NCBI RefSeq assembly: GCF_932294415.1
Contig: NC_065538.1
Coordinates: forward strand, 42,065,843 to 42,129,842
Source of the DNA: Quercus robur
Lineage: Eukaryota; Streptophyta; Magnoliopsida; Fagales; Fagaceae
Length of the DNA stretch: 64,000 nucleotides
Reading direction: 5' to 3'
In this document: positions 1 through 64,000 of the stretch, one piece after another
Layout: each line of letters starts with the position of its first letter
Position numbering within the stretch: position 1 is the first letter of the stretch
Made by a program: the position numbers and the translations under genes
The notes under the pieces: generated by a model
What the model was told of the DNA's origin: nothing
The model's database searches: none
The model's input: the letters and a program-made list of their open reading frames with translations, nothing else

Positions 1-19
1 TGAGAATCGTGTCCCTACA
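1..19 (+). repeat. 3' tail of the 5' LTR
   Basis: Nineteen bases matching the last nineteen of the LTR at 3926-4676 (18/19) and ending in CA. The rest of this LTR lies upstream of the window. Confidence 0.75.
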
Positions 20-20
20 A

Positions 21-38
21 TTGGCGCCATCTGTGGGA
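21..38 (+). promoter_or_regulatory. Putative primer binding site
   Basis: TTGGCGCCATCTGTGGGA starts two bases after the LTR tail, where a tRNA primer site belongs. TGGCGCC starts are common in plant LTR elements. I do not assign the cognate tRNA. Confidence 0.6.
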
Positions 39-285
39 AGGCTTGCGCGTTGGCACGGGTGGCGCATGGGTCAGCTCTCTAGCAAGCAGAGATTCACGAG
101 TTTTTCCCATCTCCGGCGACGTGCAGTTGTTGCTCCGCCATAAGCTTCTGCTAGGGGCTACGCCTTGCACCGCTAACGGCGCGGGCAGCTCTAGGGGCTT
201 CCGGCCTCAAGCCAACTCTCCCCTCCCTGGCCTAGGGGTTACCCTTCGAAAAATAAATAACTATAGAGAAAAGACTACTTAAGAA

Positions 286-771
286 GAAATCTTACAAGTT
301 TTGGACAGAACCAAGGCCTTGCATGGTCCTCGGACCTAAGCCTATGGGGAAACCAAGTACAAACAAGAAATCTTACAAGTTTTGGATAGAACCAAGGCCT
401 TGCATGGTCCTCGGACCCAAGCCTATGGGGAAACCAAGTACAAACAAGAAATCTTACAAGTTTTGGACAGAACCAAGGCCTTGCGTGGTCCTCGGACCCA
501 AGCCTATGGGGAAACCAAGTACAAACAAGAAATCTTACAAGTTTTGGACAGAACCAAGGCCTTGCGTGGTCCTCGGACCTAAGCCTATGGGGAAACCAAG
601 TACAAACAAGAAATCTTACGAGTTTTGGACAGAACCAAGGCCTTGCATGGTCCTCGGACCCAAGCCTATGGGGAAACCAAGTACAAACAAGAAATCTTAC
701 GAGTTTTGGACAGAACCAAAGCCTTGCATGGTCCTCGGACTCAAGCCTATGGGGAAACCAAGTACACAAAA
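286..771. repeat. Tandem array, six copies of an 81-bp unit
   Basis: Units begin at 286, 367, 448, 529, 610 and 691 with the word GAAATCTTAC and contain TGGTCCTCGGAC and CCTATGGGGAAACC. Copies differ at only a few positions. Because 81 is a multiple of three, open frames of about 166 residues run through it on both strands; they are a by-product of the period, not genes. A 72-bp variant of the same unit is at 2131-2346. Confidence 0.95.
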
Positions 772-1724
772 GCACCATCGGAGTTCCCTACTTCCCAGTC
801 GATTGCTCGGATGGATTATTTAGAGATTATCAGCCTTGGATGGTATTCACGCGCTTATCACAGAATATTCAACTGCTATCCCGGTTAGTTTCCTAAGTTT
901 GATTTACTACGAATTATCGATATAATGCCTGGTATTATTGATAAATTGGAGTTAGTTAGATTACGTTTCAAGCTATTTTGCTCTAAATATTCTTGAAGAA
1001 ACACACCCATGGGGCACACCCGTTCACAAAGTAGTGTTGCCAAAAGATCAGTACTCAAAACATGTAAATAGATTTCTATTTTTACTGAAACAAAGAAATA
1101 GTACAGCGTACAATGAAAAGCTAGAATCAGCTTATGTCAGAACTCACTACGTAACTGAATAGGAAGATACAAGAAAAAGTATATAAAACAAAGCCGAGGA
1201 GGTGGCACAGAAAAGAGGTTGGCTACTGCTTCAAGACCTCATTCTGCCTCAGTGCTTTTACATGCCCAAAACTCGGGCAGCAAAAGAACCCAGCCTGGGG
1301 CCCGCAACCTCGAAGCTCTAGAGTGCAGAGAGAACCCAACTTGAGCCTGACACCGTTGAAGGAAAGGTGCAGGGAGCCGGAAGTTGAGGGGTTTTCTCTA
1401 AATATTTGCCTGCCACAAGGCAGAGGCGCTGATGGCGGAGAATCTTTCTTCTGACACGCCAAGATTCAGGCATGAACAGAACCTGCTTCGGATTTTGACT
1501 AAAAGGGGGAGAAACACCCTTTCCCCTCGGTCGAAATGGAGTATTCCACTGAACTTATGCTTCCTGCGCCCATACCTTACTATTTCGAGTCTCATGAGGA
1601 CACGGCGCTTCCGTGGCGGAGAGAGTTCTTCCTTCCCAACCTTCGCCTCAAACAGGTTATGTTAAGGGAGGACAGCACCAAATATAGGAGTTGCGATTTG
1701 GGAGGAGGCTGAAGGAGCTGTGTG

Positions 1725-1734
1725 TATATAAAGC

Positions 1735-1780
<46 letters not shown>
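1725..1780 (+). promoter_or_regulatory. TATATAAA box followed by (CT)22
   Basis: TATATAAA at 1725-1732 lies four bases before a perfect CT run at 1737-1780. TATA plus a pyrimidine patch is a common plant core-promoter layout, so this could be an internal promoter of the element. It may equally be a chance microsatellite expansion. Confidence 0.4.
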
Positions 1781-1785
<5 letters not shown>

Positions 1786-2130
1786 CTATTTATTTGAAAA
1801 GACAAGGCGGTGGCTGTCAACTCACGCAGCGTCCCAAGGAACGCTACAGACAAAATGGCTCTGGTCCAACTTCCCACGTCAACTGCAACCACAAGAATAA
1901 AGGAGCCTCGTAAAGGCGCACCTCGAACACTGGGACATCAGAAAGTGCCGCGTGGCCAGAGATTGCATAAATACCTCTTAATTCGTGGGCCTAGTGAATT
2001 CGCGGCCCAGGCCCGTTCTGCATAAGGGCCCAGGGACTATGGCCCACGCCGAGGAATAGCCGCTGCCGAGGGCAACCTCTGCTCGGCGCCTCGTGATATA
2101 CCTGAAGAAAGGGAGAAATTGAATTCAAAA

Positions 2131-2346
2131 AGTTTTGGACAGAACCAAGGCATTGCATGGTCCTCGGACTCAAGCCTATGGGGAAACCAAGTACTCTAAA
2201 TAAGTTTTGGACAGAACCAAGGCATTGCATGGTCCTCGGACTCAAGCCTATGGGGAAACCGAGTACTCTAAATAAGTCTTGGACAGAACCTAGGACTTGC
2301 ATGGTCCTCGGACTCAAGCCTATGGGGGAAACCAAGTACCTAAAAG
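2131..2346. repeat. Tandem array, three copies of a 72-bp unit
   Basis: Units start at 2131, 2203 and 2275 (AGTTTTGGACAGAACC, third copy slightly changed), with a decayed partial unit to about 2400. They share the TGGTCCTCGGAC and CCTATGGGGAAACC core with the 81-bp array but have a shorter spacer, so the two arrays have a common source. Confidence 0.9.
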
Positions 2347-3925
2347 AAAAAGCATAAGTCCTAAACAAAACCCAGGCTGTGCGAAGTCCTCGGACTCAGG
2401 CCTTTTGGGAAATCAACTACTCGGATGGAGAAGCTTCTCGGCTTAAATACTGGAAAAGGTTAAGGCCAGTGTGTTAAGAAGATGGCGAAACGACCTGATG
2501 ATCGTCAGCCTAAGGAAACTGTTCATCGGGAGGGTGACATGTCCTCGGATAACTACTTCTTACACCTTATCAAGCACTTAGTCCCCATCTCGGCTAATTT
2601 TAAGGTAAGTCTCATTCCTCACCGGTTGGATCGTTATGTCGAATAATAATTTTGTTAAAGTTATTGTGGCGTCTTTTTATTAGCGAGTATTTTGGCCTTA
2701 GTTGTCATTGATTCCAATGATATACTATTGTACCGAGCAATGCTTGCAAATTTATTAAAACATATAAACAGAACATACGAAATAGAATAACAATAACTTT
2801 TATTAATATGAAAAATTATTACAACGTACAAGGAAGGGCTTAAGCAAGCCTATACAAAAAATGAATTGCCGAAGCAGTAATGACGTCCGTAATACAGATA
2901 AGTAAACAGTCAGGTGTCCTTTAAACTCGCCTTCAAAGTCTCTCTAAAATCTCTGCCTCAGTACTGCCCATATCAGGAGAAGAACCTTATATAGAAAAGA
3001 GGAAGGAGAAGGAAGAAGAATTGGAACACATGGAAGCACTTCAGCAAGCTCTTGTCGCTGAGGAGTGCAAAGGGAAAAGAAGATGGAGGACATGAGCAGG
3101 AAGGAGGAGAAGAAGAGGGAAGAAATGAAAAGAAAAAGAAAGGAGCAAAAGAGAGAGAAGGGGAATCAAAGGGTGGCGCCAGTGAACAAAGAGAGGAAGA
3201 AGCAAGGGCATTTAGTCCCTGCCTCAATCCTAACTCTTAGCACACTGGAGCCATATTAGGTATGCTCATGAGAGAGCGGGTGGAGATGATGATGGAGGTT
3301 TTCGACTCAGTCACACTGGAAGTGGGATGTGACGAGTCCCTGCTTCGGATTTTGGCTAAAAGAATGGGGAGGCAAATCTTGAGTCTCCGCCATCCTTGCC
3401 CCGACCGAGTCATCTCAAGTTTTGTTAGGACATTGCGTTTCTGGGAGAGGAAGGGTTTATTCATGGCTGACTACTATAGAGGATGTATTATTGGATAGGG
3501 AATAACCAGATGGAAGAAGTGAACTCTGAGAAGGGCCAGAGGGATTCAGATATGAGAAAATCGCCTTTTGTCTTCTCTCTTTATATAGGGAACGAAGAAA
3601 AGGGTATATACCACGTTCATATCCCCAGGGAAATCTATAAAGAAGAACGCGCCGTTTCGTTCTCCCACGCCATCAGTAACCGTTAGATCTGGGAGGTCTC
3701 GTAAATGGGAAGATATTAAAGGCACGCTTCAGATAACCAAACGGCATAATGGCGACGTGCGCAAATTGAGGGAAACGTCTTGTAGACCGGCGCATTCCTT
3801 GGGGAGGTGAAGAGTCGCCAACGCTGATCAAGGGCCGAAATTGAATGAACCGCAATAAAGGCTTGATATTACCAAAACCCACATTTCCAACCAAGACGTT
3901 GGACAGCAGGGTTTTGAGGGGCTAA

Positions 3926-4676
3926 TGTGGGCACAATAGTTTGTGGGCTTGGCCCGCTCGCTTATGGGGAGTCCACAGGCCCCAAACTGAAGGAAGCCAG
4001 GGCCCAAGCTCAAAAATAGTAAGCCCAAAGTGGCCCGAAGATACAGCCGAGGACAGCTTAGTTCTCGGCAGACCCAAAGTCCCATTGATGAAAGTAGCAT
4101 ACAAGCAAACTTAAAAGATCAGAAAATATCTCGGGGAAATAGTCCTTAATACCCTTCATTGATATGACATTGCACCTGACAGAACCGGATTCTTAGGCTT
4201 TATTGACCATCTCCAACCATTTCGGGATTAGACTGACGGGACAAATATCTGTCCTGGAAAAGTCGACCCTACACGTGGACGAAGGATAACGAACGTAGGC
4301 CAGTATAAAAGAAAACGTAAGGTAACAAAGAAAGGGATCCCATCTCACTTCCTGGGAAAAACTCCAGGGAAGAGAATGCCCGGATAATATATGTACACCA
4401 CCATGAAAAACCCATCGCCGGGTAACCGGAGAAAAGCATTAAGTGCTCCTCGGACCTTATCCGAGGAGTCCAATCCATCAAGTTATAAAGTTGTGGGGCT
4501 TGGAAATCCAGGCTGAAGCCTCTCCTTATCTAAGCTCCTTAAAATCCGGTTTGGACCAATACCTTGTGACCAAACGCTAGCCTTTCAAGCCCACTCTCCA
4601 CAAATTTTGTTGTGAGGGATCCTTCACGCGCGAGCCCAACGTAATCGTTGGGCCGTTTGAGAATTGTGTCCCTACA
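3926..4676 (+). repeat. 3' LTR (751 bp)
   Basis: Starts TGTGGGCACA directly after the purine tract at 3911-3925 and ends CCCTACA, the same end as bases 1-19. TATAAAA at 4304-4310 is a likely LTR promoter TATA box. A perfect 9-bp inverted repeat lies at 4446-4454 and 4460-4468. Confidence 0.85.
4304..4310 (+). promoter_or_regulatory. LTR TATA box
   Basis: TATAAAA about half way along the LTR, a usual place for the U3 promoter of a plant LTR element. Confidence 0.5.
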
Positions 4677-5484
4677 AATACTTTGTGTAATTCTAAATAA
4701 TACTAAATAACTTACTAATCTTTTATTGAGTCAACATTTTTGTCTACCCAATAGTAATTGTATTAAATATTTTCTAAACACATAATTATACATGTCAAAT
4801 TTCACGTTAATCGGATATTATTTATAATCCAATTGGAAACTTATATTTTTAATAAATTTTTAAAATTTAAGAAAACTCTTAACATTTTGAAATGAAACAA
4901 TTTTTAATCTACAATAATATTTAACCAAAAATTAATGAATTGGAAGATCATCCAATCCAATAAAAGATTTGACAAAAATATTGAGTGATTTAAAATCAAT
5001 CAAGATCAATATATATAAAATCAGAGACCTCATGTGAGAGTGATTTTACCATTTTTCATTAAGTTTTTTTACTGTTACCCAATAGATCATAGTAACTTAT
5101 TTTTACTATTATATAAATTTAGCATTTTTTACCTTTTTTATTAAGTATTTTTTATTGTTACCCAATAGATCATAGTAACTTCTTTTTACTATTATATCAA
5201 ACATGAGTTGTCCACTACAAAATGAACTACCTTTTAAAAGTAGACCAAACCTTATGAAAAACTCAAGCCTAGTTATTACCTTACATATTATGACCAAAGT
5301 TTGACTCTTTCCATGTGTAAATCAAAGCAAAAACTCTATCCTCTTACAAACTCTCTTTTTCCTCCCTCACGTATAGACGATACTTCTAGAAAATCTCATT
5401 CTCATGAAATCATGTCTCCATTTTTCCCCAATTTCAATTCAATATGCTTTTAGCTATTAATAATGTTCTATGCAATTTATGCAG
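4677..5484. other. AT-rich DNA, no gene seen
   Basis: No coding signal. A direct duplication of about 70 bp with a period near 82 occupies 5047-5116 and 5129-5197, sharing CCCAATAGATCATAGTAACT. It may be the left part of the Helitron described at 5485-6345, but no 5' Helitron end was recognised. Confidence 0.5.
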
Positions 5485-5847
5485 ACAAATTCTCTGTCAT
5501 CGACCAGTGCAACAAAAATATATATAAATCTTGAGATCCCTGAGGTTGTTGAAATAATTGACAAGTGCATATTTCTAAAATTTATAATAACAAAAAGTCT
5601 AATAAATAGAATATACTATCTCACAAAATGCCATTAACTTAATATTTTCTTAAAAAATCTTCAATGATAGGAATGGTAAAAAACATGATCCTATACAAGA
5701 AATACCAAAAATAAATGCAAAACAATTTTCATAGGAGGATTTATCTTTAAATAATATGAAGACAATAGTAAAGATAAAATTCATTGAATGAAATCCTATG
5801 AAATAGGTTTGTTAATCATTTCAAATTATACTCATCATTTACGTTAA

Positions 5848-5886
<39 letters not shown>
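5848..5886. repeat. (AAT)n microsatellite
   Basis: About thirteen AAT units in an intron-like stretch of the RPA-like remnant. Confidence 0.95.
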
Positions 5887-5888
<2 letters not shown>

Positions 5889-6166
5889 ATCATATTATTT
5901 ACATTAAAAAAATAATATATATTAATTTCAAAGTTCATTGCAAGATGTGAACTGCTAGGGTATTGCAACAATAAGTAACATTGATACAATAATGGGTTGG
6001 TATTACATTTTGTGCATACTTTGTGAAAGGAATGTCAAACCACAAGCAGGATCATTTTGGTGTGCAAAATGTGAAACAAAAACAAATATTTCTATCCCAA
6101 AGTTAGAGGCACTCACATTAACTACATACTCTCCAAATATTTATAATATATTTATCTCACTATAAC

Positions 6167-6169
<3 letters not shown>

Positions 6170-6201
<32 letters not shown>
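6170..6201. repeat. (TA)n microsatellite
   Basis: Uninterrupted TA run of about 32 bp just before the last RPA-like exon piece. Confidence 0.95.
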
Positions 6202-6205
<4 letters not shown>

Positions 6206-6345
6206 ATTGCAAACTACTTCAGATACAGGATTCAAATTGAAATTTTTTATGCGGACAAAACAAATTTTGTGATATTTGATCGAGATGTCGAGAAAATCCT
6301 AAGTAAATCTACAAGAGATCTTGCTGAAAAATAAACTAAGGTACA

Positions 6346-7066
6346 ACTTATTTAAATTTTTGTAAAACTATTGATATTGGAAAAGGAATCCCACGTGATT
6401 TTTTTTATAAAAAAATTAGGAAAAAAATAGATTTTCCTACTTCATTTGAATGAATTCAATTTAAATGATGGTTTTGAAAATTACATAGTTGTTAAGATTT
6501 TTTATGCACCTTCAAATGACAAAAAAGTATGGAAGAAAAAAAAATATTTACACAATCCAATATGCTATATTAATTCTTTTTGTTGCACTATTCCAAAATT
6601 AAAAAAATAAATAAAAATAAAAACATTTACAAAAAACTGTCACATCATTGAAATTTAATATAAATGCAAATACCTTCAAAAAATATTAGCGACAAAGTCC
6701 AAACTTTGTAAGATCCAATCAAGAATCTCCCGGTGCCAATTCATTAGTGATTGACACAAATGATGCAACAAAAGGAAAAAACTGATGAAAGCTCAAAAAT
6801 TGAACAAATATGGACGGACTAAACTTCAAACGTGGAAGATGGAGAAACTGATGATGATAACAAGCGTCACCATACCGCAATAACAAAGCATTGAAGAAAA
6901 AAAAAAGATTTCATAATGAAGCTTTTTATTACATCATATAATAAAAATCAATAATATAGAATGAATTAATATGCTTTTATCAACTTTTATTATATAATAT
7001 TACTCCAAAGTTGTGTTAATTATTGCTTATTACCTGAACAAAATAATTATAATAGATATATGTGTG
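6346..7066. other. AT-rich stretch before the gag-only element
   Basis: No open frame of note. It lies between the RPA-like exons and the insertion point of the LTR element, so it is probably Helitron interior. It ends with GTGTG (7062-7066), the left target-site duplication. Confidence 0.5.
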
Positions 7067-8152
7067 TGTAAGGTTGAATTTAATCAACCATCTTGTTGGC
7101 TTTATTCCGTGCCAAATTTACTTGTATTTCAGCATTTAGTAACCCTATATTTAGGTAGGATTGCTGTAAGGGTAGTGAGTGAGATAGAGTGTTGAAATGC
7201 TTAAAAGTGTGCAAGAAAACAGAGACTCGTAACTTGATCTCGCGGGTGACTCGCAGCTTCAAGCCGCCAGAAGTAGCACACGTGCCAAGCATGCTAGAAG
7301 TTGAAGCGTCATGCTAGCTGGAGCACTACATGACAAAATAGGACAACTGGCCGTTTAGTTACCTCGCGGCTGGAACTCACGAGTCAGTCAAGCCGCGAGG
7401 CCAAACCGCGAGCCAGCCTTGTTTTGAAAAATCTGACTCTTCACATTCCATTCTCACTCCAGTATAAATACCCCTTATACCCACAAAAGAAAGAGAGCTT
7501 CCAGAGAGAATTTTGAGAGAGAAACCCTAGTGTTATACAAGATTGATTCATCCACAATCTTCACATAAGAGACTCTTCAAATTCCTCAACTCTCTTCCTC
7601 TCCATTGTTAAACCCTTGAGAGGTCTTTTTACCAAAACCTTTTCTCACCATATCCATTACTGTGAGAGGGCTGTTTGGTGTTCTGGGAAGCAGTTAGGAA
7701 GGAACCAATCTACATTGGTTGATGCTATGGTCAAGTAGCGGAATCTGGGAAGCTAGAAAAGAAATAGGTTCGGCGCAACCTCGTTGGAGCAAGAAGCTTG
7801 GAGGGCTTAGGTACATTGGGTAGATTAGGCTTGGAGGGTCTATTGCTGTTCATGTATCCCAACTACATTTTCTAATGGATTACTTACCACTTGGAGGGCG
7901 GCGGAGAGGTTTTACGCCGAGAGTTTCGGTTTCCTCTTCGATAACACATCGTGTGTTATCCTTGTGTTTGCATCTTCCTTCCCTTTTCAACTGTAGATGT
8001 GATTTATAATTGGCTTAGATTGATTTCCAATTCTGTTTATAGCATATGTTCATTTTCCGCACACTAGTTGTTTGTCATAAAACTTGAATTGGTTATTTTG
8101 TATTTGGGGGTCTAAATGTTCAAGGGTGGTTTATATACTATTTGAACTTTCA
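7067..8152 (+). repeat. 5' LTR of the gag-only element
   Basis: Begins TGTAAGGTT, ends CTTTCA. Exactly as long as the 3' copy with no net indel. CG-rich words such as CTCGCGG cluster at about 7225-7410; TATAAATACC at about 7463 is the probable TATA box, followed by a CT-rich 5' untranslated stretch. Confidence 0.95.
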
Positions 8153-8154
8153 AT

Positions 8155-8166
8155 TGGTATCAGAGC
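8155..8166 (+). promoter_or_regulatory. Primer binding site, tRNA-iMet
   Basis: TGGTATCAGAGC lies two bases after the 5' LTR. It is the standard complement of the 3' end of plant initiator tRNA-Met, used by most Copia elements. Confidence 0.95.
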
Positions 8167-8228
8167 GGGTATACTTGTTGTGGTTTAAATACCTAAGTGT
8201 GATCCTTGACCCCTTGTATTTATTTGCC

Positions 8229-9281
8229 ATGGATTGTGCTTTGTATGCCTCTTTGTACGATTTGGTTGATGATAAATGTAGCATGTCATGTGTTTGTGAA
8301 AATGCATCTATGAGTGTGAATGTTCATGATTGTGATGCTATGTTGCATGAATCATTTGATGTTGTTGATATTCCAAATGGCAAACTCTTAAAGAAAAATG
8401 CTAAGAAGTTTCAAAAGAATTTGAGCAAGTTATTTTGTGAAAAGGATGATTTGATTGCTAAGCTCAATGGATCCAACAAATTGGTTGAGAAATAGAAAAA
8501 ACTTGCTGAAAATTCTCTTGAAAAGCTAAAAGAGTTTGAATGTTTGAATATGGACTTGGATGCTAAACTTGTTTTGTCTTACAAATTTGTTTTGCCTAAC
8601 AAACTTGTTAATGAGTTAAAATGTGAAAATGAATCTCTTAAGATGCATGCCAAGTGTTTGATTGCTGAATCCATTGATAAAAGAGATGATAATATTTGTT
8701 GCAATCATATTGTGGTACCTGATCTTGTGCCTATTGTGTGTTCTACCTCTAAGGACAAATCGGTGTACGTTCCTCCACACAAAAGAAACCAAAGGGTGGA
8801 GAGAAAGGTTGTTAAGTTAAAACCTCCATTTAGGTCTCAACCTAAGGCTTTGGATGGATCTAAGTTTGTTCCAACTTACCACCATTGTGGTGTGATTGGT
8901 CATATAAGGCCTCAATGTCATAAGTTGAAGATGGAACAAAACCATGTTGCTAGATCCTTTCCCAAAAAGCCTAGTGGACCTAAACACATTGTTTGTCACC
9001 ATTGTGGTGCCTTTGGTCATCTAAGACCTCAATGCTATAACTTTTATGTTTTTCAAAACATCAAAAGAAAAGAAAAACTTGAGCTTTTTGGAAATTGTGC
9101 TAAAAAGAGTAAACCGGTTTTGAGTGAAAATAGCATGTTGTTAAAGAAAATGTTTAATGCTCTTAACTCCTTGACTATGTGCATCTCTGGTTTTCATTCT
9201 TCCAACCATTGTCTCACTTCTCTTGAGACACTCATTCCAAACAATCGTTCCATTTGGATGAGGAAGTATCCCTATGGTTGA
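8229..9281 (+). pseudogene. Copia-type gag protein with two zinc knuckles, one in-frame stop
   Basis: Gag would build the particle that packages element RNA. The frame opens at ATG 8229 (MDCALYASLYDLVDD) just past the primer site and runs to a TGA at 9279-9281. One TAG (8493-8495) interrupts it; the frame is the same on both sides, so this is a point nonsense change. The N-terminal part is rich in Lys, Glu and Leu and probably coiled coil. Near the C-terminus is CHHCGAFGHLRPQC (8994-9035), a good C-x2-C-x4-H-x4-C knuckle. A sister copy at about 8876-8917 has Tyr for its first Cys and may not bind zinc. No pol follows. I recognise this gag type from Fagaceae repeats but cannot name a family. 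Confidence 0.85.
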
Positions 9282-12200
9282 GTTTTTGCTATTTTGGTCC
9301 TTGATCTAATTCTTTCGATCTTTGTAGGACCTCTCTTGCATTAAATGTCATATCTTCATGCATTTTTTGCATCTTGCATTTATTTGTATGCATTGTTTTG
9401 TTTTTTATCTTACTTTTATGTTTAAGTTTTGTGTGAGTAAAAAATCCAAAACTACATAAAAAGTGAAAAATTCAAAAAGTTTGATCGTATATGTTTGAGC
9501 ATATATCACATGTAAGTTTTGCCTTGTACCTTTGTACTTATGGCTTTGTGCATTTACGAGCTTAGCTTGTTCTTTATGCACTTATTCCTTTGTGGGAAAA
9601 ATCTTGAAATCTATGTGTGATTGTTGTAAATCGATCTTCAAGCTTGTCATGAATGATTGGTCAATAGTCTTGGTGGTTTTGATACTTGCATAGACTTGTG
9701 CCTACATATCTTCTCGCACTTTTTATTGTTTTTGCTTAAAGAGCTCAACAAATGTAAATCTCAAAAATGAAAAGAGATAATGAGCTGCAAAAGTCGTCGC
9801 ACATACTAGTAGTTGACTAGGAAAAAGGGAAAGCGACTTGTATTGAAAATGTTTAATGCCCAAAAGCCAAAGGCTTGTTCATCAAATTGAAATATCAAAA
9901 AATTTCAGGCATCAATCTCAAAAATGAGATGTATTGCTCAAAATGAATTGTATTGATTCAAAATGATTAAATGATATGAATTGTAAGAAGCCAAATGAAA
10001 AGCTTCAATCTTATGTAATCATTTTCTTATGGGAGGTCATATATGTTCATTTCTATACTTGAGTTAGACCACTTGACTTAGTACGAGTTGTGTATGACTT
10101 AATTGAATTGATCATTGAAGCTTCATTCTTGACTAAGGATTATTCTACATTTGATACGCACACACAACACACATGCCTAATGTTCAATGAATGCCTTACT
10201 CATTTGTTCGATTGTACTTGTTTAAATGTGTTGTGTGTGTGCTCAACTATATATGGTTCAATCCAAAAAGATTTTTGATTATTTTATATGTTTTTGGAAG
10301 TGATTTTTATCACTCTTTGTGTTCTTGTATAGTGCTTACTTTATTTTTCATTGTTTTAAACATGTTCTATGTTGAAAAACAAGTGTCAGAGTTTTTCGCG
10401 ACTCAGTTGGCGACTCGCCAGTCGCGAAACCCCAGTCGCGAGTTCATCCAGAAGTTTTGGCGACTCACTCGCGGCTCACTCGAGACTCGCGAAAATTTTC
10501 GCGACTGTACCTCGAGACTCGCCCAATCGCGAAACGCCTAGAAATAGCTTTTTAAAGGGCTTTTTATGGAAAACTTGTTTTAAACCTCTCTCATCCTCTC
10601 TAAAACCCCTCTTTCAATATTTTTACATCAAAACCCAACCAATTTGAATGGTTTTTCATTCCATTAACATCTCTAAGGTAATTATAAACTCTTTTTATTA
10701 TTTTTGATCCTTAGATTATGTTTTGGAGAGTTTTGTACTCTTGGTTGGGATTTTTATCATAGGGTTGGGAAAACTTAATTTTTATCAAATTTTTTCATGG
10801 GATTGGTTTCTTTTGTTGATTTGCATTGGATGTTGGCCCCTTGTGCAGAAAGAACATGTATTAAGGGTGGATTTCATGATGTTCATGTATTGTTTCACAT
10901 TATTGTTCATAATGTGCATGCTAGGTGTTTGATAAAATGTCTCTTAGGTATTTTCTCGCTTGTTTGGACTTCGATGAGTACCAAACTTTGGGGTTTCTCA
11001 TGTTTCCTCATTAGGAACATGTTTGGTTCATTAGTTGTGTATTTAACACACCTTGCCTCGCATGTGCATTTTTCATGCATTGGTCATGCATTGCATATAG
11101 CCACCTCTTGCACACACCTTGCTACCCTTGTCATGTATTGGTCTATACCTTGTTTCTTCATCCTAGCATATCATGTTTACCTTATACTTTGTAGTACTTT
11201 GTTTTGTCTTAGGATTGAGCTTCATTTTCTCATTCATCTCGCACCCCTCATGCATCATTATCATTGTTCGTTCCTTCATCTCTTGCCCTCTTTTCTCCTT
11301 GACCCTTTGTCTATTCCTGACAAAAAGGGGGAGAGTATACTCTAGAGAGTATACTAGAGAGTTTTCTCATTTCTATATGACTCTTGTGCACATCCTTAGG
11401 TGGAGAAATTCTATTTCTTATGCACATTTGTAGGGGAAGAGATATTCCATAGGGGAGATGTATACACCAAGGGAGAGAAGACATTGTGTTAACTAGAAAA
11501 CTTTGTTCTGTTTGTTTTCTTATTGGCTTTATGGTGCTTTGAGTTATACTTTGTTGTTCTCATTGCATCATGTTTGTGCTTTAGACATGCATATATCCCT
11601 ATGCTATTATGCTTCATTGAATGTGTGCTCAGATGATCATTTGCTTTGCTATGTGATTATTGTAGTCATTTCTATATGACTGTTTTAGTGTATGATCAAG
11701 TTGCTCACATGTTTCACATCATGTTTATTTGATCGCAATTTACTTGTTATATTATACTTGTCCTTTTATTACTTGCTTTACCTTGAGGGTCTAATATGTT
11801 TTGTGCAAGTGTTTCAGGCTACAAGTATATATGTTCCAAGTGCATCACAGCTTCTCATCATTCTGAAGGGGAGAAACTTTAAGCACTTTTAGTTTATATT
11901 GTTTAAGTTTATATTCAGTATTTTGTGGTTTGTACTCATGTTGCTTTTGTAAGCTTTTAGAGTTTATGTTCTTTATTTGTAGGCTTTATGGTCTGTACCA
12001 TGCTTTATGCAGCCTTTTTATACTTTTTTAAATCAATACTTTTAACTAAATGTCATGCATTTTCTTGTTAAGTACTATCACTCTTGTGCCCTTGTAGGAT
12101 TGTTTCTAGATGCATATACTTAGTGTATTGTGCATATACTTAGTGTATTGGGCACAATACTTAGTGTATTGTGCCCTTGTAGGTTGTTTGTTCAAATGTT

Positions 12201-12510
12201 CATTCCAAGTGTGAATGAGCATTGTGGTCACTACCTTGTAGTGATTGCTTTGTTGATCAAGCCATGGTTTTTTTCTTAACTTCATCTTTGCTTGATCACA
12301 TATAGCCTGCTTCATATGCATTTCATGCTTTTTTGCATACAATGATCATGGTGTATTGTTGTGTTTTAGGAGTTTCAAGTTCATATGATTCAAGAACATC
12401 ACAGTTTCTAAAGTTAGGTGTGAGTGAGTTTTGCTCAACTGTTCCCAACTCACATGTTAAGTCTAGAGTCTGTTTTAGGGTTTTGTCACAGAATAGCTAA
12501 AGGGGGAGAT
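9282..12510 (+). other. Non-coding interior of the gag-only element
   Basis: No pol domain in any frame. Notable words are a CG-rich patch with repeated CGCGACTC at about 10388-10540, resembling the LTR patch; an internal purine tract AAAAAGGGGGAGAG at about 11322-11335, followed by two AGTATACT palindromes; and three tandem units around CATATACTTAGTGTATTG at 12111-12171. Short open frames here do not resemble known proteins. Confidence 0.75.
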
Positions 12511-13596
12511 TGTAAGGTTAAATTTAATCAACCATCTTGTTGGCTTCATTCCGTGCCAAATTTGCTTGTATTTCAGCATTTAGTAACCCTGTATTTATGT
12601 GGGATTGTTGTAAGGGTAGTGAGTGAGATAGAGCGTTGAAATGCTCAAGAGTGTGCAAGAAAACAGAGACTCGCGACTTGATCTCGCGGGTGACTCGCGG
12701 CTTCAAGCCGCCAGAAGCAGCACACGTGCCAAGCATGCCAGAAGTTGAAGCGTCATGCTAGCTGGAGCACTGTAGGACAAAATAGGACAATTGGCCATTC
12801 AGATACCTCGCGGCTGGAACTCGCGACTCAGTTAAGCCACAAGGCCAAGCCGCGAACCAGCCCTGTTTTGAAAAACCTGACTCTTCACATTCCATTCTCA
12901 CCCTAGTATAAATACCCCTTATACCCATAAAAGAAAGAGAGCTTCCAGAGAGAATTTTGAGAGAGAAACTCTAGTGTTATACAAGATTGATTCATCCACA
13001 ATCTTCACATAAGAGACTATTCAAATTCCTCAACTTTCTTCCTCTCCATTGTTAAACCCTTGAGAGGTATTTTTACCAAAACCTTTTCTCACCATATCCA
13101 TTACTGTGAGAGGACTGTTTGGTGTTCTGGGAAGCAGTTAGGAAGGAACCAATCTACATTGGTTGATGCTATGGTCAAGTAGCGGAATCCGGGAAGCTAG
13201 AAAAGAAATAGGTTCGGGGCAACCTCGTTGGAGCAAGAAGCTTGGAGGGCTTAAGTATACTGGGTAGATTAGGCTTGGAGGGTCTATTACTGTTCATGTA
13301 TCCCAACTACATTTTCTAATGGATTACTTACCGCTTGGAGGGCGGCGGAGAGGTTTTACGCCGAGAGTTTCGGTTTCCTCTTCGATAGCATATCGTGTGT
13401 TGTCCTTGTGTTTGCATCTTCCTTCCCTTTTCAACTGTGGATGTGATTTATAATTGGCTTAGATTGATTTCCAATTCTGTTTATAACTTATGTTTATTTT
13501 CCGCACACTAGTTGTTTGTCATAAAGCTTGAATTGGTTATTTTGTATTTGGGGGTCTAAACGTTCAAGGGTGGTTTATACACTATTTGAACTTTCA
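12511..13596 (+). repeat. 3' LTR of the gag-only element
   Basis: Starts TGTAAGGTT after the purine tract, ends CTTTCA, followed by the target duplication GTGTG. CG words are better preserved here (ACTCGCGACTTGATCTCGCG) than in the 5' copy, where several have become TG or CA, the pattern expected of methylated CpG decay. Confidence 0.95.
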
Positions 13597-13601
13597 GTGT
13601 G

Positions 13602-13749
13602 CAATTTAAAATTGTTACTTTTTATGATGAACTCATTACTAACAAAGTTTTATAATAAATATGCTATAATATATGTATAATATTTTCCAAAAAAAATTTT
13701 ACATAAAACATTACAACATTATCCGTGTATTGCACGGACAACTTACTAG
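13602..13749 (+). mobile_element. Helitron 3' end
   Basis: A hairpin (CCGTG-TATTG-CACGG, 13723-13737) is followed after eight bases by CTAG (13746-13749) and then T. Hairpin plus CTRR next to T is the classic Helitron 3' terminus. The body would extend left through the gag-only insertion into the RPA-like exons at 5485-6345. The 5' TC end was not found. Confidence 0.7.
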
Positions 13750-14176
13750 TTGTCTAAAAAAATTACACAATGTATAACTTAAACTTATAAACACACATGA
13801 AAATGAAAATATTTAGTACTGTAGTATTTATCATGTGGACCTTTGAACCTAGTCACTATAGTAGAAAATCTAATCACACCAATGAATGAATATTATAAAC
13901 TAATATTAATGATCCAACCAAAAGCACAATATCAATTATCAAAAAACATGATATCTTTTTATAGGAAATGTCATTTACTTAGCCTTTTGATCATTAGGAA
14001 GTAACAGCAACAGCTTACACGCTAAGTAGAGGACTTCTTTTGACATACTGCATTGCAATTTTCAAATATTCGAGGTTTTCTAAGCAAAACATCCTCCAAG
14101 GTACGTAGTATATGGCAGGTCCCTCTCCAGCATTCTCAAGAAAATGCAAATTAGTGTTACAACTTTAATCCTTGCC
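13750..14176. other. Upstream region of the cysteine protease pseudogene
   Basis: AT-rich, no coding signal and no repeat boundary recognised. It probably holds the former promoter of the protease gene. Confidence 0.5.
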
Positions 14177-14183
14177 TATAAAT
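14177..14183 (+). promoter_or_regulatory. TATA box of the cysteine protease gene
   Basis: TATAAAT lies 89 bases before the ATG at 14266, placing a start site near 14210 and leaving a short leader. This is the only TATA-like word at a sensible distance. Confidence 0.55.
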
Positions 14184-14713
14184 CCCATGGCCATTTTGGA
14201 ATTGTTGTGCATTGAAAGATCGATCCACCTCTATACTCACTAACATATCACTTTGGTTTGGTACCATGGCTTATGCAAGCCTAAATTATTTCCTCTGCTT
14301 GGCCTCTCTCTTAATGTTGGCCATTGGTACCTCAGAAGTGTTGTGCCGCCCCCTTGATGAGCAAAACATGTTGACAAAGCATGAGGAATGGATGGCTCAA
14401 CATGGACGCATTTACAAAGACATGGATGAAAAAGAGAGACGCTATATGATATTCAAGAAAAATGTGGAATGGATAGAAGCTTTTAACAAAGGCTTGGACC
14501 AAAAATACACATTGAATGTAAACAAATTAGCAGACCTAACAAATGAGGAGTATCGTGCTATGCTTAATGGCTACAATATGCAATCCTCTGAAGTAGTGCA
14601 CACCTCCTTAAAAGCTACATCTTTTAGATATGGGAATGTGACTGATGTGCCACCCTCTATAGACTGGAGACAGAAGGGTGCTGTGACTCCTATCAAAGAC
14701 CAAGGATCGTGTG

Positions 14714-15433
14714 GTAAGTGATCATTTATAAGAGCAAATAGATTCTTTCACTCTCTCTTTTGATTTTTATAAATCATTACTGTAAATTGTGCTTTTAAAC
14801 TCAAATATAAGTATGTTCGGTTTTGGTCTCTCAATTTTAAGATGATCGATTTTGGACCTTCGTATTTTTAAAATGTAATAATTAAGTGCCTTAAAATTAA
14901 GTGCCTTCGTCTATTTTGATTTTTATAATAACTAGTTTATAACCCCATGCATATGCATGGATACACTTAAAGATATACAATAAGAGACATAATATAATTC
15001 TCATATATATAATTGAAATACTATTGATAGTCATTTTTATAATTTGTTAACTCTTTAAAAAACTTTGTAAGGATATTATTAGGTATAAAATGTAAATTGT
15101 CCATATTTTTTTTATTATTATTGTGAAAACTTTTTTTTTTTACGACTCATTTATTCTAGACTCTTTGGTTTTTGTACTTAAAAACTCACTTGGATGAATA
15201 TTCATGATGTGATCGCACATTTAATTCTAAAATTAAGAAATAAAACTCTTTGAGAATATTCTAAAAAAAAAAAATTCTTTGAGAATAAATAATTTAAGAC
15301 ACATGGCGCGAAATTGGAATTCTAATTTGGAATTCTAATTTGAGTTTCTCTCAACTTCACCTACTATTATATATATAGATTATATCATAGTAATGCTAAA
15401 TTGCTAATTGGTCACTTTCATTTTGTTATTTAG
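14714..15433 (+). other. Intron 1 of the protease pseudogene (720 bp)
   Basis: Donor GTAAGTG and acceptor TTATTTAG restore the conserved active-site Cys-Gly-Cys-Cys-Trp across the junction. It contains the small Helitron at 14932-15379. The remaining intron sequence is AT-rich and unremarkable. Confidence 0.9.
14932..15379 (-). mobile_element. Small non-autonomous Helitron in the intron (448 bp)
   Basis: On the minus strand it starts TCTATATATATAATAG after A and ends CTAG before T. A perfect 16-bp palindrome, CCATGCATATGCATGG (14945-14960), lies nine bases inside the CTAG. Insertion between A and T without target duplication fits Helitrons. It contains a direct repeat of GGAATTCTAATTT. No protein is coded. 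Confidence 0.75.
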
Positions 15434-15703
15434 GATGTTGCTGGGCATTTTTAGCAGTGGCAGTTGTGGAAGGGATTAACCAGCTTAAAACTGGTAATTT
15501 AACTTCTCTATCTGAGCAAGAACTTGTGGATTGTGACACTAAAGACCAAGGTTGTGAAGGCGGTTTAATGGACAATGCCTTCCAATTTGTCCTACATAAT
15601 TTTGGACTCATAACTGAAGCCAATTACCCCAATGAGGGAGTGGGTGGCACTTGTAATCCCAAGAAGACAACTGATCATTCAGCCATAATAACTAGTTATG
15701 AAG

Positions 15704-16761
15704 TGTAAAGTTGTGATTTCCAACTATATTGTGTTGACTTTAATTCCGTGCCAAATTTGATTGTAATTTCTTCAATCATTTTCCCTGTATGTATGTAGGT
15801 TTATTTGTAAGGGATGAGTGTGAGAGATCGATGAAGAATCAAGCTTCAAAAGTTGAATAAGTGGATTTCACGACTGGCTCGCGATAAGCAACCCGTGAGA
15901 AGGCCACTGTAGAGCACATGACTGGAAGATGAAGAGTCATGCTAGGCTGTCAATTTTGCGACTATCTCGAGAGAAGGGTCAACCCGCAAAGAACCCGCAA
16001 AAGTTTCTGTTTGGCAAAAAGTTGTGTTTTGCTTTACCAAATCTTTACCCACACTATATATACCTTAGTTACCCACAAATTGTAAGGAGTGTTTTTCAGA
16101 GAGAAAACCCTAAAAAATACTCTTAAGAGTTAGAGATTGTTATACCCACAATCATCTACACATTTCCTTGTGGTTTTCCTCAACTCCTACCTCTTCATCT
16201 CTAGATCTTTGAGAGGTTGCTAGTCCAAACACTTACCATACCCATTATGAGTGTAAAGTGAGATTTTAGTGTTGCTAGGAAGTATTAGAAGAAGTCATTC
16301 ATTGGCAGATGCAATTGGGCTGAATTGCGGGATCCAGAAAGTTAGAGAAGACAAGACTCCGAGAAGTCCGTTGGTAGTAGAAGCTTGGAGGGCTCAAGTA
16401 CATAGGGTAGACTAGGTTTGGAGGGTCTTTTGTTATTCGTGTATGTACTCCAACTTTATTCTCTAGTGGATCAATTTCGACTAGAAGGGTCACAAAGAGG
16501 TTTTTCGCCGAGTTCTTCTGTTTCCTCTTCAATAACACGTCTTGGTGTTATCTTGTGTTTGCATCTCTCTTCCCTACTCTTTAAGTTTTCATTTTATTAT
16601 TGATGATGGATGAATATGGATTAAGGTAGAGTTATCAATTCATTGTGCTCATTTACTCTTGTTCCGCACTTACTCTAAGTTAGAGTAAGAGCAATCTAGC
16701 CGTAATTTTTATTTGGGGGTCTGAACAAACTCTTGTGTTTTAGCACAAATTTGAGCTTTCA
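15704..16761 (+). mobile_element. Solo LTR inside exon 2 of the protease (about 1,058 bp)
   Basis: Starts TGTAAAGTTG, ends GAGCTTTCA, and interrupts a continuous protease codon series. It resembles the LTR at 7067-8152 in order of words (ATTCCGTGCCAAATTT near the start, TTGGAGGGTCT, TTTATTTGGGGGTCT, same end), so it is a divergent relative, and it carries similar CTCGCGA words. The flanks share only AAG, shorter than the five bases expected, so the junction may have lost bases. TATATATACC near 16054 is its probable TATA box. Confidence 0.88.
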
Positions 16762-16818
16762 AAGATGTGCCTACTAATGATGAGAAGGCTTTGTTGTAGG
16801 CTTTAGCCAACCAACTAG

Positions 16819-17079
<261 letters not shown>

Positions 17080-17189
17080 TGAAAAAAGAAATATAGTTGG
17101 GTCTCATATTAAATTATAGATGTGTCAATAATCAAATAATAATCAAATAAATTGTTTGGTTCTATAACCTTGAAGAAAAGCTAAGCTTT

Positions 17190-17337
17190 TGTAAGTGAAT
17201 CATAAGAAAGCTATTGAAGATTCTAAGGCAAATACTCAGAGAATGAGGGGGGGGGGGGGGGGAGGGGTAAAGAGAGAGAGAGATTTATGAGAAAGAGAAA
17301 ATTGATATTTTCATTATATGAGAAATTTACACATTAC

Positions 17338-17393
<56 letters not shown>

Positions 17394-17646
17394 CCAAAGA
17401 ATCCAAAAATCTTAGATCACTTCTAAATATCTTCTAGAAAAATCCTCTAACAACCAAAACAGAATTTTCTGCTCAAACTCGTGTCGTAACTAACTTCTTG
17501 AAGACTAACTAACTATTGCTTTGCTAGCATGAGATGAAATGCTCTGTGTGCCTAAGTTAGGATTGCTTCTGATGAAACGCATCGTTTGAATTAGTTGATA
17601 CACATGTTATCGCTTAATGGTGTCGATTACCTGATCATCTTCAACA
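17190..17646 (-). repeat. 3' LTR of the decayed Copia (457 bp)
   Basis: On the minus strand begins TGTTGAAGATG after the purine tract TTTGAGGGGGGA and ends CTTACA. It is 80 bp longer than the partner LTR, owing to a G run at 17247-17262, a TA run at 17343-17389 and about 40 bp of extra sequence near 17520. Confidence 0.85.
17343..17389. repeat. (TA)n microsatellite in the LTR
   Basis: About 23 TA units where the partner LTR has only four (near 24116), so it expanded after insertion. Confidence 0.95.
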
Positions 17647-18236
17647 TCCCCCCTCAAACGAATGGGGGAGGAACAAGCCATAAGTTTGTCTTTGAAGAAA
17701 AGAAAGAGAGGAGCAGCCAAAGGTTTAGTAAACATATCGGCAAGATTGACCTTGCCAGATACGAATCGAACACAAAGATCGCGGCAAAGAACCATTTCTT
17801 GAACAAAGTGATAATCTACCTCGACATGCTTGGCACGGGCATGAAACACTGGATTGGAAGCAAGAGCAATGGCAAAGACATTGTCACACCAAAGAAATGG
17901 AATATGATGAAGAAAAAGATGAAGCTCACGAAATAATGTTCTAAGCCAAGAAAGCTCAACAACTGTAGTGGCCAGTGCACAATACTCAACTTCGATGGAG
18001 GACTTGGAAACCGTGGTTTGCTTCATAGATGACCATGAGATAGGATTAGACCCCAAAAACACTATGAAACCAGTAGTAGATTTCCTATCAAATGGATCCC
18101 CTACCCAATTAGCATCAGTAAAGGCAGATAAAGTGAGAGGTCCACAAGAAAGGTGAACACCATGAGTAAGGGTACATCTAACATAACGAATTACTCTCTT
18201 TGTAGCTTGTAAGTGGGTAGTAGTAGGAGATTGCAT
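17647..18236 (-). pseudogene. Copia RNase H domain fragment
   Basis: Reads as the C-terminal end of a Copia polyprotein: LSAFTDANWVGDP, KSTTGFIVFLG, ISWSSMKQ, EVEYCALA and HVEVDYHFVQE are standard Ty1/Copia RNase H landmarks. RNase H removes the RNA strand after reverse transcription. The frame is open here but is cut off from the reverse transcriptase at 18237 by the solo LTR; protein similarity resumes at 19210. Confidence 0.9.
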
Positions 18237-18237
18237 G

Positions 18238-19209
18238 TGTTAGGGACATATTTGATGTAATTGACTAATCTTTTGATAAAACGCACTTTACTTGTAATTG
18301 GGTAGATCGAGAATGGGTTTACTATTTCATGAAACAAGTGTTCATGTTTAGTATTGAAGTCATGCAAATCTGACAAAGAAACAAGTGAAGAATGTGCTGC
18401 TCATTAAAGCTCGACAGAAGTCTCAATAGAATCCTTTCTACCAAGAATTACTTCTGAAACTCAACAGAAACTCGACACAAGCTGTATCTGTCGAGAATTA
18501 CGAAATCAGGTTTTCCAGATCTGATTACATGCATATCCTTGAGTATTTGTGTAAGGTTTATTTTCTCACAACCCTAAACATATATAAGGATTATTTTAAG
18601 AACCGTCACAAGGATGTAAGGTGATGCAAAGTAATAATACATGCATATTGTAACCGAAGACAAAAATTGCTCTAGTTCATCATATTCTCTGTAGAAGCTA
18701 CTATGTCTTTACGCCAAGGGTTTTATGACCAAAGAGCTTCTTGATCTTTACTGTTGATGAACTGAAGAACTTTGCAACCAACAATCTTCCTCAAGTTGGT
18801 GTGTTAGTCATGTACTGGGATCCGTGCATCATTGGTTAGTCACGTACTAGGATTCGTGCATTGAAAGGAGAGATTGCCACTATAATACAAGTCCAATTGG
18901 GTATTAGGGTAAGGTTCAACTGTAGATTGGTATTGGGTATTGGGATTCTTTTTACTTGTAACTGCTTGTGATTGATAATAGTGGATTCTCAAGAGTGGTG
19001 ACCTTAAATTCACCTGATGGGGTTTTGTCTCGGTGGTTTTCCCCATTCGTAAACAAATCACCTGTGTCAAACTTATTTTCCACTGCATTTAGTTATTTGG
19101 TGATTTGTTTATGCTACCACGCTATTGCATGTTAAATTGACTTAATTAATTAACTTGGATAATTAATTGATTAATTTACCAAAGGGGTTAATACATTTTT
19201 GGTCTATCA
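18238..19209 (+). mobile_element. Solo LTR nested in the Copia element (972 bp)
   Basis: Begins TGTTAGGGACATA, ends GGTCTATCA, and is flanked by the perfect duplication GCATG (18233-18237 and 19210-19214). Removing it and one GCATG restores the Copia reading across the joint. No internal region is present, so it is the product of LTR-LTR recombination. It is unrelated to the solo LTR at 15704-16761. Strand is given by TG...CA order only. Confidence 0.93.
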
Positions 19210-20073
19210 GCATGAATTGACATAACTGGTGAACACTGAATACCAAGTCTGGTCTAGTAAAGGTAAGGTACTGTAAAGCCCCAACCATGCTCCTATAAGT
19301 AGTTCGATTAGTGAGAAGATACCCAGTGGTAGGAGTAAGACTTGTAACAGGGCAACATGGAGTTTTACAGAGCTGGGAGTTATGCATATTGAATCTGTGT
19401 AGAACATCAAAGGCATATTTGGACTGAGACAAGGTGAGACCAAACCTAGTAGGAGTTATTTGAATTCCAAGAAAGTAATTAAGAGGGCCAAGTTCCTTGA
19501 GTTCAAAGTTGGAATTGAGAGCGTGAACAAGATTTGAAATCTGAGTAGGAACATTGCTAGTGATGATTATATCATCAACATACTAAAGAAGATAGAGAAC
19601 AATAGGGCCAAAGTGATATACAAATAAAGAAGTATCTGCCAAAGAAGCTACAAACCCAAGATGAAGAGCAATTGTGAGGTAAACCTCTCAATCCAGGCTC
19701 AAGGAACTTGTTTCAAGCCATAAAGAGACTTCAGTAATTTGCAAACATGCTGAGGTTTGGATTGATCAATGTAGCCTAGAGGTTGTTGCATATGAACCTC
19801 TTCCTTGAGATAACCATGGAGAAAGGCATTTGATACATCTAACTGTCTCATAGGCCAATTAAAGCTCACTACAATGGCTAGAACTAATCTGACTATTGCA
19901 TGTTTGATCACTAAACTAAATGTCTTAGTACAATCAATGCCTGGTTGCTGATGGAAGCTCTTAGCTACAAGCCTTGCTTTGAAGCAAGCTATAGAGCCAT
20001 CATTGTGAAGCTTAAGTTTAAAAACCCATTTACATCCCACAAGATTGACATTGGGAGGTGGAGGAACAAGCAC
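19163..20073 (-). pseudogene. Copia reverse transcriptase, broken
   Basis: The N-terminal part (20073-19699) shows CKWVFKLKLHNDGSI, RLVAKSFHQQPGID and QLDVSNAFLHGYLKEEV, standard Copia reverse transcriptase. A stop in the active-site region near 19580 directly precedes YVDDI, and a frame change separates this from the segment around 19432-19210 (SQSKYAFDVLHRF, TYRSMVGALQYLTFTRPD). The gene continues across the nested solo LTR into RNase H. Residues 19163-19209 of the naive frame belong to the solo LTR, not the polyprotein. Confidence 0.88.
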
Positions 20074-20467
20074 CCAAGTATGTTGTTTCTACAGTGCATC
20101 AAATTCAGCATCCATAGCCTTGCACCAATTTGGATAAGAAGAGGCAATCTTGTAGGTAGGGGGGTTTAGTAAAAGAATAGTTAAAAGTAATTTTATATCA
20201 AAGCTTAAGTTTAGAAATTCCACTTTTGGATTTTGGTTTGCATAGGGTGCTGATTAATAGGAACAATAGGTAATGGATTAGGATCAATAGAAACAATAGG
20301 TGTAGGTGATGAAGTGGGAGTAGCTAGAGTAGGTAAAGTGGATTGTGGAATAGGATTAGATGTAGTATGTAACAGTGGAGTTGAAATGTCAGAAGTGGAA
20401 TTGGAAGGGGAAGTGGAAGGAATGGAATTCTAAGAAGGCAATGGACCTAAGACAGAGGGCTGATTAA

Positions 20468-20698
20468 GGGTTCATTTGGGAATAGCTTATTTAACTGAAA
20501 CTAGAAATATTTTGCTGAAAGTACTGTAGATAAAGGTAAAAATTAGTTGAAATATTGCAGTGAGACCTATGAATAGTACTAAAAAGTGCAGTGGGACCCA
20601 TGGATAGTTCTAAAAAGTGCAGTTGGACCCATGGATAGTAGCAAAATAAGGTAAATAGTAAAATAAGCAAACTTTAAACTCTAATCCCAAACACAACC
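20468..20698. mobile_element. MITE, 231 bp, TAA target duplication
   Basis: Bounded by TAA (20465-20467 and 20699-20701), with imperfect terminal repeats GGGTTCATTTGGG and GGTTGTGTTTGGG. Inside are three near-tandem units around GTGCAGTGGGACCCATGGATAG (about 31 bp). A three-base TAA duplication suggests a PIF/Harbinger (Tourist-like) source. Non-coding. Confidence 0.75.
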
Positions 20699-20738
20699 TA
20701 AGAGAGTGAAAATAGAGAAGATTGGAGAACCAAAGGGA

Positions 20739-21690
20739 CTATAAAGGAGGAGGAGATTGTGACTGAGAGGAAGAGATTAGATTTGGATATGAGACTTTAG
20801 TCTCATTAAATAGAACATGTCTAGAGGTATACACAATTTTAGAACTAGGATCAAAACACAGATAACCTTTCGAAGTAGTGGAATATCCTAGAAAAATACA
20901 TTCTTCAGTTCTAGGATCTAGCTTATGAGAGTTATAAGGTCTGAGAAAAGGGTAACAAGCACAACCAAACACCTTAAGTTGACTAATATCAAGTTTAGAG
21001 TGAAAAAGTAAAGACCAAGGTGAGTGAAAATGCAAAATAGAAGTAGGCAACAAATTGACAAGAAAAATAGCAATTTGGACAGCATAAGGCCAGAAAGTGG
21101 AAGGAATAGAAGCTTTAGATAGTAAAGTGATAGTGGTTTCAATAAGATGTCTATGTTTCCTTTCCACCAAACCTTTTTGTTGGCTAGTTTATGGGCAAGA
21201 TGGTGGAGAATATCATTTGCAAACAGAAAAGATTCAAATGATTTGGAAACATATTCCCTACCACCATCTGATCTCAGAATCTTAATTTTGGAGGAAAATT
21301 GAGTTTCAGCCATGGATTTAAACTTGACAAACATAAAAAAAGACTTCATACTTTTTCTTAAGTAATTAAATCCATGTAAAATGAGTATAATGATCAACAA
21401 ATAGCACATAATATTGGATATCATTGAGAGATGAAACTGGGGTAGGACCCCATACATTAGAATGCACTAATTCAAAAGGTGAATGTGTAGTAAATTGAGA
21501 CTGATTAAAAGGAAGTTTATGCATTTTACCATTGAGGTAATGTGTACAATATGTGAGATTACACTTATTGGCAGAAAATTTAAACTTTGGAAAAAGGAAT
21601 TGCAGAACTTGAGCATGTGGATGTCCAAGACTGTTATGCCAGATTTCCCAAGTGGAAGGTGTAGATGCAACATGATTGCAGACTCTAGAC
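20739..21690 (-). pseudogene. Copia integrase, frameshifted
   Basis: Begins near 21660 with the HHCC zinc segment (WHNSLGHPH), continues into the core (SKIKILRSDGGREY, with the conserved Asp) and ends with KVFGCACYPFLRP and EECIFLGYS, the usual end of Copia integrase. A frame change near 21170 (in the KLANKK region) and stops near 21365 and 21470 disable it. Integrase would insert the cDNA into the host chromosome. Confidence 0.85.
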
Positions 21691-21752
21691 TGAAGAGACA
21701 GATTAGAAGCTTTACTAGGGTAGATAGGGTAGACACCTTGTTCACTCTTGCC

Positions 21753-22154
21753 CTAGTAAAGGACATTCCCTGTGGCCAAAGCTTGAATAGATAGAAGATT
21801 TTCATCAAAATAACACCAACACTTATTGTCATGACAAATTTTGTGAACAGAAGCTAGATTTGAAGCTATGGAAGGCACCCTAAGAACATTTTTAAGATGA
21901 AAAGATGATGTTTGAGTAGGGAATTGAAAATTACCTATGTGTGTGATTGGAAAATTTTGACCATTACCAACAATAAGTTGATCTTGTCCATTATAAGGCT
22001 GAGGAAATGAGAGTGAATTTAGGCTGGATGTGACATGATTAATGGCTGCACTATTAGCAAGCCAGGGTTGTTCTTGAGTAATTGCTGCATTTGAAGCAGT
22101 AGCCATAGCAGCTAACTTTGTAAGAGGATGCTTCCCTTGAAAAGCATAGTCCAT
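21753..22154 (-). pseudogene. Copia protease and zinc knuckle region, active site lost
   Basis: The zinc knuckle CQICGKIGHLTIDC lies just upstream (about 22165-22206), followed by WLANSAAINHVTSSL. Copia proteases have an Asp-Ser-Gly triad at that place; here it reads Asn-Ser-Ala, so the catalytic Asp is gone. The segment ends at a TAG at 21753. Confidence 0.85.
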
Positions 22155-22265
22155 CTTATGATAGCAGTCAATGGTAAGATGACCAATCTTTCCACAGATT
22201 TGACAAGTTAGTCTCTCAGTCTTGGGACCTTGAGCCTGTGTTGGAGAAAACTGATTCTACTAATT

Positions 22266-23962
22266 CTAATTTGGTGAGTATGGAAAGTATTGATATGGAG
22301 AAGAATTGGAACCTCTACCACCTCCATTACTTCTACCTCTATTTCCATTTCTTCCTCTTCCTCTGCCATTATACTGATTATATTGATTATAACCTTCAGG
22401 TCTAGGAGTAGTAGCCATTGCAAAAGTATCCTTGATATCACTAGTATCATTAAGTGATTCATCTTCTGCACTGAGCAAGGTAGTGAGTTCATCAAAACTC
22501 AATTATGTACTCCTTGTATGTATGGAAGATCTAAAAGCATTGTAGTCTTTTGGAAGACCTTTGGTTGCTATGTGAAGCAATTCCTCATCATCAAGAATTA
22601 CTCCAACTGCCATCAACTTGTCCCTCATAACCTTGATTTTCTGCAAATATAGATCTATAGAATTTGTATCTTTTTTGATATTATGGAGTTCTCCTTGGAG
22701 GTTCATGATGTGTGACCTTGAAATTGAGGAGAAACGGTTTTCAAGAACCTTCCACACCTCTGTTGCTAAGTGGCAACCCATAGTAAGAGTAACAATTGAA
22801 GGTGTAAGTGTTGAGCTAATGAATGTAACTAGTTCTTTCTCCTTCGATTTCTAGATCAAGTAATCAAGGCTGTGTTTGTTTTGGCTTCAAATCACTTCCG
22901 GAAATGCTTTTCCGTAAATGCAGGCATTTGGTTGCGCATGGAAAATAAATTTTTCGGAAATGCTTTTCAGTTGACCGTGTGTTGGGGTGTAAAATCATTT
23001 CCGTTTTTACTTTACCTTCAAATCTCATTTTCCGGAAAATAAAGAGAGAGAGAGAGAGAGGAAGAAGAGAGAGCCCATCGCCGACGACCCACGAGCCTTC
23101 AACTTCGCCAGCGACCCAGAGCCTTCGCGCCACGAACCCACGAACCAATCTTCGACTTCGCTGACGAACCCAGAGCCCAGATCACGCCACGAACCCAGAG
23201 CCTTCGACCCACGAGCCTTCGACCCACAAGCCTTCGACTTCGCCGGCGACCCAGAGCCTTCGCGCCACGAACCCATGAACCAATCTTCGACTTCACCAGC
23301 AAACCTAGAGCTCAGATCATGCCACAAACCCAGAGCCTTCGACCCAGAACCTTCGACTTCGCCGGAAACCCACGAACCGATCTCTCTCTCTGTGTGATTT
23401 TGATTTCTGTGTGATTTTGATTTTTGTTGTTGTTGTGGGGGTGTGGGTGGTGGTGTTTTGGTGGTTTTTTTGTTGTGTGGTGGTCGGTTTTGTGTGGGTG
23501 GTGGTGGAAAATAGCATTTTCAAAATGTTACCAAACCCATGAAAATATTTTCTAGAATAATTTTCATAATGTAACCAAACACTTGAAAATATTTTCCTTT
23601 CCGGAAAATAGCATTTCCGGAAAATATTTATTTTCCGAAAAATATTTTACGGGAACCAAACACAGCCCAAGATTCATAATTTTTGTGATTGTTCCTAAAT
23701 GATCTTTGAGAAACTTCTCAGGAATTAGTTGAGTTTCATTAAGCAATTCAAACATTGAGTAGGTATCAAGCACCATCGTGATCTAATGCTTCCAAACTAT
23801 ATATTTTGTACGATCAAGTTTCACTATCTTTATATTTGCCATGTTTGACAGTAGTAGAAGAGGTTAATTGACCAAATTGATTGGTGAAGTAGTGGATGAG
23901 AACACCATTGCAGAAGTGGACACCATTGTTGAGGTTAAAGATGACATTGCAGTAGAAGCCAT
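22266..23962 (-). pseudogene. Copia gag (UBN2 type) interrupted by a MITE
   Basis: ATG at 23962 starts MASTAMSSLTSTM soon after the 5' LTR. The frame contains two stops near 23866 and 23788, then an 800-bp MITE (22868-23667), then a UBN2-type gag segment (22781-22503: MNLQGELHNIKK, KGLPKDYNAF) and a Gly/Arg/Asn-rich tail (22502-22266). Allowing for the 803-bp insertion the pieces share one frame, so decay was by point stops and the insertion only. Confidence 0.85.
22868..23667. mobile_element. MITE-like element, 800 bp, CAA target duplication
   Basis: Ends are GGCTGTGTTTG and its inverse CAAACACAGCC, flanked by CAA (22865-22867 and 23668-23670). Removing it and one CAA restores the gag frame. 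Subterminal regions are packed with TTTTCCGGAAAAT-type palindromes, and the centre has a GA run (23041-23060) and GC-rich imperfect repeats of CCCAGAGCCTTCGACCCACG. Non-coding. A 3-bp duplication fits PIF/Harbinger, though CAA is not the usual TWA. Confidence 0.85.
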
Positions 23963-23972
23963 CTATGGTTTT

Positions 23973-24349
23973 TGTAAGTGAATCACAAGAAAGCTATTGA
24001 ACATTCTAGAGCAAATACTCAAAGAACGAAGGAAAAAGTGAGAGAAAGAGAGAGATTTGTGAGAAAGAGAAAATTGATATTTTCACTATATGAGAAATTT
24101 ACATAGTACACAAATATATATAGTCAACCAAAGAATCCAAAAATCATGGATCACTTATTAATATCATCTAAAAAAATCCTCTAACAACCAACACAGAATT
24201 TCCCGCTCAAACTCGTGTTGTAACTAACTTCTTGAAAACTCACTAATTGTTGCTTCTAATGAAATGCACCGTTTGAATTAGTTGATACATGTGTGTTTAA
24301 TAGCACATGTTATCTCTTAACAGTGTCGTTTACCTTATCATCTTCAACA
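23973..24349 (-). repeat. 5' LTR of the decayed Copia (377 bp)
   Basis: Partner of 17190-17646: minus-strand start TGTTGAAGATGATAAGG, end CTTACA. It lacks the expanded TA and G runs of the partner. Confidence 0.85.
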
Positions 24350-26440
24350 AACTTGTATTTAATTAGTTCAATACTTATACCTTTAAAAAATAAAGCATTT
24401 TGTTTGCATACCTGTAAGTTGCATACATAACTGGGAGTGCAATAAGGATCTCATGTATATGGTTGTGGACTAATGGAGTCACCACCTAGATTAGATCTAG
24501 GAACAATAAATGTAGCGTCCTTACGTGGAAGTACTAGTCTTACTACCAAAGTATGGGTTCGGAATTTAAGTATGAGGGTGGAAAGGTATTAGGCACCCAG
24601 CCCCACTTGAACCATGAGACGGCTTCTAGTCATTGTGTCTTACATCTTAATCTCATTAAAGGCTCATTCAATATTGTTATCTATACTTACACACACTAGC
24701 ATACATCTAGCAATCAACATGGCATCAATCATCCCAAAAGCCTTAACATACATCTATCATGGCAACTCACATCAAGGCTAGCATACATCTATCATGCATA
24801 TCATCTCATCTCATCCAAGGCAGCAAACAACAAGATATCACAAAGGTAGAAACATAGACATGGCAACATCAAAGAAACATGTGATTGCATTCTAGACATC
24901 AAGAACATATCATCCAACCAAGCATGTTCAACTCATCCTTAAATATATATCCAATGCATGTTCATATGGATGCATGACATACTTTACTTACCTTACTGCA
25001 TCTCAACACCTATGCATCAATGAATGGACATGTGAATGCATGTTCATGGTATTAAAGCAAGAAAAGAAAAGAAAACCTAATCTAGCATGTTAAATTCAAA
25101 CAAACAATTAAATAGAGGAACAAACACTCAAAAATATAAAAATGGGCCAAAATAGAGGCATATGACACAAAGAAATAAAGAAAAAGAAGCAAAAAAACTC
25201 GAATTAGGGTTTCTAGGCTGAAGTATGCATGTGCATACATAAGCTTGCATACGTGGGCTAGTTGTATGCGTACGCATACTTCAAGCCTGCATGTGCATAT
25301 AGAATTATGTGTACACAGACACGCCCCTAGAAACCCTAACTTAGAAATATAGAAACAAAGAAGAAATGAAAACTAAGGAACTAACAACCTAACGTGCTTC
25401 TAATATAAAAATAAACAACTTAAACTAACAACAAAAATATCCAAAATAAATAAAACAAAATCTATTCCTAAACATGCATTGGATCTAACAACAAATAAGA
25501 ACACACTTTACACATCAAAACATGTTCATCAAAATATCCAAACATTCAACTCTCTAATCAAAATATTGTGAGACACAAAAAAATCAAAACCAAACCGGAT
25601 AAAAATCATATTTCTATAGAGTATACAACATATAAATCAATTAAGAACAACAAGAACAAGTTATAAAAGATCCAACTGAAGGAAAAGCCATGAAGGGAAA
25701 CTCACCTTACTTATGGAAACACACTTGATTGATATTTAACCGGCCCCTCAATGCCTATAACACAAAGATTAAGTTGAGAGAACAAGAGAATTAAAGAATA
25801 TAATAGTTTTTTATAATCATAACTCAAGAACAAGATTAGTTTTGAAAAAGGTTTTGAGAAATCAAAATGGAAAAATAGTTTCTGCCTTAGAACTAACTAA
25901 AGAGAAATTTTTAATTTGTAAAAAAACGTGCAAAGGTGTTGTGTGTGTGTTTTAGAAAAGAGAATTAGGTATTTAAAGAAGATGGAGGCTAAAAAAGGAC
26001 TCTCTCTAGCTAGGGTTTTGATTGAAGACATAAAATGAGTACTTAAAAGTTAAAATTAGGATTTTCAGAATTCTTAATGATCTTTGAACGTTCTCAAGGG
26101 TCCATGGGCATCAAAGCATTATATTTTGGGCCTTTAAAATGAAGTTTTAAAACCCAAAAAATCGGACTACCCAATTGGCCAACTTCAAACAATCATAACT
26201 CACTTAATATAAGTCCAAATTAGGCAATATTTGTTCAACTTGAAGCCCAGGATGTGTAATTTCTAATGAAATAAACCGCACTAAAAAATTCTTTATGGAT
26301 CAAAAGTTATGATCAAAACAATGATAAAATGTCATTTTTCAGAATCAATTTCAAAGTGATTTGAGCACTTTTGAGTTTTGATTACTTCCAAACTATTGTG
26401 AATTCTTTAATTACCCTTGGTTGACATATGTCAAGTTCAT
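24350..26440. other. AT-rich region, probable old repeat, no gene
   Basis: No coding frame of note. A conserved-looking stretch with ATTAGGCACCC (about 24480-24620) is a word I know from plant repetitive DNA, so part may be an old LTR. CATACATCTA words recur at 24700-24800. A perfect 16-bp palindrome, GTATGCGTACGCATAC, is at 25264-25279, among other GCATACG and TGCATA dyads. No element boundary was found. Confidence 0.4.
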
Positions 26441-26449
26441 CATTGGGGC

Positions 26450-27005
26450 CGGGAACCAAAATTTATTAACAGGTACAAAATTGTGGGAGGATGGAAAAGT
26501 GGGAGAATAGAAAAAATTTTAATTTCCCTCCTTTTTGTTTGGTTAGGAGTGAAAAAGTGGAGGAATGAAAAAAAAATGAGTTTGTATAAATTTACTCATG
26601 TACCCTTGTTAAAAATGATGCCCAATTAAAACAAAAAAAGTGACAAACAACCAAATATATATATATATGAGCAACGCACACTTAAATCAAAAGAGGGTGA
26701 AAAAAAAGGCAACATCTAGGCAAAAAAAAAAAAAGAGGTGAAGAAGAGCAATGTATGGACAAAGCCCATGTGCAAGTGCACAAGGGCATTTTTGTTCATT
26801 AAGCAGCCCCATTTTCTTTCTTCAGTTTTCTCTCCATTTTGGAGAGAATACTTTTTGGTGGGCCTAGGGAGAAAACACTTGGGCCCCACCATTTATTTTC
26901 TTTCCTTCCCACCTAACTAAACATACTCCAAAAAAGTTTTCCTTCCCATTTTCTCTACAAAGTTTTCAATCCACCCTATTTCACTTCCAAACAAAAACAT
27001 ACCCT
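26450..27005. mobile_element. Probable truncated MITE
   Basis: The right part ends CCAAACAAAAACATACCCTAA, a terminal motif frequent in plant MITEs. Interior words such as GGTTAGGAGTGAAAAAGTGG and CCACCTAACTAAACATACTCC look like imperfect inverted partners. No matching left terminus or duplication was found, so the boundaries are rough. Confidence 0.35.
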
Positions 27006-27639
27006 AAGGTTTGGATCTTATGGTTTCTAACAGAAACATTAGTTTGTCAAACAATTGCATATAAAACCATATCTTGCGATTTCCTTTCCAATGTAATCCA
27101 TAAGAAAAAAAAAATCACAACCAAGTGCCATTTTTCTATAAATATATATATATATATATATATATAGAGTGCCATTTTTCTTGCATCATTAATTTAAACT
27201 TGTCAATCACCATGCATTTTGATGTTAGAATTTCAAGAGTCGGTTCAAATTATGTATATGCAAGATATTATACAATTTTCAATTTTTTTTATTTTTTTTT
27301 ATTTTTGCTAATGTGGGTGTGTTTGTCTTTGAGCACCTTATTATTGCCCTTGGTGTGTGTAGTCCTCTATTTCATACACACCAAGTAATTACATGAAAGA
27401 ATATCTTAAGGGTTGTCCCAAGATTCAGATTAAGAGTTTTGAACCTAAATGAATTTCATAAGGCTTTAATAATCACTAAACCAATCCTTCAAAAAAAAAA
27501 AAAAAATGCCATTTCTAATTTCCTATTGATTGATCTTGAAAAATTACATAAAATATAAGAAAATAAATCTTAATCTTAAACACACAATTAAATAAAAAGT
27601 ATTGGTGGTTGGACCATTGGTGCACTATGTTATGATAGC
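27006..27639. other. Intergenic DNA with a TA microsatellite
   Basis: A TA run occupies about 27139-27167. No gene seen. It ends with ATGATAGC (27632-27639), the left duplication of the hAT-type element. Confidence 0.6.
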
Positions 27640-28231
27640 TAGGGGTGTCCACGGGTCGGTCCGGGTTGGGTTTGTGCCCAACCCGAGACCGACCCAATAG
27701 AATCGGGTTGAGAAAATCTTGACCTGCCGCCGACCGGCGAGGGAGTCGATCGGCGCGGTCGGTTTTGCGCCGGAAACACAGTCGGTTCGGTCGGAGCCGT
27801 CCACGGTGAAAAATCCAGCCAAAATAGTTGATTTCAGGAGAAAAAACGCCAAATCCGGCGGAGATCTAACCGGATCTGGTGAGATCTCGCTAGATCCGAT
27901 AAGATTTCACTATATTTGGACGAAATATCACTAGATCTACTTGATAAGTCGCCAAAATATGAAAGTTTGTTGCCAGAATCTGGAAATTTGAGGCCGGAAT
28001 CTGGAAAATATCGCTGGATTCTGGAAATTTTTTGATGGAAATCTTAGTACATCAGTCGGATCGGGTTTTTTCGGGTTTTGGGGAGGAAAATCGAGGCCGA
28101 CCCGCCAGAGTCGGTTTTTGGAACAAATGACCCGCCGCCGACCGCTGACTTGATCGGGTCGACCGATTTCGGGTCGAATCCGGTCGGAATCTTCGGGTGG
28201 GTCGGGTCTTCAAATTGGATGGACAGTCCTA
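27640..28231. mobile_element. hAT-type non-autonomous element, 592 bp
   Basis: Terminal inverted repeats TAGGGGTGTCCA and TAGGACTGTCCA are flanked by the perfect 8-bp duplication ATGATAGC (27632-27639 and 28232-28239). Eight bases and TAGGG ends are hAT traits. The interior is rich in CGGGTCGG-type words, with GATCT-rich AT stretches in the middle, and codes for nothing. Confidence 0.93.
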
Positions 28232-28239
28232 ATGATAGC

Positions 28240-30304
28240 CAAAAGGACATTCAGTAACACTAAAAGCACCTGATTAAAGGTACAAGGGGAATCAATAGCT
28301 AACATGCTAAAAAAAACATTATCGGTCTATAAAGTTTATTTATTGAACATTTTTTTATTATTATTATTTTTTTTTTTTATTAGCCACATCATGCCAATTG
28401 TGTAATCCTTTAGTCACGTATGATTTTTTTTGTCATTAATATGACTACAAGGACCAAAATTATATAGATTCAAAAAATCAAGAACCAAATTGAATACTCT
28501 AAAAACATGAGTATCGAATTTAAAATATACCCAAAATATAAGGACCAAAATGTGTTCTTTGCTTATACTTTATGCACTCAGAAAACTCCTCCGGCAAGAA
28601 AGTACGGTGCAAGTAAGCAATCGCTCTCACATTTTCTGTCGTGTTGTCCAACAAGCAGCACACTATCGATGGGCCCTGCGTCATGCTACCACTTGGAATC
28701 CAAAATATTCATTTGTAGTGCAAGGTTGGCGGTGTGAAAAGTAGGGACAACGCAATATATTCTGTTTTGTTAATTTCAAATCCACTCTTCTTATTTTATA
28801 TTTAGGCTGTTTTTGCTAATCTATTTTATATATTTAGGCTTTATTAATGTTTCTTTTACAAATTGTTGGAAAATTTGATTATCAATGATTATTTGGCATA
28901 CTTATAATTTTTTACTGAAAAAATAGTTTATGGTTTCAAATTTTCGATAGGGTTGGAATTCTATTAGCTCTATATTTGGAGATCTTATTAGAGGTGAGGA
29001 AAAGAATGCAAAAATGCCAAATGGAAATTGTGTGTTTCAAATTAAAGAGACTGCAGATATAAATACATTTTTTCCTTATCAAAAGAAAAAAGATCCATAG
29101 ATAGAAGGACTAACAACAGTCAACAGGCAATAATTGTCAAATGGAAATTGAACTGCCTCATTGTGTCAAGTACACGTGCAATCCTGTGACCTAAATAGAG
29201 TCACAAAAAAATGTGTCACACTATTATACATGATAGAGAAATTCTGAACTGATGTCATTTCACAAGACCCCCCCAAAACTTTATCCCCATGACCATACTG
29301 TCAAATTGGTGATTGCTTCATATGTAAGATTTTTTTTTTCATCCTATTGTCAACAAAATGGCCAAACATATACCTTAGCTGGGTTTCTAGGAATAGCAGC
29401 ACAGGAATACTGGGATACAGAGGAACCCAAAAAGCCTCCCATCTGTTTTTAATGATCATGGTTTGGGTTGGGTAAGGACATTGAGTAGGTTTTTTTTTTT
29501 CCAATTTTAAATAATAATAATAATAAATAGACATCATTTCATTAAAAATAAGCCACCACATCCTCATTACTCTGTTAGCCAAGTACACAAATAAACTAAT
29601 TAAACTAAACAAAATGACTAATAGAGCTTATTTTTGGAACTTTAGATACTAAAAAATTTCACATTTTAAACATCATGAACTAAAAGTGCTCAACATGTAA
29701 ACATTAGAGACCGACCGGGTATTTTGGCCTAGTCAATATGAGCAAGAAATTATAAGTCCTTCCCACATAATAACAATCATTTCATAAATAAACGCATTGC
29801 ACATTTTAAACATCATGAACTAAAAGTGCTCAACGTGTAAACATTAGTGACCAACCGGGTATTTTGGCCTAGTCAATATGAGCAAGAAATTATAAGTCCT
29901 TCCCACATAATAAGAATCCTTTCATAAATAAAAGCATTTTATTTCAAATGAGCAGCATTAATTATGGTAGTTTGGTACCAAATTGGCAGTTGGACAAGGA
30001 CAGGATGATTCCTATGATAATGAAGTTCTAACAAGAGCTCAATCCGAGCCAATATTTTCACACTCTTTTTTAGCCGATAACTGTTTCTGAAATTTGACGA
30101 TTATTAATACAAGACATCATGATGTGCATTATAATCATAATTCAACGCATATTCTGTAAGTATAACAAATGTAGGCTGAATTGAATAACATTAATGAACG
30201 AATGAAGTAAGGTGCATAAACAACAACACACTAATAATCCTCAAGTGCCCCAACATTTCCAACCAACAAATGACCCTCATTTTCTATTCACAAAGTAGAA
30301 TATA
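28240..30304. other. Intergenic DNA downstream of the lectin kinase
   Basis: No gene recognised; a 76-residue open frame at 28507 has no family resemblance. A 140-bp head-to-tail duplication is at 29660-29939. Confidence 0.55.
29660..29939. repeat. Tandem duplication, 2 x 140 bp
   Basis: Copies start at 29660 and 29800 with CACATTTTAAACATCATGAAC and differ at few positions, so the event is fairly recent. It lies about 370 bp beyond the stop of the lectin kinase. Confidence 0.95.
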
Positions 30305-32389
30305 TCACCTGCCCTCCACCATACTTTTGGACCAAGAGAGAGACATGAATGAAGATTGGGTCTGCCGAATATCTTCAAATGTTGGGTGTAATGAAGAGCC
30401 ATAATTTTGGAGCATATCCCTGGATTTCATTTTTTGGAGCAAATATATATCAATGTCCTCACTTTCTGACTCATCCAACTCAATCTTCCCCTCCAATACT
30501 TTCACTACTTGTCTCATACTCGGCCTTGCACTTGGATCAGGATAGGCACACAACAAGCCCAAGTGAAGCACCTTCTCCACTTCCTCCTCATCAAACCCAC
30601 CTCTAGCCCTCAATCTCTCATCAAGGGCATTAAGTAATTGTCCTTTTACCATAAATTGCCATGCCCACTCTTCCAAAGGTGGCCTCCCTTCCTCTATAGG
30701 CCTCCTCCCACACATGACTTCTAAAATCAAGACCCCAAATCCAAACACATCGGTTTGAGCCGATGCACGTCCACTCCTAATCACTTCCGGTGCCAAATAT
30801 CCGACAGTTCCAACCACCCTCGTCGTGTTAGGCACTTGACCATGGTCGTGCATCCGGGCTAGTCCAAAATCCCCTAGCCTTCCATTCATATCCTTATCAA
30901 GTAACACATTGCTAGCCTTAATGTCCCTATGTAGAACTTTGGCTTCCCATCCCTCATGTAAATACAAGACCGCTGAGGCCACATCTTTCAAAATCCTTAT
31001 CCTGTCTTCACAGCTCAACATCTTACTGTCATCACATTCAAACACCCACTTGTCCAAACTCCCATTCTCCATGTAGTCATAAACCAACATGAAGCTCCCC
31101 TTCTCTCTCTTGCACCAACCTCTCAACCCTACCAAACTTCTATGCTTCAATCTTCCAAGGCTTGAAATTTCAGCCAAAAATTCTCTCATCCCATCATTTT
31201 CATGAGATATGCATTTCACTGCAATCTCTGCTCCTCCTCCCTTTAACACACCCTTATAGACTTTCCCATTCCCTCCAATTCCAATCACGTTTTCTTCCGA
31301 GAACCCCTTTGTTGCCGCCTCAATTTCTTGATACGTAATTCTATGTGGCCAATACTCCAATTCCCATTCTTCCATTTCCTCTCTCTCCCTTGCTCTCCTT
31401 CGCTGCCTCTTAATAAAAAACAGAGTAAACAGAGCAATAAGACCAATACCAAAGAAACATCCCACTGTGACTCCTGCAATAAACCCCTTTGATCTAACTA
31501 TCGAACTTTTTGGAAGAACAAACGATGGCAAACCTGTTGTAATCAACATTTCACTTAACGAAAAGTTTGAATTACTAAAACTCCAAGCCAAAAGTTTGTG
31601 ACTTTGAACTAATTGTCCAGTAGAACTAGTAAATCCAACATACATTTCATCCACAAAAACCTCAGAAAGATTAAGAGGAACACTCAACAAAAGCCTATGA
31701 GGTCTTGCCAAGCCTACAGGAGCCATAGTAACATTAATTAAAGAATCAGAGTAATCAATCCAAACTTGGTAATTTTCACCATTGTTCAGCTTCAATTCCT
31801 TGAATGACTTCTCATCTTGAGCACCACTGTTGGTGTTATTGCTTCCTTGGCTGTTGGGCCAGTACCCAGCATCGTGTGCTTCCACTGATTTGAGGGAGTT
31901 CATGTCGATTCCAACATGGTTGGCACTTATGTCATCGAATTCTTGGTTCTTAAACACATCGAATTCGACACCAAAGACATGGCTTTTGGAATTCCCGTTG
32001 GTGTAGTTGAGAAGGCCGAGATTTTGAGATGAGGTAGCTCCTTCGATGCCAGTAACGGGTACAAAAATGAAAACCATGCCATGCCCAGGAAGAGTGTTCT
32101 TATAAGGAGCCATAGAAAAGATGAAAGAAGTTGAGAAAGGATAGACATAAGAAGAGTTTGGCTTCTTTGTGGGAATCTTTTGAGGGTAAAGAGCACGACC
32201 AATCATGAAATTTGTTTCGTTAGTGAGTGTTAGAATACGAGATTCAACGGTGGCTGAGCCATATAGTAACATATCTGAGGAGTTGAAGCCATTGAACACA
32301 AAATCAACAGCTGAAATGGATTGGAAGAATAGGAAAATGGGAAGCAGAAATAACTGGAGAGGTTGGTGGCGGTGTTTGTGTTTCTTCAT
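30305..32389 (-). CDS. L-type lectin receptor-like kinase (clade VII-like), 694 aa
   Basis: Membrane receptor kinase with an outer legume-lectin domain, likely in defence or development signalling at the plasma membrane. Residues 1-27 are a signal peptide; 28-275 the lectin domain with VFGVEFDVF and NHVGIDMNS metal/sugar-loop motifs; 302-326 a transmembrane helix followed by RQRRRAR; 364-635 a kinase domain. The P-loop is GIGGNGKV (370-377), the lysine K392, the catalytic loop HRDIKASN (D489, an RD kinase), the magnesium loop DFG at 507-509 and YLAPE at 531-535. All essential residues are present and the frame is uninterrupted without introns, as usual for this family. GIGGNGKVYKG is a signature I associate with LecRK clade VII. 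Start ATG 32389 gives a proper signal peptide. It is the only intact host gene here. Confidence 0.96.
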   Translation of the reverse strand: MKKHKHRHQPLQLFLLPIFLFFQSISAVDFVFNGFNSSDMLLYGSATVESRILTLTNETNFMIGRALYPQKIPTKKPNSSYVYPFSTSFIFSMAPYKNTLPGHGMVFIFVPVTGIEGATSSQNLGLLNYTNGNSKSHVFGVEFDVFKNQEFDDISANHVGIDMNSLKSVEAHDAGYWPNSQGSNNTNSGAQDEKSFKELKLNNGENYQVWIDYSDSLINVTMAPVGLARPHRLLLSVPLNLSEVFVDEMYVGFTSSTGQLVQSHKLLAWSFSNSNFSLSEMLITTGLPSFVLPKSSIVRSKGFIAGVTVGCFFGIGLIALFTLFFIKRQRRRAREREEMEEWELEYWPHRITYQEIEAATKGFSEENVIGIGGNGKVYKGVLKGGGAEIAVKCISHENDGMREFLAEISSLGRLKHRSLVGLRGWCKREKGSFMLVYDYMENGSLDKWVFECDDSKMLSCEDRIRILKDVASAVLYLHEGWEAKVLHRDIKASNVLLDKDMNGRLGDFGLARMHDHGQVPNTTRVVGTVGYLAPEVIRSGRASAQTDVFGFGVLILEVMCGRRPIEEGRPPLEEWAWQFMVKGQLLNALDERLRARGGFDEEEVEKVLHLGLLCAYPDPSARPSMRQVVKVLEGKIELDESESEDIDIYLLQKMKSRDMLQNYGSSLHPTFEDIRQTQSSFMSLSWSKSMVEGR

Positions 32390-32900
32390 AATTACAGAGA
32401 AATGTCATGGGGTTGCGGTATGGGTACAAAAAGATGAATATAACAATGAAAGGAAGAGAGATGAGGTGGTGGGAGTGGGAAAAGAAAAGGTTATGTTAGA
32501 TGAGAAGGAATTATTGAACTCTCTTGGTCAACTTTTAGACCTTCATCGGTTTATGATATTGCCCCTCGATGCTTGATTTATTACGAAGATGATATTTTTT
32601 TTATTATTCCTTTTTGGTGGGCAGAACTAACTATCATGTTCTTGAAACTTCTCCGTGTCTTCGTTAGACTAAAATTATTTTATTTCATTATTTAAAATTG
32701 ATATTTAGATTGGGTATTATTTCAATTTCAAACTTAAACCTTTTTTTTTCTATAGAAAATAATGAACACATAAACAACTAAATAAACAATATTAAAAATA
32801 TATGCAGAGAGAGTTTAAGAGTTTATTCGGGAATAATTTATTTAGATAGTAAAAAGTAACTGAAATAATATAATGAAATTTATAAATAATATATAAGTTG

Positions 32901-32951
<51 letters not shown>

Positions 32952-33508
32952 GCGGAATGGTTTAGAAGGAAGTGACTTTAAAGTTGGCTGACAAAGTGTT
33001 AGAACTGGAGATAACAAAACGAGGATGAAGTGACGTTTAAGATGGCTGACAATATGTAATTGTTTTCTACATACTATATTCTGGGATTAGGAAATTACCA
33101 TTTGAGAGCTTCTCGAGTAGTGTAGACCTGTGGGGATATATAGCTAGGTTGTTGGGCTTGTTGTATCGTTAAAGGATGGCGTGCAAAATTGTTGGTCTAC
33201 TACTACACCAAAAAATTGTATACGTAATGTTTCAAGAGAGTGATCCAATTCGTGCCTCAACTCCACCACTTTTAAACTCGTTGAATTGATGGTAACAATT
33301 TATTTATCATGTTACAAGATATGTTGAAATGAGATAATATCTCCTAATTTTCTCTCAATTTTATGGTGAAATCTAATTTCTGTAAAATATTATTATTTAT
33401 ATTATAAATATGAAGATTATGACATTTATTTTACTAATCATTTTATGTTCATAGGAACAACAGCACCACTTGAAATTACTACTGATGCTATACATATTGT
33501 GATACTGA
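32390..33508. other. Upstream region of the lectin kinase
   Basis: Holds the promoter side of the minus-strand kinase gene, but no convincing TATA box could be fixed. A TA microsatellite lies at 32904-32948. No other gene seen. Confidence 0.5.
32904..32948. repeat. (TA)n microsatellite
   Basis: Nearly perfect TA run of about 45 bp, roughly 520 bp upstream of the lectin kinase start. Confidence 0.95.
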
Positions 33509-33910
33509 TGTTAGGAATTTAATCTTATTCCTAAACCTGTGAGAAATGATAATAGAGAAAAAAATTATGAAAAGAGAAACAATTATACAACACAATATTT
33601 ACGTGATTCGAAAATTTACCAACGTTCATAGAGTTACTATATGTTTACTATGTCAAGGAGAAAATATAAAGGCAATCATACAATACATTTTTTTTAATAT
33701 AACAATGAACCATAATCTGAAACAAAAAATAAATACCCCCAAAATAACGAGCCAAAATTTTTCTCAGGGGTTGAGTACTGGCTTGTCGGTCTATGCCTCC
33801 CTTCCATAGACTAAGTGTCATAAAATTTCGCATTTAAAACCTTAACGCTTCCAAGTCAGGTCAGGTCATAAAATGAATCGAACAAAATCTAGACTCCACA
33901 TAGCCTAACA
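33509..33910 (-). repeat. 3' LTR of the Copia remnant
   Basis: 402 bp, with palindromic ends TGTTAGG and CCTAACA. Confidence 0.8.
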
Positions 33911-33999
33911 GTCTCCCACTGGGACACTAGTTCAATCATCAACATCAAACACATGCCTCTAAACATAATCTCCATTGTAGCAACTCATCATCCAATTCT

Positions 34000-35090
34000 C
34001 AATCTAGAAGACCAACTGAAGTTGCACACCACCTTAGTTTCTCAACTATAACACCCTTAGTCATCATATCTATCAAATCCCCAATTCCACAAATCTTCTA
34101 AAGTATCAATTGTCCATCTTCGAGAAAAGAACGAATAAATTGGACTGTTTCTCATAATCACACATATAAATGTGTATGTCTCTCATACTTACAACATCCA
34201 AGGCTTCACCATCAACCACATACACCCTACCAAAATCACTTGCAAAATAGTTTTGGATGATTTCTTGGTGGAATGGTATGAAACAAGGCTTCTAGGTCCA
34301 AAACCCAATCATCAATTGGACTATCCATTGAAGAAGTAGGGTATTCTGTACCTCCTCTGTTACAACATTTGCTAAATCATTCTCATTCTTCTTTTTCAAA
34401 TTTTTGCAGTGCCTACTAATGTGGCGATTTTTGCAACAGTTCCAACATTCCACTTATTTCCCAAATCTGGATTTACTTCTACCCCGATTAGAATTTTTGG
34501 ATTCCTCTACCCCTTGTCTCAAGGTTTAATGTGGATCAAGAACCTAAGGTTTTTCTTTTATCTCTCTTGCAAACCTCCTTGCTTAGAATCAAATCTCGGA
34601 TATCATCAAATTTGAGTTTTCTCTTTCCAATAGAACTACTCACTACCATTCTCATGGCCTCCTAACTATTTAGCAAAGAAGCCAAAATGATCTACTCGTA
34701 GATCTCATCATTAAATTCAATATCCACAAAGGATAATTAATTTGTGATCATATTGAACTCATTCAGATGTTGCGCTAAAGGTACCTTCTACCAACTTCAG
34801 ATTGAACAACTTTATCAGATGCACCTTGTTGTAGTTGACAATTTTTCATACATGCTAGAAAAATCTGTCATAAGATCCTTTATGGTATTCTCCTTCACAG
34901 CATTATGTGCAACTAATTTTGACAAAGTTAATCAAATAACTCCTAGCACTTGTCTATCAAGAAGAGTTCATTCTTCGTCTTTTATAGTAACAAATTTCTT
35001 CCCCAGAAAAGGAAAATTTAATTTCTTCCCATTGAGATAATCTTCGATTTGCATCTTCCAAAACCCAAAAATGTGCAGTCAAACTTCTTA
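34000..35090 (-). pseudogene. Copia gag fragment with zinc knuckle, many stops
   Basis: On the minus strand near 34450-34410 the reading CWNCCKNRHISRHC gives a C-x2-C-x4-H-x4-C knuckle. Upstream segments such as KLVAHNAVKENTIKDLM and VPLAQHLNEFN resemble UBN2-type gag, but stops occur every 20-40 codons. Only decayed gag was recognised in this interior. Confidence 0.65.
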
Positions 35091-35154
35091 ATTATTGACG
35101 CCTTTCTTCCTTCTCCTACCATTACTCCCACTTTACCTTTGCTCTAATACTAGT

Positions 35155-35510
35155 TGTTAGGAATTTAACCAAATTCCTAAACCTATGAGAAACGAATATA
35201 GAGAAAAAAAATTGCACAAAAAGAAACAATCACATAATTAACACAATATTTATGTGGTTCAGCAATTTACTTACATCGACAGAATTGCTGCGCTTTTACT
35301 ATGTCATGAAGAAAATACAAGAGCAGTCATACAATACATTTTTTTAATACGAAAATGAACCCTAATCTAAAGCGACAAATAAATACTCCAAAATAGTTTG
35401 TGCCGATAGGTTAAGCCTCAAAAAAAAATATTCCATTTAAAATAGTAATGCTTCCAAATTGGATTTGATTACAAACCAAATCGAACAAAAGCTAGCCCCA
35501 TAGTCCAATA
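35155..35510 (-). repeat. 5' LTR of the Copia remnant
   Basis: About 356 bp, more diverged and shorter than the left copy. Its outer end reads CCAATA where the partner has CCTAACA. Confidence 0.75.
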
Positions 35511-35515
35511 GCTGA

Positions 35516-35906
35516 TCATGATACTCTCTAAATTGTGCATATATTTTACTATATCTACTACATGGACTATTAACTGATAATTACACGTGCTTGTTGCATT
35601 TCCAACTAGTTCCCTGTACTGTTTTTCCTTGTGATGGGCAGAGCCACTTGAAATCTTAAATTGTATCCTATTCCTATCCTGCTTTCTAAAGCAAATATTA
35701 GTTGCTAATCTAGGAGCGCCGTTATCAGATTCAGAATGTTATTATTGCTATTTAGGTCGGTACCTTTCCTTTAAAATAAATAAATAATAAAACAAACAAT
35801 TTACAATTGTCAATATTGGCCATGACCATAGGCTAATATCAAATTAATATCATCGCATTTTAATATTTGCAACAATTATTTAGCCGAAAGGGATTATGTA
35901 CACACA

Positions 35907-35947
<41 letters not shown>

Positions 35948-36836
35948 ATTATTTCCATTATGAAAAAAAAATTCAATAATACAATTTCATGTTGATCAAC
36001 ATTTTTCATTCAAAATTAATCAAAGGTGAATTGAATGAGCGAAAGTTTGTTTCCGCAACAAATCGCTCAATGGCATCTTGGTTATTTTCCAAAAAATCGG
36101 ACCCAATTCTTGGCGGAGGTGGTGGCTAGAGTTGAAGAGTCATAGAAGGTTCGATGAAATATCATCTTAACAAAACATTAATGATTTAAAAAAAAAAAAA
36201 AAAAAAAGACAAAAGGATTAAATAGATAGTTGCACATAGATAGTTGGACTAGTTTTTTGACTTTTTTTTTTTTTTTTTTTTTTTTGGTAAAATAGTTTTT
36301 GACTCTCACACAAACACAATGGTTTATTTAGAGTTGAGTTTAGACAAGTCAAAGAATTCGGCTACAGAATAGTTCACTCTCTCTATCCCCGACAAAATTT
36401 CATTTATTAAAATATAACCTTTAGATCTTGCAAAGTCATCTTAATTCCTAAGCACATTAAAGACACGTGGTACTATACAAACCGTAAAAGAGGTGTTGTA
36501 GATATAATAAGGAACTAATTTTGGCTTCTCCTTCCCATAACTGTTTGTTGGAGCTTGTACGTATATTTATATGGGGTTGTTTCTTTTGCACACTGTGTTT
36601 TACATGCTGTGTACTTTGCTTTCTATCTATCTATATATCTATACAAGGCAAAATCTAGTTACCGGACTTAAGTGTTATTTTTTAGGTTTTTCTTTTAAGA
36701 TTTTGTTATGTGAATTTTTTCTCATAGGATGGAAATATATTTTTTAGTAAAATAGCTATATGGCTGAATTTTAAAAAGGGTACCAAAAAAACAGCACATA
36801 AAGAACTGTACTGAAGTTTTGTCCATCAATATATAA
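35516..36836. other. AT-rich DNA with homopolymer runs, no gene
   Basis: Contains an A run at about 35908-35945 and a T run at about 36262-36285. No coding or element boundary recognised. Confidence 0.5.
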
Positions 36837-37383
36837 CAAGGACGGACCTATATATTAATAGGTACTAATTTTAGCAATTCTGTTCAATAAAATTACATTT
36901 TGCCCCCTCCTTAACAATGCCATCAATTTTTATTTTTTTTCCATCAATTCTTTTAAGAATAATGTTATAATCACAAATTTTTTTAAAACATTTTTACAAA
37001 CTATTGAGGTAGCAAATTCTTATTAGTTCACATACTTGCATCATTTTTTACTTATCAATAATCACTCACCACATTAGCAATTTGTACAAATTTTATAGTT
37101 TTAGCATTTTCCACATTTTAAATACCATAAAAATTAATAGGCTAAATCTAAAACAAAATATACCAGCCCAAAAAAATTAGCCCAACAACGAAAATTACCA
37201 ATAATAAAGCTAAAAAAAATTAAGCTCAATCAATATATTTTACCAAAAACAAACAACTTGGCCATTTAAAAAGTTTTAAACAAAAATTCTTAGTGATAAA
37301 GTAGAAGAGTCAAAGGTTGGAGCTGCCGCACATAGCTAGCAGCAGACTTGTCCCCCTAACTCCAAGTCCTAACTCCGTCCCTG
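36837..37383. mobile_element. hAT-type non-autonomous element, 547 bp
   Basis: Ends CAAGGACGGAC and CAGGGACGGAG (inverted) are flanked by the perfect 8-bp duplication ATATATAA (36829-36836 and 37384-37391). CAGGG-type ends with 8-bp duplications are usual for plant hAT elements. AT-rich interior without coding capacity. Confidence 0.85.
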
Positions 37384-37469
37384 ATATATAAAAAGTGTGA
37401 ATGCGCATAGTTATAGTAGTTACTGTGTTTTTTGGTTTGTTCAATTGACACAGTAGCTATAGTGTTTTT

Positions 37470-38430
37470 TTTTTCAGTCATCGATTTTCTTTTTTTCCTT
37501 TTAAATATTTATAGGAGCTGGCATATATATTACTATACTGCCACAACAAATTTCACAATATTTTCACAATTATTGAGATGTCAATTTCTTATAGGTCGAA
37601 ATAAAATATGAGACTATGACCAACCACTATTAAAAATAAATGTTTTATGAAAATGTTGTAACACTTGTTGTGTGAATGTGTAAAAGCTACCGTTTTTTTT
37701 AGTTTGCTCAATATTACTGTTCATCACTTCATTGGCTTTTTTTTTTTTTTTTTCAATCATCGATTTGTACTCTTTTAAAAAAATATATTTATATGAGTTG
37801 GCATATATATTGTTATACTGACACAACAAATTTCACAATATTTTCACAATTATTGAGATGTCAATTTCTTATAAGTCGAACTAAAATAATAAAATATGGG
37901 ACTGTGACTAACCACAACTAAAAATAAATGTTTTGTGAAAATGTTGTAACACTTGTTGTTATCGCAATATTTTCACAATTGTTGAAATCTTAGTTTCTTA
38001 AAGATCAAATAAAAAAATAAATAAATAAAAAAGCTAAGTCTACAACATTTTCACATTAATTTCACAACAAATCATAGGTATGTTACTATTGATGGATAAA
38101 AAAGTAATATTAGTCATGGGTCCATTTTAAAATCGGTAACAACTTGCTATCTAGAATTTATTATGAAAATATTATGAAGATAGCATTTCTATAAACTAAA
38201 TAATAATATATCAGACTGAAACTTACCACGGCTGAAAATAAAGGTATTATGAAAATATTGTGACATTTTGTTGTGCTCCTAGACTTCTTTTCTGGTTTAA
38301 TCAAATTTGGAGTTATTATGGAGATAGCATTTCTATAAAATAAATAATAATATATCAAACCGAAACTTATCACGACTGAAAATAAAGGTATTATGAAAAT
38401 ATTGTAACATTTTGTTGTGCTCCTAGACTT
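37470..38430. repeat. Cluster of short palindromic MITE-like units
   Basis: Units of about 135 bp begin CACAACAAATTTCACAATATTTTCAC and end in an inverted version (TGAAAATGTTGTAACACTTGTTGTG), e.g. 37542-37672 and 37822-37959. The first two lie in a 280-bp tandem duplication, and a related pair repeats with a 144-bp period (38181 and 38325, TAGCATTTCT). The same unit recurs five times at 45845-46790. Confidence 0.8.
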
Positions 38431-39450
38431 CTTTTCTGGTTTAGTCAAATTTTGTGAGCAAAAATTCATTGTTTCACACACAATTTTCTTCTATTGGTTT
38501 TTTGTTTCTTTTAATGCATAGTTTAAAATGGTTGTCCCAATTAAAAACCAATAATAATTTACCACCTAGGATTTGTTGCGAAAATGTTGCGGATGTAGTA
38601 TTACTCTAAAATAAAATTATAAAAGATCATATTAGGGCCCACCATAACTAAAATAAAGGTATTGAGAAAATATCAAACATTTATTGTGTTCCTAAATTTT
38701 TCTTTTTTGTTTAGCCAATTTTTGAGCCAAAATTCATAGTTTTACGAACTGTTTTTTTGGGTTGACTTTTTTTTTAACACATTGGTTAAAGTAAAAAAAT
38801 ACATAGTTTTACTAACAAAAAAGAATTAATTATGGAAAAAAGTACTTTCCCCCCTTTATGTTTGAGGTAGTTTCATCCCCCAACTTTAAAGTTGAATAAT
38901 TTCTTCTTTTATATTTTGTAGACAAGTATATAGTCTCTGTTGTTGCTCTCTTAGTTAAACCTTAACAAAATCTTATGATTCCTAGAATATTTCATTGTGC
39001 AATATCTAAAATGCCTCACAAAATTTTAATGTCCCAAAAATTTTCTTCATGTATTTTGAGTTTTATATGTTAGTCATACTTAGAAAGTAAAAATGGTGGT
39101 GTATAGTATTCTATTTGTTACATAGAGAACACTAATTTATTAGTGGTTTAAATCTTCTAGAATTATAATTTTATCTAATAGAAACTTCAATGACATATGT
39201 TTTTTGTTATTTCGTTCTTTTTTTTATTTGTTTTCTTTCTTAAAAAGGTGTTCATTAAAACTTAAATAAGCTAAGTATTGTAATTATGCTCATAAAATAA
39301 AATGATAAAGAGGAAGTATGAATAACAAAATATTCATTGCAAATAGTTGTAAGTATTTAATTTGATGAAGAGTTTCAATTGCAGCATATGTCATCATTTA
39401 TTGCGAAAATTTAAATATTGTGACAATGTTTTATCAAACCTTAGTTATTT
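37470..39450. repeat. Left copy of a diverged segmental duplication
   Basis: The order of words matches about 45690-47490: the MITE-like cluster, then GAGCAAAAATTCA, CCCCCTTTATGTTTG, ATTTTGTAGACAAGT, TTAAACCTTAACA, TTCTATTTGTTAC and ATGACATATG. Divergence is high with many indels, so the event is old. The LINE at 39720-45366 lies between the two copies. Confidence 0.65.
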
Positions 39451-39703
39451 ATTGTTGGAAGATAACGACATTTGTTATCATTCTTAGTAAAAAAATATTT
39501 GTGAGTAGATATATATTGTATTTAGTAAATAGGTTCTACGAAATGAAAGAGTATTTTATATTAAATGATACCATGTCATCCATATCAAAATCCAATAAAC
39601 AAGAGACATGTATGCAAAAATAACTACCCACTAACACGTCTTTCAATTGTTAATGCGTTAGTTAATTTTTACTGACATATTTCACACTTATTGGATTTTG
39701 ATA

Positions 39704-39719
39704 CCACTGACATGGTATT
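39704..39719. repeat. LINE target-site duplication, left
   Basis: CCACTGACATGGTATT, identical to 45367-45382. Confidence 0.97.
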
Positions 39720-39751
39720 TTTTTTTGAAAACGCCTCAAAACTTTCATTCA

Positions 39752-42700
39752 TTAAAATTGAAGGGAGTCAACATACAATGCCTCCAAGGCTGGTGGAGGA
39801 GAATCCTCTAACCAAACTACATCATCAACAATATTTTTTGCATAACGTGCTAAGGAGTGTGCTACACCATTTGCATTTCTATTTACCAGTTTGACTTCTA
39901 CCCACAGTAAACCAGCCATCAAACATTGAATATCATCAAAAATATGACCAAGCCGAGACAGATTTGTAGCAGTGGACCTCAATGAATTCAGCACCTGCGC
40001 ACTATCTCCTTCAATCACTAGCTCTGAAAAACCAATATCAATGGCAAATTCAAGAGCTCTGCGGCAAGCAAGTACTTCGGCTTCAGTGCTGTCCAGTACC
40101 TGTTGCTCCTTGGCGGACATGGCACCCATCACTTCACCTCTTTCATTGCGAATAAGAGCTCCTATACCAGAACACTTGAGGTCAGGGAAAATGGCTGCAT
40201 CAAAGTTCAGTTTAAACCTTGAATTCGGTGGAGGACACCATCTGCTCACTGTGCTGGTTCTGCTGACTATTGTTAGCTGTTCTTGTCCTTGTCGAAACTC
40301 TGTGAGAAGATCAAATGCTCTTTTGTTCAATTGGGTTGGTGACTGAAGCTTGCCTCCATGTGAAATCCTGTTTCGTTGGGACCATATGAGCCAGGCCTGG
40401 ACTAAAAATAGCTCCAGTTCTTCCCTGGTCAGCCGGCCTTGCATCTCTTCAAATAATTGCATTGAGTCTTGTTGACCTCCAGCACATTTTTGTAGCTTCA
40501 CAAGGCTGCTAGCCCACACATCCCTCGCCACCCCACACTCCCATAAGGCGTGAATCACTGTTTCTGAAGTACTCTTGCAGAGTTCACATGTGTCATCATC
40601 TATAATTCGTCGATGGACTAAATTATCTCTGGTAGGAAGAATGTTTTGGCATACCCTCCATCCAAAAACCTTGATTTTATTTGGGACCTTGAGCTTCCAT
40701 AGCATTGCCCAGACTTTAGAACCACTCACCCCTCTTGAACTTTCTGTCCAATCCGCCCCCCTAAGAACCTGTGTTGCCACATAGTAACCTGATTTCACAG
40801 AATACACTCCCCTTGCTGTGTGCAGCCACATCATCGAGTCCACTACCTGCCTTCTGCTCAGTGGTATCCTTAAATAGCCTCTGCATCTTCCTTGTGAAAC
40901 TTGGATATGATTAGCTCTCTATTCCAGCTCCTTAAATCAGGTTCCATAAGATCAACCATTCTCCATTCCCATTCTTCCTCAACCGGGTGGATAAGAATTG
41001 TATTTGTGGGGTGATTGGGAATCCAACTATCAGCCAAGACCCGTATAGATGATCCATCACCTACCCTCCAACAGCATCCCTTCTTTAAAATAGGTTGGGC
41101 AGCCATAATATTCTTCCAAGTATAAGAGCTATTCGGTGAGTCAACTGCATCCAAGAAGGTACAGCGTGGAAAATAACGAGCTTTGAGGCACTTGAACACT
41201 AAGGATTCTTGGTTTTGCAATAATCTCCATCCCTGTTTGGCTAGCATGGCAAGATTGAAAGCCTTCAAATCACGAAAACCCATTCCACCAGCTTTCTTAG
41301 CTTGAGTTAAGATACTCCACCTTCGCCAATGGATTTTCCTCTCCCTATCCACTTGACCCCACCAGAAATTCGCACACATTGCGTTGAGGTCATCACAAAG
41401 CTTGGTAGGTAATTGGAATACTCCCATTGTGTATGTGGGAATAGATTGTGCCACGGCTTTAATCAACACCTCTTTTCCGGCCTTGGACAGTAGCTTTCCT
41501 TTCCAACCTTGTAATTTTTTCCACACTCTTTCTTTAAGGTAGGCAAAAGTTTGGTTCTTTGCCCTTCCAACCAATGTCGGCAGCCCCAGGTAATTTTCAA
41601 ACCTTTCCACTTCATTTACAGCCAACTTCTCCTTTATCCAATCCCTCATGCCCCCTGGAGTGTTGTTGCTGAAAAATATTGAGGACTTCTCCATATTAAT
41701 CATCTGCCCCGAAGCATTAGCATAGGTTTGAAGGAGCTCATTTATCACCTGGACTTCCTGTTGAGATGCTTTGCAGAACAACAATGAATCATCAGCAAAG
41801 AGCAAATGAGAAATCATTGGCGCTCTCCTACAAATAGCAACACCATGAATCCTCCCTTCCAACTCAGCTTTTGCTAATAAGGAAGTGAACCCTTCTGCAC
41901 ACAAGAGAAACAAATAAGGTGATAGAGGGTCTCCTTGGCGGAGCCCTCTAGAGGGGGTAATATTTCCAAAAGGTTTGCCGTTAATAAGAATAGAGAAGGA
42001 AGGTGAGGAGACACAAGCCATCACCAACCTGATCCAATGTCCAGGAAAACCCAACTTAGTCATAATGCCACGGAGGAATTCCCATTCCACCCTATCATAG
42101 GCTTTGCTAACATCCAATTTCAAAGCAAGAGAGCCTGTCTTTCCCCTTTTTTTACTATGCATAGTATGAAGAGTCTCATATGCTAGTAAAACATTATCTG
42201 TGATGAGTCTTCCAGGAACAAAGGCACTTTGTGTGGGTGATATGATTTGTGGCAGAATCAATTTTAGTCTATTTGCTAAGACTTTAGAGATGATTTTATA
42301 TATCACATTACAGAGGCTAATTGGGCGAAAATCAGACATTTTTTCAGGGCATTTAACTTTCGGTATGAGAACAATATTAGTAGCATTAATTCCATGAACC
42401 ATGTGACCAGACTCAAGAAAACCCAACACAGCATCTATTACATTATTACCAACAATGTGCCAATATTTTTGGAAAAATAGAGCATTCATACCATCCGGAC
42501 CTGGGGCCTTTGTTGGTGCCATTTGAAACAGCGCCGCTTTGACTTCGTCTGCACTAAACTCACTGGTCAAGGTTTGATGCATCTCAGTAGTAATTTTTTG
42601 GGGCACTGCATTAAGGCAGTCATACATCCGGTCACAATCCCCTGCTGTAAAGATTTTTTGAAAGTAGTCTATCGCTACCCCTGCAATATCCTCCATTGTT

Positions 42701-43866
42701 TCAGCCCAATTGTTGTCTGCATCCCTTATCCTCTATATGTAATTCCTTCTTCTTCTTTGCGAGGCCTTTTGGTGAAAAAACCTTGTATTTCTGTCGCCAT
42801 GCTTCAACCAAGAGATCCTAGATCTCTGTGCCCAAAAAATTTCTTGCTTGCGTAGTAGATCATCCAGCTTCCTACTCAGAACCAGTAGCTCTGCCTTACA
42901 TTCCTCATTATAGTCACTACAATTCAACACTTCAATTCTCTTCTGGAGTTGCTTGACTTCCTCATTTGCCGGATGGGTTTTAGATGAACCCCATGCCAAC
43001 AAATCCGCCCCACAGGTTTCAATTTTTTGTCTTGTTGTCTCTAAGGCATTTGGCCGAACACCTCCTTTACCCCAAGCCTCCTCTACCACTGCCTCACGGT
43101 CATCCCATAGAAGCCACGCCTCCTCAAACTTAAAGCCACGACAAACCCGTCCTTGCCATTTTTTCCCGCCCTTCACATGGAGCACAGTTGGAAGATGATC
43201 AGAGGCATATGAGGATAGATGAGTTACCTTAGAAAAACAGAATTTTGCTCTCCAAGCCTCATTCCCTACCGCCCTGTCCAGCCTCTGTTTAGTGTTTGCG
43301 TATCCCGGTCGTCTGTTATTCCAAGTAAATGGGTACCCTTCAAAGCCTAAGTCAAACAATTGAACCATGTCCAACGCCTGCCGGAAGTCATCCATAAGCC
43401 TCTGTTGTGGCGGTGTATTGCTTAATTTCTCCGATGAGTTAAGGATGGCATTAAAATCACCTATACAAACCCATGGCCCATCAACAAATGATTTCAGATG
43501 ATTGAGCAAAGCCCAAGACTTACCCCGTTGGCAAGCTTCAGGCCACCCATAAAAGCCGGTGAGAAACCAGACGAACCCATCTTCTGCCGTAACTTTGACA
43601 AGAATGTGGTTCATGGTGAAATTGATAAGCTCCATCTTCACTCCTGCCCTCCAAATCAATGCTAAACCCCCTCCTGAATTCGGTTGCTTCACTATGATTT
43701 TGTTTGGAAACGGTAAGTCCCCTAACTGTCTGTCAAACCCCTCCTTGTCTAATCTAGTTTCCATTAAAAAGCAAACTGTAGGCGCTTGAACCCGCACGAT
43801 ATCGCGCAGGCTTCGAACTGTCCAAGGGTTCCCAAGCCCTTGGCAGTTCCAGCTTAATATCTTCAT
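39752..43866 (-). pseudogene. LINE ORF2: endonuclease, reverse transcriptase, RNase H
   Basis: Starts at ATG 43866 (MKILSWNCQGLGNP), overlapping the ORF1-frame stop as ATGA. The apurinic-type endonuclease shows METR, GDFNAIL, RLDRAV and SDHLPT. Reverse transcriptase shows DFRPISLCNVIYKIISK, FVPGRLITDN, LDVSKAYDRVEW, GLRQGDPLSPYLF and the active-site FADD. A zf-RVT segment (CELCKSTSETVIHALWEC) and an RNase H domain (NFDAAIF, DSTEAEVLACRRAL, EGDSAQVL) close the protein. A TAG at 42733-42731 separates endonuclease from reverse transcriptase in the same frame, and a 1-bp loss near 40878 shifts the zf-RVT/RNase H part. It nicks target DNA and copies its own RNA there. Confidence 0.95.
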
Positions 43867-45206
43867 TGCGTCCGGCAAGGGCGGCTCTCCACCCTCGCCG
43901 TTTCTTCGTCATGGTTTGCATCTCTGTCTTCGAACCTCCCCTGTTTTGTTGCTCTCACTGTAACACCGTGTTCTCCTTCAGGTTCCTCAGCATATTTAAT
44001 CCTTCTCTTACCCAACAATGATTCTGGGCAGTCTTTTTTAGTTTGCACCGGCCCACTGTCCATGTGGACCACACGAGTCCACTTGGGCTTGGCTTTTGAG
44101 TCCGTAGGCCCACTGGAATTAAGCTCTTACACGTGGTCATTTTGAAGGAGCACGTGAGATGAATCAGAATTCAAACCTTGTACCTCAGTGCCGTTACCCT
44201 TCGTATTACGTTTTCTTGTTTCCAAATTTTCCTCAACGTCTCCGAGAATCTTGGGAGAGCATTGATGGCCTTCTAAATGCAACCCGGATTTCGCGCTTCT
44301 TCCAATTTCACCTTCATGCCTAGGGTTTGCGTTAGGCTTCTCCGGCGCCGTCCCCATCACTGCCGCCTGTTTTGTATTACCGCCACCACCCTCTTGCGCT
44401 GCTTCCTCTTCCCTGGTTGAACTCACTGATCCCTTAGTGGTTCGCTTCGGTGACGACCGTGAACGGCCTCCAGACGCTCTCATCCAATCCCCGTATTGAC
44501 ATTTCACCTCTCCACTTTGTTTGGCTGCTGTAAAATGCTTAGTGCAGTGCCGAATGTCGTGTCCAAGCATTCCACAATAGTGACAGAAAAGTGGCAGTCT
44601 CTCGTACTTGAACTTGCACCATGTCCTTTCGCCGTCTGCACTAGCTAGGAAGGCCCCCCACCTAAGGGGTTTAGAGATAGGCAATGCCACCTTGACCCTC
44701 ATAAAAATATTTTGATCGTCCATATTCCTCCTTCTCTCAACTTCTTCCACTTTACCGAGTCTGCCACCGACCTCCATAGCCACCGTGGGAGACACCATAT
44801 CGAATGGTGCATCCCAGATTTGAATCCAGAGAGATGCCGAGTCCAGACAAATGTTCTTTGCTGTCATGCCTTTTTGCCATTTTTGTACCAAAAGAATTTG
44901 ATTATCAAACGTCCATGGGCCGTCATGAACTATTCTCTCCATATCAAACTCCGTTTTGAATTTAAATTGGAAGAGATTCTCCCCCACTTCAACAATCTGG
45001 AGTCCTTCATTTAAGCCCCAGGCCCTTCGTAGAGTTGCTTTTGCTGCTCTTTTGTTGAAAGGTTTACAAGTGAGAAACCTTCCGACCAGACTTAAGTTGC
45101 AACTTTCAATCTCCCTTAATCTTCCTTCATCTGATATCGCAATGGTTTCTTCTTCCTCCACTGTTAGAGACATGTTCTCCAAACTGTCTATTACCTCTTC
45201 TGCCAT
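43863..45206 (-). pseudogene. LINE ORF1: DUF4283 plus zinc knuckle protein
   Basis: ATG 45206 opens MAEEVIDSLENMSL. A DUF4283-type RNA-binding region spans about residues 35-165 (FKTEFDMERIVHDGPWTFD, LWIQIWDAPFD), then a zinc knuckle CHYCGMLGHDIRHC with C208, C211, H216 and C221, then a polar Ser/Arg/Gly-rich tail. A TAA at 44129-44127 ends the 359-codon frame, but the same frame stays open past it to 43863, where its TGA overlaps the ORF2 start. I infer the TAA is a later nonsense change; it might instead be the true end. ORF1 proteins bind element RNA and act as chaperones. Confidence 0.9.
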
Positions 45207-45366
45207 CTAGATAGCAGTAAGAAGTTGTAGGACCAACTACACCGTCAATATTTTAGAGAATAGGCTAAACCCTAAGGGTAATCCTTAGGGAGGGAAGGCT
45301 CATCCGCAGATGAGAGAGACCGCTCCTACTCGAGGAGAGACAAATATTTCTCTACAGGGTCATTAC

Positions 45367-45382
45367 CCACTGACATGGTATT
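45367..45382. repeat. LINE target-site duplication, right
   Basis: Identical to 39704-39719 (CCACTGACATGGTATT). Confidence 0.97.
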
Positions 45383-45844
45383 ATTTGGTACCAAATACCT
45401 TCTTCTAAGAAATTATAATACTAAATAAATAGTCATATGTTAAATGACTATTCTAAATTTAAATACATGGTTTGATACTACTTCAAAAAGAAAATCTATC
45501 TTAAATTTTTTTTCACTCAAGGGGCAGCACATACCTTGCAAATGCAACCCTTACTAGTCTAGTAACTATATAAAAAAATGCCAATAGCTTTTCTACAGGG
45601 ATTTGGTTTATATAATTCTTGTCTTTTTTTGGGTTTTTGGTTTTGTTGTGAAAAAGCAAAAGTTGTTTTAGTGAGAGACCAAATTTTGTGAGCAAAAACT
45701 CACCATTTCACGTGACTTAGCCTTTTCTTTTTGGTCTAATAATCACCAGTCATGCTAGTATGCTTTGAGCTTGTTTCCATTTTTATTTTTTAAAGTATTT
45801 ATATGTGATTATAGATTATTTTGGTTTTTGGAGTTATTATACCT
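45383..45844. other. Intergenic DNA right of the LINE
   Basis: AT-rich, no gene. It contains the GAGCAAAAACTCA word that links the two segmental copies. Confidence 0.5.
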
Positions 45845-47490
45845 ACACAATAAATTGTCATAATATTTTTACAATTGTTGTGATGTCAGTTTCTTACCGA
45901 TCAAAATAAAATATAATAAACTATCAGACCAAGACTAACCACAACTAAAAATAAAGCACTTATGAAAATATTATGACATTTTGGTGTTGTTACAATATTT
46001 TTTACAATTACTAAGGTGTCAGTTGCATATAAATCAAAATAAATAAAATAAAATAAAAAATTACCATATCATGACGTACCACAACTTAAAATAAGGGAAT
46101 TGTAAAAATGTGACATTTTGTTATTGTCATAATATTTTCACATTGTAAGTTTTTCAAAGCATCTGCATTAGTTAATACAAAATGGCATAAGTGCCAATTT
46201 TTGCCCAACCAACCCCAAAAGTCACACACATCAATTTATGCATTTATTGTGCAAAATGCATTTTAGCTATGGTTCTTGTGCAAATATGCATAAACACTAT
46301 TGTTGTGCATTCAGTTTTTATTATTTCTTTGCATTTCTCGACAATGAAGGAAAAGAATAGTTAGTGATTTTGTTATTTTCATAATATATTTACAATTGTT
46401 GAGGTATCAGACTATTAGTAGCTTATAGATCAAAATAAATTAATAAAATATTATATCAAGACCCACCACAACTTAACATAAAAGTATTATGAAAATGTGA
46501 CATTTTGTTATTGTCACAATATTTTCACAACTGCTGAAGTGTAAGTTTTTTATAGGTCAAAATAAAATAATAAATTATTAAATTGGGACCAACCACAAAT
46601 GTAAATAAATGTATTGTAAAAATGTTGTGACATTTTGTTGTTATCACATATTTTCAAAACTACTGAGGTGTAAATTTTTACTTTTTATATGTCAAAAATA
46701 AAATAATACACTATCAAACCAAGATTGACTACAACTAAAATTAAAGTTATTTTTGAAAATATTGATATTTTGTTATGTCCCTAAACGTTTTTGGTTTAGA
46801 CAATTTTGGTAAGCATGTTTCACTCACAATTTTCTTAGGCTGGCTTTTTGTTTTATTTTATTAAGCACCAACACAATTTTACTCAAAAAAAAACCACTTC
46901 CCCCTTTATGTTTGGGTTAGTTCACAATTTTCCTCCTAAACTTTAAATTCAAGCAATTTCTCTCTTTATATTTTGGAAACAAGTGAATGCCCTTTATGGT
47001 TACTCTTTCAATTAAACCCTAACAGAATGTTATGATTTTCAGTGTGCAATGTCTAAACTACCCCCACTAAATTTTAATATCCCAAAATTTTCCTTCGCAT
47101 TTTTTAGTTTTATATGGTAGTCTGAACTACCCTGAACTACCCCTACTATATAAGGTGTTCTATTTGTTACCTAGAAAACATTGATTTAGTAGGTTTTAAT
47201 TTTCTAAATTTATAATTTTATATAATTCAACGACACATATGGGTTTTGTTATCTTGTTCTATTTCTTTTCTTTTTTAATTTATTTCTTGCTTAAAAGGGT
47301 GTTTATTAAAAACTAAATAGGCTAAACACTGTTGTTACATGCATAAAATGTAAGTTAATAAAGAAGGAAGTATGAATAAAGATCTCCATTGTGGATAGTT
47401 GTAAATATTTGATGAAGAGTTTCAATATTCTCCTCAATATCATTCATTACGAAAATTCAAATATTATGGCAATGGTTTTAATTGAGTGAT
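45690..47490. repeat. Right copy of the segmental duplication
   Basis: Parallels 37470-39450 in word order, ending with TTGTTACCTAGAAAACA and CGACACATATGGG. It contains five MITE-like units at 45845-46790, more than the left copy. Confidence 0.65.
45845..46790. repeat. Tandem-like run of five MITE-like units (about 140 bp each)
   Basis: Units near 45851, 45985, 46370, 46510 and 46645 each open with TCACAATATTTTCACAAC-type sequence and close with AAAATGTGACATTTTGTTATTG-type sequence. A non-repeat spacer of about 250 bp interrupts after the second unit. Non-coding. Confidence 0.75.
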
Positions 47491-48841
47491 AAAACAATAA
47501 ATGATATGATATATTCCCTTAAAATTTTGGGTTAACCAAACTGAACCAACAATTTGGGACGGCTACAACTGGGAGTATCGGAAATAAAAAGTGAAAAAAG
47601 AATAATTTTTAAAATGTTAAAACTATCATCTATTCTGTTATTATAAAAAATAAAAAAATAAAATAAAAGATTTCTTTAAAATTTGATGTAATAATGAATA
47701 TAATTGATGTCATTAGTGGAGGTTTTTTTTTTTTTTTTTTGGATAGGATTCATGTGTGGAGATTTGAACATTCATTTCGAGTAATTTCAACATTTTTTTT
47801 TTTTTTAACTTTTTGTATGTCACATTTCTCATTGAATTTTGTCTAATACCAATGTATTGAGTGACATCACTTTTGATGCATCGCAGGCGCAGCAAGTCAA
47901 ATACAGAAATGGACAAATTATCCTTGATATTTGTCCAAGCTATCAAGAATAATATCGTAGCTATTTGGGCGAGTTGGTAGCGTCTTGCAAATTCTTTTTA
48001 GATAGCAATAAAAAGGAGCTGCAAAGGAGGGCATTCAGCCATTTGACAACCATGCCATTGATAAAGTAGGAAATTATTATGTACTTCTAGAGTATTATAA
48101 ATGCGTATTTTGTCCTCTCACATAAATGATGAGTCCTACTAATTAAATTCATGGTGAGACTAATTAAATTCATCAGGAATACCTAATAATTTTTCCTCGA
48201 AATACAGTACAGTTGATCAAATTATACTCTGTTTCTTGATATCCCCTTCATTCGGCGCTCTTGTCTTGTCTGCAACCATTAAATGTCTGCCCTTAGTTTA
48301 AGCAGGCAGAGCCAGCCAACAATAAACCTTGGGTGGAAAATTAAAATTTTGAAATCAACCCATAAGGTTCTTTTGGTTAACAAACAGTGGATGACCAAGA
48401 TATATTAAGCCCCTCAAAACCTTTATAGTTTAAATGTTTAATTGGTTAACACTTTAGTGTTTTTAATGAAAACATTTAAGATTCAAACTTAAAATCCCAA
48501 CCACTTAATGATAATCACAACAACAATGATAATGAGAAATTATCTATGTTCAAATGGAGAAAACTTTTTTTTTTTTTTTTTTTTGGAAAATGGCAACCCC
48601 ACATGCGTTTGACTTTGAGGAATGAGATCTCATTGATATCTGTTTTGAGTGCAAGTAAACGCCTAAAAAATAAATAAATAAATAATTTTTTAAAATAAAT
48701 AAATAAAAAGGCATTTGAATCTAAAGTTCTGATGTCTCTAAATTTTTGTATGTGGAGATTTAAAAGACATAATAATGAAGAAAATTCAACCGAGACTGCC
48801 CGGTCTGATCCTTTTTGCTTAAGTAGGTTAGAAATTGATGG
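47491..48841. other. Intergenic DNA before the viral array
   Basis: No gene recognised. T runs are at 47725-47742 and 48567-48585, and AAATAAATAAATAA-type simple sequence at 48666-48710 lies within 180 bp of the viral junction. Confidence 0.5.
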
Positions 48842-49667
48842 TAGTGACTGGTTCTTTCTTCACAAGATCATCAAGCTTTTGGGCCACTATTTGTAAGGCT
48901 GTTTGGTCCTTAGGCTTGAGGCTAGCTTGTCTGGTTGTGGGGAGCTTGACTAAGGGTTTTTCTAGAGTTTGGATTGGTTTGCTAGGGTTTCCTAGCTGAA
49001 GGAGAACCTTATTGTCAATCCTATCTTCTATCTTATCAAGCTGTTTACCAATGACTCCTAAGCACTGGTTGGTATAGTTGTTTTGCTCTATCACCTTCTT
49101 GACAACCTTTTCTTCTGGGGTTGATGCACACTTAAAGGGAGAGGCAATTACATCACTACCACGGTGGTTAAAGAGTAGGGCTTCTTGGGGAGGATGGCTA
49201 AACCTAACAATTTCTGATTTGCTAGAACTTGGTGCATCCTTTTTAGGGAGTAACTTCCAGTTGGTTTTGGAAATGACACAAGAATTTTTATGCCATTTGG
49301 AATGTTTCTCAAAGTATTCGAAGAAAGGATAATCACTTGATACCTCTTTCATGAATAGTTTCCATTTCTCCAAAACTTCTTCTTTCTGTTCTTTGGTATG
49401 GTTGGCTCTATAGGCTTCTCTCTTGGCTCTGTTTCTTTCAGAGTTGAAATCCTTTTCAAGAGCATCCATATCAGGGGTGAACTCTTTTGTCAACATTAAG
49501 AGCTGATAGTCATATTCAGTTTCTTGTTGAATAGGATTTCTCATATCAGTTCCTGATGGTGAAGGAGGCTTAAGACTGTCTTGACTAGTGCTGTCTTCTT
49601 CTTGATCAGCAATTGAGTCTTGCTTGGCTGTGTAACAAGGGGTACTAACCTGGAACAAGGGGTACAC
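48842..49667 (-). pseudogene. B3 capsid N-terminal region, truncated
   Basis: A highly charged segment (DFNSERNRAKREAYRANHT) followed by the B-type spacer. It nearly matches B1 63944-63240 and then ends at the host junction after about 275 codons. It is in a different frame from the movement protein because of a deletion of about 80 nt near 49655. No capsid core remains. Confidence 0.85.
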
Positions 49668-50635
49668 TGAGATGCAGGTCTATCTGTAAGTTGGATAGTT
49701 GGCTGCCTAAAGGGTTGGCATAGATCTATGGATCTAGGCCTTGGTTCCTGGTACAGATCTACCGAAGATCTGGGCCTGGGTTCATCATATTCTAAGGGTG
49801 ACCTAAACCTAGATTGGTCAAAGCTAAGTCTAACCGTTCCATCGGCTAGCTGTTGGACAAAATCTAGATCTGGGTTCCAAACGGGTTTTTGGATCTGTAG
49901 ATGATGGTTCTCATTATCTATAGTCCAATGTGCTGGGAATGTGACTTCAAACCATTTTAGGGTTCTGGGTACCTGAACTGTGGATCTAATGTCTGGAGTT
50001 TGGATAAGGGTAGTTTCACCAGCCTTTCTCTTAAGCTGTCTGGTTCCATGTAACAAGAAAGTTCCATGGGTTTTGATGTTGAGGGTGAGGACCTTCAAGA
50101 TGTGAGGGTCATCAAGTGCGACGGTGAGGTTGGGGAAACAGTTTAAATGAACTGGTCCGCCGCTCAAACTGGATTCCATGGTACCTAGAAGGCTGTCGTC
50201 AAATCTAAGATGATGGGTGTCTCTAAGGGCCATAAGGATTGAGTTGTTCAACCCTTCTCTGATCAAAGGTTTTACTCCAACTTGGACTAAACCGAGGTGA
50301 AGGAATTTATGATCATTGTCCCTGTGAGCTTTCACGGCTGCAAGGGATAACAAGTAGCATGTTTCATACTCTTTGTTTATGCTGTAAACTTGTTCTATAG
50401 TCCTAACATGGTAGTCTGTCTTGAAAGTCTTTTTCAAGGACCACGATGATGACTTGTAGACCTGGTTTGTGGGTACCTTTGGTATGTTCCAATCTCCTAA
50501 CTTCTGATCTAGATCTGAGAGCTGGTACGACTCCGAGTTTACCATTCCATCATTTAAAGGGATCTCAGGGAGGGTAGTACTGCTAGATCTAATGCTGGTG
50601 GATGAATCACTCCTTCTAAACATCCTATTCATCAT
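49541..50635 (-). pseudogene. B3 movement protein (30K superfamily), deletion-bearing
   Basis: ATG 50635 opens a frame with SSSWSLKKTFKTDYHVRTI, AVKAHRDNDHKFLHLGLVQV and GLNNSILMALRD, typical of caulimovirid movement proteins that open plasmodesmata. Compared with the A copy it lacks 21 residues (63 nt, in frame) at about 50036. Past about 49655 a deletion of roughly 80 nt moves the frame, so the last 40 residues are not viral sequence in frame. Confidence 0.85.
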
Positions 50636-51309
50636 TTTGGATTAAAAACTAAAGAAATCAATTACAACCTAGACTACCTTTATCTTCCAATTTCTGGATC
50701 TAACCTTAGATCTGAAACAGGGTGTTCAAAGATATTGATGCCTTCTGTGAATACTGTCACTACTTACTGCTGCTTTACCCTATTGTTGATGCACACGAAC
50801 CTTTCCGCTCATACCTTTAACGCTCTCCTGTCTACACGGGAATTACTGTTTGGCTCAGGTTCAAAACTCAACCTCGGTACTTTAGACTTACTAGGCAACA
50901 GGTAGACACAGAACCGGATTGACACTTCTCGATAGTACACATCTGTAACAAACTCTGGGTTAAAAACAAAGATAAGAAGAAGAAGATAACTGGGAAGCAA
51001 AGGATTAGCTCAAACAGATAATCACAAGATAATAAACAGAACGAATGAATGGGAGACTCAGCCTACCACCAAAAGAAAGAACAGTAAACACTGACTAAGA
51101 TGAAATAATAGATGAAGAATGTAATGTATGGGAGTGGAAGTGCTATCAGAAAATAGATGTAAAACAAAATAATATTTGTTAGAGATAACATACTCAAAAT
51201 AATGTATAACACAAAATAATGGATAACTATGGCGGTATAACCAGCCAACTTGATTGATCTTCAAAATAATTACAGTAACTTACAACAGTTACTATCGGCC
51301 ACAAACTTG
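50636..51309 (-). other. B3 leader between primer site and movement protein
   Basis: Non-coding leader almost identical to 57768-58442 of the A unit. Such leaders carry small upstream ORFs in caulimovirids; a few short ones occur here but none is clearly meaningful. Confidence 0.7.
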
Positions 51310-51321
51310 GCTCTGATACCA
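51310..51321 (-). promoter_or_regulatory. Viral primer binding site, tRNA-iMet
   Basis: Minus strand TGGTATCAGAGC (continuing CCA) complements the initiator tRNA-Met 3' end. In Caulimoviridae this primes minus-strand DNA and marks genome position 1. It marks the A/B3 unit border. Confidence 0.95.
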
Positions 51322-51564
51322 AATGGGGGTAAGCTACAGACAATGGGGGAAAGGGAGGGTGCCGTTCTGGGCAGCCTGGGTGCGGAAGCATAAATAGGTT
51401 ACAAATGTAGTTCTGGTACAAGTGTAAACTGGGGAGGAGAAGAAAGCCATTTTGGTTTACAAAGTATTTCTATTACAAAGTAAAACTGGGGCTCTGAAGT
51501 AGTGTGACTAAGCCTTGTGAAAGGTGAGTCCTACTAAGCCTACCGAAGACTGAAGCAAAGGGTT

Positions 51565-51574
51565 CCTTTTATAG
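51565..51574 (-). promoter_or_regulatory. Viral promoter TATA box (A to B3)
   Basis: Minus-strand CTATAAAAGG, 244 bases before the primer site. Upstream, inverted repeats AGTGAC-G-GTCACT (51712-51724) and CACTGTT/AACAGTG (51721-51738) may bind activators. Confidence 0.75.
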
Positions 51575-51933
51575 CTGGAGGAAGCCTTGGATCCATTCAG
51601 GAGACTGCGAAAATCACGGATGGTAAACTGCTTTTACTCTTGGGTGAATTTCTTTTCAGCTGAAAGGAAATAGTAACCTCAATGATTTTGTCAGGGTGCT
51701 GTTGAGTGAATAGTGACGGTCACTGTTTATGAACAGTGTTCTGTCCCCTTGCTTTTCTGAATAGTAACTCTGCACAGTGTTCTGGTACTGTGTAGTGAAT
51801 AATAGCTTGTCGGCAACTCTGCTGGTACGGGTACTGTTCCTAAAATAGTAACCGGGTTGCAAAAGATGTTCTTAAGCTATTCTGGGGCTTCTGGAGCTGT
51901 TCTGGAGCATCCGGGAGCTAGTTCTGGAAATGA

Positions 51934-53237
51934 CTAATCGTTGTCAAAGTTGTAACCATCATTAGGATCCTGTGAGTCTTGGAATGGGTTAATTGGAACA
52001 CGATTACAAGAAGCTTTTGAAGAGGCAGGAGAGTTCTTTTCTTCTGACTCTAACTGTTCTGATTGGAGAAGCAATTGCCGGGCAAGATCCTTGAGCTCTT
52101 TGCTAGATTTTCCAGCAATTTGGACGGAATCTAGGCTGGACTGTGATCTTGTGCAATGAGCAATGGTTCTTTGTACTGGAAGAGGAAAGTCATCATGTAA
52201 TTTGGAGATAATGTTAGTAGGTCTGAATTTATCCCACCATTTCACAAAGAATTCCCTATCAAGTAGATTCTGGTTGATAACATAATTCCATATGCTAATC
52301 CAGTGAATCTTGTACTTAATTGTCATGTGCAAAATTGCTGGAAATTGGGAAGAATGTCTGTCTACCTGGAATCTGGAGCTGAAATACCTTAATGCGTCCT
52401 GTAGAGGTTCTGGGAAGTTCTGTGGAATTGATCCAAACATTTCCCACCACTTGAGAAACCATGAAGGTATCTGGCCTTTGAATTTTTTGTCAAACTGAAT
52501 GAACCATGAGTGATCATAGTTCTCATTCTGGAAGAATAAAACTTTCTCGAAGGCATCCATATAATCATAATAATTATACAGGGGTTCTGATCCCTTGAGT
52601 ACGGTAAGTGTTCTAAGTGAGGAGGGGTGTCCCCAATCTTTGCAACTTACAAAACTTTGAATTATGAATTTATGGTACAAAACCTTTGAAGGGTTAATCC
52701 TGTCTCTAATGTCTTCTATTTTGGCAGACTTTTCTTGGGTGAGAATGCCTTTATAGAATTTGATGTTTTTTTCTGGGCTTTTAGGAAGGAAATGCCATTC
52801 ATAGGGCAGTACTTCCATTGCTAATGCCAACAGATCTGTTATGTGAACCAAATGTGGCTCGATATAAGAGATGTGTTGGACAAAATGTTTTCTGATGTAA
52901 GAGGCTCTTCCTGTTCTTGGAGGAAGGGTGAAAGAAGGTTGCTTAGGCACAATCGGACCAAAGGGTTCTTCAACTGTGTATGGAGAAGTTGCTTTGGGAG
53001 GTGGTGTGACTAAAGCAGAACTATAACCATGTTGTCCTTAGGGCCTTTGGTAATTTGGTTTTGGATCGTGGATACCAAATAACGATTAGCAACAACGAAT
53101 GGTGACATAGGTAAGGTCTTTGGTGAACTGGAAAAAGGTACTAAAGGGCCAGGGTTCTGTGCCTGACTGGTACTCCTAGTGGTTTGCTGTTTAGGCAACC
53201 TAGGTGGTTGAGGTTGTACGGGTTTCTTCCCAGACAT
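51934..53237 (-). pseudogene. A-unit ORF2, unknown function, one frameshift
   Basis: ATG 53237 (MSGKKPVQPQPPRLPKQQ) overlaps the end of the RNase H frame by about 37 nt. After about 65 codons the frame shifts near 53040, then stays open to 51934. The long part is rich in aromatic residues (WWEMFGSIPQNF, HWISIWNYV) and ends in an acidic tail (DPNDGYNFDND). No known domain recognised. Some florendoviruses have such a second ORF. It may be a transactivator-like or particle-associated protein, but that is a guess. Confidence 0.75.
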
Positions 53238-55437
53238 TTTGATCTGGATTCTGCAAAAATTCACAGGTTAGGAAGTCAGGGATACTGTTCTGAGTTCCGG
53301 CTATGAATTCTATGTCAAAATCAAAAACTGAAAGGATGGCTTGCCAACGTGCAAAAATCTGTTTTGATGCAATGTTTTGAACATCTTTTTCTAAAACATG
53401 TTTTGCAGATTTACAATCAATCCTGAATAAAAACTTTTGATTTAAAAGATCACTTTGAAATTTTGAAATGCATAGTACTATAGATAAAATCTCTTTTTTA
53501 ATAGTACTATAATTAAGCTGAGTGGGAGTCCAAATTCCTGAATGAAAACAGACAATTTGTTCAGGGGAAGTGGGACTAACATGCTGAAGGAGAATGCCAC
53601 CATAACCAATGTTAGAGGCATCTGTCTGGATGACCTTGAAGGAATTTTCTGAGGGGATTCCTAGACAAGGGAGTGTCTTGACACATTTTTTGATTTGTTG
53701 AACAACCGATGTATGAATGGGTGTCCAGGAAGGAGGATTGGTTCGAAGTCTATCAAAAAGAGGCTTGCATTGTTGCCTAAGATTTTGATAGAAATCCGAA
53801 ATGTAATTGAGGGATCCTAAAAACCTTTGAAGTTGGGTCTTTTCTAGGATCTCATCTGGAAACTTATCAGCAAACTGAATAGCTCTATCTATGGGTTTGA
53901 TGACACCATGTTTTATATCAAAACCTAAGAATCGAACACTAGTTTGGAAAAGTTTGATCTTTGGAGCTGAAACAACAAGACCATTACGTTTGATGGTTTG
54001 GAAGAATGTTCTAAGATGCTTCCAATGTTGAGTCAAAGATTCTAAGAAGATGAGTACATCATCAATGTACACAATGGTATGGCTGGAGAATGGATTAAAA
54101 ATCTCATTCATGATGTTTTGGAATTCAGAAGGTGCATTCTTAAGACCAAAGGGCATTACATTCTATTCGTAATGGCCAAAGGGTGTGGTGAAGGCTGTTT
54201 TGTACCTGTCAGACTCTCTGATTTGTATCTACCAAAAACCACTCTTCATGTTGAATTTACTGAAAACCACTGCTTTACTAAGCCTGTTAACTAAGTCTCT
54301 TTTGTCGGGGATAGGGTACCTTATCCATTCTAAGACTTTGTTAAGGGGCTTGTAGTTGATGACAAGTCTAGGGACACCTCTTTCTATCTCAGCGTTTTTC
54401 TGGACATAAAAGGCTGGACAAGACCATGGTGACCTAGAGTTTCTGATAATTCCTTTCTTAAGAAGATCCTCTATTTCTGCCTTGCAAGTATCCATGAGTT
54501 CTTGGCTTATTTGGATAGGTCTAGCTTTGGTAGGGATGTTCTTTTCATGGAAATCTTTGACATAAGGTAGAGCAACTTCGTGCTGTTTCCTATGCCAAAA
54601 GGCTGTGGGAAGATCAGAGCAGACCTCTTGCTTAAGTTTTTCTTCAAACTTTCTAATGTCTGTTTGGTAACTCTTGCAAGCTAATTGCTCATCAATCCTT
54701 TTGTAACTTAGTTCATTACCAAGGTACATAAGGTGTTGGGTTTTGGCTTTGATAAGGTTAAGGGTCTTGGCTTTGATAAGGTTAAGGGTCTTGGAGATAG
54801 AAACCTCTTGGAGACTATTGATGTCTTTAGGTCCTAGGCTCCTAAGAAACTTGAACTTGATTGGTTGGCCAAAAGGATGGGTAGTGATTCCTTCACTATC
54901 CGTGATGAAAGGATTCAACAGACACATGAATGGGTTTCCTAAGATGACCCTATCTGTCATATTCTTGACAAGAACAAATGTGGTTTTAAAGCATGCATTG
55001 TCTTGGCAAACATGTGCTTTTGGGTTTTTGAATTCAATCTGCATTTTTCCTCCACTTGCGGAAGTTAACCTTTCTTTGGTTTTCCGGAAGTATTTAGAGG
55101 GGATGATTCCATCTTGAATGCAGTTGAGATTAGCGCCTGAATCTATTAAGGCTACTACCTCAAATTCAAAATCTCTGCTTATGACAATCCTGACTTTGGA
55201 GTGACATTTCTGGAAGTTAATTCTACTGATGGTTTGCAAGAATGATCCATTGGTTGGTTCTGGCTCCATTTCTACAGTAGGGTTAACTGTTTCATCTATT
55301 TCTTCATCAAAAGGGTTCTGTAATGAGGTTCCTTCCTCATTGCCTTGATTAGAAGTATATTCTAGATGCTTGACTCTTTGGTCCATGAGACTGTGGTCAA
55401 CCCTAAGGATGGTTAGTTCCTGCTTAAGGTTTCTCAC
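53200..55437 (-). pseudogene. A-unit protease, reverse transcriptase and RNase H
   Basis: One frame throughout. The aspartic protease has DSGANLNC near its start. Reverse transcriptase shows ARPIQISQELMDTCK, SRSPWSCPAFYV, VINYKPLNK and the catalytic YIDD at about 54058-54069, preceded by MPFGLKNAPSEFQ. RNase H shows QTDASNIGYGGIL and DCKSAKHVLEKD. Stops occur at 54229-54231 and near 54165, inside the polymerase palm, so no active enzyme could be made. These enzymes copy pregenomic RNA to DNA. Upstream, the zinc knuckle region shares this frame. Confidence 0.93.
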
Positions 55438-56100
55438 TTTTGTTTTGGTATCCTTAATCTCTTTCTAGAGATCTTGGACGGTTATCTATTTCTTGGATTT
55501 GGTAAACCTATTGTAGATTTTCTCCAAATCAACTTTGGGTTCCTAAAACCTAGGTTTGGATGTACTGGCTTCCTTAACTAGGGTTTTGTGGAACTCACTG
55601 AGTCTTTGAGATTTCTCAACTGGGTCTTGGATCTGTTCTATGAGATCTAAGAGGAGTTCTTCTTGCTCAGAAAGAACACTAACAGTGTTGTTTCTGCAAC
55701 AACTATCTGTCCATGGTATGACTTCATCTGGACTGCTAGAGGTGCTTGTTGAAGCTCTAGGAGAGGATGAAGACTAGTAAATCTGACAGATTTCTCGGCC
55801 AATAGAACTATTGGGGGACTCACTTTCTGGGTGGTCAAGTTCTAAGATTTTGGAGATATCTTCACTGATTAGGGAGTTGGTAGGGGATTTGCCTGGACAT
55901 TCTTTCTTAAAATGTCCTCTTTTTCCACAATTAAAGCATTTTCCTTTTGCTTTAGGTTTGAGGTTTTCTATGGAATTGGTGTTTCCTTTCTTATAGAAAT
56001 CATCGTTTTTGAACTTTTGTTTTCTATACTGTCTGGAAACTGTTCTCTTCCTATGGTAATCTTTAGAGGTTTCTTTTCCTTTATATTTGGATATCCGTTT
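55438..56100 (-). pseudogene. A-unit zinc knuckle and linker region
   Basis: Zinc knuckle CFNCGKRGHFKKEC at about 55897-55938, a basic run before it and an acidic/Ser-rich linker after it, in the same frame as the protease. Stops interrupt the linker near 55774, 55542, 55487 and at 55465-55467; the last is shared with B1 (61629-61631). The zinc knuckle belongs to the capsid C-terminus in caulimovirids and binds RNA. Confidence 0.82.
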
Positions 56101-56543
56101 TCTGGGAAGGATTCGGGTGTATCTTGAAGCTGGTCATCTAGTTGGTTTTTCTCCTTTTCATCTTCTGAGGAGGGTCTACTAGAACCGCTAGAGGATATGT
56201 GAGCTTCTAAGACATTTACCTTTGGTGAGGGAGGGACTAGTTTCTCTACCTCTTGTGATGGAAGTTTGGGTTTGGTACAAGACTTTTTGTGCCATTTGAA
56301 ATGTTTCTCAAAGTATTCAAAGAAAGGATAATCACTTGATACCTCTTTCATGAATAGTTTCCATTTCTCCAAAACTTCTTCTTTTTGTTCTCTGGTATGG
56401 TTGGCTCTATAGGCTTCTCTTTTGGCTCTGTTTCTTTCAGAGTTGAAATCGTTTTCAAGAGCGTCCATATTAGGGGTGAACTCTTTTCTTAACACTAAGA
56501 GCTGATAGTCATATTCAGTTTCTTGCTTAATAGGATTTCTCAT
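55968..56543 (-). pseudogene. A-unit capsid N-terminal region without capsid core
   Basis: Shares the charged N-terminal segment with B1 (DFNSERNRAKREAYRAN) but then carries a shorter, different spacer (SCTKPKLPSQEVEKLVPP) and a Ser-rich segment homologous to B1. It then leaves the frame around 56110, just where B1 has about 800 bp of capsid core (62316-63110). Basic sequence of the capsid C-terminus resumes in another frame. The core is therefore missing, by deletion or by design. Confidence 0.8.
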
Positions 56544-57041
56544 ATCAGTTCCTGATGGTGAAGGAGGCTTAAGACTGTCTTGACTAGTGCTATCTTTTTC
56601 TTGATCAGCAACTAAGTCTTGCTTGGCTGTGTAACAAGGGGTACTAACCTGGGAATGGTCTTTTACACCTTGAAACTGTGGACCTAAGTCTCTTCTAGAT
56701 GTGGGAAAGGGAGCTCGTGCTCTAAACGAACTACACTGGGATGCAGGTCTATCTCTAAGGTGGATAGTTGGCTGCCTAAAGGGTTGGCGTAGATCTATGG
56801 ATCTAGACCTTGGTTCCTGGTACAGATCTACCGAAGATCTGGGCCTAGGTTCATCATATTCTAAGGGTAACCTAAACCTAGATTGGTCAAAACTAAGTCT
56901 AACCGTTTCATCGGCTAGCTGTTGGACAAAATCTAGATCTGGGTTCCTAACGGGTTTTTGGATTTGTAGATGATGGTTCTCATTATCTATAGTCCAATGT
57001 GCTGGGAATGTGACTTCAGACCATTTCAGGGTTCTAGGTAC

Positions 57042-57767
57042 CTAAACTATGGATCTAATGTCTGGAGTTTGGATAAGGGTGGTTTCACCAGCCTTTCTCT
57101 TATCCACTGCCTGGATAGACATGTTTGTTCTCATGCACTTATAATATACTCTATATATAAGGGCTAGCTGCCTGGCTCCATGTAACAAGAAAGTTCCATG
57201 GGTTTTGATGTTGGGGGTGAGGACCTTCAAGATGTGAAGGTCGTCTAGTGCGACTGTGAGATTGGGGAAACAGTTGAAATGAACTGGTCTGCCGCTCAAA
57301 CTGGATTTCATGGTACCTAGAAGGCTGTCGTCAAATCTAAGATGACGGGTGTCTTTAAGGGCCATAAGGATTGAGTTGTTCAACCCTTCTCTGATCAAAA
57401 GTTTCACTCCAACTTGGACTAAACCGAGGTGAAGGAATTTATGATCATTGTCCCTATGAGCTTTCACAGCTGCAGGGGATAACAAGTAGCATGTTTCATA
57501 CTCCTTGTTTATGCTGTAAACTTGTTTTATAGTCCTAACATGGTAGTGTGTGTTGAAAGTCTTTTTCAAGGACCACGATGATGACTTATAGACCTGGTTT
57601 ATGGGTACCTTTGGTATGTTCCAATCTCCTAACTTCTGATCTAGATCTGAGAGCTGGTACGACTCCGAGTTTACCATTCCATCATTTAAAGGGATCTCAA
57701 GGAGGGTAGTACTGCTAGATCTAATGCTGGTGGATGAATCACTCCTTCTAAACATCCTCTTCATCAT
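57042..57767 (-). pseudogene. A-unit movement protein
   Basis: ATG 57767 opens the 30K-type movement protein seen in B3, here with the full central segment ALIYRVYYKCMRTNMSIQAV. A TAG at 57044-57042 stops the frame after 241 codons; similarity to B3 continues in the same frame beyond it to the capsid N-terminal region at 56543. Confidence 0.88.
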
Positions 57768-58442
57768 TCTGGATTAAAAACTTAAGAAATCAATTACAAC
57801 CTAGACTACCTTTATCTTCCAATTTCTAGATCTAACATTAGATCTGAAACAGGGTGCTCAAAGATACTGATGCCTTCTGTGAATACTATCACTACTTACT
57901 GTTGCTTTTCCCTATTGTTGACGCACACGAACCTTTCCGCTCATACCCTCAACGCTCTCCTGGCTACACGGGAATTACTATTTGGCTCAGGTTCAAAACC
58001 CAACCTCGGTACTTTAGACTTACTGGGCAACCGGTAGACACAGAATCGGACTAACACTTCTCAATAGTACACATCTGTAACAAACTTTGGGTTAAAAACA
58101 AAGATAAGAAGAAGAAGATAACCGGGAAGCAAAGGATTAGCTCAAACAGATAATCACAAGATAATAAACAGAAAGAATGAATGGGAGGCTCAGCCTACCA
58201 CCAAAAGAAAGAACAGTAAACACTGACTAAGATGAAATAATAGATGAAGAATGTAATGTATGGGAGTGGAAGTGCTATCAGAAAATAGATGTAAAACAAA
58301 ATAATGTTTGTTAGAGATAACATACTCAAAATAATGTATAACCACAAAATAATGGATAACTATGGCGGTATAACCAGCCAACTTGATTGATCTTCAAAAT
58401 AATTACAGTAACTTACAACACTTACTATCGGCCACAAACTTG

Positions 58443-58454
58443 GCTCTGATACCA
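58443..58454 (-). promoter_or_regulatory. Viral primer binding site, tRNA-iMet (start of A unit)
   Basis: Minus-strand TGGTATCAGAGC, identical to 51310-51321, at the border between B1 and A. Confidence 0.95.
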
Positions 58455-58697
58455 AATGGGGGTAAGCTACAGACAATGGGGGAGAGGGAGGATGCCGTTC
58501 TGGGCAGCCTGGGTGCGGAAGCATAAATAGGTTACAAATGTAGTTCTGGTACAAGTGTAAACTGGGGAGGAGAAGAGAGCCATTTTGGTTTACAAAGTAT
58601 TTCTATTACAAAGTAAAACTGGGGCTCTGAGGTAGTGTGACTAAGCCTTGTGAAAGGTGAGTCCTACTAAGCCTGCCGAAGACTGAAGCAAAGGGTT

Positions 58698-58707
58698 CCT
58701 TTTATAG
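58698..58707 (-). promoter_or_regulatory. Viral TATA box, inner copy
   Basis: Minus-strand CTATAAAAGG in the inner copy of the duplication, 244 bases before the primer site. Confidence 0.7.
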
Positions 58708-58942
58708 CAGGAGGAAGCCAATGGGGGAGAGGGAGGCTGCCGTTCTGGGCAGCCTGGGTGCGGAAGCATAAATAGGTTACAAATGTAGTTCTGGTACAAG
58801 TGTAAATTGGGGAGGAGAAGAGAGCCATTTTGGTTTACAAAGTATTTCTATTACAAAGTAAAACTGGGGCTCTGAGGTAGTGTGACTAAGCCTTGTGAAA
58901 GGTGAGTCCTACTAAGCCTGCTGAAGACTGAAGCAAAGGGTT

Positions 58943-58952
58943 CCTTTTATAG
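58943..58952 (-). promoter_or_regulatory. Viral TATA box, outer copy
   Basis: Same CTATAAAAGG word in the outer copy. The palindrome CACTGTTCATGAACAGTG lies about 150 bp upstream at 59099-59116. Confidence 0.75.
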
Positions 58953-59098
58953 CTGGAGGAAGCCTTGGATTCGTTCAGGAGACTGCTGAAATCACGGAAG
59001 GTAAACTGCTTTTACTCTTGGGTGAATTCCTTTTTAGCCGAAAGTAAATAGTAACGTCAATGATTCTGTCAGGGTACTGTTGAGTGAACAGTAACGGT

Positions 59099-59116
59099 CA
59101 CTGTTCATGAACAGTG
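59099..59116. promoter_or_regulatory. Perfect 18-bp palindrome in the viral promoter
   Basis: CACTGTTCATGAACAGTG is its own reverse complement. The A/B3 promoter has the same site with one change in the centre (51721-51738). Conservation and position suggest a dimeric activator site. Confidence 0.55.
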
Positions 59117-59359
59117 TTCTGTCCCCTTACTTTTCTGAATAGTAACTCTGCAGAGTGTTCTGGTACTGTGTAGTGAATAGTACTCTATCGGCAGCTTTGC
59201 TGGTGCGGGTACTGTTCCTGGAATAGTAGCCGGGTTGCAAAGGTGGTTCTTGAGCTGTTCTGGGGCTTTTGGAGCTATTCTGGAGCATCCGGGAGCTGCA
59301 CTAGAATTTTTGTAGAGGCAGGAGAGTTCTTTTTCTTCTGACTCTTAGCTTCTTGATCT

Positions 59360-60680
59360 CTAATCAGTATCATGGCCAGATGGGTATCCATCATAGGGAT
59401 CCCATGGAGGATCATAATCACAATTATGCTCATGATACTTAGAATACTAATTACAAAATCCAAAGTACAGGATAGGTTCATAATCTGCCTGCTGTGTAAC
59501 TAATTGCCTGGGCTCAATGTAATCAATTCTTTTGGTATGGAGGGCTGTGGAGTATGGCCTGGTGGTGAATACTGAAATCCTACCAGTATTTCCAACAAAA
59601 TGGTAATTCTGCCATAGCTCGCTGGTGACATCTATAATCTCATTATTGAAGTAACCTCTCCAGTAATCTGCAAGAGCATCGAGGTCTTCATAATAGAGAT
59701 AAGAGTCTCCTTCATACCAGGGGCCATTATGGGTGTACCCATTGATGAATACAAGATGGTGCGCAGGTTGGACAATCATCCAATTGTTTCTGTTCCATTG
59801 TGGGAGGGTACTCCAGCATTTGATGGAGACAAAAGGATTATTGATTTTTGAGACAACCTGTCAGACGATCTGAGGGAACTGGTTGATCTAGTCATGGCTT
59901 GTTAGCTTGATGAAACCATATTCAAACATCTGTGAAAGCCAGCTTGGATCTTCTTCAACGAACCAATCTTCATAATTGATTATTAGGCCGGGGAAGGGAT
60001 GTTTCTTCTCATAGACCCTGTGGCTGCTTCCAAAATATTCTTCCCAGGTTGACTGGATGAAGGCATTGTCAGTATCATCTGAGTCTTCACCATAGACTGG
60101 GAAATGGGTGGTGACAAATTCTGAAATGCTTGAACCATAGGTTACATGATTCAGACATAGCCTTGCTTCCCAAGATACGTACTTGTATATCGGTAGGTAA
60201 GTTGGCAACAACACTTCTTAGCTGGTTTTGAGTCTTATGACTTAACCTAGCATAATCGGTGCCCATAATAGTCGTTTTATCCATTGAATGAATATCCTCT
60301 TTGCCAAAGAGTTGACTAAAAGAAATCCGACTTACTTCAATTTCTGCCTCAAGGTTTACTAGGTGTATTTCTAGTGCTCTGAGGGTTTTTTGAAAAAGGA
60401 GGTTGTTGCTTTGGGTAAAGGCTCTCTGAAGGTTATCAAGGATAATTTTGATGGAGGGTGGAAGGTCTGTGTACACTCCATTCTTAAATTGGAAATTCCT
60501 GGATAAAACTTCATGTAAGGTGATGGCCATATTACCACTGGAAAATATTATTCTAAGTGGAACATGCTCTTGAAGGGATGTTGCCTCCTTGGGTTCTGAT
60601 CCAGAAGAAGCACCTTCATGCCTTTGATAAGGAAAACCCTGGACAGGAGCTTTTCCTTTGTTCCTACTTGAAGAAGCCAT
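59360..60680 (-). pseudogene. B1 ORF2, unknown function, joined in frame to the protease ORF
   Basis: ATG 60680 (MASSSRNKGKAPVQGF) starts a protein unlike A-unit ORF2 except for an acidic, Tyr/Gly-rich end (DPYDGYPSGHDTD). The upstream protease frame reads straight into it with no stop. A frameshift near 60190 and stops at 59888-59890, near 59862 and at 59447-59449 break it. It is rich in Trp and Tyr (SWEARLCLNHV, NYEDWFVEEDPSW, GPWYEGDSYLYYEDLD). No domain recognised; plausible roles include particle or transactivator functions, unproven. Confidence 0.7.
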
Positions 60681-61433
60681 TTTCCACTTACTAGTGGGGC
60701 AAGTAAAATAGGATATTTGCTTTTCTTCCTGCCATGTATTAACAAAATGGTTATTTTTGAAAACATTTTTGTTAAAATCATGAGATGTTAAGGAGCAAAT
60801 ACTTTTATGCTGAATGCATGAAATGAGATATGATGAGGATTTATGAAGCTGTTTGAGGTTCAAAGAATCATCATTTATGAAGGCAGAGTGATCAAGGTTC
60901 TTTTCTTGATTTGGATTTTCTGAAGGAATTTTGGCATTGATGAGGTTAAGGGTCTTAGAGATAGAGACTTCTTGGAGACTATTGATGTCTTTAGGCTCGG
61001 GGCTCTTAAGAAACTTAAACTTGACTGGTTGGCCAAAAGGATGGGTAGTGATTCCTTCACTATCCGTGATGAAAGGATACAATAGACACATGAATGGGTT
61101 CCCTAAGATGACCCTATCTGTCATATTCTTGACAAGAACAAAGGTGGTTTTGAAACACGCATTGTTTTGGCAAACATGTGCTTTTGGGATTTTAAATTCA
61201 ATCTGCATTTTTCCTCCACTTGCGGAAGTTAACCTTTCTTTGGTTTTCCGGAAGTATTTAGAGGGAATGATTCCTTCTTGAATGCAGTTGAGATCAGCGC
61301 CTGAATCTATTAAGGCTACTACCTCAAATTCAAAATCTCTGTTGATGACAATCCTGACTTTGGAGTGCCATTTCTGGAAGTTAATTCTACTGATGGTTTG
61401 CAAGAACGATCCATTGGTTGGTTCTGGCTCCAT
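60681..61433 (-). pseudogene. B1 aspartic protease and B-specific linker
   Basis: The retropepsin-like region carries DSGADLNC (catalytic triad at about 61307-61299) and VILGNPFMCLLYPF, closely matching A. At the codons after TLNLINAK the A unit goes on to reverse transcriptase, whereas here about 80 codons of unrelated linker (SENPNQEKNLDHSAF) lead to ORF2. The frame is open throughout. The protease would cut the polyprotein. Confidence 0.82.
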
Positions 61434-62315
61434 ATCTGCAGTAGGGTTAACTGTTTCATCTATTTCTTCATCAGAAGGGTTCTGTAATGAGGTTCCTTCC
61501 TCATTGCCTTGATGAGAAACGTTTTCTAACTATTTGACTCTCTGGTCCATGAGACTATGATCAACCCTAAGGATGGTTAATTCTTGCTTAAGGTTTCTCA
61601 CTTCTAATTTGGTATCCTTAATCTCTTTCTAGAGATCTTGGACAGTTATCTCTTTCTTGGATTTGGTAAACCTATTGTAGATTTTTTTCAAATCAACTTT
61701 GGGTTCCTGAATCTTAGGTTTGGATGTACTGGCTTCCTTAACTAGGGTTTTGTGGAACTCACTAAGTCTTTGAGCTTTCTTAACTGGGTCTTCGATCTGT
61801 TCTATGAGATCTAAGAGCAGCTCTTCTTGCTTAGAAAGAACACTGATAGTCTTGTTTTTGCAACAACTATCTTGGCAAGCTAGGATTTCATCTGTGTCAC
61901 TAGAGGAGCTAGAAGATACTCTAGAGGTTTCAGAGGATGTTCTATATAGCTGGTATTTCTCTCGAGTGCTGGACTCACTTTTAGAGTGGTCAAGTTCTAA
62001 GAGTTTGAAGATTTCTTCCTTACTGGTTTGGTCACTAATAAGGGTGTTGATAAGGGTTTTGGCCTTAGCTTCACACTCTTTCTGTAAATGACCTTTCTTT
62101 CCACACTTAAAACATTTTCCTGATGCTTTAGGTATGAATTTTCCTGTGGACTTGGATTTGCCTTTCTTATAGAAATCATCAGTCTTGAACTTCTGTTTTC
62201 TATAATGCTTGGAGGTTGTTTTCTTCCTATGGGATTTCTCAGAGGGTTCTCCTCCTTTGTGTTTGGATTTTCTTTTGGAGATGATTAAAGGTAAGCCATA
62301 TTGGGTACAGAAATT
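61434..62315 (-). pseudogene. B1 zinc knuckle and linker
   Basis: Basic run then zinc knuckle CFKCGKKGHLQKEC at about 62072-62113, followed by an acidic, Ser-rich linker and a Lys/Glu-rich helix-forming part. Same frame as capsid and protease. Stops are the TAG at 61629-61631, shared with A, and a TAG near 61531. Confidence 0.8.
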
Positions 62316-64000
62316 TCATATTTCGTACTTGGCTTTGCTCTTGTTGGATTGACTCTGGATTTTGAGATCTCTACACATCTTCATTCCTTCATTTCGGATT
62401 GTGCTTGAGATGTCTCCATCGGTTAGATTATCATAATCTACGACACCTAAAGGGCTAGCAAGAGTTTCTTTGACCTTCTGTCCAAACAATGTGGGTAAGC
62501 CATTGATAAACTTCTCCTTCCAAAATGGAGAGTTACAATCGCTTCTATGCGTGACACGGGTGGTGAATACATCTTCATACCACCGGTATTCTCCAAGGTT
62601 CTTACATCTAAGGTTACTTAACTGGTCGTAAATCCTAGATGTGATATTGCTGGGTTTTCCTACGAAGTGTTTCATGATCGTATAGATCAGGGTATTGACT
62701 CCTTCGGGAACACCTCATCCTATGCGTTCGTCAAAGATGGGGTTCTCATCCGCATCTTTTTGGACAGCATGTTTGATGTCTTCCTTGGATGTTTCTGTTA
62801 GACAGTTGTTCCACCAAACTAACAATTTTCCTGTGAATCCTAAAACTATGAGCTCTACAACCTCAGTATTCTGGATGCCATCATTTAGATAATTTTTGGC
62901 TACCATGGTTATATGTTAGATCTTGTTTAGGATTTCTTGTTTGGATAAACCATCTATGTTCCATTCATAGAGTTTACCACTAGATACTGTGAACTGGGTG
63001 GACCTTTCCTTAAACTGGAGGTCAGGGGGTGTAGGTCTGGGATACCAATTCTTGGTAAGGCTGGTTTGGTTTACCTTGGGTTGGTAAAGCTTGTTTACCT
63101 GTAATCCTCGAAATTGGTCTTCTAGGTGTTCTATCTCCTTTTCAGTTTCTGAGGAGGTTCTGCTAGAACTGCTAGAGGCTGTATGGGCATGTAAGGTTTC
63201 TAACCTTGGGTCTCTACTGGTTGAGGTGGGATTTGGTGAAGGGGTGACTGGTTCCTTCTTTACAAGATCATCAAGCTTTTGGGCCACTATTTGTAAGGCT
63301 GTTTGGTCCTTAGGCTTGAGGCTAGCTTGTCTGGTTGTAGGGAGCTTGACTAAGGGTTTTTCTAGAGTTTGGATTGGTTTGCTAGGGTTTCCTGGCTGAA
63401 GGAGAACCTTATTGTCAATCCTATCTTCTATCCTATTAAGCTGTTTACCAATGACTCCTAAGCACTGGTTGGTATAGTTGTTTTGCTCCATCACCTTCTT
63501 GACAACCTTTTCTTCTGGGGTTGTTGCACACTTAAAGGGAGAGGCAATTACATCACTACCACGGTGGTTAAAGAGTAGGGCTTCTTGGGGAGGATGGCTA
63601 GACCTAACAATTTCTGGTTTGCTAGAACTTGGTGCATCCTTTTTGGGGAGTAACTTCCAGTTGGTTTTGGAAATGACACAAGACTTTTTATGCCATTTGA
63701 AATGTTTCTCAAAGTATTCAAAGAAAGGATAATCACTTGATACCTCTTTCATGAATAGTTTCCATTTCTCCAAAACTTCTTCTTTTTGTTCTCTGGTATG
63801 GTTGGCTCTATAGGCTTCTCTTTTGGCTCTGTTTCTTTCAGAGTTGAAATCCTTTTCAAGAGCATCCATATCAGGGGTGAACTCTTTCCTTAACACTAAG
63901 AGCTGATAGTCATATTCAGTTTCTTGCTGAATAGGATTTCTCATATCAGTTCCTGATGGTGAATGAGGCTTAAGACTGTCTTGACTAGTGCTGTCTTCTT
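62316..64000 (-). pseudogene. B1 capsid protein region
   Basis: The N-terminal charged segment (63944-63240) leads to a Ser-rich spacer, then the core (62906-62316) with LLVWWNNCL, LSNLRCKNLGEYRWY and FWKEKFINGLP, resembling caulimovirid capsid or gag-like folds. Stops at 62916-62918, 62715-62717 and 62316-62318 leave the frame otherwise unchanged. It forms the virion shell in intact relatives. The A unit lacks this core. The left part of the polyprotein (movement protein) lies outside the window. Confidence 0.82.

What the first reader, a model, noticed from the sequence alone, without database searches (positions are those of the whole stretch)
48842..64000. Complementary viral segments: one with capsid and no polymerase, one with polymerase and no capsid core
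Seen: segment B1 has capsid core, zinc knuckle and protease but no reverse transcriptase/RNase H; segment A has reverse transcriptase/RNase H but no capsid core. Both share promoter, leader and primer site; the movement protein is seen in A and B3. Known: a bipartite organisation has been proposed for some endogenous florendoviruses, otherwise unheard of among reverse-transcribing viruses. Inference: A and B may be two co-replicating components with a common region. Against: the capsid loss in A coincides with a frame change, so A could be a simple deletion.
Basis: partly seen in the sequence, partly recalled or inferred. Interest (0 to 1): 0.88.

Follow-up and report, generated by a model that had tools for sequence, protein, structure and literature searches.

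The report
Split-genome fossil virus in tree chromosomes
A tree chromosome carries fossils of a plant virus whose genes appear to have been divided between two partner DNA circles, one with the copying enzyme and one with the shell protein, a layout proposed only a few times for viruses of this kind.

Summary
On the minus strand the window holds a head-to-tail array: B1 (capsid, zinc knuckle, protease, an extension EXT; no polymerase), A (zinc knuckle, protease, RT, RNase H, ORF2; no capsid core) and truncated B3, joined through a shared leader/primer-site/movement-protein region (93-96% identical). In the host's own genome A and B are multi-copy classes, not private deletions. Of 84 capsid places of this virus, 46 are B-type, 10 single-molecule (M), 28 unresolved; 7 of 58 polymerase places have capsid directly upstream; none of 125 polymerase places (two viruses) has EXT beside it. 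All 13 fetched A copies that keep the junction share one in-frame capsid deletion; the window's frame change is private. Genes of both components show purifying selection (median dN/dS 0.07-0.33). A second virus in the genome shows the same split, with no M among 66 capsid and 67 polymerase places. Bipartite florendoviruses were proposed in 2014 (grape, rice, sorghum). New here: the host, M relatives beside A and B, and an EXT without detectable similarity to ORF2. Mutual dependence of A and B is inferred, not shown.

The parts
59298..64000 (-). B1 unit body, 5' part outside the window: DUF7588, capsid N-terminal part, capsid core, zinc knuckle, protease, EXT; no RT/RNase H
   Evidence: Pfam, ORFs, tblastn
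62316..62714 (-). Caulimovirid capsid core of B1 (PF22909)
   Evidence: E 1.2e-10; 150 scored places in own genome
61629..62315 (-). CCHC zinc knuckle region of B1
   Evidence: zf-CCHC E 7.9e-5
60087..61529 (-). Aspartic protease of B1 running on in frame into the first part of EXT (EXT1, about 60090-60722)
   Evidence: RVP E 8.3e-7; 73 protein relatives of residues 215-480
59447..60217 (-). Second and third parts of EXT, in other frames in this copy (59888-60217 and 59447-59860)
   Evidence: ORFs; found in order after EXT1 in 11 of 12 sampled capsid-bearing copies
56277..59297 (-). Common region before A: promoter/leader, primer site, MP, DUF7588
   Evidence: 92.6-96.1% identical to 49278-51919 in BLAST pieces
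58443..58454 (-). Primer-site motif (initiator tRNA-Met type, motif recalled)
   Evidence: exact match
58471..58964 (-). Tandem duplication of about 245 nt in A's leader region, absent from the B3 leader
   Evidence: self-BLAST
57042..57773 (-). Movement protein ORF in the A unit
   Evidence: PF01107 E 1.9e-13
51920..56276 (-). A unit body: zinc knuckle, protease, RT, RNase H, ORF2; capsid core deleted
   Evidence: Pfam, tblastn
55774..56133 (-). Zinc knuckle stretch of A, out of frame with the upstream ORF in this copy only
   Evidence: alignment with B1; frames in 13 other copies
54229..55464 (-). Protease and N-terminal RT of A
   Evidence: RVP E 2e-6
53200..54162 (-). RT C-terminal part and RNase H of A
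   Evidence: RVT_1 4.9e-21, RNase H 1.2e-22
51934..53037 (-). ORF2 of A (367 codons open here; about 445 in many other copies)
   Evidence: no Pfam match; 124 protein relatives; 111 places in own genome
49278..51919 (-). Common region before B3: promoter/leader, primer site (51310-51321), MP with a 63-nt deletion, DUF7588
48844..49277 (-). B-type body of B3, where the viral match ends
   Evidence: 97% identical to B1 in the 757-nt match 48844-49600 / 63244-64000

Best explanation
A and B are integrated copies of the two components of a bipartite, florendovirus-type plant pararetrovirus. Shown: A encodes movement protein, zinc knuckle without capsid core, protease, RT, RNase H and ORF2. B encodes movement protein, full capsid, protease and EXT in place of RT, RNase H and ORF2. 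Both begin with the same leader, primer site and movement-protein region; both are multi-copy, occur in mixed tandems, and evolved under purifying selection. Inferred: each was a separate circle transcribed from its own copy of the common region; A's RT copied both RNAs inside particles built from B's capsid; template switching or recombination in the common region kept it alike and produced mixed concatemers that were captured in chromosomes. A single-molecule form (M), recorded in the same genome, is the likely source of A through one in-frame capsid deletion.
For: Domain content. Capsid core in 0 of 20 fetched ORF2 loci; one shared in-frame junction in 13 of 13. EXT downstream of capsid in 9 of 10 sampled virus-1 and 2 of 2 virus-2 copies. 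Genome-wide: virus-1 capsid places 84 = 46 B, 10 M, 28 unresolved; virus-2 66 = 37 B, 0 M, 29 unresolved; EXT near 0 of 125 RT places. Median dN/dS: RT 0.07-0.08 and RNase H 0.12 among A copies, capsid 0.07 among B copies; MP 0.14, ORF2 0.10; EXT1 0.33, EXT3 0.17. Same-virus capsid/RT tandems 7 and 14, cross-virus 0, random placement mean 0.01-0.03. Long and short leader forms each precede both A and B bodies.
Against: M copies exist and could have served as helper. 28 of 84 and 29 of 66 capsid places are unresolved, and only the best candidates were scored. Protease is 93.5% identical between A and B1, so parts of the bodies also recombined. Stops are common in copies: 13 of 22 ORF2 pieces. 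No particle, episome or transcript was examined.
Confidence: 0.78

Rival explanations
1. A and B were satellite-like or defective genomes that depended on the single-molecule virus M, not on each other.
For: M copies with capsid, RT and RNase H lie in the same genome (8 of 8 sampled candidates), and M capsids mix with B capsids in the tree.
Against: M is rarer (10 of 84 virus-1 capsid places; 0 of 66 in virus 2) and more divergent (median dS among M 0.44-0.71 against 0.27-0.47 among A). Full sets of genes in A and B stay under purifying selection, which pure passengers would not need. A-B tandems are frequent.
Confidence: 0.14
2. A and B multiplied inside the host genome like retrotransposons or by segmental duplication, after one or few integrations of deleted viral DNA.
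For: High copy numbers and some exact local amplifications, for example four ORF2 pieces at 3,347-base steps on one contig.
Against: Movement protein and capsid are under purifying selection, which intracellular amplification does not need; copies lie on 12 contigs with dS of 0.3-0.5.
Confidence: 0.06
3. The window's A unit is a private deletion of a normal single-molecule virus.
For: In this copy the capsid loss coincides with a frame change.
Against: 13 of 13 other A copies that keep the junction have the same deletion in frame. A and B1 differ by 23% in the zinc region but about 4-5% in leader and MP.
Confidence: 0.01

Closest known systems
[quoted passage not shown] 2014, PMC4241990; passages read)
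   Same: Component A with RT, RNase H and ORF2 and a deleted capsid domain; component B with MP, capsid and protease but no RT; near-identical intergenic region and MP; mixed A/B insertions; multi-copy.
   Different: Host family (inferred Fagaceae); EXT of B has no detectable similarity to ORF2, whereas the paper reports a homologous C-terminal extension in Vitis and more divergent ones in rice and sorghum; single-molecule relatives of the same virus in the same genome; selection measured.
Vitis vinifera A virus as non-segmented parental form of Vitis vinifera B virus (review PMC10377300, passage read)
   Same: A single-molecule relative beside the divided form, as M beside A and B here.
   Different: Here M is 83-94% identical to A in RT protein and sits in the same genome as two divided viruses.
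Single-molecule florendovirus-like polyproteins of Carya, Prunus and Castanea
   Same: Order capsid, protease, RT and related ORF2 in some gene models.
   Different: Capsid and polymerase in one gene model; no EXT.
Bipartite begomoviruses (recalled)
   Same: Two DNA components sharing a common region.
   Different: Unrelated; rolling-circle replication, no reverse transcriptase.

Membership tests
Caulimoviridae | 30K movement protein, caulimovirid capsid with CCHC, A3-type/retroviral protease, RT and RNase H | tested here: met
   PF01107, PF22909, zf-CCHC, RVP/Peptidase_A3, RVT_1, RT_RNaseH, split between A and B
Caulimoviridae | Primer site for initiator tRNA-Met in the leader | tested here: met
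   TGGTATCAGAGC at 58454-58443 and 51321-51310; the motif's meaning is recalled
Florendovirus (proposed genus) | MP, capsid, protease, RT and RNase H in one polyprotein frame | tested here: inconclusive
   MP to RNase H in one frame, without capsid, in several A copies such as L011 and L014; in M copies only pieces were read
Florendovirus (proposed genus) | ORF2 of 45-58 kDa in another frame, without known homologues | tested here: met
   Open frames of about 440-446 codons in many copies, about 51 kDa by arithmetic; frame differs from RNase H in 20 of 20 fetched loci; no Pfam or PDB match, one CCHC and two RT fusions aside
Florendovirus (proposed genus) | RT falls in the florendovirus clade | not tested
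   No named florendovirus reference sequence was at hand; a paper passage places recent Castanea dentata RTs in Florendovirus-01 (PMC9794742)
Bipartite florendovirus | Component A lacks the capsid domain | tested here: met
   0 of 20 ORF2 loci with capsid core; 7 of 58 virus-1 RT places have one directly upstream and count as M
Bipartite florendovirus | Component B has MP, capsid and protease but no RT | tested here: met
   Window B1; EXT instead of RT in 11 of 12 sampled copies
Bipartite florendovirus | C-terminal extension of B homologous to ORF2 of A | tested here: not met
   No significant similarity by local alignment except a 24-residue stretch at the very end; hhalign probability 0.1-0.2%. 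Structure comparison could not be run, so remote homology stays open
Bipartite florendovirus | Intergenic region above 90% and MP above 87% identical between A and B | tested here: met
   Leader 96.0%, promoter part 89%, MP 95.5% nt
Bipartite florendovirus | Mixed A/B insertions | tested here: met
   The window array; 7 and 14 same-virus tandem pairs
Bipartite virus in the strict sense | Both components needed for, and present in, one infection | not testable with these tools
   Needs particles, episomes or transcripts

The most novel reading that the evidence does not exclude
Component B is an old, separate lineage with its own gene. EXT is shared by two deeply split viruses (about 49-59% identical, capsid 58-61%) and was seen only beside capsid and never beside a complete polymerase. 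B would have arisen first, as an RT-deleted dependent of a single-molecule virus; the helper then lost its capsid in frame and became A. With M, A and B preserved in one genome, this would be a fossil record of how a reverse-transcribing virus becomes bipartite.
Probability: 0.33. Interest if true: 0.87.

Novelty: new variant of a known kind. Interest (0 to 1): 0.72.

Why it matters
Divided genomes are common among RNA plant viruses but, among reverse-transcribing viruses, rest on proposals from a few endogenous florendoviruses. Here single-molecule, polymerase-only and capsid-only forms lie in one genome, and selection, a shared deletion junction, shared leader variants and same-virus co-insertion can all be measured. 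Two open questions become testable from genome sequence: whether the parts depended on each other, and in which order a virus genome splits.

Tried and rejected
Tried without result: IMG/VR scans with RT and capsid pieces found no relatives. PDB sequence search gave one chance-level match for EXT (E 0.82) and none for ORF2. Structure prediction of ORF2 and EXT was never accepted because the queue was full, so remote EXT/ORF2 homology stays open. A first search alignment (A3) was dropped because one row was misplaced. A search with virus 2's own capsid did not complete.

Considered and rejected: private deletion in A; EXT as a plain copy of ORF2. P0111 and P0169 join EXT-like and ORF2-like parts; I treat them as probable gene-model fusions, untested.

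Results against or weakening the reading: 1 of 10 sampled virus-1 capsid copies showed no domain downstream (L039). 28 of 84 and 29 of 66 capsid places are unresolved. Support inside the RT and capsid trees is mostly low; several M copies fall among A or B. 13 of 22 ORF2 pieces contain a stop; 4 of 13 A junction stretches do too. The identity limits between viruses 1 and 2 (capsid 62%, RT 78%) were set after seeing the gap. The 8 M candidates fetched were chosen for capsid-ORF2 spacing, so RT between them was expected. The random-placement test used a guessed length for one contig (C41) and ignores clustering of insertions. One search includes window B pieces for MP, zinc region and protease; one search separates types, but its B set includes one virus-2 copy, and one search's EXT sets include two. 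Pairwise dN/dS values are not independent; pieces below 75-90% coverage were dropped. Alignment A2 used 61 of the 120 listed ORF2 relatives; A5 used 66 of 73 EXT relatives.
Full report
What is in the window. All features lie on the minus strand. Self-comparison shows three related units in one orientation: 64000-59298 (B1), 59297-51920 (A) and 51919-48844 (B3). In B1, Pfam finds DUF7588, a weak partial DUF7746, the caulimovirid capsid core, a zinc knuckle and an aspartic protease, but no polymerase; in A it finds the movement protein, DUF7588, protease, RT and RNase H. A's zinc knuckle is found by comparison with B1. Tblastn with the window's own capsid core finds it in B1 only. The protease ORF of B1 runs on into an extension (EXT); A ends with ORF2. 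Neither has a convincing Pfam match (the middle EXT piece was not scanned on its own). The common regions are 92.6-96.1% identical in BLAST pieces. In contrast the zinc region of A and B1 is 77% identical in DNA (dS 0.57) and the protease 93.5%, so A and B form a mosaic, not one sequence with a gap.

Host. The window is G000:C5:42065843-42129842 in an assembly of 785.7 Mb. Named relatives of ORF2 among the 120 listed come from Lithocarpus, Castanea dentata and Quercus suber, and more distantly Prunus and Rubus. That the host is one of the Fagaceae is an inference from this.

A is a class. Twenty ORF2 loci were fetched from the own genome. The capsid core was found in 0 of 20. Sixteen keep protease and RT N-terminus before ORF2; 13 of these also keep DUF7588 and the zinc region, and in 13 of 13 the frame runs across the junction (one has a shift inside DUF7588). 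The junction peptide is alike in all 13, though 4 have a stop in that stretch. The frame change in the window copy is therefore its own defect.

B is a class, and M exists. Scored places in the own genome: capsid core 150 of 546 candidates, RT/RNase H 125 of 8,406, ORF2 111 of 495; EXT 217 matches, 150 listed. Identities fall into two groups, which I call virus 1 (the window's) and virus 2. By position, the 84 virus-1 capsid places are 46 with EXT 1.9-2.6 kb downstream (B), 10 with RT or ORF2 at single-molecule spacing (M), 28 unresolved and 0 with both. The 66 virus-2 capsid places are 37 B, 0 M, 29 unresolved. Of RT places, 7 of 58 (virus 1) and 0 of 67 (virus 2) have capsid directly upstream, and 0 of 125 have EXT near. 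Slices showed RT and RNase H in 8 of 8 M candidates (one with RNase H broken), EXT in 9 of 10 virus-1 and 2 of 2 virus-2 capsid copies. Open frames at capsid places reach 1,970 codons (2,210 in one tandem), while the longest at an RT place is 1,650. All counts are lower bounds.

Selection. Median pairwise dN/dS, among A copies: zinc region 0.21 (14 copies), protease 0.11 (17), RT 0.08 and 0.07 (17 and 19), RNase H 0.12 (18), at median dS 0.27-0.47. Among B copies (one of virus 2): capsid 0.07 (8), zinc 0.22 (7), protease 0.15 (8), at dS 0.32-0.42. Among M copies: capsid 0.10 (8). MP 0.14 (13 copies) and ORF2 0.10 (22). EXT1 0.33 (10 copies) and EXT3 0.17 (12). A genome without capsid core and one without polymerase thus each diverged while their proteins were kept. 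This is the strongest argument that each was supplied in trans with what it lacked.

Tandems and common region. Same-strand capsid/RT neighbours at unit-like spacing: 7 in virus 1 (the window's pair included), 14 in virus 2, 0 between viruses; random placement gives means of 0.01-0.03 and at most 1 in 500 trials. Thirteen of the 14 in virus 2 lie 5.5-5.7 kb upstream or 8.7-8.9 kb downstream. A DNA search with the leader gave 42 matches: 10 before an A body, 9 before a B body, 1 probable B, 22 unassigned. Long leaders (757-768 nt, 78-79% identical to the query) precede 2 A and 3 B bodies; shorter ones precede 8 A and 6 B bodies. So the leader variants are shared between components.

History. 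In an RT tree of A and M copies, two M copies branch before all A copies (support 82 and 87); two more do so without support, one M groups inside A, the others are unresolved. In the zinc-protease tree A is one clade (83) apart from M and B. In the capsid tree M and B are mixed. So A probably arose once from an M-like virus, and M and B exchanged sequence or split late in the capsid. A virus-2 capsid groups with Lithocarpus B-type proteins (73), next to Castanea dentata proteins (100 for both together); three of the Castanea dentata proteins carry capsid and RT together. By Pfam, 0 of 74 scanned EXT proteins match RVT_1, but by direct comparison four (P0151, P0183, P0184, P0185) keep an N-terminal RT piece before EXT, weak in two of them: a trace of the polymerase deletion.

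Comparison with what is known. Geering et al. 2014 (PMC4241990, passages) described components A and B with the same split in grape, rice and sorghum, with mixed insertions and near-identical intergenic regions. A review (PMC10377300, passages) adds sugar beet and says that multipartite genomes are otherwise not known in the order. The kind is therefore known. Different here: EXT shows no detectable similarity to ORF2, beyond a 24-residue stretch at the very end where both run into the common region; M, A and B of one virus lie in one genome; a second divided virus lies beside it. The library held no paper with 'florendovirus' and 'Quercus', none with 'caulimovirid' and 'oak genome', and one, by title on endornaviruses, for 'endogenous pararetrovirus' and 'Quercus'. 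One paper lists recent Castanea dentata florendovirus RTs (PMC9794742, one passage). Most subscription journals and preprints are not covered.

Verdict. What remains unproven is physical dependence of A and B on each other.

Noticed in passing
window 7067-13596, + strand: Two 1,086-nt direct repeats (7067-8152 and 12511-13596, 94.8% identical) with the primer-site motif at 8155: looks like an LTR retrotransposon.
   Followed up: no
window 281-772 and 2130-2420: Tandem repeat with steps of about 81 bases and diverged copies further on.
   Followed up: no
window 58471-58964: A 245-nt tandem duplication in A's leader region, absent from the B3 leader.
   Followed up: no
about 2.9 kb beyond the window's right end (G000:C5:42132700-42133302, + strand): An EXT match on the opposite strand (92%), so the viral array continues beyond the window with an inverted B-type piece.
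   Followed up: no
own genome, 66 capsid and 67 RT places: A second virus (capsid 58-61%, RT 73-77% identical to the window's) with the same A/B split and no M copy among the scored places.
   Followed up: partly
proteins P0151, P0183, P0184, P0185: EXT-bearing proteins that keep an N-terminal RT fragment before EXT, weak in P0151 and P0185.
   Followed up: partly
own genome, leader matches: Two leader forms, short and long (757-768 nt), each before both A and B bodies.
   Followed up: partly
G000:C3, about 25901800-25912300: ORF2 and RT pieces repeated at steps of 3,347 bases: a local tandem amplification of viral DNA.
   Followed up: no
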